In this document: positions 1 to 64,000 of the stretch, piece by piece
How positions within the stretch are numbered: the stretch's first letter is position 1
Layout: each line of letters begins with the position of its first letter
DNA from: Flectonema sp. DT1601
Taxonomy: Eukaryota; Euglenozoa; Diplonemea; Diplonemida; Diplonemidae
NCBI GenBank assembly: GCA_964019425.1
Contig: OZ025786.1
Span: forward strand, 1,302,001 to 1,366,000
DNA length: 64,000 nucleotides
Direction of reading: 5' to 3'
The notes under the pieces: model-generated
Databases searched by the model: none
What the model was told of the DNA's origin: nothing
Seen by the model: the letters and a program-made list of their open reading frames with translations, nothing else
Translations under genes and position numbers: made by a program

Positions 1-3000
1 ATGTGAGTAGTATCCATCAAAGGACCTCATCACAGAGGAGTTGGTTACGAGAACTGTTTTTTCTTTTGATAGTATTTCTCTGACAGCCATGTCCACAGTT
101 GAGAACAAGTGTAGAGAATCATCAAACAAGCAAACAATTATTAATTTCGGATCCCTGTTTTCAGCAGACGACAACTCAAATTCCAATTCCTCTTTTGTTT
201 TAACGGCACCAACATCTATCAATACGATGTCCCTATCTTTACTTTGAAAGAGATATTCACTTTGATCAACTGTCACATGCATTGGTCCCCCAAGACTCAA
301 AACCATATCAAGACTGGTATGGGATACGTCTAAGGGAACACCAAAACAGTGCCTCAAAGACTTTTTTGCTTCGTCTGCTGAACCACAAACTGAAAGTAAC
401 ATTGCCAGCTGTTCATCAGCTGGTGGATCTGTGCATATTAATTCATCATCAAGCTTACCAAGTCCGTGACAATGACCGCGGACCTTCCCTTCCTCAATAA
501 CCCAATTCTTCAGAGCAGTCGATCCATCATCGGCCACGAAGAAACAGTGCTTCTGAAATCTGTTTAAAAGCGGTGGTGGAAAAGCATGATACGCATCCCA
601 GCGATTCGCAAGCAACAATAGTTTGAAGTTTTTGTGAACCGAAACTTTTATTTTAGTCCTTCCAAGACCAATGTCTACCAACTGTTGACCATCGAATTCA
701 GTAAAGTGTTTATTAAATAAATCATAAAGACTTTCATAAGAAGTGTTCGCATTTAATAAAACTAATCCACGACCGCTGTTTAAGATTGGTCGGATTCTTG
801 ATATCAACTTCTTTGTGTACTCGAGGTCTGAATCTCTTGAGAACCCACTTCCTGAAACAACTTCAAACCCGTCGGGAAGCAGTTTTTCTAGTTCAGGTTT
901 TAAGTAAGAAAGTGTCGACGAAATATTCGACGACACAATCAGTGGAAACCTTCCGTTGTCGATGTCTTGGAATGAACTTGAGATTTCAGTTTGAGAGAGA
1001 GTAAAATTAAATGCCCGGATTGGGATTCCCATTTTAGATTCGAATATCTTATCCACCGCCAACTGAGGAGTTCTAGGAAGTCCTGAAAAGTTCTTATGAA
1101 CAATAGTTCGAATACAATGAGGAACTGGATCAGGTAGTGAAACAATCATCTTCACGCAGTTGTAGAAATCTCTCAAAGCGTAGAATGCTCCTTCTGGAAA
1201 TTCTTTCATTCCTCTCATGAATTCAGCGGCTTCCTTAAATCCAATGGAAAGACCAGTTAAGAACTTCTCCAACACTTGATGACTACTTCCAGCAAATAAC
1301 TTCGCAGTTTCTAATAAAACTTCATCTGATGGCATACTACGAGTTAAGAACAGACCTCGATTCATCTTTGCTGGATCAATATTCCAATTTGAAGTCAGGA
1401 TGCAGGGACGTTCTTCTTCATCAAACTTCTCATGAAGAAGTTTCAACGGCATTTCTGGACTCATTTCAGCGAGACCTGCTTCTTCCAGAACGACGACGTC
1501 GTTTTTGTTTCGAGAGCAATCATCAAAATGGTCAGACAAATCTTTTGCCGTCGTATGAGGAGAACACTGTAGAACTCTTAATGTTGCTTCTGGTAGTTTT
1601 CGAAATAAAGAATTCTGACTCGCAATCCCAATCATCACCTCAGAGACAATACTTTTTGATAAAGACTTACTGGTACCAGGAGGTCCGATAATAAAGACTG
1701 GAATCTTAAGAGTAATTCCAACAATCATCATAAACACATTATCTCTAAGAGCATCATTCAGAACTATACCTTTCGGTAGTTTAATGCATTCCATGAAACG
1801 ATTCTGAACTTGTAGGACGGTACTCTCAAAAGTATCTCCGAGTTTTGAGTAAAGACCGCTTCTGTTATTTAATTTAGAAACATAAACAACATGAATTGCG
1901 ACCATACTCGCTGAATCTGATGTCATCCCTAACTCAGCACAAAGTGATCCCATGAATAACTTATACACAGATATGACTCGCGCCACGTCTCGAAAACTCA
2001 CAAAACGATAGTCGCTGTCGTCAGAGTATTTTATATAAGAGTGAGCAACTTTAACTAAATCAACGAAATAATAATTTACGATATTTTCTGATTCGATTGC
2101 TTCCTCAATAGACTGACACATAATCTCTTGATCCATGTCAGGGAACTTTATACAATATTGTTTAAGTGTTTCAGGTAAACTGTGAACTCGATAAACCTTG
2201 TCCGCGAGATTTGTTGAATTCCCTGACAACACTTGTAATCCCTGATGACGATATCTCTCTAGTTCTTTATTTGTTCGTTTACGATCAGGGTTGATCGCAC
2301 CAATAAAGGTTACGTTCTCGAACAAACCGTTTGTTGCCAACGACTTACCGTCAACACGAAAATCACAAATCGCTTCTTTAAGAAGATCAACTGCAGAAGT
2401 TGTGTTCATCTCGTCCAGGAATATCAAAGTCTTCTTTCTTTTTGTTTTATCTTTCGTACTTCGGTATCTGTTGTGTGCCTTCTCAATTACCTTCAGTAAC
2501 ATTTCTTTAATTCGAAACATATCATATCCACCATGAATAGTAATCACTTCCAGAGATAAGTTACGAAGAGCACACCAACACTTTACTAAATAAGTTTTTC
2601 CACAACCCGTCTCACCCTCCAATATGATAGGAATACGTGCTGTGTACCAAGTGTCTAACTGAACCATTAAATCAGCGAGTTCGCGAGTCCATGTAAAAGA
2701 CTCATAGCCAATCGGAGTAGAACGGTTTCTGTATTCATCAATAATTGAATTGTCCAAGTTTAAGAAAGGATAGGTTTGAGTATTGTTTACTTTCGTAATC
2801 CTTTTTATGATATTCGGTTCTGCTGCACGACTGCCATTCGTACGATAAAAAGCTGAGAGTGTCGCCCACTGCGTCATGGGCATCGTACCAAGTCTTCTCA
2901 TAAGGTCATTTTTCTGTGACTTACTCACATCACGGAAGCTAACGTTGTCCCGATTCCAGGTTTTGAGATCGACTACTTCTTTGTTAAATAAATTAAGCAA

Positions 3001-6000
3001 CTCTGTGCTACGTTGTATTTCAATAGTAATTGGCTGGTTGAAAGTGTGAGCCTTTGATTCACCGTCAACTAGAGACTTGAGAATTATAATTTGAAAAAGC
3101 AGCCTATCCACATCAGACTTGTTGATGACTGCATCTCCAATTCTAATTACTAAGTTTTGCTTTCTTGTGCATTGCATACCTACAAAAGCGTATTCAACCT
3201 TGTCACCGTTTACAGTGACTACCCTACGAGGTCGGTCTCCCAAAGACTTTTTGATGAAGCGAGTCTTTCCACAACCAGCATCACCTACAATGCAACAAGC
3301 ATTGACAGTTGGCAGCGTTGTGTTTTTAATATTCAGGATTTCGAAAAAATCATTCTTAGGTTCGATAACATCAGCGAAGAGTAAACAAACATCAGTTGCA
3401 ACATCCTCCACGGTCTTCATTAGAAGTTTTTGAAGAGAATACGTCAAGTGACTGATGTTGGTGCAGGCATACACAACTTTAGGGAATAGATTGATTCTTC
3501 TGATAAAAAGATTCACATCTTCTTCCGTTGTAGTTCGGTGTCCCAACAACATCGACCATCGTGAAGGCAGAACTTTAGTTAGACTCACATAACCTTGAAC
3601 AATAGTAGCATACGGACAGCTAGTTCCCTCTAGTCGAACGTGAAAGGCTCCCGGTCGTGTGTGTGATGAAGCACGGGGAGCTCCGTATGCGCCAGGACAT
3701 TCTTCTGCTGTAGATAATAAAGGAGACCAGTAATTGTCTTTAGATCTCAGAACTGCCATCGGTACATTCGCGAGAACTGGATTTCGTTTTTGCCTCACCA
3801 GAAGACTTTTATTCCAAGTTTGTAATTCAATCTTCCATTCTTCTTCCAAATTACGAAGCTCAGCTGTTGTATCAACAGAGTACTCTTTGTAATCATAGAT
3901 GTTCCATGTGCCTGACTTCCTGGTGTTGATGAAGGTAGTTGCGGCACTCTTTGCGGCTTTGAAAAGGCTATTTGCCAGTTTTCTGTTTTCCAGATGCCCT
4001 CCTTCTAAATTTGTGAACCCAAAGTTCACAGTCGTCATAAATTCCTCCCACTCTGTAAAACTCATTTCGAAATCGTTATCGGGAAACCTTCCCGTTAAAT
4101 AAAGAACATCGTTGATTGCGAGGCTTAATTCAGAATCAACCTCTGTTTTAATAAAAACACGGGAGTTGGAAACGATGGACAGTTTTCGCATGTCTCTCCC
4201 TCCATCATTTTTCAAATCAGCGACAAGAACTTTAATAGCAGGAAGGTTTTCAACTAATTTGGAGCTCACTTCTGGTAAGTCAGCCAGTGATTCCGATACT
4301 CTGTACTGGTGAGCTTTACTCAACTCTCTTATTATGTGTTGCAGCTTTGGATCGTGAGTGGTGTGGTCTAACGCAACAGGAACGAAATTGATGAAATTTC
4401 TTCTATCAGGAAACATTGACCTCAGCAAGTCAATAACTGGCTTCAACATCCTCTTAGTAGTGTATTTGTTAGCATTACGGCGATCAAAGCCAGCTGCTGT
4501 GAACCCATCGATTAATGCTTGCAGCCCCATGACTGGAAGATCACAAGGTTCCTGATAAGGAAAAAAACTAAATCCATGTGATATATGCATCCAGTCTCTG
4601 ATTGCTCCGATGCAAGATAAGTTTTCCGCATGCTTTAAAAGGACAGGTATATTATCATTGTTCCCACCTAGTACGGTTGTAACTAATTCCAACACATCTT
4701 TCTCAATCCATTTCACGTTATCCTTTTGAATAATTATGTTATCCGGTGCGCCAGATAGGAATAATCGTTTTATTTCAAGAAGAATGGAGCGTACCCTTAC
4801 AGCACTTGAATTTACGTCTCCTTCACTTTGTAAGAAAGGAAAGAGTTGATTCCTTTTCTCAAGTGACATTGTATCCAATAAAGGCATACCCTTTAAGATA
4901 TCCCACCAGCTGATGTATTCCCAGAACTCACTATCGGTTTTCTTGAGTTCTTTGAAAGATGGCTGAGATGTTATCACCTTGTGAGAAGTAACCAAATGAT
5001 CGCTGATTCGAGAAGCAATCTTCTTTGGGAGTTTAACAACTTTCAGAAACGAATTATATAGAATTCGTTTGTTTTCAATATTTTTCCGAATTGCATGCCA
5101 TGCAGCTACCTCCTTGTTGAATGCATCCCAGTCATATGGCTGTTCAAGTTTGTCGTAAAGCTCTTCCTCAAGTTGTAGTTCGAATAGGTTTGGGATGTCA
5201 CGGGACTCTCTGTTAATTACTTTCTCAATTCTTTTTATTAAAATATTTGTAAGCTCACCAATAAGATTTGTAATTGTCAATAATATCTCATCAGTTAGAT
5301 ATAATCCGTCCTCGGTAGGAACACTCTTCGATTCTTTATTCTGTGTCACTACATTGGTGTGATTCTTTATAAACTTTTCATAAATTGAGACAGCTGTTAT
5401 CATCGACATTCCATTTGATCGCGTCTCCGGTGATTTCAAAGACATGATCAGAACGTGAGGAATGTATTTGTAAAGCACACGATTCGTCTGCGCAGCATTT
5501 AGAAATAGTGATCGAGACTGACTGACAAGTGAAACAATAAATTTAACATCAATAGCCCAAGGTTCCAAACTATTCTCTTCAAGAGATTGGATCAGACTTT
5601 CGATTGGTGGCATTAAGTTTGCGACATCAATAGAATGCTGTTTCCAGCAGTTGTGTATTTTTTCTAATTTCTGTTTCAGAACAGTAGATCTATCAAACAA
5701 AACTTTCAGTTGATTGGGAACATCTTTTGAGAAATTAAAGTACCCGACTAATAATTCGATCATCACATCAACGTTTACATGTTCTGAATTAATTAATATT
5801 GCAACCAATTCTAATAACTGCGTCTTGGACTTCTCATGTCCCTTCCCTTCAGTAATAAAATACCCTTCTGTAAGAGAAGTGATTACATCAGCATCAGTTG
5901 TTGATTTCATTACTTTACTGACACTACACAAAATAGGAATCATTACTTCACTCACTCTTAATTCCTTAAGTTGGTATCTTGATAATTCACAAGATGACAT

Positions 6001-6747
6001 AATTAACAATACAGGAATCAGAAGTGGATACCGCACCGATAATTCTCCAAAGTGATGTTCTGGGATTCCTTCGAATGAAAAGAATCCTTCTCCGTAATCA
6101 ATCGGAATCTTTAACATCGTCATGCACTCTTCTTTATTCATCGGAATACGAGAAGACGACGACTTATGACTAGCACAGAGAAACAAGATGTGTAAGTTTC
6201 TGTACTGGTGAAGCTCTTCTAATTGTGGAATAGTAGCAGCTCGTTGTGACAGAAGAATAATTACTTCCGGCGGATAAGATGCATTTTTAAAGTACTCCAA
6301 GAAACTCCAAAGTGAAAGATTTGATTTCAGCAGTCCCAGTTCGAGGGTGTTTTCTGGAATATCTCTTTCACATGATAAGCTTTGAGACAGACAACGTGCC
6401 ACTTCTTGTTCATCCCAAGAAGTCAGCGACTTTATAATACGCAATCGCGCATTGGCGTTGTTAACGACACCCTCAACAGCGTCTTCACTGAGACCTCGAC
6501 AGTCTAAAAACATTTTCATGTTTTGTGGAAATGATACCTTGCGAGTCTTTGTTTTCCTTTTTTTACCATCCCCATCTGTCACCTCATAGTGAATGTTGAG
6601 TTCAGCAAGTGGTTCGGTCTTAATATCAGCATTCAGAGTGTAACGCATACACTGCAAGGATACCCTTCTTGTTTGTGTACCGACCTCCATTATAAGAATG
6701 CATTCTTTTATAATGGTGTTCTCATCCTTACCCAGCTGGACTCTCAT
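1..6747 (-). CDS. RNF213/mysterin-like giant AAA+ protein, 3' end outside window
   Basis: One reading frame stays open for 2,249 codons from ATG at 6747 to the window edge, with an in-frame TAA directly before the ATG and no intron. Walker A motifs are visible at about residues 1155-1162 (GDAGCGKT), 1378-1385 (GETGCGKT) and 1688-1695 (GPPGTSKS). A Walker B-like LIFLDEMN lies near 1441-1448. Strings such as VVVLEEAGLAEMSPEMPLK, TSNWNIDPAKMNRG and KVYRVHSLPETL match what I know of the AAA+ core of vertebrate RNF213 (mysterin), a dynein-like ATPase and ubiquitin ligase acting on lipid droplets and intracellular pathogens. The first 1,150 residues would be the stalk; any RING or RZ finger would lie off the left edge. 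Family assignment is strong. Ligase function here is inference, because the E3 part is not seen. Confidence 0.9.
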   Translation of the reverse strand, partial: MRVQLGKDENTIIKECILIMEVGTQTRRVSLQCMRYTLNADIKTEPLAELNIHYEVTDGDGKKRKTKTRKVSFPQNMKMFLDCRGLSEDAVEGVVNNANARLRIIKSLTSWDEQEVARCLSQSLSCERDIPENTLELGLLKSNLSLWSFLEYFKNASYPPEVIILLSQRAATIPQLEELHQYRNLHILFLCASHKSSSSRIPMNKEECMTMLKIPIDYGEGFFSFEGIPEHHFGELSVRYPLLIPVLLIMSSCELSRYQLKELRVSEVMIPILCSVSKVMKSTTDADVITSLTEGYFITEGKGHEKSKTQLLELVAILINSEHVNVDVMIELLVGYFNFSKDVPNQLKVLFDRSTVLKQKLEKIHNCWKQHSIDVANLMPPIESLIQSLEENSLEPWAIDVKFIVSLVSQSRSLFLNAAQTNRVLYKYIPHVLIMSLKSPETRSNGMSMITAVSIYEKFIKNHTNVVTQNKESKSVPTEDGLYLTDEILLTITNLIGELTNILIKRIEKVINRESRDIPNLFELQLEEELYDKLEQPYDWDAFNKEVAAWHAIRKNIENKRILYNSFLKVVKLPKKIASRISDHLVTSHKVITSQPSFKELKKTDSEFWEYISWWDILKGMPLLDTMSLEKRNQLFPFLQSEGDVNSSAVRVRSILLEIKRLFLSGAPDNIIIQKDNVKWIEKDVLELVTTVLGGNNDNIPVLLKHAENLSCIGAIRDWMHISHGFSFFPYQEPCDLPVMGLQALIDGFTAAGFDRRNANKYTTKRMLKPVIDLLRSMFPDRRNFINFVPVALDHTTHDPKLQHIIRELSKAHQYRVSESLADLPEVSSKLVENLPAIKVLVADLKNDGGRDMRKLSIVSNSRVFIKTEVDSELSLAINDVLYLTGRFPDNDFEMSFTEWEEFMTTVNFGFTNLEGGHLENRKLANSLFKAAKSAATTFINTRKSGTWNIYDYKEYSVDTTAELRNLEEEWKIELQTWNKSLLVRQKRNPVLANVPMAVLRSKDNYWSPLLSTAEECPGAYGAPRASSHTRPGAFHVRLEGTSCPYATIVQGYVSLTKVLPSRWSMLLGHRTTTEEDVNLFIRRINLFPKVVYACTNISHLTYSLQKLLMKTVEDVATDVCLLFADVIEPKNDFFEILNIKNTTLPTVNACCIVGDAGCGKTRFIKKSLGDRPRRVVTVNGDKVEYAFVGMQCTRKQNLVIRIGDAVINKSDVDRLLFQIIILKSLVDGESKAHTFNQPITIEIQRSTELLNLFNKEVVDLKTWNRDNVSFRDVSKSQKNDLMRRLGTMPMTQWATLSAFYRTNGSRAAEPNIIKRITKVNNTQTYPFLNLDNSIIDEYRNRSTPIGYESFTWTRELADLMVQLDTWYTARIPIILEGETGCGKTYLVKCWCALRNLSLEVITIHGGYDMFRIKEMLLKVIEKAHNRYRSTKDKTKRKKTLIFLDEMNTTSAVDLLKEAICDFRVDGKSLATNGLFENVTFIGAINPDRKRTNKELERYRHQGLQVLSGNSTNLADKVYRVHSLPETLKQYCIKFPDMDQEIMCQSIEEAIESENIVNYYFVDLVKVAHSYIKYSDDSDYRFVSFRDVARVISVYKLFMGSLCAELGMTSDSASMVAIHVVYVSKLNNRSGLYSKLGDTFESTVLQVQNRFMECIKLPKGIVLNDALRDNVFMMIVGITLKIPVFIIGPPGTSKSLSKSIVSEVMIGIASQNSLFRKLPEATLRVLQCSPHTTAKDLSDHFDDCSRNKNDVVVLEEAGLAEMSPEMPLKLLHEKFDEEERPCILTSNWNIDPAKMNRGLFLTRSMPSDEVLLETAKLFAGSSHQVLEKFLTGLSIGFKEAAEFMRGMKEFPEGAFYALRDFYNCVKMIVSLPDPVPHCIRTIVHKNFSGLPRTPQLAVDKIFESKMGIPIRAFNFTLSQTEISSSFQDIDNGRFPLIVSSNISSTLSYLKPELEKLLPDGFEVVSGSGFSRDSDLEYTKKLISRIRPILNSGRGLVLLNANTSYESLYDLFNKHFTEFDGQQLVDIGLGRTKIKVSVHKNFKLLLLANRWDAYHAFPPPLLNRFQKHCFFVADDGSTALKNWVIEEGKVRGHCHGLGKLDDELICTDPPADEQLAMLLSVCGSADEAKKSLRHCFGVPLDVSHTSLDMVLSLGGPMHVTVDQSEYLFQSKDRDIVLIDVGAVKTKEELEFELSSAENRDPKLIIVCLFDDSLHLFSTVDMAVREILSKEKTVLVTNSSVMRSFDGYYSH

Positions 6748-7354
6748 TTATTGAACACGTTGATTACGTTGTTGTTATATATTTTCCTGTTTAAGAAGTA
6801 GTCTTTGTATTAAAGAAGTGGTCGCAAAGTAAATCACAAAACATTATAATCGCTTATCGTTCATATAAAGCAAGAATTCATCTTGTTGTTTTAAAGTCTT
6901 GGAGTTTTACTCAACCAGTCGGAGGGGGTAATTTGATACTGCATTCTTAAGCTCAAAAGTAACAACAATTTCTCAGACAATCTTGACTGTCAGCGGCAGC
7001 GTAGTAAATGACTGCAAATAAATAAATAATACCACTGGAGCGCCACTTGCCTATGGTACCGTAACAGCTTTTTATAAAACTCATGAGTACTTAATTAATA
7101 ATTATTGTCTTGAAAATTAACCATAGAAAAAGACGAACACAGGGGGAAGAGTAACCTGATGGAATGAAGAAAGATGGCTTAAGCCTATACGGATACACTC
7201 TCTCATACTCCATACTGCTGAACCTGCTGAGGTGTGAGTGAAACTTATCTCATCTTACTACTTCCGTATTTCTGTGAATTCACCGAACAGAACTTATAAC
7301 TGAGATTCATAATAATACGAACTAAACGATGTTATAAATAGTACACAGTTTCTA
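6748..7354. other. intergenic region upstream of the RNF213-like gene
   Basis: About 600 bases lie between the start of the RNF213-like gene and the stop of the next minus-strand gene. I see no reading frame with recognisable homology, no repeat shared with the rest of the window and no RNA gene. It presumably holds the promoter of the RNF213-like gene and the 3' untranslated part of the YbjQ gene, but no motif is clear enough to mark. Confidence 0.5.
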
Positions 7355-7897
7355 TTACACTGGATCAACAGAACAAGGATTAATATTTATTACAGATCCA
7401 CGCTGATGTTTTGAAGCGAGGAGATGTCTCCTTCGTGACCCGCGTTGCTTTCTAACTCGATTCTTTGCATCAGGTGCTGATGGATCACTCTTTTCAAGAA
7501 TGACGGCGGTACCAGAGACATGTGTAAAATAAAAAGCTGAAGACGGAATAAGCAATTTCGGGAAGAATGGCAATCGTCTGACCCATGTAGTTGAGATTTG
7601 TTCTCTAAAGTTCAGAACGGCATTGCCTCCGCGAGATTCTGCCTCAGCCAGTGCTCTGGCGGTAGCTCTTCGAATCGAATCATTCATTCTGTGTTTGGCT
7701 TGTTCCATTGGCCCCCCAACAACATTAGCAATAGAGCTCTTTATATCGCTATACCCACCACCACAGACACAACTACTGCCTGTGACAGTTCCTAATTCTT
7801 TAGAAATGCTGTACCCCACGAAGTTAGCCCTGTTTGTCAGTAGTAACCTACTTAAGTGTCGCATGTTGAAAACCCTGTTGAGCGTACCGGAATTCAT
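7355..7897 (-). CDS. YbjQ/UPF0145 family protein
   Basis: This is a 180-residue protein. Residues about 28-136 fit the YbjQ/UPF0145 pattern: GYSISKELGTVTG, then a spacer ending in IVGG-like NVVGG, a helix with EQAKHRMNDSIRRATARALAEAE, GGNAVLNFREQIS, and the closing VSGTAVILE strand. The family is a small heavy-metal-binding-like pentamer-forming domain of unclear role, best known from bacteria. The first 25 residues are rich in Arg and Leu and lack acidic residues, so a targeting peptide is possible. The last 40 residues are a basic tail (RKQRGSRRRH) beyond the usual length of about 105. It lies between two other minus-strand genes, 607 and 417 bases away. Domain call is good; cellular role unknown. 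Confidence 0.8.
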   Translation of the reverse strand: MNSGTLNRVFNMRHLSRLLLTNRANFVGYSISKELGTVTGSSCVCGGGYSDIKSSIANVVGGPMEQAKHRMNDSIRRATARALAEAESRGGNAVLNFREQISTTWVRRLPFFPKLLIPSSAFYFTHVSGTAVILEKSDPSAPDAKNRVRKQRGSRRRHLLASKHQRGSVININPCSVDPV

Positions 7898-8314
7898 GAG
7901 TAGGTACGGTTGATTTTAAATTTTAAAAAAAAGGGAAGCCAACATCACATTTTTTTTTTATTTGCGCAACTGGTACGAAACTTGTTGTGTCTGTAGAATT
8001 GGTTAAATCACGCAATATGATTCTCAGTTCGAACAATAAGTTTTTCGTAGGTATAAAAAATAAATCATACATGCTGCCCTCCCCCTCCACTATCCATTTT
8101 ACCTCTTAAAACAGACGGAAAATAAGAATGTGTGACAAGGCTTTAAAAAAAAAAAATTTCAATTTTCAACTTTCACAGTACTGGATGACGCGTTTGTCAA
8201 CAACGCCCTACTTGCTAATAACAATAAAAAAAAGGAATACAAAGCAGTGACCAATGAGAGATTTATTCAATTTCTTTAAATGTGATGAACAATAAAACAA
8301 TGACAAGAAAAGAC
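7898..8314. other. intergenic region between YbjQ and hnRNP L-like genes
   Basis: About 420 AT-rich bases hold the 3' flank of the hnRNP L-like gene and the 5' flank of the YbjQ gene. Apart from a candidate polyadenylation signal, nothing else is recognisable. Confidence 0.5.
8262..8267 (-). promoter_or_regulatory. candidate polyadenylation signal AATAAA
   Basis: On the minus strand AATAAA lies about 48 bases after the stop codon of the hnRNP L-like gene, the expected place for a cleavage and polyadenylation signal. In AT-rich DNA this hexamer is common, so the support is position only. Confidence 0.4.
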
Positions 8315-9742
8315 CTACAACTCCATTTCGTCATTGATGCTGTGAAGTTGTTGCAAAACTGGAATCACATTCCTATTCGCAGATTGATAATTCTCAACTA
8401 TTGAAGAGTAACAAATATTACTCTGGTGGGATTCGAACTTGTTGAATGTCGCCATGACAGCTGGTTCACCCGTTGCGTTTCGATCCGAAAAACTGACATA
8501 CAAAAGATAACCAGTCGGACCTTCAACAAATGGGAGAGCTGTACCATGATACTTCAGCAGACATGATAAGGCAAAATCAGGTGAAGGAAAATCGAATATA
8601 AATCGATCTTCAGTACCAATTCCACATTGAGCACCAAGGGAATAAAAATAATTTACTAATAAGTGTCGAGTTCGGTCTGTGATGTATCCAAGAGGAAGTT
8701 CAGATACCAAAATACTTGATGAAACAGCGCAGTTCCATTCCAAACCTCGCAGGTCATTTGGAAATGAGAATCTATTCGGAGGAGGAAGTTGGTTAGAATG
8801 ATCCCAATAATGAGGATCATTCATTAATGGTGTTATTTGTAGTTCTGTTGCCTCACATGTCATAATTGATTCATAAATCATCAACTGATTGATCTTCGCA
8901 ATGACACTCGCTACTTCATCATAATTACCAAATTGAGCCAATGCCATCCTCACACCTTCAACTTCAATAAGTTGTAAATGAGAAACATTACTATAACAAC
9001 AAATAAGATTTCTAAGTACTGGAATAGTAAACAATTCAATTGGTATTCCCCCAATGCATACTACATTGCTGTGAAGTTGGTAGTCTCGTTGGAGGTTTGT
9101 TTTTCCTTGCACAAAGAATCCTCTTTTCTGACTATCCTCAAAATGTATTAATAAACTGCTATCAAGAATATATTTACCTGACAGTTGGGTTTTGCATTGG
9201 AAGGCTGCTGAGACTGTGTCCATAACAACCCAGCCATGAGATCCATCTTTTCGTCGTTCGATTCTTATTTTGAGTGGTCTACCACAGCGTCTAACAAGTC
9301 TTTCTAATACGTCTGCGTTAAACTTATTACCTGGATCAAGTACTACGGTAAAATATAAACAAGTTGGGATTCCTTTTACGGTGTTTACTTGTGGTGGATG
9401 TACTCGCATGAGTTCTGTAAAAATATTCGACGGTTGCTCTGCTCCAGTCATCGAGGTAATTTGATCTCCTGAATCAGAAATTACAACACCTCTCGCCTCT
9501 CCTTTAATCCCAAGTCGTATAACTTCCTTACGACCATCAATATGCATTCCTTCAAAGGCTCTCATACTTCTCAGACTGTCATTTTGTATCGTAGTCATCG
9601 CAGAAGCACAACATCCAACTGTACCAGGTCTCAATATTTTTATACTACTGCAATTTATACAATATGAGTCGAGTAATGCTCGGAGGTCTCGTTCAGTAAA
9701 ATCAGCTGGTAGACCACCAATAAACACTCTGGTATCTGACAT
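8315..9742 (-). CDS. PTB/hnRNP L-like RNA-binding protein with four RRMs
   Basis: A 475-residue protein with four RRM-like segments: RRM1 about 4-78 (RNP2-like VFIGGL), RRM2 about 128-202, RRM3 about 226-298 (RNP2-like VCIGGI), RRM4 about 341-419 (SILVSELPLGY). RRM2 is the best match to the PTB/hnRNP L group: a strand, then FNADVLERLVRRCGRPLKI, HGWVVMDTVSAA, and GKYILDSSLLIHF, corresponding to the family's TVDVLY, QAMVEF, SAQ.AK and CCTL elements. Four RRMs in about 480 residues is the usual family layout. RNP1 motifs are degenerate, as is common there. The family binds pyrimidine- or CA-rich RNA and regulates splicing, stability and translation. The gene has no intron. Exact orthology (PTB versus hnRNP L) is not resolved. 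Confidence 0.8.
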   Translation of the reverse strand: MSDTRVFIGGLPADFTERDLRALLDSYCINCSSIKILRPGTVGCCASAMTTIQNDSLRSMRAFEGMHIDGRKEVIRLGIKGEARGVVISDSGDQITSMTGAEQPSNIFTELMRVHPPQVNTVKGIPTCLYFTVVLDPGNKFNADVLERLVRRCGRPLKIRIERRKDGSHGWVVMDTVSAAFQCKTQLSGKYILDSSLLIHFEDSQKRGFFVQGKTNLQRDYQLHSNVVCIGGIPIELFTIPVLRNLICCYSNVSHLQLIEVEGVRMALAQFGNYDEVASVIAKINQLMIYESIMTCEATELQITPLMNDPHYWDHSNQLPPPNRFSFPNDLRGLEWNCAVSSSILVSELPLGYITDRTRHLLVNYFYSLGAQCGIGTEDRFIFDFPSPDFALSCLLKYHGTALPFVEGPTGYLLYVSFSDRNATGEPAVMATFNKFESHQSNICYSSIVENYQSANRNVIPVLQQLHSINDEMEL

Positions 9743-10241
9743 GTGTAGTGAATGCTACCTGGATAGATACTAAAGGAAATATATTTATTATGCATCTTGC
9801 ATCAGAAGCAGAACAACGTCTCGATCGGAAGGATCCCCTCCGCGAACAGAGATAAGCAACGAGCCTATGATAAAAAATTCCACGGGTTATTTTATACAAA
9901 GACCGTTTGCGGAAATGAAAAGCATCTCTCAAGCCATTGTGACCGCTTGTTTATGTTTGTTACAAAATTTATTTGTTGAAGAAGAAAGAACTATTTCTCC
10001 CCCCACCCCTAAAACTAATGAGACGCAAAGTAATTCTGTCTCATCTTTATCTCCGTTTCGTCATCTGTCTTATCACCGATTTCATCATCGACCTTAACAA
10101 CTATCTCATCAGAGTTAACTGCCACCTTGGCACCCAATTTAACTCTTGGTTTGTTTATTATGTCATCACCATGTGTTTCATCGAACAAAAAATGCAAATG
10201 ACTTCTCAACGACATCATCGGTCTGCGATGACAATTTTAAA
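9743..10241. other. intergenic region, divergent flank
   Basis: About 500 bases lie between the minus-strand hnRNP L-like gene and the plus-strand coiled-coil frame, so both promoters should be here. Short frames on both strands look incidental. No tRNA, repeat or motif is recognised. Confidence 0.45.
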
Positions 10242-10804
10242 ATGAACTCAGGGAACGATAGTCTTCCACCACCGCTCTTTCGCCACTCAGCTGCATGCAT
10301 CCAGATTTGCGGAACTGAATCCCCCACACAAAGTGAAAAAAGTGACTGTGAAACCCCTCAGCATGAAAGGGAATGTAGGGCTGCTAGCTCTGAAACAACA
10401 TTGCAAGAGACAACTGAGACACAAACACTTCCTATCACTGTTTATAGAGGAAATTTGATTGAAATTGAGACTCAAACGGATCATTTAATTAATCAGGATG
10501 AAAGAAAACAACGCTTTTTATTAAACAAACGCAAACTTTTAGAAAATGAAATAGAACAACAGAAAGAATTAGTAGCGCACCTAACTGCACTATCTACCTC
10601 CCTAAAAGAAAAAAGCGAACTCTTGGAAAAAGAGAACCAACACCCGGTCACTGAACTTGAATTAGTGAAAAGTTCTCTTCCAACATTAGTTCAAAGAACT
10701 AACTCCTTGGAGGAAAGTAGGAGGAGTGAACTAGCACGACAAACACAAAAGGCGGACCATGCCGAAATGTTTTTTTTCAACTTACAACAAAGGTTCATTC
10801 TTTT
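10242..10804 (+). pseudogene. coiled-coil reading frame related to the LINE C-terminal extension, cut by a hAT-like element
   Basis: From ATG at 10242 a frame encodes a low-complexity Ser/Thr/Glu head, then a heptad-rich helix. LLENEIEQQKEL, KSELLEKENQHPVTE, LVQRTNSLEESRRSELARQ and HAEMFFFNLQQRFILL closely match the coiled-coil extension of the L1 LINE (about 33,040-33,230: RELLEKENQHLIAE, LVQRTNSLEEKRTSELARQ). Upstream, ETQTLP aligns with SQTLP of the LINE, but the preceding 55 residues do not resemble the LINE endonuclease. Homology stops at RFILL, where the hAT-like element and then R1-related DNA follow. Either this is an old solitary LINE 3' piece or a separate gene from which the LINE took its tail. 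The frame continues to 10934 only through element sequence. Confidence 0.6.
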
Positions 10805-10810
10805 AATGAG

Positions 10811-11817
10811 CCGATCGGCAGGGTGGAGGTGTTCACGATTTTTCACTTTGCTACACGAAAATTCACAATTTTTCACGATTTTTGACTTAATTTTTTGCTG
10901 CTTTCTGGTAGTGAAATCCCGTGAAAATGTGTGAATTCTAGTGAAAAAAGTGAGTGATATCCAGTGAATATTATGTGTTGCAATAGTACTGCTTTTGGAT
11001 CTCTATGTGTCTTCGTTGCAATCTCTGCTGTCTTAACGATGGTGTGTCGACATCAATGTTCTCATGTGGAACTCGCACAAGTAGGATGGTACCGTTGGTG
11101 CTGGTGTGCTGTGCGATGTCAAACCTGTTCAGTTTGCCATACATGTCACTTTGACAACTAAATGGGCATCGCTTGTGCCCAGTGACCCATCACCCTTCCT
11201 GACCATCGCTTGTGGTGAGGTTCCGGACTTTGGACCGGCGCATCGCATGTGCGGTGGGTTTAATCACTGAGGGGCTCATTCTCGTTCAGACTGTTCTGTT
11301 CTGTTCTGTTCTGTGGTGTCTTTCCATTACTCCCATCTCTGCCAGGAGACAGCCTGGCGTTAGCCTCGACACGGAAGGTCCCTTTCTTTCTTCTGGCAGC
11401 AGCCTTCTCAGCCGCCACTTCAGCGATGGCATTCTCCAGCTCTCCTTTCGTAGCGTTCCTTCTGGAGGATCATCTCTCTTCGTGCAGCCCAATAACTGAC
11501 GGAGTCAAGACCATGAAGCTGGCGGGTAAACTGCGGAATGCGGCGCATGGCGATGTGCTGCAAGAGGATCGGGACAACTGTACTTGGTGGCTGTGGGCGG
11601 AGATGCAGGGTCCCAGCAACAGTGTATTGCGATACACCGTCAACCTCCCTGAGTAGTTTTTTTTTACCAAGACCACAAATCTCAATATCAAAATTCACGA
11701 AAATTCACGATTTTTCACCATGTTTTTGGCAGTGAATTTTCGTGACAGGTAGTGATAACCCGTGACAAACCGTGAAGGATCGTGAAAATTCGTGAAACCT
11801 CCACCCCTGCCGATCGC
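10811..11817. mobile_element. non-autonomous hAT-like DNA transposon with 8-bp target duplication
   Basis: The element runs 10819-11809 between inverted ends beginning CAGGGTGGAGG on the left and, reverse-complemented, CAGGGGTGGAGG on the right. The similarity continues through TTCACGA-TTTTCAC. Flanking 8-mers CCGATCGG (10811-10818) and CCGATCGC (11810-11817) differ by one base. CAGGG-type termini and 8-bp duplications are typical of hAT elements. Both subterminal regions are crowded with GTGAA/TTCAC motifs (10880-10975 and 11690-11790), as expected for transposase-binding sites. No transposase frame is visible inside, so it would depend on a transposase from elsewhere. Confidence 0.75.
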
Positions 11818-12277
11818 CTCATTCTAGTCTGTTACTTCATTTGTCTCGTTTAATTTAGTTATCGTTTACTCTTCAGTGGTTCCATCTGTTTTAGTTTCCT
11901 GCAGGGATATCGTCAGAAGAGCACAGGGCAGAGAGTACAAACACAACTCTGGGGCTCACGGTGTCGCGAAGATATACTTATCCGAGCTTGACATTGAAAC
12001 CATCCACGATGTATCCACGAGAGAGCGTTGTGAAATCGAGTTCCGAGGGAAGAAAAAGCCTCCAAGCGGTTGTAATTTTGCCATCGCGTCGGAGGATGTG
12101 CGTGTGGGGATCGATTCCCGACGACGCGGTGAAGCTGCTGCGAAACACATATGAGTAAAGAACACGATCCACGCAGCATGAGGCGGCGCATGGCGTCCCG
12201 TCCGCCCTCGGCATCCGAGTTAGTCCAGATGGGTTGCAACCATGCGCATCCTCTCTGCGTTGGGCTCTCCCACAGGG
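11818..12277. other. GC-rich stretch of unknown origin
   Basis: After the hAT-like element comes about 60 bases resembling the part of R1 near 21,555-21,600 (read as CTGTTACTTCATTTGTCT). Then follow about 350 bases of unusually GC-rich sequence with overlapping short frames on both strands. None of the predicted peptides resembles a family I know. It ends at the start of an R1 fragment. Confidence 0.4.
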
Positions 12278-12491
12278 TCTGGTAGAGACCGCCAATGTTG
12301 TGCGTTGATAGGCAAGGTGATCAACCTTGACATTCTTTCTTTTCTCTCCTGTTGTGACAAACACAAAATACACACACAGCTTACAGTGTGTTCTTTGTGT
12401 ATGTTTTCTTCAGGTGTGAGTAGTTTTTTTTGTTCTTGCTCTTCAGAGAGGGCCTTAGCCAAAAGCTAACAGTCCAAATCTCACCTGGTAA
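12278..12491 (-). repeat. R1 repeat, partial copy
   Basis: About 210 bases match the first part of R1 in reverse orientation, from the CCAGGTGAGATTTGG start (at 12490, minus strand) through the GT-rich tract and the CAACGCACAACATT segment. The copy is cut short at its distal end. It lies inverted relative to the R1 copy at 14441 on the other side of the Polinton fragment. Confidence 0.8.
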
Positions 12492-13299
12492 CACAAACAA
12501 AGAAATGTAAAAGACCAAAGAAAAGAACACAATTCCAAGGCCGAAGAAATTCTTGATGAAAAGAAACTAACGAAGAGGCGGAAATCGTTTCTCACAAATA
12601 AGAAGATTAATGAGACAGTGAGAAATTTGGAGTACGAGGAAGAGTCTGACTCAGCTTCTTCTTCATAAACTTTCCACGAACTTTCCTAACCTTTTTCCAA
12701 TCACATTTCCATCACATTTCCCATTAAAAAAAAAGGTCTAATTAGACACCATAATTGATATTTCCCTATTCCTTCCCCACCCAATTTCATCGATAAAAAT
12801 TTATCGAGTTCTTTTTATTTTTATTTTCCTTTTAGTGGCACAGCGCGCTTGGACGCTGCTACATGATGTTGAAAAGTAAAAAAAAGAAGAAAAGTAAAAA
12901 TGATTCCTTCTCATTTTCTTCCTCCCCGTAGCGCAAAGGCACGGGAATTCAGGGAGACACTTCGGAATCATTGATTTTATTTTATTTTTATTTTTGGTTT
13001 AATCATTATTTAAAAAGGATCTTAAATGGAAAAATTGATTCATCCATCAGATAAGTTAACATTAGAAAATACGAAAATGGACACCCAATCGAAACCGCCT
13101 ATAAGTTAACGGGAGAAAGTCGGCTCCGTGAGATTAAATCTCTCCGAGGCAACATAATAAAGATAAACAAGAAGAGAGAGGACGACAAGAATGAATTAAA
13201 GCAAGAAGCCATCCGAATTACGAAAACAACAAATCCAACAACTCGGGGCATTCAAGAAATCGAAAGTCGATTATCAGGCGGAATGCCAACATCAACAAA
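12492..13299. other. unassigned stretch with a short basic/acidic protein tail
   Basis: Near 12,537-12,667 one plus-strand frame reads KAEEILDEKKLTKRRKSF and continues to an acidic EEESDSASSS end before a TAA. It looks like the C-terminal tail of an unidentified protein whose body is missing, cut by the R1 fragment. The rest is AT-rich, with a hairpin TCGATAAA-AA-TTTATCGA near 12,790. No known gene or RNA is recognised. Confidence 0.35.
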
Positions 13300-14440
13300 G
13301 CAAAGAGAACATTCGGAACATACAAGGCAAAGGATACAATCACACTTGAATTCCGGGAGGCGATGTTTGATGACCAACTCTCAAAGATTGTCGAGGAGAT
13401 GAATGGTGAGGTGAAGGGTAAGATTCAAGAGCTAACTAACAAAAATATGATCGCAAAGATGCATGTCTTCTACACCATCAAGACACACAGGCAAAAGGAC
13501 GAGATGAATGAGGATGGTGAGTTCAAACACTCATCAGTCAATACAGTGCAGAACGTTGAGGCTGTAGACTTTGAAGCGATCGTGAAGAAGGACATGGAAG
13601 ACTAAAAACAAACATGTTCGAACACCTTGTGAGATGTAAAGGGAATGAATACCAAGGTGACAATGCCGTGTGAGAGATCGGTTACGCAGTTCAAGAATTA
13701 CTACAAGTCCATCCGCAAACCATTCATTCTCCTGAGCGACTTCGAAAGCGTGTTAGTTAAAGAACCTGGTAAGGTAAACCACAAGGCTGCTAGTTACGTG
13801 ATAATAATAGACATGGAACCGGGTCATCAAGATATGTGGAACAATGTAAATGGGGATTGGGATCGGAAGACTGTTTACACATACGAGTATAATAACAACG
13901 ATGATAACATAACACCGGATGAGTATCAGAAGAAGACGCTGCGTTCATTCTACAACAACCTCTCTAACATCATGAATTCAATTAATATGTTTGTGGATCA
14001 TGCTCACCGCTTATTCAAGAATCCCAAAGCCATGAAGATGACTGCGAAGGAGAAGGATGAACACAAACAAGCTACCCACTGTTGTTACTGCTCCAAGAAG
14101 TTGACTATGAACAAGAAGACTGGTGATGAAACTACACGATGTGTGAAGGGGAAAGGTGATGAAAAAGTACGCGATCATTGTCATCTAACAGGAAATTACA
14201 GAGGAGCGTCGTGTTCAACTTGCAACATAAACATCACCAGTAATGTGATCTATAGAGATGTCCCACTCTACTTCCACAATGCGAGAGGATATGATAACAA
14301 CCACATCTGGCAGATGCTCGGCCACTCTGATCTTCCGCTAACGTATAAAGAAACCGGCAGTGATGGTGAGAGTGAGAACGAGGAACAACCTCGATGCTAT
14401 CAAAACAAACGGAGAAACGACCATGCTCATATGAGTTTAC
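13300..14440 (+). pseudogene. Polinton/Maverick-type DNA polymerase B, broken fragment
   Basis: The translated region carries hallmarks of protein-primed family B DNA polymerases of Polintons: an N-terminal segment (ITLEFREAMFDDQLSKIVEEM), an exonuclease-I-like KPFILLSDFESVL, a cysteine pair followed by VRDHCHLTGNYRGASC, and YFHNARGYDNNHIWQML. This is the front part of a polymerase only; the palm motifs are absent. It is an old, broken copy with a few breaks plus loss of the rest of the element. No capsid, integrase or protease pieces are seen nearby. It is bounded by R1 sequences in inverted orientation. Confidence 0.75.
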
Positions 14441-15178
14441 CAGGTGAGATTTGGACTGTTAGCTTTTGGCTAAGGCCCTCCCTGAAGAGCAAGAACAAAA
14501 AAACTACTCACACCTGAAGAAAACATACACAAAGAACACACTGTAAGCTGTGTGTGTATTTTGTGTTTGTCACAACAGGAGAGAAAAGAAAGAATGTCAA
14601 GGTTGGTCACCTTGCCTATCAACGCACAACATTGGTGGTCTCTACTAGACCCTGAGTGATCCCACTGGATCTCTCATCGTTCATAGTACCTATGTGAAGT
14701 TATAAAATCAAAGTTAAACTATGAACTACAAATGACTTAGCCTGTTATTATAATGCCACAGGCAGGCCCTGCATTCAGCAACTATCCAGCAGTGCTAGGA
14801 TGTCCTGATCTTCTTCTAAAAAAAAGAAAGAAAAACAAAACTGTAGCTGGGATCACTCAGGATCAACAGACTACCAATGCTACCTGTTGTACTTGCTCAC
14901 TATGGGGGGTGATGCCAAACACCCAGAAGTACTAAACTGCTTTCCTTCTTGCTGCCCAGGAGTTTCTGACCAGAACTAATAGAAAATAAAAAGTAGATGG
15001 GAAACAATAAAAAGTAAAATGGATATAACTGAAGTTAAACAAGACAAATGAAGTAACAGACCAGAACAGAAAGAGAATTGTAATAGAAGATTACAAATAA
15101 AAAAATGCAAGTATCAACACATGATCAAGATACACCAGCAGCTAACAAACAACATAAAATTGAAGATCAGTTGCCAGA
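14441..15178 (+). repeat. R1 repeat copy, cut by LINE 3' fragment
   Basis: This copy begins at CCAGGTGAGATTTGG directly at the end of the Polinton fragment. It matches the R1 copies at 49,475 and 50,478 up to GATCAGTTGCCAG, where a reverse-oriented LINE 3' end (TTTCGATAAAG) begins. Compared with the others it is slightly diverged (for example TACCTATGTGAAG near 14,690), so it is older than the near-identical copies at 50-52.9 kb. Any short frames it contains are shared only through copying. Confidence 0.8.
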
Positions 15179-15534
15179 ATTTCGATAAAGTGGGAAGTAA
15201 CGGACTGGGAGCTTTTGGCTCCTGCCCTATTCCCGATGTAAACTTTCTTTTTATTTTTTATTTTTTTTAACAGGCCCAAAGGGCGACAATGATGGTTGCT
15301 GACCAAGGAATAATATTCAAATGAATTTTCGTTTCAAAGAAACGAACAGAATTAAGAGAGAGGCAGAGAAAAAAAAAAAAAAGAAAGAAAAGAAAAAAAA
15401 AACGTTGTATGAAAAAGGAAAAAAAAGAGAAAAAAAAAAGACCAGAAAAGGAAAGAGAAAATGAAAAGGTATAATATTATTGTGGGGATATGAGGGATAG
15501 CAGGGAGATGCTCTTTTTTTTTTTTTTTTTTTTC

Positions 15535-16229
15535 TTATTTATTATTTAAAAAAAGGAAACAATCAGTTTAGCGTCTCGATCAGGACGGAAAATAGAAATT
15601 AATCGACATAGTTGATCGATAGAAAAAAAACAATGATAACATTGTTTATTCTTTTTTTTTTTTTTTTTTTTTTTTTAAATCCTTTTAATTATTTTAAAGA
15701 AAAAACAATCAGTTTAGCGTCTTGACCAGGATGGAAAATAGTAAGTAATCGACATAGTCGATCGATAAAAAAAAAACAATGATAACATTGTTTATTCCTT
15801 TTTTTTTTTTTTTTTATTCTTTTTATTTATTTTTAAAGAAAAAACAATCAGTTTAGCGTCCTGACCAGGACGGAAAATAGAAAGTAATCGACATAGTCGA
15901 TCGATAAAAAAACAATGATAACATTGTTTATTCTTTTTTTTATTTTAAATTCTTTTTATTTATTTTTTAAAGAAAAAAAATGGAAAATAGAAATTAGTCG
16001 ACAAAGTCGAACGATAAAAAAAAACAATGATAACATTGTTTATTCTTTTTTTTGTATTTTTTTATATTCTTTTTTATTAATTTTGAAAAAAAAAACAATC
16101 AGTTTAGCGTCTTGACCAGGACGGAAAATAGAAAGTGATCGACATAGTCGATCGATAAAAAAACAATGATAACATTGTCTATTCTTTTTTTTTTATTTTT
16201 TTTATTTTAAATTCTTTTTATTTATTTTT
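15535..16229 (-). repeat. hairpin-array units (reverse orientation)
   Basis: Five or so copies of the roughly 130-150 bp LINE array unit lie here in reverse orientation. Each has the AACAATG-TTAT-CATTGTT hairpin and most have the ATCGAC-TAT-GTCGAT stem and the CGTCCTGGTCAGGACG hairpin, separated by T-runs and A-rich linkers. Units alternate between the long form and one lacking the third hairpin. Confidence 0.85.
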
Positions 16230-16337
16230 GGGAAAACCCCTAATTCCACAAAAATAGTTTGCGAAATCGCCAACTCATCACAAAAATTTTAACCGCTCGA
16301 AACAACCCAACATGACGGGAAAGTTTTCAGAATTTTC

Positions 16338-16410
16338 GGCTCCGGTGGTTTATTGGTTATGACCGCCGAATCATGACCCGGAGGTCACGGGTTCGAACCC
16401 CGTGACATCC
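16338..16410 (+). other. tRNA-like Pol III promoter module
   Basis: A box A-like TGGTTTATTGG (16346-16356) and a perfect-looking box B GGTTCGAACCC (16390-16400) are spaced as in tRNA genes. A T-arm folds as ACGGG-TTCGAAC-CCCGT, and a T-run follows directly. The 5' and 3' acceptor strands do not pair, so it is not a working tRNA. It looks like the tRNA-derived head found in SINEs. Confidence 0.65.
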
Positions 16411-16744
16411 TTTTTTCTCTTTTTCGTAATGACGGAAAATGAGACCAAAACATAGTCAAAGGGCGGATTGATCACCCACTGGTCGAGTTGAGACATATTC
16501 CCGTTGCAATAAATCACCAAGACCCCTCCCGTGTGATCGATCACTTTAAAATGTTACTGTGCAGTTCACCAGTGAGACTAAGACCTCCAACCAAAATTCA
16601 CCAGACTTCAAGCAGCATTCCAAATTAGGTAATTTTTGTCAGACACATTCGAACCATCGAGAACAGAAATTCTCACGTTAGTAAAAGCTTGACCTTTAGA
16701 AATGTGGCTTAACGATCCTCATCATCGATTTAGGTTCGTGACTT

Positions 16745-17117
16745 AGAAGCCTTCGTCAATGTGGCCCTCCTCCCAGGCAAACTCCCCACCTGACTGGTGT
16801 CTCCAAACGAGGGGTCGAGCCGAAGCCCGTTTGTCGCTGGAATCGGAAAAGCTACGAGTCCGAAAGGACCCTAACCTCCGAAGAGGCAGCTGCCGTTCCC
16901 CCATCATTGGATAAGTAAAGCGACGATAAGAGTAGTGGTATTTCATTGTTGGTAAACCTCCCACCTATAACTACACCCAATGACTAGAGTCAAACTCAAC
17001 AGGGTCTTCTTTCCCCGCTGACAGTTTCAAGTCCGTTCCCTTGACTGCTGTTCGCCAGATAGTAGGTAGGGACAGAAGGAATCTCATTAGTCCATTCATG
17101 CGCGTCTTTAATTAGAA

Positions 17118-17149
<32 letters not shown>

Positions 17150-17190
17150 CAGTTGCAAATTTGTTTTTTCAGGTTGGACTTTGTACGGAA
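16745..17190 (-). rRNA. LSU (28S-type) rRNA gene fragment, block A
   Basis: The minus strand reads CTCTCTTAAGGTAGCCAAAT, GCCTCGTC, GACGCGCATGAATGGA, CTACTATCTGGCGAACAGCA, GGGAAAGAAGACCCTGTTGA and AATACCACTACTCTTATCG. These are the highly conserved LSU rRNA region that contains the R2 retrotransposon target site. The segment ends near GGGGAGTTTG-like sequence. It is a fragment within a mobile element, with a roughly 24-base deletion compared with the copy at 60.6 kb, so it cannot supply an rRNA. Confidence 0.85.
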
Positions 17191-17230
17191 CAGGCGGGCT
17201 TTTATTAGGGGCTCCCCCCCCTTGGGGGGG

Positions 17231-17568
17231 GTTGGGGGGACTTGGATAAATAAATCAAGGTTAACACGCAACAAATTAGACATGAATCATTATAACTGGA
17301 TTCTGTCCACACAAAATCGCATGCTTTAAATAAACTACCAGAGAAAGAAATGCTGTCAAGTCAAATTGACCCGGGGACCACGCACTACAGGTTGAGCATC
17401 CCATGCCCTGCAGGTCGTTACAGCTTGAAAACATTAATGCATTAATGGGTAACCAATAAAAATTATCTGGGTGGGTAGTTACAGGGGTGAGAAAAAAAGA
17501 AAAGATAAATAACATGACAAGAATACGCTGGTTCGTAGCACACTACCAGCAAAGCCCATCCCATAAAC
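17231..17568 (-). other. 3' flank of the RT-OTU gene
   Basis: About 340 bases follow the RT-OTU stop codon on the minus strand and precede the truncated rRNA-bearing element. No similarity to the LINE 3' region is seen. It is presumably the 3' untranslated part of the RT-OTU element. Confidence 0.4.
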
Positions 17569-19704
17569 TTAGTTATGGTTGGTTTGACTCAAAAGCAGGA
17601 AAGGTTCACAAGTCAACTGATGGATTTGCAAACCTCGACTTCCCGCAAACCATGTGCCTGCTTTCGTCGTACGCATGCCACATCCACAACAAAAGTATAT
17701 TCCAACGCAATTCAAGCAAACATTCCAATCACATGTTAAACTCTCACCTTTACAAGGGAGACGACATTCAAATATTTGTCCAAAGAAATAATTTGAATCA
17801 CATAAATCACAAAAAACTGGTTTATTAATGAGAACTATTTCAAGATCGTGACCTTGTGGGCAAGTGGTGGTTACATCTTTTTGTTCTAACTCGGTATGTA
17901 CTTTCATTGGAGAGAGCACCTTGCAGGATTTAGAATCTGTTTCATTGAGGATACTTTTCGATAAGAATCTACTCGTTATGTCCTTTTCGTTTAAAACAAA
18001 TAAAGGTAATATGATTTCTAAACCTCCTTCACGCAATTTATCAAAGAGTACCCCGGCTTCGTCAGGTAAGTTTTCACTCTCCACATCAGTAAAGCCAGAA
18101 CAGGTAACCAAATTAAACAGGCCATTGAGAATGACCTCAGTATACTCTATACACCAATCATTGATTACTGACCAATCGTATGGCCCTAGTATTGGGAAAA
18201 AGTGCTCAGATGGAACATTTGCATGGTGCCCGAGTATGATGAACCCCCTGACAAGTAGAAAAGTAGACCGCGCGTCGGGAGCGACAAAGTAAGCGGAGTC
18301 TTTTTGCTCATAAGGGTCCATACTTAGGAAGAAAAAACTAACACCCAATACATTTGATAAGGCTTGTATGGCTGCATGGTCTGCCCACACACCATCAAAA
18401 CCCATTCCAAGTGCATATTCGTCGTAATTACCGAGTACAAAGTTTTTATATTTATCACTATACTCTACTAACTCAGCACTGGTGAATTCACGCAGCGTCG
18501 CTGCATCAAAGAAGTAAAAGATTTGTTTCGATACTGCTTCAAAGAAACAATTACCAAAACGGTTCACGTCTTCAGGGTAAAGACCAACTTCTTCCATATA
18601 CCATATCGTGTGGTCAATTGTAAAGTAATCCACTTTTCCTTCTTGAACAATTGGTTCTTCTGGAATCAACACTACGGCTTTAGGCGGGTAAACAATAAAC
18701 TGTCTTTCTTTTGGAAAATGGTAAGAGTGAGGGTTGTTTAATTTACCAAAGACAACATGAACTAAAGAAAATAATCTCTTATATGTGGAATCGTAGGCTT
18801 TATAAAACTCATCGCAGAATTCACGAAAAGCAAATGCTACGTCTTGTTTCTTAAAACCTCTTTTCCACATTCTATAAAGTATAAATTCAAATTCAACAAA
18901 AAGATCAGGTAAATTATTACAAATCATTGCAGCTCTAAACATAGCACCTTTAACCACTCCTTTCGGTATAGACACCGGCATAGTTGAATTACTATGTACA
19001 TATTGCAAAGGGCGAAAAGACCAATCCTTTCGGCTTATAGATAACCTGATAAACTTTCTCTTTTCCTTTGTTTCAATTCTGATTCTTGCTCCCAAAAAGA
19101 CTACGTGGTCTTCACTAATCGTAGTGTCTTTGTAGTCCATCTTGTAGATGCTTGGGGGTGGAGGCTCATGCCCCCAGCAAAGGAAGTCATCAATATAACG
19201 CACCATAGTGCTATAAATCTTTGCTTTTGGAGGGGTTAACGTATCAATGTATTTACTCTCACACTGATAGCAATAAAGGTTTGCTATTAAAGGGGAAGCA
19301 TTACCACCCATTGGTATTCCTTTTGTTTGTCTATAACATTTTTTACTTCCGATCGGTTGAATTAAAGAATAATCAATACACATGTTGATATGTTCAATAA
19401 CTTGTTCAACGGTAAGGTTTTTCGTCTTGGGTGGTTTCGTTTCGGTAAAAAAATATTCACTTTTTCCTTGCGAATGACGCGTTAGGTACTTCAGTTTTTT
19501 GTAAGTAAAAGCTTCTTTCACAGCTGCCGCACATTGTTCTTTAAGATAGTCATGTGGTAAGTTGCTGTACATTGTAGTAAAATCAAAAGTTTTTGGTGGG
19601 GTGGATGCGCTATAAATTGGGTATTTCCTTTTAATAGTTGTAATAACGTCGTCGACAGAATCAACAATGAAATATCTACGTACACCTGTACGAGCAAACT
19701 CCAT
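17569..19704 (-). CDS. reverse transcriptase - OTU protease - cysteine-rich domain protein, N-terminus lost
   Basis: The genuine frame starts about Met at 19704; the 23 codons before it (to 19773) are translated LINE array. Numbering from 19773, RT motifs are FDFTTMYSNLPH (63-74), KGIPMGGNASPLIANLY (151-167), RYIDDF (192-197) and FLGARI (226-231). An OTU-like cysteine protease domain follows: NRFGNC with candidate nucleophile Cys409, GVWADHAAIQALSNVLGVS (461-479), and SEHFF with candidate His524. The tail (638-722) has CPQGH, CDLC and many further Cys pairs, resembling DC1/ZZ-type zinc folds. The RT motif style recalls Penelope-like RTs, but I see no GIY-YIG endonuclease. The RT fingers are missing because a LINE 3' fragment interrupts the 5' side. 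OTU domains are known in some retroelements; this combination with a zinc tail is unusual. Confidence 0.75.
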   Translation of the reverse strand: MEFARTGVRRYFIVDSVDDVITTIKRKYPIYSASTPPKTFDFTTMYSNLPHDYLKEQCAAAVKEAFTYKKLKYLTRHSQGKSEYFFTETKPPKTKNLTVEQVIEHINMCIDYSLIQPIGSKKCYRQTKGIPMGGNASPLIANLYCYQCESKYIDTLTPPKAKIYSTMVRYIDDFLCWGHEPPPPSIYKMDYKDTTISEDHVVFLGARIRIETKEKRKFIRLSISRKDWSFRPLQYVHSNSTMPVSIPKGVVKGAMFRAAMICNNLPDLFVEFEFILYRMWKRGFKKQDVAFAFREFCDEFYKAYDSTYKRLFSLVHVVFGKLNNPHSYHFPKERQFIVYPPKAVVLIPEEPIVQEGKVDYFTIDHTIWYMEEVGLYPEDVNRFGNCFFEAVSKQIFYFFDAATLREFTSAELVEYSDKYKNFVLGNYDEYALGMGFDGVWADHAAIQALSNVLGVSFFFLSMDPYEQKDSAYFVAPDARSTFLLVRGFIILGHHANVPSEHFFPILGPYDWSVINDWCIEYTEVILNGLFNLVTCSGFTDVESENLPDEAGVLFDKLREGGLEIILPLFVLNEKDITSRFLSKSILNETDSKSCKVLSPMKVHTELEQKDVTTTCPQGHDLEIVLINKPVFCDLCDSNYFFGQIFECRLPCKGESLTCDWNVCLNCVGIYFCCGCGMRTTKAGTWFAGSRGLQIHQLTCEPFLLLSQTNHN

Positions 19705-20212
19705 TTTTTTTCTTTTTAAAAATAAATAAAAAGAATTAAAAAAAAAAAAAAAAAGAATAAACAATGTTATCATTGTTTTTTTTATCGATCGACTATGTCG
19801 ATTACTTTCTATTTTCCGTCCTGGTCAGGACGCTAAACTGATTGTTTTTTCTTTAAAAATAAATAAAAAGAATAAAAAAAAAAAAAAAAGGAATAAACAA
19901 TGTTATCATTGTTTTTTTTTTATCGATCGACTATGTCGATTACTTACTATTTTCCGTCCTGATCGAGACGCTAAACTGATTGTTTCCTTTTTTTAAATAA
20001 TAAATAAGAAAAAAAAAAAAAAAAAAAAGAGCATCTCCCTGCTATCCCTCATATCCCCACAATAATATTATACCTTTTCATTTTCTCTTTCCTTTTCTGG
20101 TCTTTTTTTTTTTCTTTTTTTTCCTTTTTCATACAACGTTTTTTATTTATATTTTTTTTTTTTTTTTTTTTTTTTTCATGTTTGATTATTTCCTCTTCAT
20201 TTTTTTTCTTTC

Positions 20213-20243
<31 letters not shown>

Positions 20244-20437
20244 CTCTGCCTCTCTCTTAATTCTGTTCGTTTCTTTGAAACGAAAATTCATTTGAATATT
20301 ATTCCTTGGTCAGCAACCATCATTGTCGCCCTTTGGGCCTGTTAAAAAAAAATAAAAATAAAAAGAAAGTTTACATCGGGAATAGGGCAGGAGCCAAAAG
20401 CTCCCAGTCCGTTACTTCCCACTTTATCGAAATTCAA
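19705..20437 (+). mobile_element. 5'-truncated LINE 3' fragment
   Basis: It begins inside an array unit, contains two complete hairpin units (about 19,760-19,990), then the CATCTCCCTGCTATCCC spacer, pyrimidine-rich tracts, TTCGTTTCTTTGAAACGAA and the LINE terminus ending TTTATCGAAATTC at about 20,436. It is inserted in the 5' part of the RT-OTU gene. With the fragment at 15,179 it forms a long inverted repeat around that gene, produced by two independent insertions. Confidence 0.8.
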
Positions 20438-20570
20438 AATAATGATATAACACTGTGATTTTTTGTTTGTGCACGAAACCGTGAACCGACTTAAACTGAT
20501 AAAGCTAAAGGAGGTTTACGTGTGCTGCCAACATTCTTTTTCATTCTTACAATACTTGTTAAATGCAAAA
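20438..20570. other. unassigned flank
   Basis: About 130 bases lie between the LINE terminus and a LINE 3'-region segment. They match nothing else in the window. They may be the upstream part of the interrupted RT-OTU locus, but no supporting frame is visible. Confidence 0.3.
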
Positions 20571-20945
20571 AAAAAATAATAATGTAAATGAATAATAAAA
20601 TAAAAAAAAAAAAAACATGCCTTGGGAATACAACCAAAGCCCCAATTAATCGGTCCTTTCTTTTTCCTTCTTGTCAAGTGATCGCTCCACTCGTCGATCA
20701 CCAAAACCGATTGTATTTATATCTGTTCTTTTCTCAACGATCGGCTATACCGATCATTTTTTTTTTAAAATAATTGTTTTCTTCTTCTCGACGATCAGAT
20801 CCAATTGATCGACCTTTTTTTTTTTTTTTTTCCTTTATTCCTTCCATCCCTCCCACTCCCCTAATTTTAAATAAAAACAAGATCAGCTCAGCTTGATCGT
20901 TAATCTTTTTTTCTTTTTTTAATTTAAACTGATTGTATCGTTTTA

Positions 20946-21155
20946 CGATAAAGTGGGAAGTAACGGACTGGGAGCTTTTGGCTCCTGCCCTATTCCCGAT
21001 GTAAACTTTCTTTTTTTTTTTTTTTTTTTTTTTAACAGGCCCAAAGGGCGACAATGATGGTTGCTGACCAAGGAATAATATTCAAATGAATTTTCGTTTC
21101 AAAGAAACGAACAGAATTAAGAGAGAGGTAGAGAAAAAAAAAAAAAAAAAAAAGA
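20946..21155 (-). mobile_element. short 5'-truncated LINE 3' end
   Basis: Reverse-oriented LINE terminus (CGATAAAGTGGGAAGTAACG) extending only about 210 bases, to the purine-rich GAGAGAGGTAGAGAAAA tract. It is inserted between ACTGATTGTA and TATCTGTTTATT of the surrounding LINE 3' region, with a few extra bases at each junction. Confidence 0.75.
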
Positions 21156-21360
21156 AAGAATAGATCGATATCTGTTTATTTTTCTCAACGATCGGCTATA
21201 CCGATCAACCTTTAAAATAATTTCTTCTTCTCGACGATCAGATCCAATTGATTAACCTTTTCTTTTTTTTTTCCTCTATTCCTTCCATCCCTCCCGCTCC
21301 CCTATTTGTAATAAAAACAAGATCAGCTCAGCTTGATCGTTAATTTTTTTTCTTTCTTTT

Positions 21361-22195
21361 TCCCATGGTGTCCAACTAAATTAAAGGACAAGTCTGGGAT
21401 AATCCCTGCCAGAGGGGCGAGTATTCTACCATGGTTGAAATACTCTGGCAACTGATCTTCAATTTTATGTTGTTTTGTTAGCTGCTGGTGTATCCTGATC
21501 ATGTGTTGATACTTGCATTTTTTTATTTGTAATCTTCTATTACAATTCTCTTTCTGTTCTGGTCTGTTACTTCATTTGTCTTGTTTAACTTCAGTTATAT
21601 CCATTTTACTTTTTATTGTTTCCCATCTACTTTTTATTTTCTATTAGTTCTGGTCAGAAACTCCTGGGCAGCAAGAAGGAAAGCAGTTTAGTACTTCTGG
21701 GTGTTTGGCATCACCCCCCATAGTGAGCAAGTACAACAGGTAGCATTGGTAGTCTGTTGATCCTGAGTGATCCCAGCTACAGTTTTGTTTTTCTTTCTTT
21801 TTTTTTAGAAGAAGATCAGGACATCCAAGCACTGCTGGATAGTTGCTGAATGCAGGGCCTGCCTGTGGCATTATAATAACAGGCTAAGTCATTTGTAGTT
21901 CATAGTTTACCTTTGATTTTATAACTTCACATAGGTACTATGAACGATGAGAGATCCAGTGGGATCACTCAGGGTCTAGTAGAGACCACCAATGTTGTGC
22001 GTTGATAGGCAAGGTGACCAACCTTGACATTCTTTCTTTTCTCTCCTGTTGTGACAAACACAAAATACACACACAGCTTACAGTGTGTTCTTTGTGTATG
22101 TTTTCTTCAGGTGTGAGTAGTTTTTTTGTTCTTGCTCTTTAGGGAGGGCCTTAGCCAAAAGCTAACAGTCCAAATCTCACCTGGTAACTTAACTC
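21361..22195 (-). repeat. R1 repeat, short form
   Basis: An 835-bp R1 copy in reverse orientation. Its start (CCAGGTGAG, minus strand at about 22,183) and its end (GGACACCATGG, about 21,365) coincide with those of the copy at 49,475-50,308. The shared end points suggest that this short form is a real unit and not a random truncation. Confidence 0.75.
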
Positions 22196-22361
22196 CCCCT
22201 GTTGGTCCTAGTCAAGACCTTAAACTGACTAACCGGTCTTAATTTTAAAGGGAAAACCTACAGATCCACCCCCAGGTTTGGGGAAACGTACACTACGGTC
22301 ACGGCCTTGTGTAACTTTTTTGACCCCTGGATATGTGTTTAAATCCGCAAAATCGAAGACG

Positions 22362-22431
22362 ACGCAAATTGTCGAGTGGTATGATTCCAGACTTGCATTC
22401 GCTAGGCTGCGGTTCGAACCCCTGTCGGGTC
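22362..22431 (+). other. tRNA-like Pol III promoter module
   Basis: The box A-like TGTCGAGTGGTATGATTCC and box B GGTTCGAACCC (22411-22421) are at tRNA-like spacing and are followed within 12 bases by a run of more than 20 T. The D-arm part resembles proline-type tRNAs. Acceptor pairing is partial (about five of seven) and the T-stem has mismatches. A degenerate tRNA or tRNA-derived promoter head is more likely than a working tRNA gene. Confidence 0.55.
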
Positions 22432-22924
22432 TTTTTTTTTTTTTTTTTTTTTTCTTCCCCCAGTGACCAACAGGTACACTGTCTGCACTGGCCGTTCGGT
22501 CAGGAACGCCGCCGCTGACGTCGTGCGTCGTATCCGTACTGCTGATTCGTTCTGTCACGTTCGGACACTCGTCGCTCTGAGACATTGCTTAGTGCAGGTT
22601 GCTGACTAACAACATCGTTTGAAAGTCTTACACCAGAACCTCATTGGTACCTTACAAAGACCCTGCATCAAATTCACACGCGGGTCGTTCTTCAAGGTCA
22701 ATAGTGTAAACTTCCACTCGACTTAGGACCTCGCTTGGAAGCCTTCTGTCATCGCGCAATTCTTCCTTAAGTTAAGTTAAACTTAACTTTAACATAAGAG
22801 AGTAATCCATCGTCCTGTTAACCTCTATTCTCTCATCATGGTGTAGAAGTAAGTTAGTCAACTATTGATGTAGTTACTTAATTGTAATGTTCATAAAAAA
22901 ACATTCTTATTGTTGTAATCTTTT

Positions 22925-23290
22925 GGACGCAAGCCCTAACACGATCAAAAAGTAACCACCAGTGGTGACTAAGTGATCCAGTCTGGCTTACTTCAAAGGC
23001 TAACATAGTCAAGCACAGTCACTGCGGATGTGTTGTGTAGCATCACGGCTCCGATCGGAGAACCGTAGATACCAGGGACTAGAAACGGGAGTACCTCTCG
23101 TACTACCCCGTATTGCGGTCGACTTACACTGCCCCAAGGGGGTCTCTCCCCATCAGTAGGTAAAACTTGTCTCACGACGGTCCTGTTAGTGGGTGAACTA
23201 TCCAACCCTTGGACAATTCTGCTTGTCTAGGTTAGGAAGAGCCGACATTGAAGGATCAAAAGCAATGAACGCTTGGCTGGGTTTGCAGGC
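22925..23290 (-). rRNA. LSU (28S-type) rRNA 3'-end fragment, block C
   Basis: The minus strand from 23,290 reads GCCAAGCGTTCAT, TTTTGATCCTTCAATGTCGG, CTCTTCCTA, GGTTGGATAGTTCACCCACT, GACCGTCGTGAGACAAG, TTTTACCTACTGATG and GTACGAGAGG. These are the conserved 3' domain of LSU rRNA in the right order. Compared with typical eukaryotic LSU it lacks about 18 bases before GACCGTCGTGAGAC and a few after it. Either this species has a shortened rRNA or the copy is a degenerate fragment. It abuts the 5' side of the LINE, in the opposite orientation. Confidence 0.85.
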
Positions 23291-25739
23291 CCCAAAAGCT
23301 GAACGAAAAAATTGGGCCGTTCGAATCACTAACTTGCATGTTGTCGGTTGCAGTCATCACTCACCTGTCAGCATACTCTTTACCTTAATTACGCTCGATA
23401 TTGTTTCTGAGCCATTCTCTTTTCTATTTTTTTTTTTTTTTATTATTGCTACTTCACAACAAAAAAAAAAAGAAACACCGGGCCGGCGGTGTCATAAAGA
23501 TACTGGCAACCATCTCTCAGCCAACCCAGCCCCCGAGGCTTTGCAAGAGGCTATTTCGAGATCGGCTCTGGATGGGGATAAAACTTTAGTAGCCAAATGT
23601 CCTTTATGTTTTGAGACATACCTCAAAGGTCCAGTTGCGCATTTTAGACGTAACTGTAAGTTTAGTAAGGAATTTAAGGACTATAAGTCACGTTTTCCCC
23701 CATCTACCCACTCCCAAGTTAAAGATTGTTACCACTTACCTTGTCCAGAATGTGGTAAGCTTTTCAAAAGTATCGCTACGAGAGCGAAACACTGTGTTAA
23801 CGGTACATGTAAAGGTACACCTCTGTCTCCCCTCACAGGGAATAATTCAGACCTTGAACCTCCCTTTGTAGGAGAATCTGTAGATTTTAAAACTTCACAA
23901 ACAGCTTTCGTTCCTTATAACTCTACAACACCCACTTTTACCCCGTTACACCCGTCTCGTCTCAAATTCCGATCTTTTGGAACTGAATGGAAGGACATCG
24001 ACGTTTCTGCTGCAGAAAAACTTCAAACTTTCACCGTCGAAACAGAAAACTCTTCAAAACCTGCCGACCAACTTGATAAACTACTCAAAACGGTTTATCA
24101 AATATGTAGCGGTTTCTTTGAAGAAACAAAGCGGAATTTACCCCGCAAACAGAAATCAAGGGAAGAGGTCATCCTCGACCAAGAAAAACTTGAATGTCGT
24201 CTGGAAATGAAACAGCTAAGACAGGAGCTCCGCAAATCTGGGCCTTCTATAGAGAACGCTGTCAAATGGAAAGAGGCAAGAACGAGAATGAAAAGGATTT
24301 TCCGAATGTATCGGAATTTAGAAAAGAAAAATTTATTCAAAAAATTACAAGATAAATTTCGTCAAAATCCGTTTACTGCCATAAAAGAAGAACTCCAAAA
24401 AGAAGATCCTCAACCCCCCTCCCTTGATATTCCAGAGGAAAAAATAATTGAACATTTTAAAAACAATTATTGTGACAATGAAAAAAAAAAAACTGATTTC
24501 ACCCATCCCTCTTTTTTACCTAAGTCTGACTACAAGACAATGGATGATATCCAGTTCCCGAGCTTCGAACAGTTTGGTATTCTCTTATCAAAGAAAAAAA
24601 ACAAATGTGCCCCTGGTCCCAATTGCATACCTTATGTTGTATGGAAAAAGGTCCCAACTTTTATGGAAGCACTTTACAAGGTATTAAAGAGAATTTTCGA
24701 ACTCAAGGCCTATCCGGATAGTTGGGGCTTAGCATTTGTAACAATGCTCCCAAAGCCCAACTCCGATGGGAAAGACATCTCGAAAACGAGACCGATAGCT
24801 GTGGGCAACTGCGACGGGAAAATTTTTAATACGGTTATTCAGGAAGCTGTCGCAAGCCACACTCTTTCTAAATTTAATTTTCAAAAAGGCTTTAGGAAAG
24901 GTGTCTCTGGATGTATCGAACATGCCACGATCACCTCAGAGATTTTTAAAGAAGTGAAAGCTCTCCGGAAAAACCTAACAATTGTCTGGGTGGATTTGGC
25001 AGATGCTTTCGGCTCAGTCAAACATCAATTAATTTTCTTTGCTTTAAAATATTTCGGAATTCACGAAAGAATAATCGGTTTCTATAAAAGGTATTATTCC
25101 TCCATGCGCGTCCAAATCAGAGTTGGAGAAGGCCTGACGCCCACTATCCCTTTTGAAGTTGGTGTCTTTCAAGGCTGCGTTTCCTCCCCAACCCTTTTTA
25201 ATTTGGTATTCCAACTACTGCTCTTTTCCTTAGCAGTTCATCAACAGGAAGCCTACGAGTTTAACAATAAATCCCTCCAACTATTAGTTGCAGCTTTTGC
25301 TGATGATTTACAACTTACCACGTCATCAAAGGCGGGGGCAAAATTGCTAATCAAGTCGCTCGAACAGTTTCTTTCCTGGTCTCGAGGTATGAAAGCGAAA
25401 CCCCAGAAATGCATTGCCCACAGCTTTGTACAAGGGAAACCAGCTAACCCGGACCTGAAGATTAACAATGTTCCGATTACGAATCTCCAGGAAGCTGGAG
25501 AGTTCAAATACCTCGGGCGTTGGTTTGAGCCGAACGCCAAAGAACAGAAATTGCGAGAGCGCCTGACCACTTTTACCAGGAATTTTTTAAAAAAAGTCGA
25601 CGCCATGCCACTATATGGGTCTCAGAAGGCTTGGTCTGTCCAACACTTGTTATTGTCAAGGTTAACATGGAGTTTGATGATCCATGACTTATCTCTCCCT
25701 TTTGCCAAAAAAATGGACAAAATTATTAACCTTTTTTGA
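23291..25739 (+). CDS. LINE L0 protein, part 1: zinc fingers and reverse transcriptase
   Basis: The frame is open from 23,193, but its first 33 codons are antisense rRNA, so the true start is unclear; no Met precedes the zinc fingers after the rRNA junction. Counting from 23,193: zinc finger 1 CPLCFETYLKGPVAHFRRNC (136-155), zinc finger 2 CPECGKLFKSIATRAKHC (184-201), CAPGPNCIPY (472-481), motif A VDLADAFGS (Asp601), motif B GVFQGCVSSPTLFN (657-670), motif C FADD (702-705) and KYLGRW (772-777). This is a non-LTR (LINE) reverse transcriptase of the R2/R4-like group. One base is missing near 25,728 compared with the other copies (AATTATTAACC versus AATTATTAAACC), so the frame ends at 25,739 and the rest is out of frame. 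Confidence 0.85.
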
Positions 25740-27346
25740 AGAAATGGTGGGGATTTGTCCGCTCTGCGAACACAGTCATCCTTTTTACCGGTTCAAAGAA
25801 CACTGTTGGTCTCAGACACAAAAGAGTTGAGACGCTATATAAACAAGCGCAATCAATTAAACTAGACATCCTCAGATCCTCACAGGACTCTGACATGCAC
25901 GGTGTCTACAATGTTATTATGGAGAAATCGTCCAACTGGTCGAAAAAGTTTTCAGCTTCTGCTGAGTGGGAGCGCCTTATTAAGTTTTTTTCTTACCGTT
26001 CTCTTGCGAAGCAATCAGCTGGTCTTGGTCACCGATTGCGCGATCTACGTACTACTCGCCCCGATCTCCTTAAGCGTTTTGAAGTGGAAGCCACAGATGA
26101 ACTACTGAACTCTTTGAATAAATTACAAGTCCAAGGTCAATGGAAGGAGTGGTCTAAATGTATGATAAACGACTTCACCTGGAATAAGGTACTTAGGGAG
26201 GGAAATCCTGCCTATATCTCATTTCAACTGAAAGCGGTTACAAACACCCTCCCCTCACAAGATAATTTAAAGAGGTGGAACATCACCAATGTGGACCAAA
26301 ATTGTGTTTTGTGTGGCAAAGTGAATCCTACCCTCAGGCATGTCTTAACAGGCTGTCCTGTCTCTTTAACACAAGGGAGGTTCACGTGGCGTCACGACAG
26401 CGTTCTAAAACGCATTGTTATCTTCTTGGAAGAGTTGATAATAAAAGCCAACAAAAGAAAAGAAAACCTCCCGCCTCCCTCTCAAACTTTTTTAAAAACA
26501 GGGGAAAATAAACCCCTAGAAAGAATTTCTAAAGAGACAGGCGAACTTTCACTAGCGAATGATTGGGTCATCCTCGACGATGTCGGTGATAACCGCCTAA
26601 TTGTTCCTCTTGAAGTGTGCCATGTCTCGTCCTCTCTAAGACCAGACATTTTTATTTATTCTTTTTTTGCGAAAAGAGCACTGATTTTGGAGCTGACGTG
26701 TCCAAATGAAGATCGTTTCGAAACCTCTCATGTCTTAAAGGAAAAGAAATACCTAAAGCTAAGAGACTCGATCATCGCTAATGGCTTCGACTGTAACATT
26801 TTTACTATTGAAGTTGGCGTACGAGGAAACATCTGCATGGACCAGCTGAACATCTGGACACGTCACATCGGTTCACCTTTAGCACCAACAAAAGCTTTAT
26901 TTTGTGAATGCACCAGAATCGCCAGACAGTGCTCATATGTTCTGTTCCAGACGAGGAACCTCCCCACGTGGCATTCAAGACCACTAATGCGCAGCATTAA
27001 AGAAGAACCTGCCACTGCAAGTTTTATAAAAGATGGTAAAGAAATCTTCCCTGTGGAAGAAGTCAAAATCCACAAAATAACAAAACTGAAAACGATCGAA
27101 AAGCTCACCATTGAAAGATCGTGGCTTGAGAAATGTTTTATCTGGCAAACTTGTTACGCATCGGCTCTTTCTATTCTACTTATTGCCAATGGTTCTTCCT
27201 CCCCGGCCCCTTCTGTTTTGTTAGATGAGGATGAGCTCACTGGACTCTCCTTGTCATTCTCTTCTATTTCTTCCATCTCTTTCCAGACTCCCCCACCTGA
27301 ACTCATGTCAACGGGATCGCAAACACTTCCTGCTGATTTCGCTATA
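25731..27346 (+). pseudogene. LINE L0 protein, part 2: CCHC and PD-(D/E)XK endonuclease
   Basis: Continues the L0 protein after the one-base deletion, in the +1-shifted frame. It holds the CCHC motif CVLCGKVNPTLRHVLTGC (C-x2-C-x8-H-x4-C) and the restriction-like endonuclease signature RPD...ELTCPNED...KKYLKL. These are the C-terminal parts of R2/R4-type LINE proteins that nick the target and prime reverse transcription. The frame is then cut by the 302-bp MITE at 27,347. Near-identical sequence recurs at 28,412 and 31,093. Confidence 0.85.
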
Positions 27347-27648
27347 CTGCAACTGGAAATATTACTGCGCGGAAAAAACCGCACTAATTTCCAAATCTGC
27401 AAAAAACCGCACTAATTTTTCCACGCAGTAATATTTCCACCGCACTAATATTTCTGCTCAGAAGTGATTTTTTCTCCAGATGCATTTTTCTGCTGGTGCC
27501 TTACACAGCAAAAAAGCAACCAAATTTTTTTCTACCACCAGGTGGAAAAAACCGCGCTAATCTTTTCTCAAAAAAACCGCACTAATTTTTCCGCGCAGTA
27601 ATATTTCCCCGCAGTAATTATTCAGCGCAGTAATATTTCCAGTTGCAG
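27347..27648. mobile_element. 302-bp MITE with TA target duplication
   Basis: Termini are CTGCAACTGGAAATATTACT and its exact reverse complement, flanked by TA on both sides (27345-27346, 27649-27650). The uninterrupted LINE at 42,080 reads GCTATAGTGATAAG, confirming a TA duplication as in Tc1/mariner-like elements. The interior is made of repeated CCGCACTAATTTT and GCAGTAATATTTCC motifs in both orientations. It encodes nothing. Confidence 0.9.
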
Positions 27649-27650
27649 TA

Positions 27651-28253
27651 GTGATAAGAACTCAATCTGACATGGGTTCTCAAACCCCCTTGTACAAAAA
27701 AAAAGAAGGAAAATTAAGGCTGAAACTTTCCTTGAAATGCCAGATTTTAGAAAACGAACTAGAACAAATGAAAGAACGAATGTTTTATGTTCTATTTTTA
27801 TTTTACTTTAATGCGATGTCAGCCTCCCTCGAGAAAGACAAGCAGTTACTAAATGGATTACCTGTTGAGATCAAAGCTACCAACCAGGATCCATCCTCAC
27901 TTCCTCCTGCACCCCCTGTTTTAATTATTGAAAAAGATAGAAAAGAATATGAACTTCTGGAAGGAGTAATTCAACGGTTAACAGCAGAACGCGATGAATC
28001 GAAGACTTCTCTTTCTGCACTAGTTCGACAATATGACTTAGTGGAAGATTACAGGAAACGTGAGCTCGCAAATCTGACTCAGAGAGCAGACCTATCGGAA
28101 ATGGCGCTCTTTAATTACCATCAAAGGTTTGTTCTTCTGTCGAACGAATTGGAGACCAAATGTAATGAGGAAAGAGAAAGTAAAATAAGACTTTTCTATA
28201 CTCAACAGGAGGTCGAGAGTTTGCGTGCCGCGCGTCCCCGTATGACCCACTTT
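27651..28253 (+). pseudogene. LINE L0 protein, part 3: start of coiled-coil extension
   Basis: After the MITE the L0 frame resumes with SDMGSQTPLYKKKEGKLRLK, then a heptad-rich region (ILENELEQMKER, ERDESKTSLSALVRQYD, LVEDYRKRELANLTQRADLS) ending RPRMTHF. It then runs into the next tandem unit (YQEFFKK, which is RT sequence in another frame). The natural continuation FSQQVSPRTP is found at 39,388. Confidence 0.8.
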
Positions 28254-30027
28254 TACCAGGAATTTTTTAAAAAAAGTCGACGCCATGCCACTATATGGGT
28301 CTCAGAAGGCTTGGTCTGTCCAACACTTGTTATTGTCAAGGTTAACATGGAGTTTAATGATCCATGACTTATCTCTCCCTTTTGCCAAAAAATTGGACAA
28401 AATTATTAAACCTTTTTTGAAGAAATGGTGGGGATTTGTCCGCTCTGCGAACACAGTCATCCTTTTTACCGGTTCAAAGAACACTGTTGGTCTCAGACAC
28501 AAAAGAGTTGAGACGCTATATAAACAAGCGCAATCAATTAAACTAGACATCCTCAGATCCTCACAGGACTCTGACATGCACGGTGTCTACAATGTTATTA
28601 TGGAGAAATCGTCCAATTGGTCGAAAAAGTTTTCAGCTTCTGCTGAGTGGGAGCGCCTTATTAAGTTTTTTTCTTACCGTTCTCTTGCGAAGCAATCAGC
28701 TGGTCTTGGTCACCGATTGCGCGATCTACGTACTACTCGCCCCGATCTCCTTAAGCGTTTTGAAGTGGAAGCCACAGATGAACTACTGAACTCTTTGAAT
28801 AAATTACAAGTCCAAGGTCAGTGGAAGGAGTGGTCTAAATGTATGATAAACGACTTCACCTGGAATAAGGTACTTAGGGAGGGAAATCCTGCCTATATCT
28901 CATTTCAACTGAAAGCGGTTACAAACACCCTCCCCTCACAAGATAATTTAAAGAGGTGGAACATCACCAATGTGGACCAAAATTGTGTTTTGTGTGGCAA
29001 AGTGAATCCTACCCTCAGGCATGTCTTAACAGGCTGTCCTGTCTCTTTAACACAAGGGAGGTTCACGTGGCGTCACGACAGCGTTCTAAAACGCATTGTT
29101 ATCTTCTTGGAAGAGTTGATAATAAAAGCCAACAAAAGAAAAGAAAACCTCCCGCCTCCCTCTCAAACTTTTTTAAAAACAGGGGAAAATAAACCCCTAG
29201 AAAGAATTTCTAAAGAGACAGGCGAACTTTCACTAGCGAATGATTGGGTCATCCTCGACGATGTCGGTGATAACCGCCTAATTGTTCCTCTTGAAGTGTG
29301 CCATGTCTCGTCCTCTCTAAGACCAGACATTTTTATTTATTCTTTTTTTGCGAAAAGAGCACTGATTTTGGAGCTGACGTGTCCAAATGAAGATCGTTTC
29401 GAAACCTCTCATGTCTTAAAGGAAAAGAAATACCTAAAGCTAAGAGACTCGATCATCGCTAATGGCTTCGACTGTAACATTTTTACTATTGAAGTTGGCG
29501 TACGAGGAAACATCTGCATGGACCAGCTGAACATCTGGACACGTCACATCGGTTCACCTTTAGCACCAACAAAAGCTTTATTTTGTGAATGCACCAGAAT
29601 CGCCAGACAGTGCTCATATGTTCTGTTCCAGACGAGGAACCTCCCCACGTGGCATTCAAGACCACTAATGCGCAGCATTAAAGAAGAACCTGCCACTGCA
29701 AGTTTTATAAAAGATGGTAAAGAAATCTTCCCTGTGGAAGAAGTCAAAATCCACAAAATAACAAAACTGAAAACGATCGAAAAGCTCACCATTGAAAGAT
29801 CGTGGCTTGAGAAATGTTTTATCTGGCAAACTTGTTACGCATCGGCTCTTTCTATTCTACTTATTGCCAATGGTTCTTCCTCCCCGGCCCCTTCTGTTTT
29901 GTTAGATGAGGATGAGCTCACTGGACTCTCCTTGTCATTCTCTTCTATTTCTTCCATCTCTTTCCAGACTCCCCCACCTGAACTCATGTCAACGGGATCG
30001 CAAACACTTCCTGCTGATTTCGCTATA
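28254..30027 (+). pseudogene. tandem copy 2: RT C-terminus, CCHC and endonuclease
   Basis: From ATG 28285 the frame encodes PLYGSQKAWSVQHLL through the CCHC motif and endonuclease, as in copy 1 but without the one-base deletion. The MITE terminates it near 30,028; a short read-through ends at 30,096. There is no RT catalytic core, so it cannot work alone. Its left part carries L1-type alleles (GAGTTTAATG, TCCAATTGG, GGTCAGTGG) and its right part L0-type alleles (GCGAACTTTC, CTGATTTTGG), so the copy is a recombinant. Confidence 0.85.
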
Positions 30028-30329
30028 CTGCAACTGGAAATATTACTGCGCGGAAAAAACCGCACTAATTTCCAAATCTGCAAAAAACCGCACTAATTTT
30101 TCCACGCAGTAATATTTCCACCGCACTAATATTTCTGCTCAGAAGTGATTTTTTCTCCAGATGCATTTTTCTGCTGGTGCCTTACACAGCAAAAAAGCAA
30201 CCAAATTTTTTTCTACCACCAGGTGGAAAAAACCGCGCTAATCTTTTCTCAAAAAAACCGCACTAATTTTTCCGCGCAGTAATATTTCCCCGCAGTAATT
30301 ATTCAGCGCAGTAATATTTCCAGTTGCAG
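30028..30329. mobile_element. 302-bp MITE, duplicated with the tandem unit
   Basis: Identical in position and flanks to the MITE at 27,347, exactly 2,681 bases further on. It was copied with the unit and not inserted independently. Confidence 0.9.
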
Positions 30330-30331
30330 TA

Positions 30332-30934
30332 GTGATAAGAACTCAATCTGACATGGGTTCTCAAACCCCCTTGTACAAAAAAAAAGAAGGAAAATTAAGG
30401 CTGAAACTTTCCTTGAAATGCCAGATTTTAGAAAACGAACTAGAACAAATGAAAGAACGAATGTTTTATGTTCTATTTTTATTTTACTTTAATGCGATGT
30501 CAGCCTCCCTCGAGAAAGACAAGCAGTTACTAAATGGATTACCTGTTGAGATCAAAGCTACCAACCAGGATCCATCCTCACTTCCTCCTGCACCCCCTGT
30601 TTTAATTATTGAAAAAGATAGAAAAGAATATGAACTTCTGGAAGGAGTAATTCAACGGTTAACAGCAGAACGCGATGAATCGAAGACTTCTCTTTCTGCA
30701 CTAGTTCGACAATATGACTTAGTGGAAGATTACAGGAAACGTGAGCTCGCAAATCTGACTCAGAGAGCAGACCTATCGGAAATGGCGCTCTTTAATTACC
30801 ATCAAAGGTTTGTTCTTCTGTCGAACGAATTGGAGACCAAATGTAATGAGGAAAGAGAAAGTAAAATAAGACTTTTCTATACTCAACAGGAGGTCGAGAG
30901 TTTGCGTGCCGCGCGTCCCCGTATGACCCACTTT
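30332..30934 (+). pseudogene. tandem copy 2: coiled-coil part
   Basis: Repeats the coding region 27,651-28,253 (SDMGSQTPLYKKKEGK through RPRMTHF) and again runs into RT-derived sequence at the CCACTTT junction. Same frame content as copy 1. Confidence 0.8.
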
Positions 30935-33900
30935 TACCAGGAATTTTTTAAAAAAAGTCGACGCCATGCCACTATATGGGTCTCAGAAGGCTTGGTCTGT
31001 CCAACACTTGTTATTGTCAAGGTTAACATGGAGTTTAATGATCCATGACTTATCTCTCCCTTTTGCCAAAAAATTGGACAAAATTATTAAACCTTTTTTG
31101 AAGAAATGGTGGGGATTTGTCCGCTCTGCGAACACAGTCATCCTTTTTACCGGTTCAAAGAACACTGTTGGTCTCAGACACAAAAGAGTTGAGACGCTAT
31201 ATAAACAAGCGCAATCAATTAAACTAGACATCCTCAGATCCTCACAGGACTCTGACATGCACGGTGTCTACAATGTTATTATGGAGAAATCGTCCAATTG
31301 GTCGAAAAAGTTTTCAGCTTCTGCTGAGTGGGAGCGCCTTATTAAGTTTTTTTCTTACCGTTCTCTTGCGAAGCAATCAGCTGGTCTTGGTCACCGATTG
31401 CGCGATCTACGTACTACTCGCCCCGATCTCCTTAAGCGTTTTGAAGTGGAAGCCACAGATGAACTACTGAACTCTTTGAATAAATTACAAGTCCAAGGTC
31501 AGTGGAAGGAGTGGTCTAAATGTATGATAAACGACTTCACCTGGAATAAGGTACTTAGGGAGGGAAATCCTGCCTATATCTCATTTCAACTGAAAGCGGT
31601 TACAAACACCCTCCCCTCACAAGATAATTTAAAGAGGTGGAACATCACCAATGTGGACCAAAATTGTGTTTTGTGTGGCAAAGTGAATCCTACCCTCAGG
31701 CATGTCTTAACAGGCTGTCCTGTCTCTTTAACACAAGGGAGGTTCACGTGGCGTCACGACAGCGTTCTAAAACGCATTGTTATCTTCTTGGAAGAGTTGA
31801 TAATAAAAGCCAACAAAAGAAAAGAAAACCTCCCGCCTCCCTCTCAAACTTTTTTAAAAACAGGGGAAAATAAACCCCTAGAAAGAATTTCTAAAGAGAC
31901 AGGCGAACTCTCACTAGCGAATGATTGGGTCATCCTCGACGATGTCGGTGATAACCGCCTAATTGTTCCTCTTGAAGTGTGCCATGTCTCGTCCTCTCTA
32001 AGACCAGACATTTTTATTTATTCTTTTTTTGCGAAAAGAGCACTGATTCTGGAGCTGACGTGTCCAAATGAAGATCGTTTCGAAACCTCTCATGTCTTAA
32101 AGGAAAAGAAATACCTAAAGCTAAGAGACTCGATCATCGCTAATGGCTTCGACTGTAACATTTTTACTATTGAAGTTGGCGTACGAGGAAACATCTGCAT
32201 GGACCAGCTGAACATCTGGACACGTCACATCGGTTCACCTTTAGCACCAACAAAAGCTTTATTTTGTGAATGCACCAGAATCGCCAGACAGTGCTCATAT
32301 GTTCTGTTCCAGACGAGGAACCTCCCCACGTGGCATTCAAGACCACTAATGCGCAGCATTAAAGAAGAACCTGCCACCGCAAGTTTTATAAAAGATGGTA
32401 AAGAAATCTTCCCTGTGGAAGAAGTCAAAATCCACAAAGTAACAAAACTGAAAACGATCGAAAAGCTCACCATTGAAAGATCGTGGCTTGAGAAATGTTT
32501 TATCTGGCAAACTTGTTACGCATCGGCTCTTTCTATTCTACTCATTGCCAATGGTTCTTCTTCCTCCCCGGCCCCTTCTTTTTTGTTAGATGAGGATGAG
32601 CTCACTGGACTCTCCTTGTCATTCTCTTCTATTTCTTCCATCTCTCTCCAGAATTCCCCACCTGAACTCATGTCAACGGGATCGCAAACACTTCCTGCTG
32701 ATTTCGCTATAGTGATAAGAAGTCAATCTGACATGGGTTCCCAAACCCCCTTGTACAATAAAAAAGAAGGAAGATTAAGGCTGAAACTTTCCTTGAAATG
32801 CCAGATTTTAGAAAACGAACTAGAACAAATGAAAGAACGAATGTTTTATGTTCTATTTTTATTTTACTTTAATGCGATGTCAGCCTCCCTTGAGAATGAC
32901 AAGCAGCTACTGAATGGATTGTCTATTGAGAACAAAGCATCCAAACAACGGGCCGCCGAGAGTGTATCTCACAGCCCACTCCCTTTAAATCTATCCGCAC
33001 CCCCATCTGTCTTTAACGTAGAAACGGAACAGAAAAAACGTGAACTATTGGAAAAAGAGAATCAACACCTGATCGCTGAATGTGATTTAGTGAAAAGTTC
33101 TCTTCTCTCATTAGTTCAAAGAACTAACTCTCTGGAGGAAAAAAGGACGAGCGAGCTGGCGCGACAATCACAAAGAGCGGACCACGCTGAAATGTTTTAT
33201 TTCAACTTACAACAAAGGTTCATTCTATTAAACAATGAATTAGAATCTAAGTGTAGGGACGAAACTGGAACAAAAATTCAACTCTATTTGTCTCAACAAG
33301 AGGTCGCAACATTGCGTGCTGGCCCTCAACTGTCCCATTTTTCCCAACAATTTTCCCCAACACCCCCTTTTTTATTCGAATCAACGTCCACGGTAAAGAA
33401 TTATCGACTCCCTCTCATCGCAACAACCTATTACTCCTGGACTCCCAAACCCCGTCTTTCCTTTTTTTTTAAACCTCATTCTCCATTGATCACGTTCCCT
33501 TCTGAACTGTCTCAAAGTAGACTACTGGTATCGTCTTCTGCTCAAACGGAACAAGAAAAAGACAGTGCGGCGACCTCATCGACGGAAGATTCACCTATTG
33601 CGAGGCAATGGTCCGAAGGTAGACTCGATTTACTGGACAACTACTGTCAAGCGGTAAGTGACTCTCTCCAGACAAATGAGAAAGTGGCGCTGCTCTCGGA
33701 AAAACTAGTGGAAGAGCAACGTCGATGCTCCGAGTTGAGCTATCAACAGAAGACTATCCATAAAGAACAACTGGATCATTCCATGTTGTTGATGGAGATG
33801 GCCAGTGAGCTCTCTGAGCAACTCTATTTGGCAAAAGACCAAAACAGAGCTCTCAAATTTCAGTTACAAACATGGGCAAATGGTTTTAACCCACCCGAAA

Positions 33901-34025
33901 AGGAAGCGCAAGAAGAAAATGAGACCCCAAAGCGTCCGAGGGAGCGCCTATCCCAAAAAAAGCGAACTCCACCCTCAACGAATCCTCATGATCGCAGAAG
34001 AATCTTTTTAGATGACGATTGCTAA
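30935..34025 (+). CDS. LINE L1 protein, 5'-truncated: RT end, CCHC, endonuclease, coiled-coil extension
   Basis: The reading frame 30,966-34,025 (1,019 residues) starts in the RT thumb region, so no RT catalytic motifs are present. It has the CCHC motif, the RPD...ELTCPNED endonuclease, then no MITE and a long C-terminal extension. This extension differs from that of L0/L2 after NGLSIENKASKQ: it shares LLEKENQHLIAE, LVQRTNSLEEKRTSELARQ, a SPIARQWSEGRLDLLDNYC block, further heptads (EKLVEEQRRCSELSYQQ) and a basic tail ending KKRTPPSTNPHDRRR. L1 is thus a second subfamily, closer to the solo coiled-coil frame at 10.2 kb. The extension stays open and conserved between subfamilies, which argues that it is translated. 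Confidence 0.85.
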
Positions 34026-34330
34026 GTTCTAGTTTCTATTAGTATTAAATTATTTGTATTATTTTGTCGATATGTTTATGTCTGTCCGATCATAACGTCA
34101 ATCAGATTAATTGTTAATTGTAATTGGTTTGAGCGCTTATCAAAAAAAAAAAAAAGCGAACTCCAACCTCAACGAACTTTCATGATCGCAGAAGAATCTT
34201 TTTAGATGACGATTGCTAAGTTCTAGTTTCTATTAGTATTTATTTATTTGTATTATTTTGTCGATATGTTTATGTCCGTCAGATCATAACGTTAATCAGA
34301 TTAATTGTCAATTGTTAATTGTAAATGGTC
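33961..34330 (+). repeat. 194-bp tandem duplication across the L1 stop codon
   Basis: The segment starting AGCGAACTCCACCCTCAACG (33,961) recurs at 34,155 as AGCGAACTCCAACCTCAACG, covering the protein tail, the stop and the first 3' bases. The copies differ at several positions, and a run of A precedes the second. Confidence 0.85.
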
Positions 34331-34505
34331 TAAACCCCAATCCAAGTTCCCAAGGCTTGGCATAGATTTGAGTGACGCCTTACTGGCCTCCTCATCCTCT
34401 ATGAGTGGTGAGGGGGCCAGCAATGGTTTTTTTTTTTTTTCTCTTATTTCCTTTTTTCTTTTTCTTTTACTCTAATAGGAAATATTTTTGAACAAAATGT
34501 GATTA

Positions 34506-34540
<35 letters not shown>

Positions 34541-35785
34541 AATGAATAATAAAAAAAAAAAAAAAAAAAAAAACATGCCTTGGGAATACAACCAAAGCCC
34601 CAATTAATCGGTCCTTTCTTTTTTCCTTCTTGTCAAGTGATCGCTCCACTCGTCGATCACCAAAACCGATTGTATTTATATCTGTTCTTTTCTCAACGAT
34701 CGGCTATACCGATCTTTTTTTTAAAAATAATTGTTTTCTTCTTCTCGACGATCAGATCCAATTGATCGACCTTTTCTTTTTTTTTCCTTTATTCCTTCCA
34801 TCCCTCCCGCTCCCCTTATTTTAATAAAAACAAGATCAGCACAGCTTGATCGTTAAACTTTTTTTATTTATTTATTTTTTTTTTTTTTTTTATTTAAACT
34901 GATTGTATTTATATCTGGTTATTTTTCTCAACGATCGGCTATGCCGATCGACCATTAAAATAATTGTCTTCTTCTTCTCGACGACCAGATCCAATTGATC
35001 GACCTTTTCTTTTTTTTTCCTTTATTCCTTCCATCCCTCCCGCTCCCCTTATTTTAATAAAAACAAGATCAGCTCAGCTTGATCGTTATTTATTTATTTA
35101 TTTATTTTTTTTTTTTTTTTGTTGGTCCTAGTCAAGACCTTAAACTGACTAATCGGTCTTAACTTTAACTAAGTGAATGAACCCTTTCCGTTTTCCTTTT
35201 CCCTTTATTACTCTCTATCTGGTCTGTTATGTCATAAATCTCATTTAATTTTATCATTCATTTTAATTTTCACTGTTTCCCATCTACATTTTATTTTCAA
35301 ATAGTTCCGGTCTGTCTCTGATGTTAAATAAAACTGATCATGTTAACTCAATATTTTTTTTTATTATGTGCAAGAGATACCAACACGCAAGAGATACCAA
35401 CGCACATACGAGATACCAGCACTTCCGAGATACCGACACACAAGAGATACCAAGACACTTAAGATACCAGCAAGGACAGTGAGAGGTAGAATGAACTCTC
35501 CTCCTTGTGTCCGATCCTGATTATTTTTTGTTGAATTGGTAGTGTTACCTCAGTTTGCTACTCTCGTATCTGTGTTGTGTTAACTCATGTAAGTGATCTT
35601 AACTCCTGTTAAATAAAAAAAAAATTTCAAAAAAAAAGAAATTAAAAAAGAAGAATTTTCAAATGAAGTTATATCAACCCCTGCCACCCATTATGATCAA
35701 TTCCGCTTGTTTTTTTTTTTTTTTTTTTTTTTTTCTTCTTTCTTTTCTTCAAATATAAAAAAAAATTAAAAAATATAAAAGATGA
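34026..35785 (+). other. LINE L1 3' region, proximal part
   Basis: Non-coding. In order it holds: the segment with GTCTAAACCCCAATCCAAGT and CCTCCTCATCCTCTATGAGT; homopolymer runs; CATGCCTTGGGAATACA; two units of a roughly 190-bp repeat with hairpins CGATCGG-CTATA-CCGATC and GATCA...TGATC; the hairpin GGTC-CTAGTCAA-GACC followed by TTAAACTGACTAA; a cluster of GAGATACCA repeats (35,365-35,470); and CCCCTGCCACCCATTATG just before the array. The same order occurs after 43,405 (L2) and 56,146 (L0), so it is a constant part of the LINE. Confidence 0.85.
35365..35470 (+). repeat. AGAGATACCAA short tandem repeat
   Basis: About six degenerate copies of a roughly 17-base unit (AGAGATACCAACACGCA and variants). 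The same block appears at about 44,617-44,722 in L2 and about 57,207-57,304 in L0, so it predates these copies. Confidence 0.85.
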
Positions 35786-36297
35786 AACAATGTTATCATT
35801 GTTTTTTTTATCGATCGACTATGTCGATTACTTCCAGTTTTCCGTCCTGGTCAAGACGCTAAACTGATTGTTTTTTTTTTTTTTTTTAAAAAATTAATAA
35901 AAAGAATATAAAAAAAAAAAAAAAAGAATAAACAATGTTATCATTGTTTTTTTTTATCGTTCGACTTTGTCGACTAATTTCTATTTTCCGTTTCTTTTCT
36001 TTAAATAATAAATAAAAAGAATTTAAAATAAAAAAAAAGAATAAACAATGTTATCATTGTTTTTTTATCGATCGACTATGTCGATTACTTTCTATTTTCC
36101 GTCCTGGTCAAGACGCTAAACTGATTGTTTTTTTTTCAAAATTAATAAAAAAGAATAAAAAAAAAAAAAAAAAAAAAAAGAATAAACAATGTTATCATTG
36201 TTTTTTTATCGATCGACTATGTCGATCACTTTCTATTTTCCGTCCTGGTCAAGACGCTAAACTGATTGTTTTTTTTTTCAAAATTAATAAAAAAGAA

Positions 36298-36328
<31 letters not shown>

Positions 36329-38930
36329 GAATAAACAATGTTATCATTGTTTTTTTTATCGTTCGACTTTGTTGACTAATTTCTATTTTCCGTTTTTTTT
36401 CTTTTAAAAAATAAATAAAAAGAATTTAAAATAAAAAAAAAGAATAAACAATGTTATCATTGTTTTTTTATCGATCGACTATGTCGATCACTTTCTATTT
36501 TCCGTCCTGGTCAAGACGCTAAACTGATTGTTTTTTTTCAAAATTAATAAAAAAGAATATAAAAAAAAAAAAAAAAAAGAATAAACAATGTTATCATTGT
36601 TTTTTTTTTTATCGTTCGACTTTGTCGACTAATTTCTATTTTCCGTTTCTTTTCTTTAAAGAATAAATAAAAAGAATTTAAAATAAAAAAAAAGAATAAA
36701 CAATGCTATCATTGTTTTTTTTATCGATCGACTATGTCGATCACTTTCTATTTTCCGTCCTGGTCAAGACGCTAAACTGATTGTTTTTTTTTTTCAAAAT
36801 TAATAAAAAAGAATATAAAAAAATACAAAAAAAAAGAATAAACAATGTTATCATTGTTTTTTTTTATCGTTCGACTTTGTCGACTAATTTCTATTTTCCG
36901 TTTTTTTTCTTTTAAAAATAAATAAAAAGAATTTAAAATAAAAAAAAAGAATAAACAATGTTATCATTGTTTTTTTATCGATCGACTATGTCGATCACTT
37001 TCTATTTTCCGTCCTGGTCAAGACGCTAAACTGATTGTTTTTTTTTTTTCAAAATAAAAAAAAAATATTAAAAAAAAAAAAATAAAAAAAAAAAAGAATA
37101 AACAATGTTATCATTGTTTTTCTTTATCGTTCGACTTTGTTGACTAATTTCTATTTTCCGTTTTTTTTTCTTTAAAAAATAAATAAAAAGAATTTAAAAA
37201 AAAAAAAAAAAAAAAAAGAATAAACAATGTTATCATTGTTTTTTTTATCGATCGACTATGTCGATTACTTTCTATTTTCCGTCCTGGTCAAGACGCTAAA
37301 CTGATTGTTTTTTTTCAAAATTAATAAAAAAGAATATAAAAAAATACAAAAAAAAGAATAAACAATGTTATCATTGTTTTCTTTATCGATCGACTATGTC
37401 GATTACTTTCTATTTTCCGTCCTGGTCAAGACGCTAAACTGATTGTTTTTTTTTCAAAATTAATAAAAAAGAATATAAAAAAATACAAAAAAAAGAATAA
37501 ACAATGTTATCATTGTTTTTTTTATCGATCGACTATGTCGATTACTTTCTATTTTCCGTCCTGGTCAAGACGCTAAACTGATTGTTTTTTTTTCAAAATT
37601 AATAAAAAAGAATATAAAAAAATACAAAAAAAAGAATAAACAATGTTATCATTGTTTTTTTTATCGATCGACTATGTCGATTACTTTCTATTTTCCGTCC
37701 TGGTCAAGACGCTAAACTGATTGTTTTTTTTTTCAAAATTAATAAAAAAGAATATAAAAAAATACAAAAAAAAGAATAAACAATGTTATCATTGTTTTTT
37801 TTATCGATCGACTATGTCGATTACTTTCTATTTTCCGTCCTGGTCAAGACGCTAAACTGATTGTTTTTTTTTTCAAAATAAAAAAAAAATATTAAAAAAA
37901 AAAAAATAAAAAAAAAGAATAAACAATGTTATCATTGTTTTTTTTTATCGTTCGACTTTATTGACTAATTTCTATTTTCCGTTTTTTTTCTTTAAAAAAT
38001 AAAAAAAAAGAATTTAAAAAAAAAAAAAAAAAAAGAATAAACAATGTTATCATTGTTTTTTTTATCGATCGACTATGTCGATTACTTTCTATTTTCCGTC
38101 CTGGTCAAGACGCTAAACTGATTGTTTTTTTTTCAAAATTAATAAAAAAAAAGAATATAAAAAAATACAAAAAAAAGAATAAACAATGTTATCATTGTTT
38201 TTTTTTATCGTTCGACTTTGTCGACTAATTTCTATTTTCCGTTTTTTTTCTTTAAAAAATTAATAAAAAGAATTTAAAATAAAAAAAAAAAAGAATAAAC
38301 AATGTTATCATTGTTTTTTTTATCGATCGACTATGTCGATTACTTTCTATTTTCCGTCCTGGTCAAGACGCTAAACTGATTGTTTTTTTTTTCAAAATTA
38401 ATAAAAAAGAATATAAAAAAAATAAAAAAAAAAAAGAATAAACAATGTTATCATTGTTTTTTTTTATCGTTCGACTTTGTTGACTAATTTCTATTTTCCA
38501 TTTTTTTTCTTTTTAAAAATAAATAAAAAGAATTAAAATAAAAAAAAAAAAAAAAGAATAAACAATGTTATCATTGTTTTTTTTATCGATCGACTATGTC
38601 GATTACTTTCTATTTTCCGTCCTGGTCAGGACGCTAAACTGATTGTTTTTTCTTTAAAAATAAATAAAAAGAATAAAAAAAAAAAAAAAAGGAATAAACA
38701 ATGTTATCATTGTTTTTTTTTTATCGATCGACTATGTCGATTACTTACTATTTTCCGTCCTGGTCAAGACGCTAAACTGATTGTTTTTTCTTTAAAATAA
38801 TTAAAAAGATTTAAAAAAAAAAAAAAAAAAAAAAAATGAATAAACAATGTTATCATTGTTTTTTTTTCTATCGATCAACTATGTCGATTAATTTCTATTT
38901 TCCGTCCTGATCGAGACGCTAAACTGATTG
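35786..38930 (+). repeat. hairpin tandem array of LINE L1
   Basis: About two dozen units of 110-150 bases. Long units have three stems: AACAATG-TTAT-CATTGTT, ATCGAC-TAT-GTCGAT, and CGTC...GACG (CGTCCTGG-TCAAGACG or the perfect CGTCCTGGTCAGGACG), then CTAAACTGATTG. Short units keep the first two stems and CTATTTTCCG but replace the third by T/A runs. Long and short units mostly alternate; between 37,340 and 37,870 about four long units follow each other almost unchanged, a recent expansion. Confidence 0.9.
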
Positions 38931-38956
38931 TTTCCTTTTTTTAAATAATAAATAAG

Positions 38957-38988
<32 letters not shown>

Positions 38989-39387
38989 ATCTCCCTGCTA
39001 TCCCTCATATCCCCACAATAATATTATACCTTTTCATTTTCTCTTTCCTTTTCTGGTCTTTTTTTTTTTCTTTTTTTCCTTTTTCATACAACGTTTTTTA
39101 TTTATATATATATATTTTTTTTTTTTTTTTTCATGTTTGATTATTTCCTCTTCATTTTTTTTTTTCTTTTCTTTTCTTTCTTTTTTTTTTTTTTTCCTCT
39201 GCCTCTCTCTTAATTCTGTTCGTTTCTTTGAAACGAAAATTCATTTGAATATTATTCCTTGGTCAGCAACCATCATTGTCGCCCTTTGGGCCTGTTAAAA
39301 AAAAATAAAATAAAAAGAAAGTTTACATCGGGAATAGGGCAGGAGCCAAAAGCTCCCAGTCCGTTACTTCCCACTTTATCGAAATTC
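38931..39387 (+). other. LINE L1 3' terminal region
   Basis: Spacer CATCTCCCTGCTATCCC, pyrimidine-rich tracts, the palindrome TTCGTTTCTTTGAAACGAA, GTCGCCCTTTGGGCCTG, the stem AGGAGCCAAAAGCTCC, and the end ACTTTATCGAAATTC. The same terminus closes every LINE copy in the window and has no poly(A) tail, as in LINEs whose RT recognises a structured 3' end. Confidence 0.85.
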
Positions 39388-39524
39388 AGTCAACAAGTTT
39401 CCCCCCGAACCCCCGTTCTGTATGAATCTGTTGCTATGATGAAGATAGCAAAGAACTACCTCTCGCTCTTTACAACTACGAGTAGTCTTTTTACTCCTCT
39501 TATTAAACCCCTTATCCCTACCCT
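39388..39524 (+). pseudogene. LINE L0 protein, part 4 (coiled-coil extension)
   Basis: Resumes the L0 coding sequence exactly where it stopped at RPRMTHF: FSQQVSPRTPVLYESVAMMK through LIKPLIPTL. Compare the uninterrupted L2 copy at 42,688-42,824. It is then interrupted again by L2. With the parts at 27,651 and 50,366 it shows that L1 and L2 are insertions in L0. Confidence 0.85.
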
Positions 39525-39726
39525 GGTCAAGACGCTAAACTGATTGTTTTTTTTTTCAAAATAAAAAAAATATTAAAAAAAAAAAAATAAAAAAAAAGAA
39601 TAAACAATGTTATCATTGTTTTTTTTTTATTGTTCGACTTTGTTGACTAATTTCTATTTTCCGTTTTTTTTTCTTTAAAAAATAAATAAAAAGAATTTAA
39701 AAAAAAAAAAAAAAAAAGAATAAACA

Positions 39727-42700
39727 TTGGATTTGGCAGATGCTTTCGGCTCAGTCAAACATCAATTAATTTTCTTTGCTTTAAAATATTTCGGAATTCA
39801 CGAAAGAATAATCGGTTTCTATAAAAGGTATTATTCCTCCATGCGCGTCCAAATCAGAGTTGGAGAAGGCCTGACGCCCACTATCCCTTTTGAAGTTGGT
39901 GTCTTTCAAGGCTGCGTTTCCTCCCCAACCCTTTTTAATTTGGTATTCCAACTACTGCTCTTTTCCTTAGCAGTTCATCAACAGGAAGCCTACGAGTTTA
40001 ACAATAAATCCCTCCAACTATTAGTTGCAGCTTTTGCTGATGATTTACAACTTACCACGTCATCAAAGGCGGGGGCAAAATTGCTAATCAAGTCGCTCGA
40101 ACAGTTTCTTTCCTGGTCTCGTGGTATGAAAGCGAAACCCCAGAAATGCATTGCCCACAGCTTTGTACAAGGGAAACCAGCTAACCCGGACCTGAAGATT
40201 AACAATGTTCCGATTACGAATCTCCAGGAAGCTGGAGAGTTCAAATACCTCGGGCGTTGGTTTGAGCCGAACGCCAAAGAACAGAAATTGCGAGAGCGCC
40301 TGACCACTTTTACCAGGAATTTTTTAAAAAAAGTCGACGCCATGCCACTATATGGGTCTCAGAAGGCTTGGTCTGTCCAACACTTGTTATTGTCAAGGTT
40401 AACATGGAGTTTAATGATCCATGACTTATCTCTCCCTTTTGCCAAAAAAATGGACAAAATTATTAAACCTTTTTTGAAGAAATGGTGGGGATTTGTCCGC
40501 TCTGCGAACACAGTCATCCTTTTTACCGGTTCAAAGAATACTGTTGGTCTCAGACACAAAAGAGTTGAGACGCTATATAAACAAGCGCAATCAATTAAAC
40601 TAGACATCCTCAGATCCTCACAGGACTCTGACATGCACGGTGTCTACAATGTTATTATGGAGAAATCGTCCAACTGGTCGAAAAAGTTTTCAGCTTCTGC
40701 TGAGTGGGAGCGCCTTATTAAGTTTTTTTCTTACCGTTCTCTTGCGAAGCAATCAGCTGGTCTTGGTCACCGATTGCGCGATCTACGTACTACTCGCCCC
40801 GATCTCCTTAAGCGTTTTGAAGTGGAAGCCACAGATGAACTACTGAACTCTTTGAATAAATTACAAGTCCAAGGTCAATGGAAGGAGTGGTCTAAATGTA
40901 TGATAAACGACTTCACCTGGAATAAGGTACTTAGGGAGGGAAATCCTGCCTATATCTCATTTCAACTGAAAGCGGTTACAAACACCCTCCCCTCACAAGA
41001 TAATTTAAAGAGGTGGAACATCACCAATGTGGACCAAAATTGTGTTTTGTGTGGCAAAGTGAATCCTACCCTCAGGCATGTCTTAACAGGCTGTCCTGTC
41101 TCTTTAACACAAGGGAGGTTCACGTGGCGTCACGACAGCGTTCTAAAACGCATTGTTATCTTCTTGGAAGAGTTGATAATAAAAGCCAACAAAAGAAAAG
41201 AAAACCTTCCGCCTCCCTCTCAAACTTTTTTAAAAACAGGGGAAAATAAACCCCTAGAAAGAATTTCTAAAGAGACAGGCGAACTTTCACTAGCGAATGA
41301 TTGGGTCATCCTCGACGATGTCGGTGATAACCGCCTAATTGTTCCTCTTGAAGTGTGCCATGTCTCGTCCTCTCTAAGACCAGACATTTTTATTTATTCT
41401 TTTTTTGCGAAAAGAGCACTGATTCTGGAGCTGACGTGTCCAAATGAAGATCGTTTCGAAACCTCTCATGTCTTAAAGGAAAAGAAATACCTAAAGCTAA
41501 GAGACTCGATCATCGCTAATGGCTTCGACTGTAACATTTTTACTATTGAAGTTGGCGTACGAGGAAACATCTGCATGGACCAGCTGAACATCTGGACACG
41601 TCACATCGGTTCACCTTTAGCACCAACAAAAGCTTTATTTTGTGAATGCACCAGAATCGCCAGACAGTGCTCATATGTTCTGTTCCAGACGAGGAACCTC
41701 CCCACGTGGCATTCAAGACCACTAATGCGCAGCATTAAAGAAGAACCTGCCACTGCAAGTTTTATAAAAGATGGTAAAGAAATCTTCCCTGTGGAAGAAG
41801 TCAAAATCCACAAAGTAACAAAACTGAAAACGATCGAAAAGCTCACCATTGAAAGATCGTGGCTTGAGAAATGTTTTATCTGGCAAACTTGTTACGCATC
41901 GGCTCTTTCTATTCTACTTGTTGCCAATGGTTCTTCCTCCCCGGCCCCTTCTGTTTTGTTAGATGAGGATGAGCTCACTGGACTCTCCTTGTCATTCTCT
42001 TCTATTTCTTCCATCTCTTTCCAGACTCCCCCACCTGAACTCATGTCAACGGGATCGCAAACACTTCCTGCTGATTTCGCTATAGTGATAAGAACTCAAT
42101 CTGACATGGGTTCTCAAACCCCCTTGTACAAAAAAAAAGAAGGAAAATTAAGGCTGAAACTTTCCTTGAAATGCCAGATTTTAGAAAACGAATTAGAGCA
42201 AATGAAAGAACGAATTTTTTATGTTCTATTTTTATTTTACTTTAATGCGATGTCAGCCTCCCTCGAGAAAGACAAGCAGTTACTAAATGGATTACCTGTT
42301 GAGATCAAAGCTACCAACCAGGATCCATCCTCACTTCCTCCTGCACCCCCTGTTTTAATTATTGAAAAAGATAGAAAAGAATATGAACTTCTGGAAGGAG
42401 TAATTCAACGGTTAACAGCAGAACGCGATGAATCGAAGACTTCTCTTTCTGCACTAGTTCGACAATATGACTTAGTGGAAGATTACAGGAAACGTGAGCT
42501 CGCAAATCTGACTCAGAGAGCAGACCTATCGGAAATGGCGCTCTTTAATTACCATCAAAGGTTTGTTCTTCTGTCGAACGAATTGGAGACCAAATGTAAT
42601 GAGGAAAGAGAAAGTAAAATTAGACTTTTCTATACTCAACAGGAGGTCGAGAGTTTGCGTGCCGCGCGTCCCCGTATGACCCACTTTAGTCAACAAGTTT

Positions 42701-43404
42701 CCCCCCGAACCCCCGTTCTGTATGAATCTGTTGCTATGATGAAGATAGCAAAGAACTACCTCTCGCTCTTTACAACTACGAGTAGTCTTTTTACTCCTCT
42801 TATTAAACCCCTTATCCCTACCCTTAATTATATCACCCCTCTTTGTCCTCTAGCCTCAATTCCTCCGACAATGCCGCAGAGTGAAGCTCTCGACCGCACG
42901 CCGACCAAGATTTTACGACAAGAGAGTCACGTTATCTCCGTTAAAGAGAATACACCTATTGCGAGACAATGGTCCGAGGGTAGGATTGACTTACTCGAGA
43001 ACTACTGTCGAGCAGTAGATGACTCTCTCGAAACAAACGAGAAAGCGGCAGAGCTCTCAGAACAACTTCTGGATGCCCAACTTCGCCTCTCGGAGCTGAA
43101 TCACCAACGGTGTACAACTCACGCAGAGCAGCTTGAGCAATCCATGATGTTAACGGGACTGGCGAGCGATTTAAATGCTCAACTCGCTTTGGCACGGTCT
43201 CAAATTGCGGCCCTGAAGTTCCAATTAGCTTCATGGGCAGAAGGTTTGAGTCCGCCAGACACAGAAGAACATGAGGAAAATGAAACTCCGCCGAGAAAGT
43301 CTGAGCGTTCAACTCTGAAAAAACGAACCCCTCCATCAAGATATCGTTACAATCGAAGGAGATGTTCTGCTGATGACGTTCACGGTGACTCCACCCCCTT
43401 GTAA
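39727..43404 (+). CDS. LINE L2 protein, 5'-truncated but otherwise intact frame
   Basis: An open frame of 1,225 codons without interruption. Its first codon is TTG at the junction (other copies read GTGGATTTGGC), so it has no natural start. It contains RT motif A (Asp2), GVFQGCVSSPTLFN, FADD (103-106), KYLGRW, the CCHC motif C439-C442-H451-C456, and the endonuclease R551-P-D553...E568-LTCPNED...KKY588. From about residue 700 to 1225 follows the coiled-coil extension: ILENELEQMKER, LTAERDESKTSLSAL, LSNELETKCNEERESK, then a Pro-rich link, IARQWSEGRIDLLENYC, EKAAELSEQLLDAQLRLSEL and a basic tail (PPRKSERSTLKKRTPP). It lacks the zinc fingers and the first RT half, so it cannot be autonomous. It is the best reference for the C-terminal half. 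Confidence 0.9.
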   Translation: MDLADAFGSVKHQLIFFALKYFGIHERIIGFYKRYYSSMRVQIRVGEGLTPTIPFEVGVFQGCVSSPTLFNLVFQLLLFSLAVHQQEAYEFNNKSLQLLVAAFADDLQLTTSSKAGAKLLIKSLEQFLSWSRGMKAKPQKCIAHSFVQGKPANPDLKINNVPITNLQEAGEFKYLGRWFEPNAKEQKLRERLTTFTRNFLKKVDAMPLYGSQKAWSVQHLLLSRLTWSLMIHDLSLPFAKKMDKIIKPFLKKWWGFVRSANTVILFTGSKNTVGLRHKRVETLYKQAQSIKLDILRSSQDSDMHGVYNVIMEKSSNWSKKFSASAEWERLIKFFSYRSLAKQSAGLGHRLRDLRTTRPDLLKRFEVEATDELLNSLNKLQVQGQWKEWSKCMINDFTWNKVLREGNPAYISFQLKAVTNTLPSQDNLKRWNITNVDQNCVLCGKVNPTLRHVLTGCPVSLTQGRFTWRHDSVLKRIVIFLEELIIKANKRKENLPPPSQTFLKTGENKPLERISKETGELSLANDWVILDDVGDNRLIVPLEVCHVSSSLRPDIFIYSFFAKRALILELTCPNEDRFETSHVLKEKKYLKLRDSIIANGFDCNIFTIEVGVRGNICMDQLNIWTRHIGSPLAPTKALFCECTRIARQCSYVLFQTRNLPTWHSRPLMRSIKEEPATASFIKDGKEIFPVEEVKIHKVTKLKTIEKLTIERSWLEKCFIWQTCYASALSILLVANGSSSPAPSVLLDEDELTGLSLSFSSISSISFQTPPPELMSTGSQTLPADFAIVIRTQSDMGSQTPLYKKKEGKLRLKLSLKCQILENELEQMKERIFYVLFLFYFNAMSASLEKDKQLLNGLPVEIKATNQDPSSLPPAPPVLIIEKDRKEYELLEGVIQRLTAERDESKTSLSALVRQYDLVEDYRKRELANLTQRADLSEMALFNYHQRFVLLSNELETKCNEERESKIRLFYTQQEVESLRAARPRMTHFSQQVSPRTPVLYESVAMMKIAKNYLSLFTTTSSLFTPLIKPLIPTLNYITPLCPLASIPPTMPQSEALDRTPTKILRQESHVISVKENTPIARQWSEGRIDLLENYCRAVDDSLETNEKAAELSEQLLDAQLRLSELNHQRCTTHAEQLEQSMMLTGLASDLNAQLALARSQIAALKFQLASWAEGLSPPDTEEHEENETPPRKSERSTLKKRTPPSRYRYNRRRCSADDVHGDSTPL

Positions 43405-43738
43405 TTCTCTTTTTCCTTACTTTCACATCACTTTGTTTATTTAGTTTTTTAGCTTATTTATTATTTATTGTTCGTTTTTGTTTGTATTATTTTATCGATA
43501 TGTTTATGTCCGTCAGATCATAACGTTAATCAGGTTAATTGTTAATTGTTAATTATAAATGGTCTAAACCCCAATCCAAGTTCCCAAGGCTTGGCATAGA
43601 TTTGAGTGACGCCTTACTGGCCTCCTCATCCTCTATGAGTGGTGAGGGGGCCAGCAATGGTTTTTTTTTTTTTCTCTTATTTCTTTTTTTCTTTTTCTTT
43701 TACTCTAATATGAAATATTTTTGAACAAAATGTGATTA

Positions 43739-43770
<32 letters not shown>

Positions 43771-45025
43771 TGTAAATGAATAATAAAAAAAAAAAAAAAA
43801 AAAAATCATGCCTTGGGAATACAACCAAAGCCCCAATTAATCGGTCCTTTCTTTTTTCCTTCTTGTCAAGTGATCGCTCCACTCGTCGATCACCAAAACC
43901 GATTGTATTTATATCTGTTCTTTTCTCAACGATCGGCTATACCGATCATTTTTTTTAAAAATAATTGTTTTCTTCTTCTCGACGATCAGATCCAATTGAT
44001 CGACCTTTTCTTTTTTTTTCCTTTATTCCTTCCATCCCTCCCGCTCCCCTTATTTTAATAAAAACAAGATCAGCTCAGCTTGATCGTTAAACTTTTTTTA
44101 TTTATTTATTTTTTTTTTTTATTTATTTAAACTGATTGTATTTATATCTGGTTATTTTTCTCAACGATCGGCTATGCCGATCGACCTTTAAAATAATTGT
44201 CTTCTTCTTCTCGACGACCAGATCCAATTGATCGACCTTTTCTTTTTTTTTCCCTTTATTCCTTCCATCCCTCCCGCTCCCCTTATTTTAATAAAAACAA
44301 GATCAGCTCAGCTTGATCGTTATTTATTTATTTATTTATATATTTTTTTTTTTTTTTTTTTTTTTTTGTTGGTCCTAGTCAAGACCTTAAACTGACTAAT
44401 CGGTCTTAACTTTAACTAAGTGAATGAACCCTTTCCGTTTTCCTTTTCCCTTTATTACTCTCTATCTGGTCTGTTATGTCATAAATCTCATTTAATTTTA
44501 TCATTCATTTTAATTTTCACTGTTTCCCATCTACATTTTATTTTCAAATAGTTCCGGTCTGTCTCTGATGATAAATTAAACTGATCATGTTAACTCAATT
44601 TTTTTTTTATTATGTGCAAGAGATACCAACACGCAAGAGATACCAACGCACATACGAGATACCAGCACTTCCGAGATACCGACACACAAGAGATACCAAG
44701 ACACTTAAGATACCAGCAAGGACAGTGAGAGGTAGAATGAACTCTCCTCCTTGTGTCCGATCCTGATTATTTTTTGTTGAATTGGTAGTGTTACCTCATT
44801 TTGCTACTCTCGTATCTGTGTTGTGTTAACTCATGTAAGTGATCTTAACTCCTGTTAAATAAAAAAAAAAAAATTTCAAAAAAAAAGAAATTAAAAAAGA
44901 AGAATTTTCAAATGAAGTTATATCAACCCCTGCCACCCATTATGATCAATTCCGCTTGTTTTTTTTTTTTTCTTTTTTCTTCTTTCTTTTCTTCAAATAT
45001 AAAAAAAAATTAAAAAATATAAAAG
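43405..45025 (+). other. LINE L2 3' region, proximal part
   Basis: Same order of segments as after L1: GTCTAAACCCCAATCC, two units of the 190-bp repeat with GATCGGCTATRCCGATC hairpins, GGTCCTAGTCAAGACC, the GAGATACCA cluster (44,617-44,722) and CCCCTGCCACCCATTATG. It is highly similar to L1, with small differences in homopolymer length. Confidence 0.85.
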
Positions 45026-48000
45026 ATGAAACAATGTTATCATTGTTTTTTTTATCGATCGACTATGTCGATTACTTCCAGTTTTCCGTCCTGGTCAAGA
45101 CGCTAAACTGATTGTTTTTTTTTTTTTTTTTTTTAAAAAATTAATAAAAAGAATATATTAAAAAAAAAAAAAAAAAGAATAAACAATGTTATCATTGTTT
45201 TTTTTTATCGTTCGACTCTGTCGACTAATTTCTATTTTCCGTTTCTTTTCTTTAAATAATAAATAAAAAGAATTTAAAATAAAAAAAAGGAATAAACAAT
45301 GTTATCATTGTTTTTTTATCGATCGACTATGTCGATTACTTTCTATTTTCCGTCCTGGTCAAGACGCTAAACTGATTGTTTTTTTTTTCAAAATTAATAA
45401 AAAAGAATATTAAAAAAAAAAAAAAAAAAAAAAAAGAATAAACAATGTTATCATTGTTTTTTTTTATTGTTCGACTTTGTTGACTAATTTCTATTTTCCG
45501 TTTTTTTTCTTTAAAAAATAAATAAAAAGAATTTAAAATAAAAAAAAAGAATAAACAATGTTATCATTGTTTTTTTATCGATCGACTATGTCGATCACTT
45601 TCTATTTTCCGTCCTGGTCAAGACGCTAAACTGATTGTTTTTTTTTTCAAAATTAATAAAAAAGAATACTGCAACTGGAAATATTACTGCGCGGAAAAAA
45701 CCGCACTAATTTCCAAATCTGCAAAAAACCGCACTAATTTTTCCACGCAGTAATATTTCCACCGCACTAATATTTCTGCTCAGAAGTGATTTTTTCTCCA
45801 GCTGCATTTTTCTGCTGGTGCCTTACACAGCAAAAAAGCAACCAAATTTTTTTCTACCACCAAGTGGAAAAAACCGCACTAATCTTTTCTCAAAAAAACC
45901 GCACTAATTTTTCCGCGCAGTAATATTTCCCCGCAGTAATTATTCAGCGCAGTAATATTTCCAGTTGCAGTATAAAAAAAAAAAAAAAAAAAAAAAAAAT
46001 AAACAATGTTATCATTGTTTTTTTTATCGTTCGACTTTGTTGACTAATTTCTATTTTCTGTTTTTTTTTCTTTAAAAAAAAAATAAATAAAAAGAATTTA
46101 AAATAAAAAAAAAGAATAAACAATGTTATCATTGTTTTTTTATCGATCGACTATGTCGATCACTTTCTATTTTCCGTCCTGGTCAAGACGCTAAACTGAT
46201 TGTTTTTTTTTCAAAATTAATAAAAAAGAATATAAAAAAAAAAAAAAAAAAAAGAATAAACAATGTTATCATTGTTTTTTTTTTTATCGTTCGACTTTGT
46301 CGACTAATTTCTATTTTCCGTTTCTTTTCTTTAAAGAATAAATAAAAAGAATTTAAAATAAAAAAAAAAGAATAAACAATGTTATCATTGTTTTTTTTAT
46401 CGATCGACTATGTCGATCACTTTCTATTTTCCGTCCTGGTCAAGACGCTAAACTGATTGTTTTTTTTTTTCAAAATTAATAAAAAAGAATATAAAAAAAT
46501 ACAAAAAAAAGAATAAACAATGTTATCATTGTTTTTTTTATCGTTCGACTTTGTCGACTAATTTCTATTTTCCGTTTTTTTTCTTTAAAAAATAAATAAA
46601 AAGATTTTAAATAAAAAAAAAGAATAAACAATGTTATCATTGTTTTTTTATCGATCGACTATGTCGATCACTTTCTATTTTCCGTCCTGGTCAAGACGCT
46701 AAACTGATTGTTTTTTTTTTCAAAATTAATAAAAAAGAATATAAGAAAAAAAAAAAAAAAGAATAAACAATGTTATCATTGTTTTTTTTTATCGTTCGAC
46801 TTTGTCGACTAATTTCTATTTTCCGTTTCTTTTCTTTAAAGAATAAATAAAAAGAATTTAAAATAAAAAAAAAGAATAAACAATGTTATCATTGTTTTTT
46901 TATCGATCGACTATGTCGATCACTTTCTATTTTCCGTCCTGGTCAAGACGCTAAACTGATTGTTTTTTTTTTTTCAAAATTAATAAAAAAGAATATAAAA
47001 AAAAAAAAAAAAAAGGAAAAACAATGTTATCATTGTTTTTTTTTTATCGTTCGACTTTGTCGACTAATTTCTATTTTCCGTTTCTTTTCTTTAAAGAATA
47101 AATAAAAAGAATTTAAAATAAAAATAAAAAAAAAGAATAAACAATGTTATCATTGTTTTTTTTTATCGATCGACTATGTCGATCACTTTCTATTTTCCGT
47201 CCTGGTCAAGACGCTAAACTGATTGTTTTTTTTTTTCAAATTAATAAAAAAGAATATAAAAAAATACAAAAAAAAGAATAAACAATGTTATCATTGTTTT
47301 TTTTATCGTTCGACTTTGTCGACTAATTTCTATTTTCCGTTTTTTTTTTTCTCTTTAAAAAATAAATAAAAAGAATCTAAAATAAAAAAAAAGAATAAAC
47401 AATGTTATCATTGTTTTTTTATCGATCGACTATGTCGATCACTTTCTATTTTCCGTCCTGGTCAAGACGCTAAACTGATTGTTTTTTTTTTTTTTTCAAA
47501 ATTAATAAAAAAGAATATTAAAAAAAATACAAAAAAAAAAAGAATAAACAATGTTATCATTGTTTTTTTTTTTATCGTTCGACTTTGTCGACTAATTTCT
47601 ATTTTCCGTTTCTTTTCTTTAAAGAATAAATAAAAAGAATTTAAAATAAAAATAAAAAAAAAGAATAAACAATGTTATCATTGTTTTTTTTTATCGATCG
47701 ACTATGTCGATCACTTTCTATTTTCCGTCCTGGTCAAGACGCTAAACTGATTGTTTTTTTTTTTCAAATTAATAAAAAAGAATATAAAAAAATACAAAAA
47801 AAAGAATAAACAATGTTATCATTGTTTTTTTTATCGTTCGACTTTGTCGACTAATTTCTATTTTCCGTTTTTTTTTTTCTCTTTAAAAAATAAATAAAAA
47901 GAATCTAAAATAAAAAAAAAGAATAAACAATGTTATCATTGTTTTTTTATCGATCGACTATGTCGATCACTTTCTATTTTCCGTCCTGGTCAAGACGCTA

Positions 48001-49085
48001 AACTGATTGTTTTTTTTTTTTTTTCAAAATTAATAAAAAAGAATATTAAAAAAAATACAAAAAAAAAAAGAATAAACAATGTTATCATTGTTTTTTTTTT
48101 TATCGTTCGACTTTGTCGACTAATTTCTATTTTCCGTTTTTTTTCTTTAAAAAATAAATAAAAAGAATTTAAAATAAAAAAAAAGAATAAACAATGTTAT
48201 CATTGTTTTTTTTTATCGATCGACTATGTCGATTACTTTCTATTTTCCGTCCTGGTCAAGACGCTAAACTGATTGTTTTTTTTTTCAAAATAAAAAAAAT
48301 ATTAAAAAAAAAAAATAAAAAAAAAGAATAAACAATGTTATCATTGTTTTTTTTTTTATCGTTCGACTTTGTTGACTAATTTCTATTTCCGTTTTTTTTC
48401 TTTAAAAAATAAATAAAAAGAATTTAAAAAAAAAAAAAAAAAAAAGAATAAACAATGTTATCATTGTTTTTTTTATCGATCGACTATGTCGATTACTTTC
48501 TATTTTCCGTCCTGGTCAAGACGCTAAACTGATTGTTTTTTTTTCAAAATAAAAAAAATATTAAAAAAAAAAAAATAAAAAAAAGAATAAACAATGTTAT
48601 CATTGTTTTTTTTTATCGTTCGACTTTGTTGACTAATTTCTATTTTCCGTTTTTTTTCTTTAAAAAATTAATAAAAAGAATTTAAAAAAAAAAAAAAAAA
48701 GAATAAACAATGTTATCATTGTTTTTTTTATCGATCGACTATGTCGATTACTTTCTATTTTCCGTCCTGGTCAAGACGCTAAACTGATTGTTTTTTCTTT
48801 AAAAATAAATAAAAAGAATAAAAAAAAAAAAAAAGGAATAAACAATGTTATCATTGTTTTTTTTTTATCGATCGACTATGTCGATTACTTACTATTTTCC
48901 GTCCTGGTCAAGACGCTAAACTGATTGTTTTTTCTTTAAAATAATTAAAAAGATTTAAAAAAAAAAAAAAAAAAAAAAAATGAATAAACAATGTTATCAT
49001 TGTTTTTTTTTCTATCGATCAACTATGTCGATTAATTTCTATTTTCCGTCCTGATCGAGACGCTAAACTGATTGTTTCCTTTTTT
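45026..49085 (+). repeat. hairpin tandem array of LINE L2, with higher-order repeats
   Basis: Nearly thirty units of the long and short forms, mostly alternating. A block of about 530 bases (from about 47,105) is repeated directly after itself (about 47,635 on) with almost no change, showing growth by block duplication. A MITE interrupts the array at 45,669-45,970. Confidence 0.9.
45669..45970. mobile_element. 302-bp MITE in the L2 array
   Basis: Same element as at 27,347: CTGCAACTGG...CCAGTTGCAG flanked by TA, inserted in the AAGAATATAAAA linker of an array unit. A few bases differ from the other copies (CCAGCTGCATTT versus CCAGATGCATTT; ACCAAGTGG versus ACCAGGTGG), so this is an independent insertion. 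Confidence 0.9.
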
Positions 49086-49474
49086 TAAATAATAAATAAG
49101 AAAAAAAAAAAAAAAAAAAAAAAAAGAGCATCTCCCTGCTATCCCTCATATCCCCACAATAATATTATACCTTTTCATTTTCTCTTTCCTTTTCTGGTCT
49201 TTTTTTTTTCTTTTTTTTCCTTTTTCATACAACGTTTTTTATTTATATATATATTTTTTTTTTTTTTTTTTTTTCATGTTTGATTATTTCCTCTTCATTT
49301 TTTTTTTCTTTTCTTTTCTTTCTTTTTTTTTTTTTTTCCTCTGCCTCTCTCTTAATTCTGTTCGTTTCTTTGAAACGAAAATTCATTTGAATATTATTCC
49401 TTGGTCAGCAACCATCATTGTCGCCCTTTGGGCCTGTTAAAAAAAAATAAAAATAAAAAGAAAGTTTACATCGG

Positions 49475-50308
49475 AGTTGAATTTCCAGGTGAGATTTGGA
49501 CTGTTAGCTTTTGGCTAAGGCCCTCCCTGAAGAGCAAGAACAAAAAAACTACTCACACCTGAAGAAAACATACACAAAGAACACACTGTAAGCTGTGTGT
49601 GTATTTTGTGTTTGTCACAACAGGAGAGAAAAGAAAGAATGTCAAGGTTGGTCACCTTGCCTATCAACGCACAACATTGGTGGTCTCTACTAGACCCTGA
49701 GTGATCCCACTGGATCTCTCATCGTTCATAGTACCCTGTGTGAAGTTATAAAATCAAAGGTAAACTATGAACTACAAATGACTTAGCCTGTTATTATAAT
49801 GCCACAGGCAGGCCCTGCATTCAGCAACTATCCAGCAGTGCTTGGATGTCCTGATCTTCTTCTAAAAAAAAGAAAGAAAAACAAAACTGTAGCTGGGATC
49901 ACTCAGGATCAACAGACTACCAATGCTACCTGTTGTACTTGCTCACTATGGGGGGTGATGCCAAACACCCAGAAGTACTTAACTACTTTCCTTCTTGCTG
50001 CCCAGGAGTTTCTGACCAGAACTAATAGAAAATAAAAAGTAGATGGGAAACAATAAAAAGTAAAATGGATATAACTGAAGTTAAACAAGACAAATGAGGT
50101 AACAGACCAGAACAGAAAGAGGATTGTAATAGAAGATTACAAATAAAAGAAATGCAAGTATCAACACATAATCAAGATACACCAGCAGCTAACAAACAAC
50201 ATAAAATTGAAGATCAGTTGCCAGAGTATTTCAACCATGGTAGAATACTCGCCCCTCTGGCAGGGATTATCCCAGACTTGTCCTTTAATTTAGTTGGACA
50301 CCATGGCA
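49475..50308 (+). repeat. R1 repeat, short form, inserted in the L2 3' terminal region
   Basis: It separates ACATCGG (49,474) from GGAATAGGGCAGG (50,309), which are contiguous in all other LINE ends. It runs from AGTTGAATTTCCAGGTGAG to GGACACCATGGCA, the same end points as the copy at 21,361. The 5' part reads CAG/GTGAG and the 3' junction reads GCAG/G, which resemble splice-site consensus. Confidence 0.8.
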
Positions 50309-50365
50309 GGAATAGGGCAGGAGCCAAAAGCTCCCAGTCCGTTACTTCCCACTTTATCGAAATTC

Positions 50366-50477
50366 ATTATATCACCCCTCTTTGTCCTCTAGCCTCAATT
50401 CCTCCGACAATGCCGCAGAGTGAAGCTCTCGACCGCACGCCGACCAAGATTTTACGACAAGAGAGTCACGTTATCTC
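50366..50477 (+). pseudogene. LINE L0 protein, part 5
   Basis: Continues L0 after the L2 insertion: NYITPLCPLASIPPTMPQSE through RQESHVIS. It matches 42,827-42,935 of L2 and is then interrupted by the R1 tandem pair. Confidence 0.85.
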
Positions 50478-51835
50478 GGAGTTGAATTACCAGGTGAGAT
50501 TTGGACAGTTAGCTTTTGGCTAAGGCCCTCCCTGAAGAGCAAGAACAGAAAAACTACTCACACCTGAAGAAAACATACACAAAGAACACACTGTAAGCTG
50601 TGTGTGTATTTTGTGTTTGTCACAACAGGAGAGAAAAGAAAGAATGTCAAGGTTGGTCACCTTGCCTATCAACGCACAACATTGGTGGTCTCTACTAGAC
50701 CCTGAGTGATCCCACTGGATCTCTCATCGTTCATAGTACCCTGTGTGAAGTTATAAAATCAAAGGTAAACTATGAACTACAAATGACTTAGCCTGTTATT
50801 ATAATGCCACAGGCAGGCCCTGCATTCAGCAACTATCCAGCAGTGCTTGGATGTCCTGATCTTCTTCTAAAAAAAAGAAAGAAAAACAAAACTGTAGCTG
50901 GGATCACTCAGGATCAACAGACTACCAATGCTACCTGTTGTACTTGCTCACTATGGGGGGTGATGCCAAACACCCAGAAGTACTTAACTACTTTCCTTCT
51001 TGCTGCCCAGGAGTTTCTGACCAGAACTAATAGAAAATAAAAAGTAGATGGGAAACAATAAAAAGTAAAATGGATATAACTGAAGTTAAACAAGACAAAT
51101 GAGGTAACAGACCAGAACAGAAAGAGGATTGTAATAGAAGATTACAAATAAAAAAAAATGCAAGTATCAACACATAATCAAGATACACCAGCAGCTAACA
51201 AACAACATAAAATTGAAGATCAGTTGCCAGAGTATTTCAACCATGGTAGAATACTCGCCCCTCTGGCAGGGATTATCCCAGACTTGTCCTTTAATCTAGT
51301 TGGACACCATGGCTTACAACCCTTCCAGAGGGAAGCACCATTATGACTTCTATTTTTTTTCTTCAAGAAAATCATAAGGTGGTAACAAAGAAAAATGCTA
51401 AGAGGAACCCCCTATTAACACCTAAGACATCTAAACTGCAGCCCAGCCTATGCCCAATGCACTAACAGGTCATTCCCTCACACTCAGATCAAAAAATCAA
51501 AGTTCAGAGTGCATCTTAGCGTGAATGAGAGAATTTCCTCCCGCTTATTTTGAACAAAAGGGATAGGAGAAGGGATAGAAAACGAACATAAAAATAAGAT
51601 TCTAAGTGAGAAACACTTAGCAGAAATACTTAGCAGCTTTTAAGGAGCTGAAAAGCAAAAAAAAAATCTAAGTGAGAAACACTTAGTAGAAACAATTTGT
51701 AGCTAATTAAGCTGAAAATAAAAAAATAAAAAATTTCTAAGTGAGAAATACTTAGCAACTTTTAGAACAAATATTTCAGTAAATAACCTGTAATGATTAA
51801 ACCATTACAGGTTTGATGTCAAAACTGACAAGGAC
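50478..51835 (+). repeat. R1 repeat, long form, copy 1 of a tandem pair
   Basis: A 1,358-bp unit. Its first 830 bases equal the short form; then comes an extension: TTACAACCCTTCCAGAGGG, a LINE-unrelated segment, two or three copies of the hairpin CTAAGTG-AGAAA-CACTTAG, and a stem CCTGTAATG...CATTACAGG just before the next copy starts at GACTGAGTTGAATTACCAGG. No convincing coding region; a 78-codon frame (MPQAGPAFSNYPAVLGCPDL) is shared by the copies only by recent duplication. Confidence 0.8.
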
Positions 51836-52883
51836 TGAGTTGAATTACCAGGTGAGATTTGGACAGTTAGCTTTTGGCTAAGGCCCTCCCTGAAGAGCAA
51901 GAACAGAAAAACTACTCACACCTGAAGAAAACATACACAAAGAACACACTGTAAGCTGTGTGTGTATTTTGTGTTTGTCACAACAGGAGAGAAAAGAAAG
52001 AATGTCAAGGTTGGTCACCTTGCCTATCAACGCACAACATTGGTGGTCTCTACTAGACCCTGAGTGATCCCACTGGATCTCTCATCGTTCATAGTACCCT
52101 GTGTGAAGTTATAAAATCAAAGGTAAACTATGAACTACAAATGACTTAGCCTGTTATTATAATGCCACAGGCAGGCCCTGCATTCAGCAACTATCCAGCA
52201 GTGCTTGGATGTCCTGATCTTCTTCTAAAAAAAAGAAAGAAAAACAAAACTGTAGCTGGGATCACTCAGGATCAACAGACTACCAATGCTACCTGTTGTA
52301 CTTGCTCACTATGGGGGGTGATGCCAAACACCCAGAAGTACTTAACTACTTTCCTTCTTGCTGCCCAGGAGTTTCTGACCAGAACTAATAGAAAATAAAA
52401 AGTAGATGGGAAACAATAAAAAGTAAAATGGATATAACTGAAGTTAAACAAGACAAATGAGGTAACAGACCAGAACAGAAAGAGAATTGTAATAGAAGAT
52501 TACAAATAAAAAAAAATGCAAGTATCAACACATAATCAAGATACACCAGCAGCTAACAAACAACATAAAATTGAAGATCAGTTGCCAGAGTATTTCAACC
52601 ATGGTAGAATACTCGCCCCTCTGGCAGGGATTATCCCAGACTTGTCCTTTAATCTAGTTGGACACCATGGCTTACAACCCTTCCAGAGGGAAGCACCATT
52701 ATGACTTCTATTTTTTTTCTTCAAGAAAATCATAAGGTGGTAACAAAGAAAAATGCTAAGAGGAACCCCCTATTAACACCTAAGACATCTAAACTGCAGC
52801 CCAGCCTATGCCCAATGCACTAACAGGTCATTCCCTCACACTCAGATCAAAAAATCAAAGTTCAGAGTGCATCTTAGCGTGAA
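51836..52883 (+). repeat. R1 repeat, long form, copy 2, distal end missing
   Basis: Head-to-tail continuation of the previous unit and nearly identical to it, ending at CATCTTAGCGTGAAT, where L0 coding sequence resumes (TTAAAGAGAATACACC). The L0 target lost about two bases (CG) and no duplication is seen. Confidence 0.8.
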
Positions 52884-53098
52884 TTAAAGAGAATACACCT
52901 ATTGCGAGACAATGGTCCGAGGGTAGGATTGACTTACTCGAGAATTACTGTCGAGCAGTAGATGACTCTCTCGAAACAAACGAGAAAGCGGCAGAGCTCT
53001 CAGAACAACTTCTGGATGCCCAACTTCGCCTCTCGGAGCTGAATCACCAACGGTGTACAACTCACGCAGAGCAGCTTGAGCAATCCATGATGTTAACG
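52884..53098 (+). pseudogene. LINE L0 protein, part 6
   Basis: Encodes ENTPIARQWSEGRIDLLENY through EQLEQSMMLT of the coiled-coil extension, as in L2 42,945-43,157. It is interrupted by a short reverse LINE 3' end. Confidence 0.85.
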
Positions 53099-53422
53099 AT
53101 TTTCGATAAAGTGGGAAGTAACGGACTGGGAGCTTTTGGCTCCTGCCCTATTCCCGATGTAAACTTTCTTTTTATTTTTTATTTTTTTTAACAGGCCCAA
53201 AGGGCGACAATGATGGTTGCTGACCAAGGAATAATATTCAAATGAATTTTCGTTTCAAAGAAACGAACAGAATTAAGAGAGAGGCAGAGAAAAAAAAGAA
53301 AAAAAAGAAAGAAAAGAAAAAAGAAAAAAAATATGAAGAGGAAATAATCAAACATGAAAAAAAAAAAAAAAAAAAATATATAAATAAAAAAAACGTTGTA
53401 TGAAAAAGGAAAAAAAAAATAA
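53099..53422 (-). mobile_element. short 5'-truncated LINE 3' end inside L0
   Basis: About 325 bases of the LINE terminus in reverse orientation (TTTCGATAAAGTGGGAAG to CATACAACG region). The L0 sequence ATGTTAACG/GGACTGGCG is split without loss or duplication, a clean blunt-type insertion. Confidence 0.85.
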
Positions 53423-53847
53423 GGACTGGCGAGCGATTTAAATGCTCAACTCGCCTTGGCACGGTCTCAAATTGCGGCCCTGAAGTTCCAATTAGCTTCA
53501 TGGGCAGAAGGTTTGAGTCCGCCAGACACAGAAGAACATGAGGAAAATGAAACTCCGCCGAGAAAGTCTGAGCGTTCAACTCTGAAAAAACGAACCCCTC
53601 CATCAAGATATCGTTACAATCGAAGGAGATGTTCTGCTGATGACGTTCACGGTGACTCCACCCCCTTGTAATTCTCTTTTTCCTTACTTTCACATCACTT
53701 TGTTTATTTAGTTTTTTAGCTTATTTATTATTTATTGTTCGTTTTTGTTTGTATTATTTTATCGATATGTTTATGTCCGTCAGATCATAACGTTAATCAG
53801 GTTAATTGTTAATTGTTAATTATAATTGTTAATTGTTAATTATAAAT
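53423..53847 (+). pseudogene. LINE L0 protein, last part, and start of its 3' region
   Basis: Resumes with TGLASDLNAQLALARSQIAA and reaches the stop at 53,671 after the basic tail ERSTLKKRTPPSRYRYNRRR, then 3' sequence with GTTTATGTCCGTCAGATC and repeated TTAATTGTTAATTG. L0 therefore had the same C-terminus as L2. Confidence 0.85.
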
Positions 53848-54302
53848 CTTTTTTCTTTAAAAATAAATAAAAAAGAATTTAAAAAAAAAAAAAAAAAAGA
53901 ATAAACAATGTTATCATTGTTTTTTTATCGATCGACTATGTCGATTACTTTCTATTTTCCGTCCTGGTCAAGACGCTAAACTGATTGTTTTTTTCAAAAT
54001 TAATAAAAAAGAATATAATAAAAAAAATAAAAAAAAAATAAAAAAAAAATAAAAAAAAAATAAAAAAAAAAAGATTAAACAATGTTATCATTGTTTTTTT
54101 TTATCGTTCGACCTTGTCGACTAATTTCTATTTTTTTTTCTTTAAAAATAAATAAAAAAGAATAAAAAAAAAAAAAAAAAAAAGAATAAACAATGTTATC
54201 ATTGTTTTTTTATCGATCGACTATGTCGATTACTTTCTATTTTCCGTCCTGGTCAAGACGCTAAATTGATTGTTTCTTCTTTAAAAATAAATTAAAAAAA
54301 AA

Positions 54303-54337
<35 letters not shown>

Positions 54338-54704
54338 AATAAACAATGTTATCATTGTTTTTATCGATCGGCTTTGTCGACTAATTTCTATTTTCCGTCC
54401 TGGTCAAGACGCTAAACTGATTGTTTTTCTAAAAATAAATAAAAAGAATAAAAAAAAAAAAAAAAAAAAAAGAATAAACAATGTTATCATTGTTTTTTTA
54501 TCGATCGACTCTGTCGACTAATTTCTATTTTCCGTTTTCTTTTCTTTAAAAAATAAATAAAAAGAATAAAAAAAAAAAAAAAAAAAAAAAGAATAAACAA
54601 TGTTATCATTGTTTCTTATCGATCGACTTTGTCGACTAATTTCTATTTTCCGTCCTGGTCAAGACGCTAAACTGATTGTTTTTTCTTTAAAAATAAATAA
54701 AAGA

Positions 54705-54738
<34 letters not shown>

Positions 54739-56145
54739 AATAAACAATGTTATCATTGTTTTTTTTTATCGATCGACTTTGTCGACTAATTTCTATTTTC
54801 CGTCCTGGTCAAGACGCTAAACTGATTAGTTTTTTCTTTAAAAAATAAATAAAAAGAATAAAAAAAAAAAAAAAAAAAATGAATAAACAATGTTATCATT
54901 GGTTCTTATCGATCGACTTTGTCGACTAATTTCTATTTTCCGTCCTGGTCAAGACGCTAAACTGATTGTTTATTCCTTTAAAAAATAAATAAAAGATATA
55001 AAAAAAAAAAAAAAAAAAAAGAAATAAACAATGTTATCATTGTTTTTTTTATCGATCGACTTTGTCGATTACTGTCTACTTTCCGTCCTGGTCAAGACGC
55101 TAAACTGATTTTTTTTTTTTTTTTAAAAATTAATAAAAAGAATATAAAAAAAAAAAAAAAAAAAAAATGAATAAACAATGTTATCATTGTTTCTTATCGA
55201 TCGACTTTGTCGACTAATTTCTATTTTCCGTCCTGGTCAGGACGCTAAACTGATTGTTTTTTCTTTAAAAAATAAATAAAAAGATAAATAAAAAAAAAAA
55301 AAAAAAAAGGAATAAACAATGTTATCATTGTTTTTTTTATCGATCGACTATGTCGATTACTTTCTATTTTCCGTCCTGGTCAGGACGCTAAACTGATTGT
55401 TTTTTCTTTAAGAAATAAATAAAAAGTTAAAAAAAAAAAAAAAAAAAAAAAAGGAATAAACAATGTTATCATTGTTTTTTTTTTATCGATCGACTATGTC
55501 GATTACTTTCTATTTTCTGTCCTGGTCAAGACGCTAAACGGAAGTTTTTTCTTTAAAATAATTAAAAGGATTTAAAAAAAAAAAAAAAAAAAAAAAAAGA
55601 ATAAACAATGTTATCATTGTTTTTTTTTCTATCGATCAACTATGTCGATTAATTTCTATTTTCCGTCCTGATCGAGACACTAAACTGATTGTTTCCTTTT
55701 TTTTTAAATAATAAATAAAAAAAAAAAAATAAAAAAAAAAAAAAAAAAGAGCATCTCCCTGCTATCCCTCATATCCCCACAATAATATTATACCTTTTCA
55801 TTTTCTCTTTCCTTTTCTGGTCTTTATTTTTTTTTTCCTTTTTCATACAACGTTTTTTTATTTATATATTTTTTTTTTTTTTTTTCATGTTTGATTATTT
55901 CCTCTTCATATTTTTTTTTCTTTTTTCTTTTCTTTCTTTTTTTTCTTTTTTTTCTCTGCCTCTCTCTTAATTCTGTTCGTTTCTTTGAAACGAAAATTCA
56001 TTTGAATATTATTCCTTGGTCAGCAACCATCATTGTCGCCCTTTGGGCCTGTTAAAAAAAATAAAAAATAAAAAGAAAGTTTACATCGGGAATAGGGCAG
56101 GAGCCAAAAGCTCCCAGTCCGTTACTTCCCACTTTATCGAAATTC
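53848..56145 (+). mobile_element. 5'-truncated LINE 3' fragment inside the L0 3' region
   Basis: It starts inside an array unit (CTTTTTTCTTTAAAAATAAA) and contains about thirteen hairpin units, the terminal spacer and the invariant end ATCGAAATTC at 56,145. L0 is split at AATTATAAAT/TCTAAACCCC with loss of GG. Many of its array units have the TCGAC-TTT-GTCGA stem together with the third hairpin, a mixture rare in L1 and L2. Confidence 0.85.
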
Positions 56146-57545
56146 TCTAAACCCCAATCCAAGTTCCCAAGGCTTGGCATAGATTTGAGTGACGCCTTAC
56201 TGGCCTCCTCATCCTCTATGAGTGGTGAGGGGGCCAGCAATGGTTTTTTTTTTTTTTTTTTCTCTTATTTCTTTTTTTCTTTTTCTTTTACTCTAATATG
56301 AAATATTTTTGAACAAAATGTGATTATTAATTTAAAAAAAAAAAAAAAAAATAATAATGTAAATGAATAAAAAAAAAAAAAAAACATGCCTTGGGAATAC
56401 AATCAAAGCCCCAATTAATCGGTCCTTTCTTTTTCCTTCTTGTCAAGTGATCGCTCCACTCGACGATCACCAAAACCGATTGTATTTATATCTGTTCTTT
56501 TCTCAACGATCGGCTATACCGACCATTTTTTTTTTTATAAATAATTGTTTTCTTCTTCTCGACGATCAGTTCCAATTGATCGACCTTTTTTTTTTTTTTC
56601 CTTTATTCCTTCCATCCCTCCCGCTCCCCTAATTTTAAATAAAAACAAGATCAGCTCAGCTTGATCGTTAATCTTTTTTTCTTTTTTTAATTTAAACTGA
56701 TTGTATTTATATCTGTTTATTTTTCTCAACGATCGGCTATACCGATCAACCTTTAAAATAATTTCTTCTTCTCGACGATCAGATCCAAATGATCAACCTT
56801 TTCTTTTTTTTTCCTCTATTCCTTCCATCCCTCCCGCTCCCCTATTTGTAATAAAAACAAGATCAGCTCAGCTTGATCGTTAATTTTTTTTCTTTCTTTT
56901 TTGTTGGTCCTAGTCAAGACCTTAAACTGACTAACCGGTCTTAATTTTAAATAAGTGTTAACCTAGTTTCTCTTTTCCTTTTCAATTTCCTTTTAATACT
57001 CTCTATCTGGTCTGTTATGTCATATTTCTCATTTAATTTTATCATCCATTTTACTTTTCACTGTTTCCCATCTACATTTTATTTTCAAATAGTTACGGTC
57101 TGTTAAAAAAAAAAAAAGTTTAAATAAGTTAAATAGAACATGTTAACTCAATTCCTCAATTCTTCCGTCATGGTCATGACATTCTTTTTCGTTTCTCTAA
57201 ATGCACAAGAGATACCATCACTCATGAGATACCAACGCACATACGAGATACCAGCACTCCAGAGATACCGACACGCTAGAGATACCAAGTCACTTGAGAT
57301 ACCTCCTTGTAAATTAATTCCCGGTATTTCAAATTTGAATTGATAGTGTCAACTCTGCTTGCTGCTCTTGTTAATGTGTTGTCTCCTGACAGTGATCTTA
57401 ACTCCTGTAAAAAGAAAAAAAAAAAAAGAAATCAAAAAAGAAGAATTTTCAAACGAAGTTATAACAACCCCTACCACCCATTATGATCAATTCCGCTTGT
57501 TTTTTTTTTTTTTATAACAAAAAAAAAATAAAAAATTATAAAAGA
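56146..57545 (+). other. LINE L0 3' region, proximal part
   Basis: Same ordered segments as in L1 and L2 (TCTAAACCCCAATCC, two 190-bp repeat units, GGTCCTAGTCAAGACC, GAGATACCA cluster at 57,207-57,304, CCCCTACCACCCATTATG). It is more diverged than L1 versus L2 and lacks about 100 bases after the GAGATACCA cluster. Confidence 0.8.
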
Positions 57546-57561
57546 TTAAACAATGTTATCA

Positions 57562-57610
<49 letters not shown>

Positions 57611-58235
57611 CTATCGACTATGTCGATTACTTTCTATTTTCCGTCCTGGTCAAGACGCTAAACTGATTGTTTTTTTTTCAAAATTAATAAAAAAGAATAT
57701 AAAAAAAATAAAAAAAAAAAAGAATAAACAGTGTTATCATTGTTTTTTTTTATCGTTCGACTTTGTTGACTAATTTCTATTTTCCATTTTTTTTCTTTTT
57801 AAAAAATAAATAAAAAGAATTAAAATAAAAAAAAAAAAAAAAAGAATAAACAATGTTATCATTGTTTTTTTTATCGATCGACTATGTCGATTACTTTCTA
57901 TTTTCCGTCCTGGTCAGGACGCTAAACTGATTGTTTTTTCTTTAAAAATAAATAAAAAGAATAAAAAAAAAAAAAAAGGAATAAACAATGATATCATTGT
58001 TTTTTTTTTATCGATCGACTATGTCGATTACTTACTATTTTCCGTCCTGGTCAAGACGCTAAACTGATTGTTTTTTCTTTAAAATAATTAAAAAGATTTA
58101 AAAAAAAAAAAAAAAAAAAAAAATGAATAAACAATGTTATCATAGTTTTTTTTTCTATCGATCAACTATGTCGATTAATTTCTATTTTCCGTCCTGATCG
58201 AGACGCTAAACTGATTGTTTCCTTTTTTTAAATAA
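57546..58235 (+). repeat. hairpin array of LINE L0
   Basis: Only about five units with AACAATG-TTAT-CATTGTT hairpins, between the L0 3' region and its terminal spacer. It begins after a run of more than 40 T. Much shorter than the arrays of L1 and L2, so array length varies strongly between copies. Confidence 0.85.
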
Positions 58236-59470
58236 TAAATAAGAAAAAAAAAAAAAAAAAAAAAAAAAAGAGCATCTCCCTGCTATCCCTCATATCCCCA
58301 CAATAATATTATACCTTTTCATTTTCTCTTTCCTTTTCTGGTCTTTTTTTTTTCTTTTTTTTCCTTTTTCATACAACGTTTTTTATTTATATTTATATTT
58401 ATATATATCAGTCATTCCTTTTTTTTGCGAACAAAAAACACCATTTTCTCACCGCCTGAGCAAGGTTACACGATATGTTACTTTTGCTCGATTTTTTATT
58501 TTTTGGAATCGGGGAGGGTGCGATCTGTAAAATTAGGCATAGGGATATACTTTTAAACATGGTAAGTGCTGCTAAAAAGAGATAAACGTCTCTTTGCAAG
58601 ATTTCCTTGGTACTACTCAATGATAAATATTAATCCCAGACCTGGAATGGAAAGATCGAGAAAATCTGAGTAAAAAACACCCTAATTTTTTTTTTTTTAC
58701 TAATTTTTTTTCCTTCTCCCGAACTCAAGAGATATGCACCTTTTTGCTAACTAATCAACCCTAGTAGCAATTATGTAAGGAAAATGTTGCATCTATATAA
58801 AGAAAGTGTTTTCATTAAGTATCAAAGTAGGTCCAAAAAGACAGGTAGTAACAATCTGCCTCACCGGCACATGCTGAGTACTCTTTAATATATTTTTGCT
58901 CGATTATTTTTTCTCTGAATCCCGCTGGGTCAGCAGTGTAAAATTAGACCCTTCGATTAATTTTTAGTTTTGGTACTTGTCCACGGCTGAGCTGATTTAG
59001 TAAACCACAAAATCTCTTTTCTCAATTCGGGAGACAAGTATGTGATGCCAACCTCCCGATTTCGGACGGAAATGAACCCAACGATGCAGCGCATTAAAAT
59101 GCCGCTTCGATCGAAATTTTTACAATTTTTTTTTGAAAATTTTTTTCAGTGTCCAGAATTTGTTCGCAAAAAAAAGGAATGACTGATATATATTTTTTTT
59201 TTTTTTTTTTTTTCATGTTTGATTATTTCCTCTTCATTTTTTTTTTTCTTTTCTTTTCTTTCTTTTTTTTTTTTTTTTCCTCTGCCTCTCTCTTAATTCT
59301 GTTCGTTTCTTTGAAACGAAAATTCATTTGAATATTATTCCTTGGTCAGCAACCATCATTGTCGCCCTTTGGGCCTGTTAAAAAAAATAAAAATAAAAAG
59401 AAAGTTTACATCGGGAATAGGGCAGGAGCCAAAAGCTCCCAGTCCGTTACTTCCCACTTTATCGAAATTC
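58236..59470 (+). other. LINE L0 3' terminal region, split by a MITE
   Basis: The spacer CATCTCCCTGCTATCCC and TATTTATAT tract are followed by a 779-bp MITE (58,408-59,186). The pyrimidine tracts, the TTTGAAACGAA palindrome, AGGAGCCAAAAGCTCC and the terminal ATCGAAATTC at 59,470 come after it. This is the 3' end of the outermost LINE copy that begins near 23.3 kb. Confidence 0.8.
58408..59186. mobile_element. 779-bp MITE with TA target duplication
   Basis: Inverted ends TCAGTCATTCC-T-run-GCGAACAAA (58,408 on) and TTTGTTCGC-A-run-GGAATGACTGA (to 59,186), about 30 bases each, inserted in a TATATA tract with TA on both sides. The interior contains no frame of note. CAGT-type ends and TA duplication point to Tc1/mariner-like mobilisation. 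Confidence 0.8.
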
Positions 59471-60446
59471 AGTTATCGATCGACTATGTCGATTACTTTC
59501 TATTTTCCGTCCTGGTCAAGACGCTAAACTGATTGTTTTTTTTTTTTTTTTCCAAAATTAATAAAAAAGAATATAAAAAAAAAAAAATAAAAAAAAGAAT
59601 AAACAATGTTATCATTGTTTTTTTATCGTTCGACTTTGTCGACTAATTTCTATTTTCCGTTTTTTCTTAAAAAGTAAATAAAAAGAATTTAAAAAAAAAA
59701 AAAAAAAAAAAGAATAAACAATGTTATCATTGTTTTTTTATCGATCGACTATGTCGATTACTTTCTATTTTCCGTCCTGGTCAAGACGCTAAACTGATTG
59801 TTTTTTTTTTTTTTTCAAAATTAATAAAAAAGAATATAAAAAAAAAAAAATAAAAAAAAAAATAAACAATGTTATCATTGTTTTCTTATCGTTCGACTTT
59901 GTCGACTAATTTCTATTTTCCGTTTTTTTTTTCTTAAAAAATAAATAAAAAGAATTTAAAAAAAAAAAAAAAAAAAAGAATAAACAATGTTATCATTGTT
60001 TTTTTATCGATCGACTATGTCGATTACTTTCTATTTTCCGTCCTGGTCAAGACGCTAAACTGATTGTTTTTTTTTTTTTTTTCAAAATTAATAAAAAAGA
60101 ATATAAAAAAAAAAAATAAAAAAAAGAATAAACAATGTTATCATTGTTTTTTTATCGTTCGACTTTGTCGACTAAATTCTATTTTCCGTTTTTTCTCTTA
60201 AAAAAAATAAATAAAAAGAATTTAAAAAAAAAAAAAAAAAAAGAATAAACAATGTTATCATTGTTTTTTTATCGATTCTGTCCTGGTCAGGACGCTAAAC
60301 TGATTGTTTTTTTTTTTCAAAATTAATAAAAAAGATTATAAAATAAAAAAAATAAAAAAAAGAATAAACAATGTTATCATTGTTTTTTTATCGTTCGACT
60401 TTGTCGACTAATTTCTATTTTCCGTTTTTTTCTCTTAAAAAATAAA
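59471..60446 (+). repeat. hairpin array, right flank of L0
   Basis: Array units of long and short form in strict alternation begin directly after the L0 terminus and continue to the GGGAAAACC element. One unit near 60,270 has a deletion that fuses ATCGAT with the CTGTCCTGGTCAGGACG stem. They probably belong to an older LINE copy whose proximal 3' region is at 20,571-22,247. Confidence 0.8.
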
Positions 60447-60506
60447 GGGAAAACCTCTAATTCAACAAAAATAGTTTGCGAAATCGCCAACTCCCTACAA
60501 AAAAAA

Positions 60507-60585
60507 GTTGTCCACCAGGACTCGAACTTGACCCAAAAATTTGGCTTGCGGCGGGTTTTTTGTTTTTTAGCCTACTAAGCTGGGA
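60507..60585 (-). other. tRNA-like Pol III promoter module, second
   Basis: The minus strand has a box A-like AGCTTAGTAGG and a box B AGTTCGAGTCC, followed by GGTGGACAAC and a T-run. The D-arm resembles elongator tRNAs; the anticodon region is replaced by A-rich sequence. It is tRNA-derived, not a tRNA gene. Confidence 0.5.
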
Positions 60586-60649
60586 AGAGTGCAAGCCCCC
60601 CAAGGGGGGGGAGCCCTAATAAAAGCCCGCCTGTCCCGTACAAAGTCCA

Positions 60650-60674
60650 ACCTGAAAAAACAAATTTGCAACTG

Positions 60675-60706
<32 letters not shown>

Positions 60707-61090
60707 TTCTAATTAAAGACGCGCATGAATGGACCAATGAGATTCCTTCTGCCCCTACCTACTATCTGGCGAACAGCAGTCAAGGGAACGGACTTGAAAC
60801 TGTCAGCGGGGAAAGAAGACCCTGTTGAGTTTGACTCTAGTCTGACTTTGTGCAGTGACATAGGGGGTGTAGTTATAGGTGGGAGGTTTACCAACAATGA
60901 AATACCACTACTCTTATCGTCGCTTTACTTATCCAATGATGGGGGAACGGCAGCTGCCTCTTCGGAGGTTAGGGTCCTTTCGGACTCGTGGCTTTTCCGA
61001 TTCCGGAGACAAACGGGCTTCGGCTCGACCCCTCGTTTGGAGACACCAGTCATGTTGGGAGTTTGGCTGGGAGGAGGGCCACATGACGAA
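60650..61090 (+). rRNA. LSU (28S-type) rRNA gene fragment, block A
   Basis: The plus strand reads TGACTCTCTTAAGGTAGCC, GCCTCGTC, GACGCGCATGAATGGA, CCTACTATCTGGCGAACAGC, GGGGAAAGAAGACCCTGTTG, GACTCTAGTCTGACTTTGTG, AATACCACTACTCTTATCG and GGGAGTTTGGCTGGGAGG: the conserved LSU core including an intact R2-type target site. It is more complete than the copy at 16.7 kb. It breaks off after GGGCCACAT and is followed by an inverted LSU segment, so it is a fragment in a mobile element and not an rRNA gene. Confidence 0.88.
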
Positions 61091-61195
61091 GGCTTCTGAG
61101 TCACGAACCTAAATCGATGATGAGGATCGTTAAGCCACATTTCTAAAGGCTTTTACTAACGTGAGAATTTCTGTTGTCGATGGTTCGAATATGCC
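61090..61195 (-). rRNA. LSU rRNA fragment, block B (inverted)
   Basis: The minus strand reads CATCGACAACAGAAATTCTC, GTAAAAGC and GTGGCTTAACGATCCTC, corresponding to the LSU stretch that normally follows block A (GAGAACAGAAATCTCGTGTG, GTAAAAGCTC, GCGTGGCCTATCGATCC). It lies in the orientation opposite to block A. The similarity is weaker than for blocks A and C. Confidence 0.5.
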
Positions 61196-61421
61196 TGACA
61201 AAAATTACCTAATTTGGAACTTGAAGTCTGGTGAATTTTGGTTGGAGGTCTTAGTCTCACTGGTGAACTGCACAGTAACATTTTAAAGTGATCGATCACA
61301 CGGGAGGGGTCTTGGTGATTTATTGCAACGGGAATATGTCTCAACTCGACCAGTGGGTGATCAATCCGCCCTTTGACTATGTTTTGGTCTCATTTTCCGT
61401 CATTACGAAAAAGAGAAAAAA

Positions 61422-61492
61422 GGATGTCACGGGGTTCGAACCCGAGACCTCCGGGTCATGATTCGGCGGTCATAACCAGTAGACCACCGGAG
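61422..61492 (-). other. tRNA-like Pol III promoter module, first
   Basis: The minus strand has box A TGGTCTACTGG and box B GGTTCGAACCC, with GTGACATCC and a T-run after it. It is the counterpart of the module at 16,338-16,410 with a box A closer to consensus. The acceptor stem does not pair. Confidence 0.65.
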
Positions 61493-61604
61493 CTCAAAAA
61501 ATTCTGAAAATTTTCCCGTCATGTTGGGTTGTTTCGAGCGGTTAAAATTTTTGTGATGAGTTGGCGATTTCGCAAACTATTTTTGTGGAATTAGGGGTTT
61601 TCCC

Positions 61605-62025
61605 AAAAATAAATAAAAAGAATTTAAAAAAAAAAAAAAAAAAGAATAAACAATGTTATCATTGTTTTTTTATCGATCGACTATGTCGATTACTTTCTAT
61701 TTTCCGTCCTGGTCAAGACGCTAAACTGATTGTTTTTTTTTTTTCTCAAAATTAATAAAAAAGATTATAAAAAAAAAAAATAAAAAAAGAATAAACAATG
61801 TTATCATTGTTTTTTTATCGTTCGACTTTGTCGACTAATTTCTATTTTCCGTTTTTTTTCTTAAAAAATAAATAAAAAGAATTTAAAAAAAAAAAAAAAA
61901 AAAAGAATAAACAATGTTATCATTGTTTTTTTATCGATCGACTTTGTCGACTAATTTCTATTTTCCGTCCCGGTCAAGACGCTAAACTGATTGTTTTTTC
62001 TAAATAAATAAAAAGAATAAAAAAA
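61605..62025 (+). repeat. hairpin array continuing after the GGGAAAACC element
   Basis: Three units of alternating long and short type, resuming at AAAAATAAATAAAAAG and ending where a GC-rich insertion begins. Confidence 0.8.
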
Positions 62026-62985
62026 ACGACCTGTGACCACGCACCACCGATGCAAAAGGGACCAAGGGTCAAATGTGACTTCTGCCGTAGATTGCTACAA
62101 CGGAAATGGCTCAGGAGCAGATGCACGAAGTGCCAGATAACCACCTGCCGCAGGTGCTGGACCGCCGGAGAGAAGAATGCCACCAGAGCCTTGGCTCACC
62201 CAGACGGTACGCCAAGACACGGGAGGACGAGGTCGTGCCCGTCCCCAGCCGAGAAGACAAAGAAAAAGTTATCACCATACAGTTCCGCGGACTCAGAGAA
62301 GACCAACCTGAGTCCGGGGAAGAGACTTAAAGACGACTGCTGAGATCTGTGGGTGTACTCACACGTCCCCTCCCCCTCCTCCTCCCCCACCCCCCCCCTT
62401 TATACCCACCGGAATAGATAATTTCTTTTAAAAGTGTCACTGTGAGACCACAAAGAAAGCCGCACGTCCTCGGCAAAAAGAAGCCTGAGATGCTGACAAA
62501 AAGTCGATCTGTTAGTGAAACCTTGCCACTTAGCTTAGCTCTTCCAAAAACAACCAAGGCGGAACAAGATTGACTGCATCGAAGGTGGAAACCGACAGCG
62601 TGCGAAGAAGAAAAAAGTAAAAGACTTAGGTAAAGCATACAACAGGTTATTAGGGAATAACCGCCGTCACATGGAAGAGTGATGAGTAAACCAGGGGCAA
62701 TAATTACAACTTGGTCCACCGGGCTGGTGACAATGTTCCAACGTAGCATGCTAGGGCTAAGACAAGAGATGCGCCTGACGCGGGTGGAGTAGAGTCTTGT
62801 TATATTTTGGAGCGCAACGTTTTCGAACTACCCACAATATACCCGTCAGGAGGCAACTTGTACTTGGCTTACAATTTTAAAGACTACCAGTTTTCTCAGA
62901 TAGAATTCCAGCAGACAAAGAAAAGTAAAAGAACTGTACTAGCATGTGGTTTCTTCCCGGCATCTTCGCTTCGGCGAAAAAAAAA
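62026..62985 (+). mobile_element. GC-rich insertion with piggyBac-like cysteine motif, unclassified
   Basis: About 950 bases of much higher GC content replace an array linker. Near its start a 97-codon frame (62,050-62,343) encodes CDFCRRLLQRKW-LRSRC-TKCQITTCRRCW. The R-x-R-C-x2-C-x5-C-x2-C-W pattern resembles the cysteine-rich C-terminal domain of piggyBac-type transposases. The remaining 600 bases are non-coding. It ends in a hairpin TTCGC-TTCG-GCGAA followed by a long A-run, a 3' end that would also fit a retroposed RNA. Neither inverted ends nor TTAA duplications are visible, so the class is open. Confidence 0.4.
62050..62343 (+). pseudogene. cysteine-rich (piggyBac C-terminal-like) fragment
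   Basis: 97 residues with four CxxC-type half sites (CDFC, CTKC, CRRC plus a single Cys) in the first 40 positions, then a basic, Ser/Pro-rich tail without known fold. The DDE catalytic part of a transposase is missing. High GC codon usage sets it apart from all neighbours and suggests a different origin. Confidence 0.4.
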
Positions 62986-62989
62986 TAAA

Positions 62990-62998
62990 AAAAAAAAA

Positions 62999-63052
<54 letters not shown>

Positions 63053-63449
63053 TTAAACAATGTTATCATTGTTTTTTTTTATCGATCGACTATGTCGATT
63101 ACTTTCTATTTTCCGTCCTGGTCAGGACGCTAAACTGATTGTTTTTTCTTTAAAAAATAAATAAAAAGAATAAAAAAAAAAAAAAAAAAAAAAAGAATAA
63201 ACAATGTTATCATTGTTTTGTTATCGATTGACTTTGTCGACTAATTTCTATTTTCCGTCCTGGTCAAGACGCTAAACTGATTGTTTTTTCTTTAAAAATA
63301 AATAAAAAGAATAAAAAAAAAAAGAAAAAAGGAATAAACAATGTTATCATTGTTTTTATTTTATCGATCGACTATGTCGATTACTTTCTATTTTCCGTCC
63401 TGGTCAAGACGCTAAACTGATTGTTTTTTCTTTAAAAAATAATAAGAAG

Positions 63450-63482
<33 letters not shown>

Positions 63483-63594
63483 ATAAACAATGTTATCATT
63501 GTTTTTTTATCGATCGACTATGTCGATCACTTTCTATTTTTCGTCCTGGTCAAGACGCTAAACTGATTGTTTTTTCTTTAAAAATAATAAAAAG

Positions 63595-63629
<35 letters not shown>

Positions 63630-64000
63630 TAAACAATGTTATCATTGTTTTTTTTTATCGATCGACTATGTCGATCACTTTCTATTTTCCGTCCTGGTCA
63701 AGACGCTAAACTGATTGTTTTTTTTCAAAATTAATAAAAAAGAATACAAAAAAAAATAAAAAAAAAAGAATAAACAATGTTATCATTGTTTTTTTTTATC
63801 GATCGACTATGTCGATCACTTTCTATTTTCCGTCCTGGTCAAGACGCTAAACTGATTGTTTTTTTTTTCAAAATTAATAAAAAAGAATAAAAAAAAAAAT
63901 AAAAAAAAAAGAATAAACAATGTTATCATTGTTTTTTTTTTTTTATTGTTCGATTTTGTTGACTAATTTCTATTTTCCGTTTTTTTTTCTTTTTAAAATA
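62990..64000 (+). repeat. hairpin array running to the window edge
   Basis: After an A-run of about 50 bases, eight units follow. Nearly all are of the long form, several with the perfect CGTCCTGGTCAGGACG or CGTCCTGGTCAAGACG stem; the last visible unit is the short form. The array continues beyond the window. Confidence 0.85.

What the first reader, a model, noticed from the sequence alone, without database searches (positions are those of the whole stretch)
35786..38930. LINE 3' region built from a tandem array of three-hairpin units
Each LINE copy carries between its stop codon and its 3' end an array of 5 to about 30 units with stems AACAATG/CATTGTT, ATCGAC/GTCGAT and CGTC/GACG separated by T- and A-runs. 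Array length varies greatly between copies while the terminal segment is invariant. A retrotransposon that transmits a satellite-like array inside its own RNA could seed satellites, or use repeated stem-loops for packaging, localisation or protein binding.
Basis: partly seen in the sequence, partly recalled or inferred. Interest (0 to 1): 0.8.

Follow-up and report, generated by a model that had tools for sequence, protein, structure and literature searches.

The report
LINE with a tandem-array terminal repeat
A jumping gene (LINE) in an unidentified eukaryote carries, inside its own 3' end, an array of up to about 30 repeats whose number varies, and the end of the same array-plus-tail block also stands in front of nearly all complete copies, so it looks built like an element with long terminal repeats.

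Summary
The window has 96 units (64 long, 32 short; the third stem belongs to the long type), in arrays between a fixed LINE 3'UTR end and a terminal segment of about 400 nt. Genome-wide (89.5 Mb): 14,543 exact first hairpins, control 0; 986 terminal-segment starts, 387 UTR ends. Of fetched loci, 29 of 30 UTR ends and 27 of 30 terminal starts (26 by a stricter criterion) have units next to them. The LINE has restriction-like-endonuclease motifs.

New here: of 77 complete LINE 5' ends, 71 (exact pattern) to 76 (up to 3 mismatches) follow directly on the LINE's own 3' terminus. In one subtype 19 of 20 carry the same marker unit 585-586 bp upstream. Array plus tail thus behaves as a terminal direct repeat inherited with the element.

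Against packaging: at most one compensatory cell in 659 distinct units; hairpin function is unproven. In 146 kb the longest run touching no LINE border had 25 units. New variant of known kinds (SVA VNTR, Ogre 3'UTR arrays, HeT-A, Penelope pLTR).

The parts
35786..38981 (+). array of 24 units in LINE copy 1 (16 long, 8 short)
34026..35709 (+). 3'UTR of copy 1, with a 233-bp tandem duplication (34663-35120) holding hairpins such as GATCGGC-TAT-GCCGATC, similar in shape to the unit's second hairpin
30927..34025 (+). 3' part of the LINE open frame of copy 1 (a stretch of about 2.68 kb is repeated in 25564-32711)
38982..39387 (+). terminal segment of copy 1, with hairpin GGAGC-CAAAA-GCTCC near its end and ...TTTATCGAAATTC as last letters
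39724..43404 (+). LINE open frame of copy 2 (starts inside the RT domain; zf-RVT; restriction-like endonuclease motifs; long C-terminal extension)
43405..44958 (+). 3'UTR of copy 2
45030..49122 (+). array of 29 units in copy 2, with a foreign insert at about 45668-45974
49123..50365 (+). terminal segment of copy 2, split by a repeat insert at about 49475-50308; what follows is another LINE's frame
53846..56145 (+). 13-unit array directly after a shortened 3'UTR, plus terminal segment (55746-56145)
57500..59470 (+). 5-unit array between UTR end (57499) and terminal segment (58267-59470, with a foreign insert at about 58405-59190)
19696..20435 (+). 5'-truncated copy: 2 units plus terminal segment
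15177..16229 (-). 5 units plus terminal segment, cut on its 5' side by a 28S-bearing element
59474..64000 (+). array pieces split by inserts at 60446-61606 and about 62027-62960, continuing beyond the window to a terminal segment at 65022 (L069:1022)
20940..21160 (-). terminal-segment-only copy without array
53098..53420 (-). terminal-segment-only copy without array, inside a LINE frame

Best explanation
This is a LINE with restriction-like-endonuclease motifs whose 3' end is a variable array of long and short units followed by a tail of about 400 nt. The end of the same block (last units plus tail) stands directly upstream of nearly all complete 5' ends, so the mobile unit is best written [array-tail]-5'UTR-ORF-3'UTR-[array-tail]. 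Shown by sequence: the array lies inside the element; copies are cut off at many levels from the 5' side, as target-primed reverse transcription gives; in one pair of copies the array differs by one whole dimer beside an identical UTR; in one subtype the upstream block is the same in 19 of 20 copies. Inferred: transcripts start in or upstream of the upstream array, run through tail, ORF and second array, and are primed near the terminal hairpin; the upstream repeat supplies the promoter region, as in HeT-A; array length changes by slippage or exchange between units. The array hairpins as such need no function in this model.
For: Array bracketed by LINE sequences: 29 of 30 fetched UTR ends and 27 of 30 fetched terminal starts; 3 of 3 UTR ends and 6 of 6 terminal starts in the window. 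Of 77 5' ends, 71 match an exact tail-5'UTR pattern and 76 match with up to 3 mismatches. Exact marker unit 585-586 bp upstream of 19 of 20 junctions of the CTTATCG subtype, on 11 contigs, and again 9,685-9,942 bp downstream in 12 of the 20. The 1,201 bp upstream of the junction in C4 and C8, with five first hairpins, differ by one gap. In L029 and L032 the upstream block ends at different points in or near the last units. L041 and L042: UTR 1000 of 1000 identical, arrays differ by one long-short dimer in the part seen. The terminal hairpin recurs in a second repeat family with two compensated pairs, 61 matches of GGAGC/GCTCC and 26 of TTAGC/GCTAA (loci overlap in part).
Against: No RNA data: transcript start, end and promoter are unknown. 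Only six upstream blocks were read as sequence (L029, L032, L078-L081), and L078 and L079 are neighbours. In 8 of the 20 marked copies the exact marker was not found 9.7-9.9 kb downstream. 6 of 77 5' ends do not match the exact junction pattern. The window itself contains no match to the 5' end pattern.
Confidence: 0.6

Rival explanations
1. Passive VNTR: the array is a by-product of slippage, template switching and unequal exchange on an A/T-run-rich unit, carried along without function, at either end. (This rival concerns function and can hold together with the terminal-repeat layout.)
For: Stems and loops are conserved to a similar degree, with at most one compensatory cell. Whole-dimer difference between copies with identical UTR. 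Arrays of 5 to 29 units occur in copies with both borders.
Against: The last three units are nearly fixed types across copies while inner ones vary. The array was present at 29 of 30 fetched UTR ends, so it is not readily lost.
Confidence: 0.4
2. RNA element: repeated stem-loops bind the LINE protein, or U-run/hairpin/U-run/A-run modules form ENE-like triple helices that stabilise the RNA.
For: Units fold somewhat better than shuffles (z down to -3.29). The proposed stems pair in 95% (second, long type) and 98% (third) of cells against 0.3-50% when slid, though the structure was taken from the consensus itself. The order U-run, hairpin, U-run, A-run recurs along the arrays. The 3'UTR holds hairpins of similar shape; its GCC form differs from the unit by one compensated pair.
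Against: 0 compensatory cells in hairpins 1 and 3 and 0-1 in hairpin 2 among 659 distinct units. No Rfam match at gathering level in the arrays and only sub-threshold ones at E up to 5 in a 781-base piece, none of them a triple-helix family. Run lengths vary freely.
Confidence: 0.2
3. Template jumping: monomeric RNAs start at the 5'UTR, and reverse transcriptase regularly jumps from the 5' end of one RNA to the 3' end of another, giving tail-5'UTR junctions.
For: R2-type enzymes are known for such jumps (recalled). Array sequence joined to mid-ORF at 39526-39727 and in L073 near 7436 could be jumps. Head-to-tail copies in C1.
Against: Hardly any 5' end without the tail (1 of 77 by the loose pattern); junctions of a few fixed subtypes; the same marker unit at the same distance in 19 of 20 copies argues for inheritance rather than fresh jumps.
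Confidence: 0.2
4. An independent satellite that LINEs merely insert into.
For: 18 of 48 distinct termini are followed by array sequence. 103 of 318 units are in runs that touch no LINE border.
Against: Arrays make up 29.9% of the 146 kb examined, so 18 of 48 is no clear preference. Array borders are the same LINE sequences in copy after copy.
Confidence: 0.03

Closest known systems
SVA and LAVA VNTR composite retrotransposons (PMC4432496, outline and abstract seen)
   Same: VNTR inside an RNA moved by LINE machinery; conserved unit arrays at both ends of the VNTR and organised inner units; VNTR expands and contracts.
   Different: SVA and LAVA are non-autonomous, with a central VNTR of GC-rich 30-50 bp units; here the LINE has its own RT and endonuclease motifs, and array units also lie upstream of the 5'UTR.
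Ogre LTR retrotransposons with tandem repeats in the 3'UTR (PMC7004042, passages seen; it cites Macas 2009, not seen)
   Same: Hypervariable 3'UTR tandem arrays carried by a retroelement, a source of satellites.
   Different: LTR element; in Lathyrus sativus satellites did arise, here none was seen in what was fetched.
HeT-A, TAHRE and TART of Drosophila (PMC5537684, passages seen)
   Same: Long 3'UTR; head-to-tail copies in which the 3' end of one precedes the 5'UTR of the next; the paper says that from promoter to promoter this resembles an LTR element; TART has PNTR repeats (that these link its two ends is recalled).
   Different: Those sit at telomeres; the islands here are not at the ends of the contigs whose lengths were seen; no promoter activity is known here.
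Penelope-like elements with pLTRs (PMC11167929, passages seen)
   Same: Tandem or partial-tandem copies give repeats at both ends.
   Different: Other RT class with GIY-YIG nuclease and hammerhead ribozyme; here RLE motifs, and no Rfam hammerhead match in the window at gathering level.
R2 proteins (PDB 9nl2 and others)
   Same: RT similarity; CCHC plus RPD...E...K motif as recalled for RLE LINEs, invariant in the alignment.
   Different: Not inserted at one 28S site here; long array; long C-terminal extension.

Membership tests
RLE-type LINE | RT of the LINE/R2 kind | tested here: met
   RVT_1 E 1.2e-26; best solved relatives are R2 proteins
RLE-type LINE | CCHC and RPD...E...K endonuclease motif after the RT (motif recalled) | tested here: met
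   invariant C440 C443 H452 C457, R552 P553 D554, E569, K585 in 8 aligned sequences
RLE-type LINE | copies truncated from the 5' side | tested here: met
   1098, 986, 387, 139, 77 pattern matches from 3' to 5'; terminal sites upstream of 5' ends are included in the first two
R2 (28S-specific) | insertion at one 28S site | tested here: not met
   48 distinct 3' flanks: array 18, LINE ORF/UTR 11, other repeats 3 (one of them the 28S-bearing element), other 16
VNTR-bearing retrotransposon (works like SVA) | array inside the mobilised unit, varying by whole units | tested here: met
Satellite DNA | long arrays independent of the element | tested here: inconclusive
   in 146 kb the longest run touching no LINE border has 25 units and abuts a truncated LINE frame; unit positions were listed for only the first 100 of 14,543
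LTR-like or pLTR-like terminal repeat | same block at both ends, inherited together | tested here: met
   19 of 20 upstream markers, 12 of 20 with the marker again 9,685-9,942 bp downstream; one subtype only
LTR-like or pLTR-like terminal repeat | transcription starts inside the repeat | not testable with these tools
   no RNA data
Functional RNA hairpin array | compensatory changes in stems | tested here: not met
   0 cells in h1, 0-1 in h2, 0 in h3 among 659 distinct units; most pairs hardly vary, so the test has little power

The most novel reading that the evidence does not exclude
A LINE has acquired long terminal direct repeats made of a tandem hairpin array plus a tail, reproduced through RNA without LTR-type strand transfer. 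The upstream array is the promoter region and the downstream one the template end, so that only partial-tandem copies are active and LINEs grow as nested islands.
Probability: 0.4. Interest if true: 0.8.

Novelty: new variant of a known kind. Interest (0 to 1): 0.6.

Why it matters
It would show a LINE with R2-like enzymes reaching an LTR-like layout by way of tandem copies, as has been discussed for HeT-A. It also gives a large natural set (14,543 exact first hairpins, 986 terminal starts, 77 complete 5' ends) in which to watch how an array inside an RNA-copied element grows and shrinks: one dimer of difference beside 1000 identical UTR bases is already visible.

Tried and rejected
Satellite-first reading: disfavoured because array borders are LINE sequence in copy after copy. 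Array as preferred target: 18 of 48 flanks against 29.9% array content of the 146 kb, no clear excess. rRNA connection: the 28S matches lie in a separate element bounded by inverted GGGAAAACC ends, one copy of which is inserted in an array, not in the LINE. Second element type with the same array: the minus-strand RT/OTU frame at 17572-19695 only has a truncated LINE copy beside it. Selection on RNA folding: no support from covariation. ENE-like triple helix: only the order of runs and hairpins fits, no test passed. Centromere reading of the LINE islands: several islands per contig, not one per chromosome as reported for Zepp. A unit pattern of 29 bases in genome contigs and viral contigs: 0 matches each (the window's own records may be left out there). 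Organism not identified. Literature: the listings (titles and starts of abstracts; lists capped at 20; empty; open-licence papers only) showed me no LINE of this build; that is weak evidence of absence.

On rechecking I mended: UTR ends with array 29 of 30, not 30 of 30 (miss L057, where an opposite terminus abuts the UTR end); the C4 and C8 upstream blocks differ by one gap and have five first hairpins, not six; L023 counts as a hit by its first hairpin only.

Full report
What is there. The window (contig C7:1302001-1366000 of an 89.5-Mb, 92-contig assembly; eukaryotic 28S-like pieces) holds many copies of one LINE inserted into each other. The LINE frame has an RT domain and zf-RVT, is closest among solved structures to R2 proteins, and shares invariant CCHC and RPD...E...K positions with seven relatives. 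About 560 residues at its C-terminus, after the last invariant column, have no conserved columns in that alignment. Between the frame and the 3' end lie a 3'UTR of about 1.6 kb, the array, and a terminal segment of about 400 nt with a hairpin near its end.

The array. Cutting at the first hairpin gives 96 units in the window: 64 long (119-178 nt, and one of 448 with an insert) and 32 short (111-128 nt, and two cut off at 84 and 85); the short ones lack the third stem. The first unit of copies 1 and 2 and the last three units are nearly fixed types; inner units mostly alternate. In the window all 3 UTR ends are followed and all 6 terminal starts preceded by units. Elsewhere 29 of 30 fetched UTR ends have a unit next to them; the miss is L057, where an oppositely oriented terminus abuts the UTR end. 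Of 30 fetched terminal starts 27 have a first hairpin next to them, the misses being L014, L018 and L032; a stricter, strand-aware criterion also drops L023. L032 was later seen to hold part of a last unit. These loci are the first 30 hits in contig order, not a random sample. Arrays with both borders have 24, 29, 5, 20 and 19 units (a sixth, in the C6 tile, has 29 units but a 2.5-kb interruption). Genome-wide counts: first hairpin exact 6673 plus 7870, control 0; terminal start 986; UTR end 387; terminus 1098; RT site 139; 5' end 77. The fall from 3' to 5' is what priming at the 3' end with premature stops gives; the largest drop lies across the array.

Terminal repeat. Head-to-tail copies in C1 showed the 5'UTR starting directly after a LINE terminus. 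Of 77 5' ends in the genome, 76 match a pattern with the last letters of the terminus just before (up to 3 mismatches), and 71 match an exact junction pattern reaching back into the tail. The junctions come in a few subtypes. For the 20 of the CTTATCG subtype, a marker unit (96 exact hits by my count of the list, 431 with up to one mismatch) lies 585-586 bp upstream of 19, the exception being C55, and again 9,685-9,942 bp downstream of 12; in the other 8 the exact marker is absent downstream or lies at other distances. The blocks upstream in C4 and C8 differ by one gap in 1,201 bp, with five first hairpins. In L029 and L032 the upstream block ends at different points in or near the last units. 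I conclude that the array-tail block is part of the mobile unit at both ends; DNA-level duplication of tandem copies is not excluded. Whether it contains the promoter is inference, by analogy with HeT-A and TAHRE, for which the review PMC5537684 (passages) describes promoters in both UTRs and compares the tandem layout to an LTR element.

Array change. L041 and L042 have identical 1000-bp UTR ends, and the 1.4 kb of array seen differs by one long-short dimer; L064 and L065 (99.9%) share the pattern of long and short units but differ in spacings. SVA VNTRs also have conserved unit arrays at their ends and expand and contract, there by a microhomology-driven mechanism at the DNA level (PMC4432496, abstract). 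Here DNA-level and RNA-level routes cannot be told apart, because L041 and L042 are neighbours in one island.

Structure. Ten sequences fold with z -0.59 to -3.29. Among 659 distinct units the first hairpin is unchanged in 597; per position its loop varies less (0.19%) than its stem (0.62%). Hairpins 1 and 3 show no double compensatory cell, hairpin 2 none in 436 long units and one in all 659. Stem cells pair far more often than when slid, but the structure was read from the consensus itself. This neither shows nor excludes an RNA role; the sequence as a whole is kept or homogenised. By contrast the terminal hairpin differs by two compensated pairs between the LINE (61 matches) and a 745-bp repeat (26 matches) with the same loop and the same CAGTCC after it (overlapping loci counted more than once), as expected if both are primed by one enzyme; that the two ends are homologous is inference.

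Islands. Of the first 100 exact termini listed I used the 89 on C1-C6: they form 19 clusters at 60-kb linkage against a mean of 53.9 (minimum 43) in 1000 random placements on contigs taken as 1.8 Mb each. Of 48 distinct 3' flanks, 18 are array, 11 other LINE ORF or UTR, 3 other repeats and 16 other; 3 of the 16 are LINE 5' ends and a fourth looks like antisense 5'UTR by eye. Nesting is strong; preference for the array over the rest of the island is not shown (29.9% of 146 kb is array).

Novelty. Each ingredient has a precedent: VNTR in SVA; 3'UTR arrays in Ogre (PMC7004042 passages); tandem promoter layout in HeT-A; pLTRs in Penelope-like elements (PMC11167929 passages); nested LINE clusters in Coccomyxa (PMC3446292 passages); satellites from L1 and HeT-A 3' ends (PMC9659126 passages). 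The combination in an RLE LINE did not appear in the listings, which cover open-licence papers only and were capped.

Noticed in passing
window 60446-61606; 16229-17229 (-); L072:2369 on; a relative from about 22250: Element with inverted GGGAAAACC ends that carries a piece of 28S rRNA (across the region known as the R2 site, recalled) and tRNA-like stretches (by eye; ARAGORN found no tRNA); one copy sits inside an array. The piece from 22250 has rRNA-like sequence in the other direction (by eye).
   Followed up: partly
window 14437-15183, 21437-22187, 49478-50225, 50487-51231, 51845-52589: Repeat of about 745 bp (longer in some copies) whose end has hairpin TTAGC-CAAAA-GCTAA-CAGTCC, a compensated version of the LINE's terminal hairpin: possible SINE-like partner.
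   Followed up: partly
C1-C6 of G000: LINE termini lie in islands, several per contig: 89 exact termini in 19 clusters.
   Followed up: partly
window 25564-32711: Part of the LINE frame of copy 1 is repeated with a period of about 2.68 kb, copies about 99% alike.
   Followed up: no
window 39526-39727; L073 near 7436: Array sequence joined directly to a truncated LINE frame, as if reverse transcriptase had jumped templates or the LINE had inserted in an array.
   Followed up: partly
window 17572-19695 (-): Open frame with weak RT similarity and an OTU protease domain.
   Followed up: no
window 45668-45974: Insert with CCGCACTAATATTTCC repeats in the array of copy 2; the same kind of sequence interrupts the LINE frame at about 27346-27649 and 30027-30330.
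   Followed up: no
window 58405-59190: Insert with inverted ends ATATATCAGTCATTCC in a LINE terminal segment.
   Followed up: no
Homologous-protein table: Related LINE-like proteins carry extra Pfam labels: PF00443 and PF13423 (P0009, P0013), PF14487 (P0010), PF02902 (P0018); names ubiquitin hydrolase, DarT and Ulp1 are recalled.
   Followed up: no
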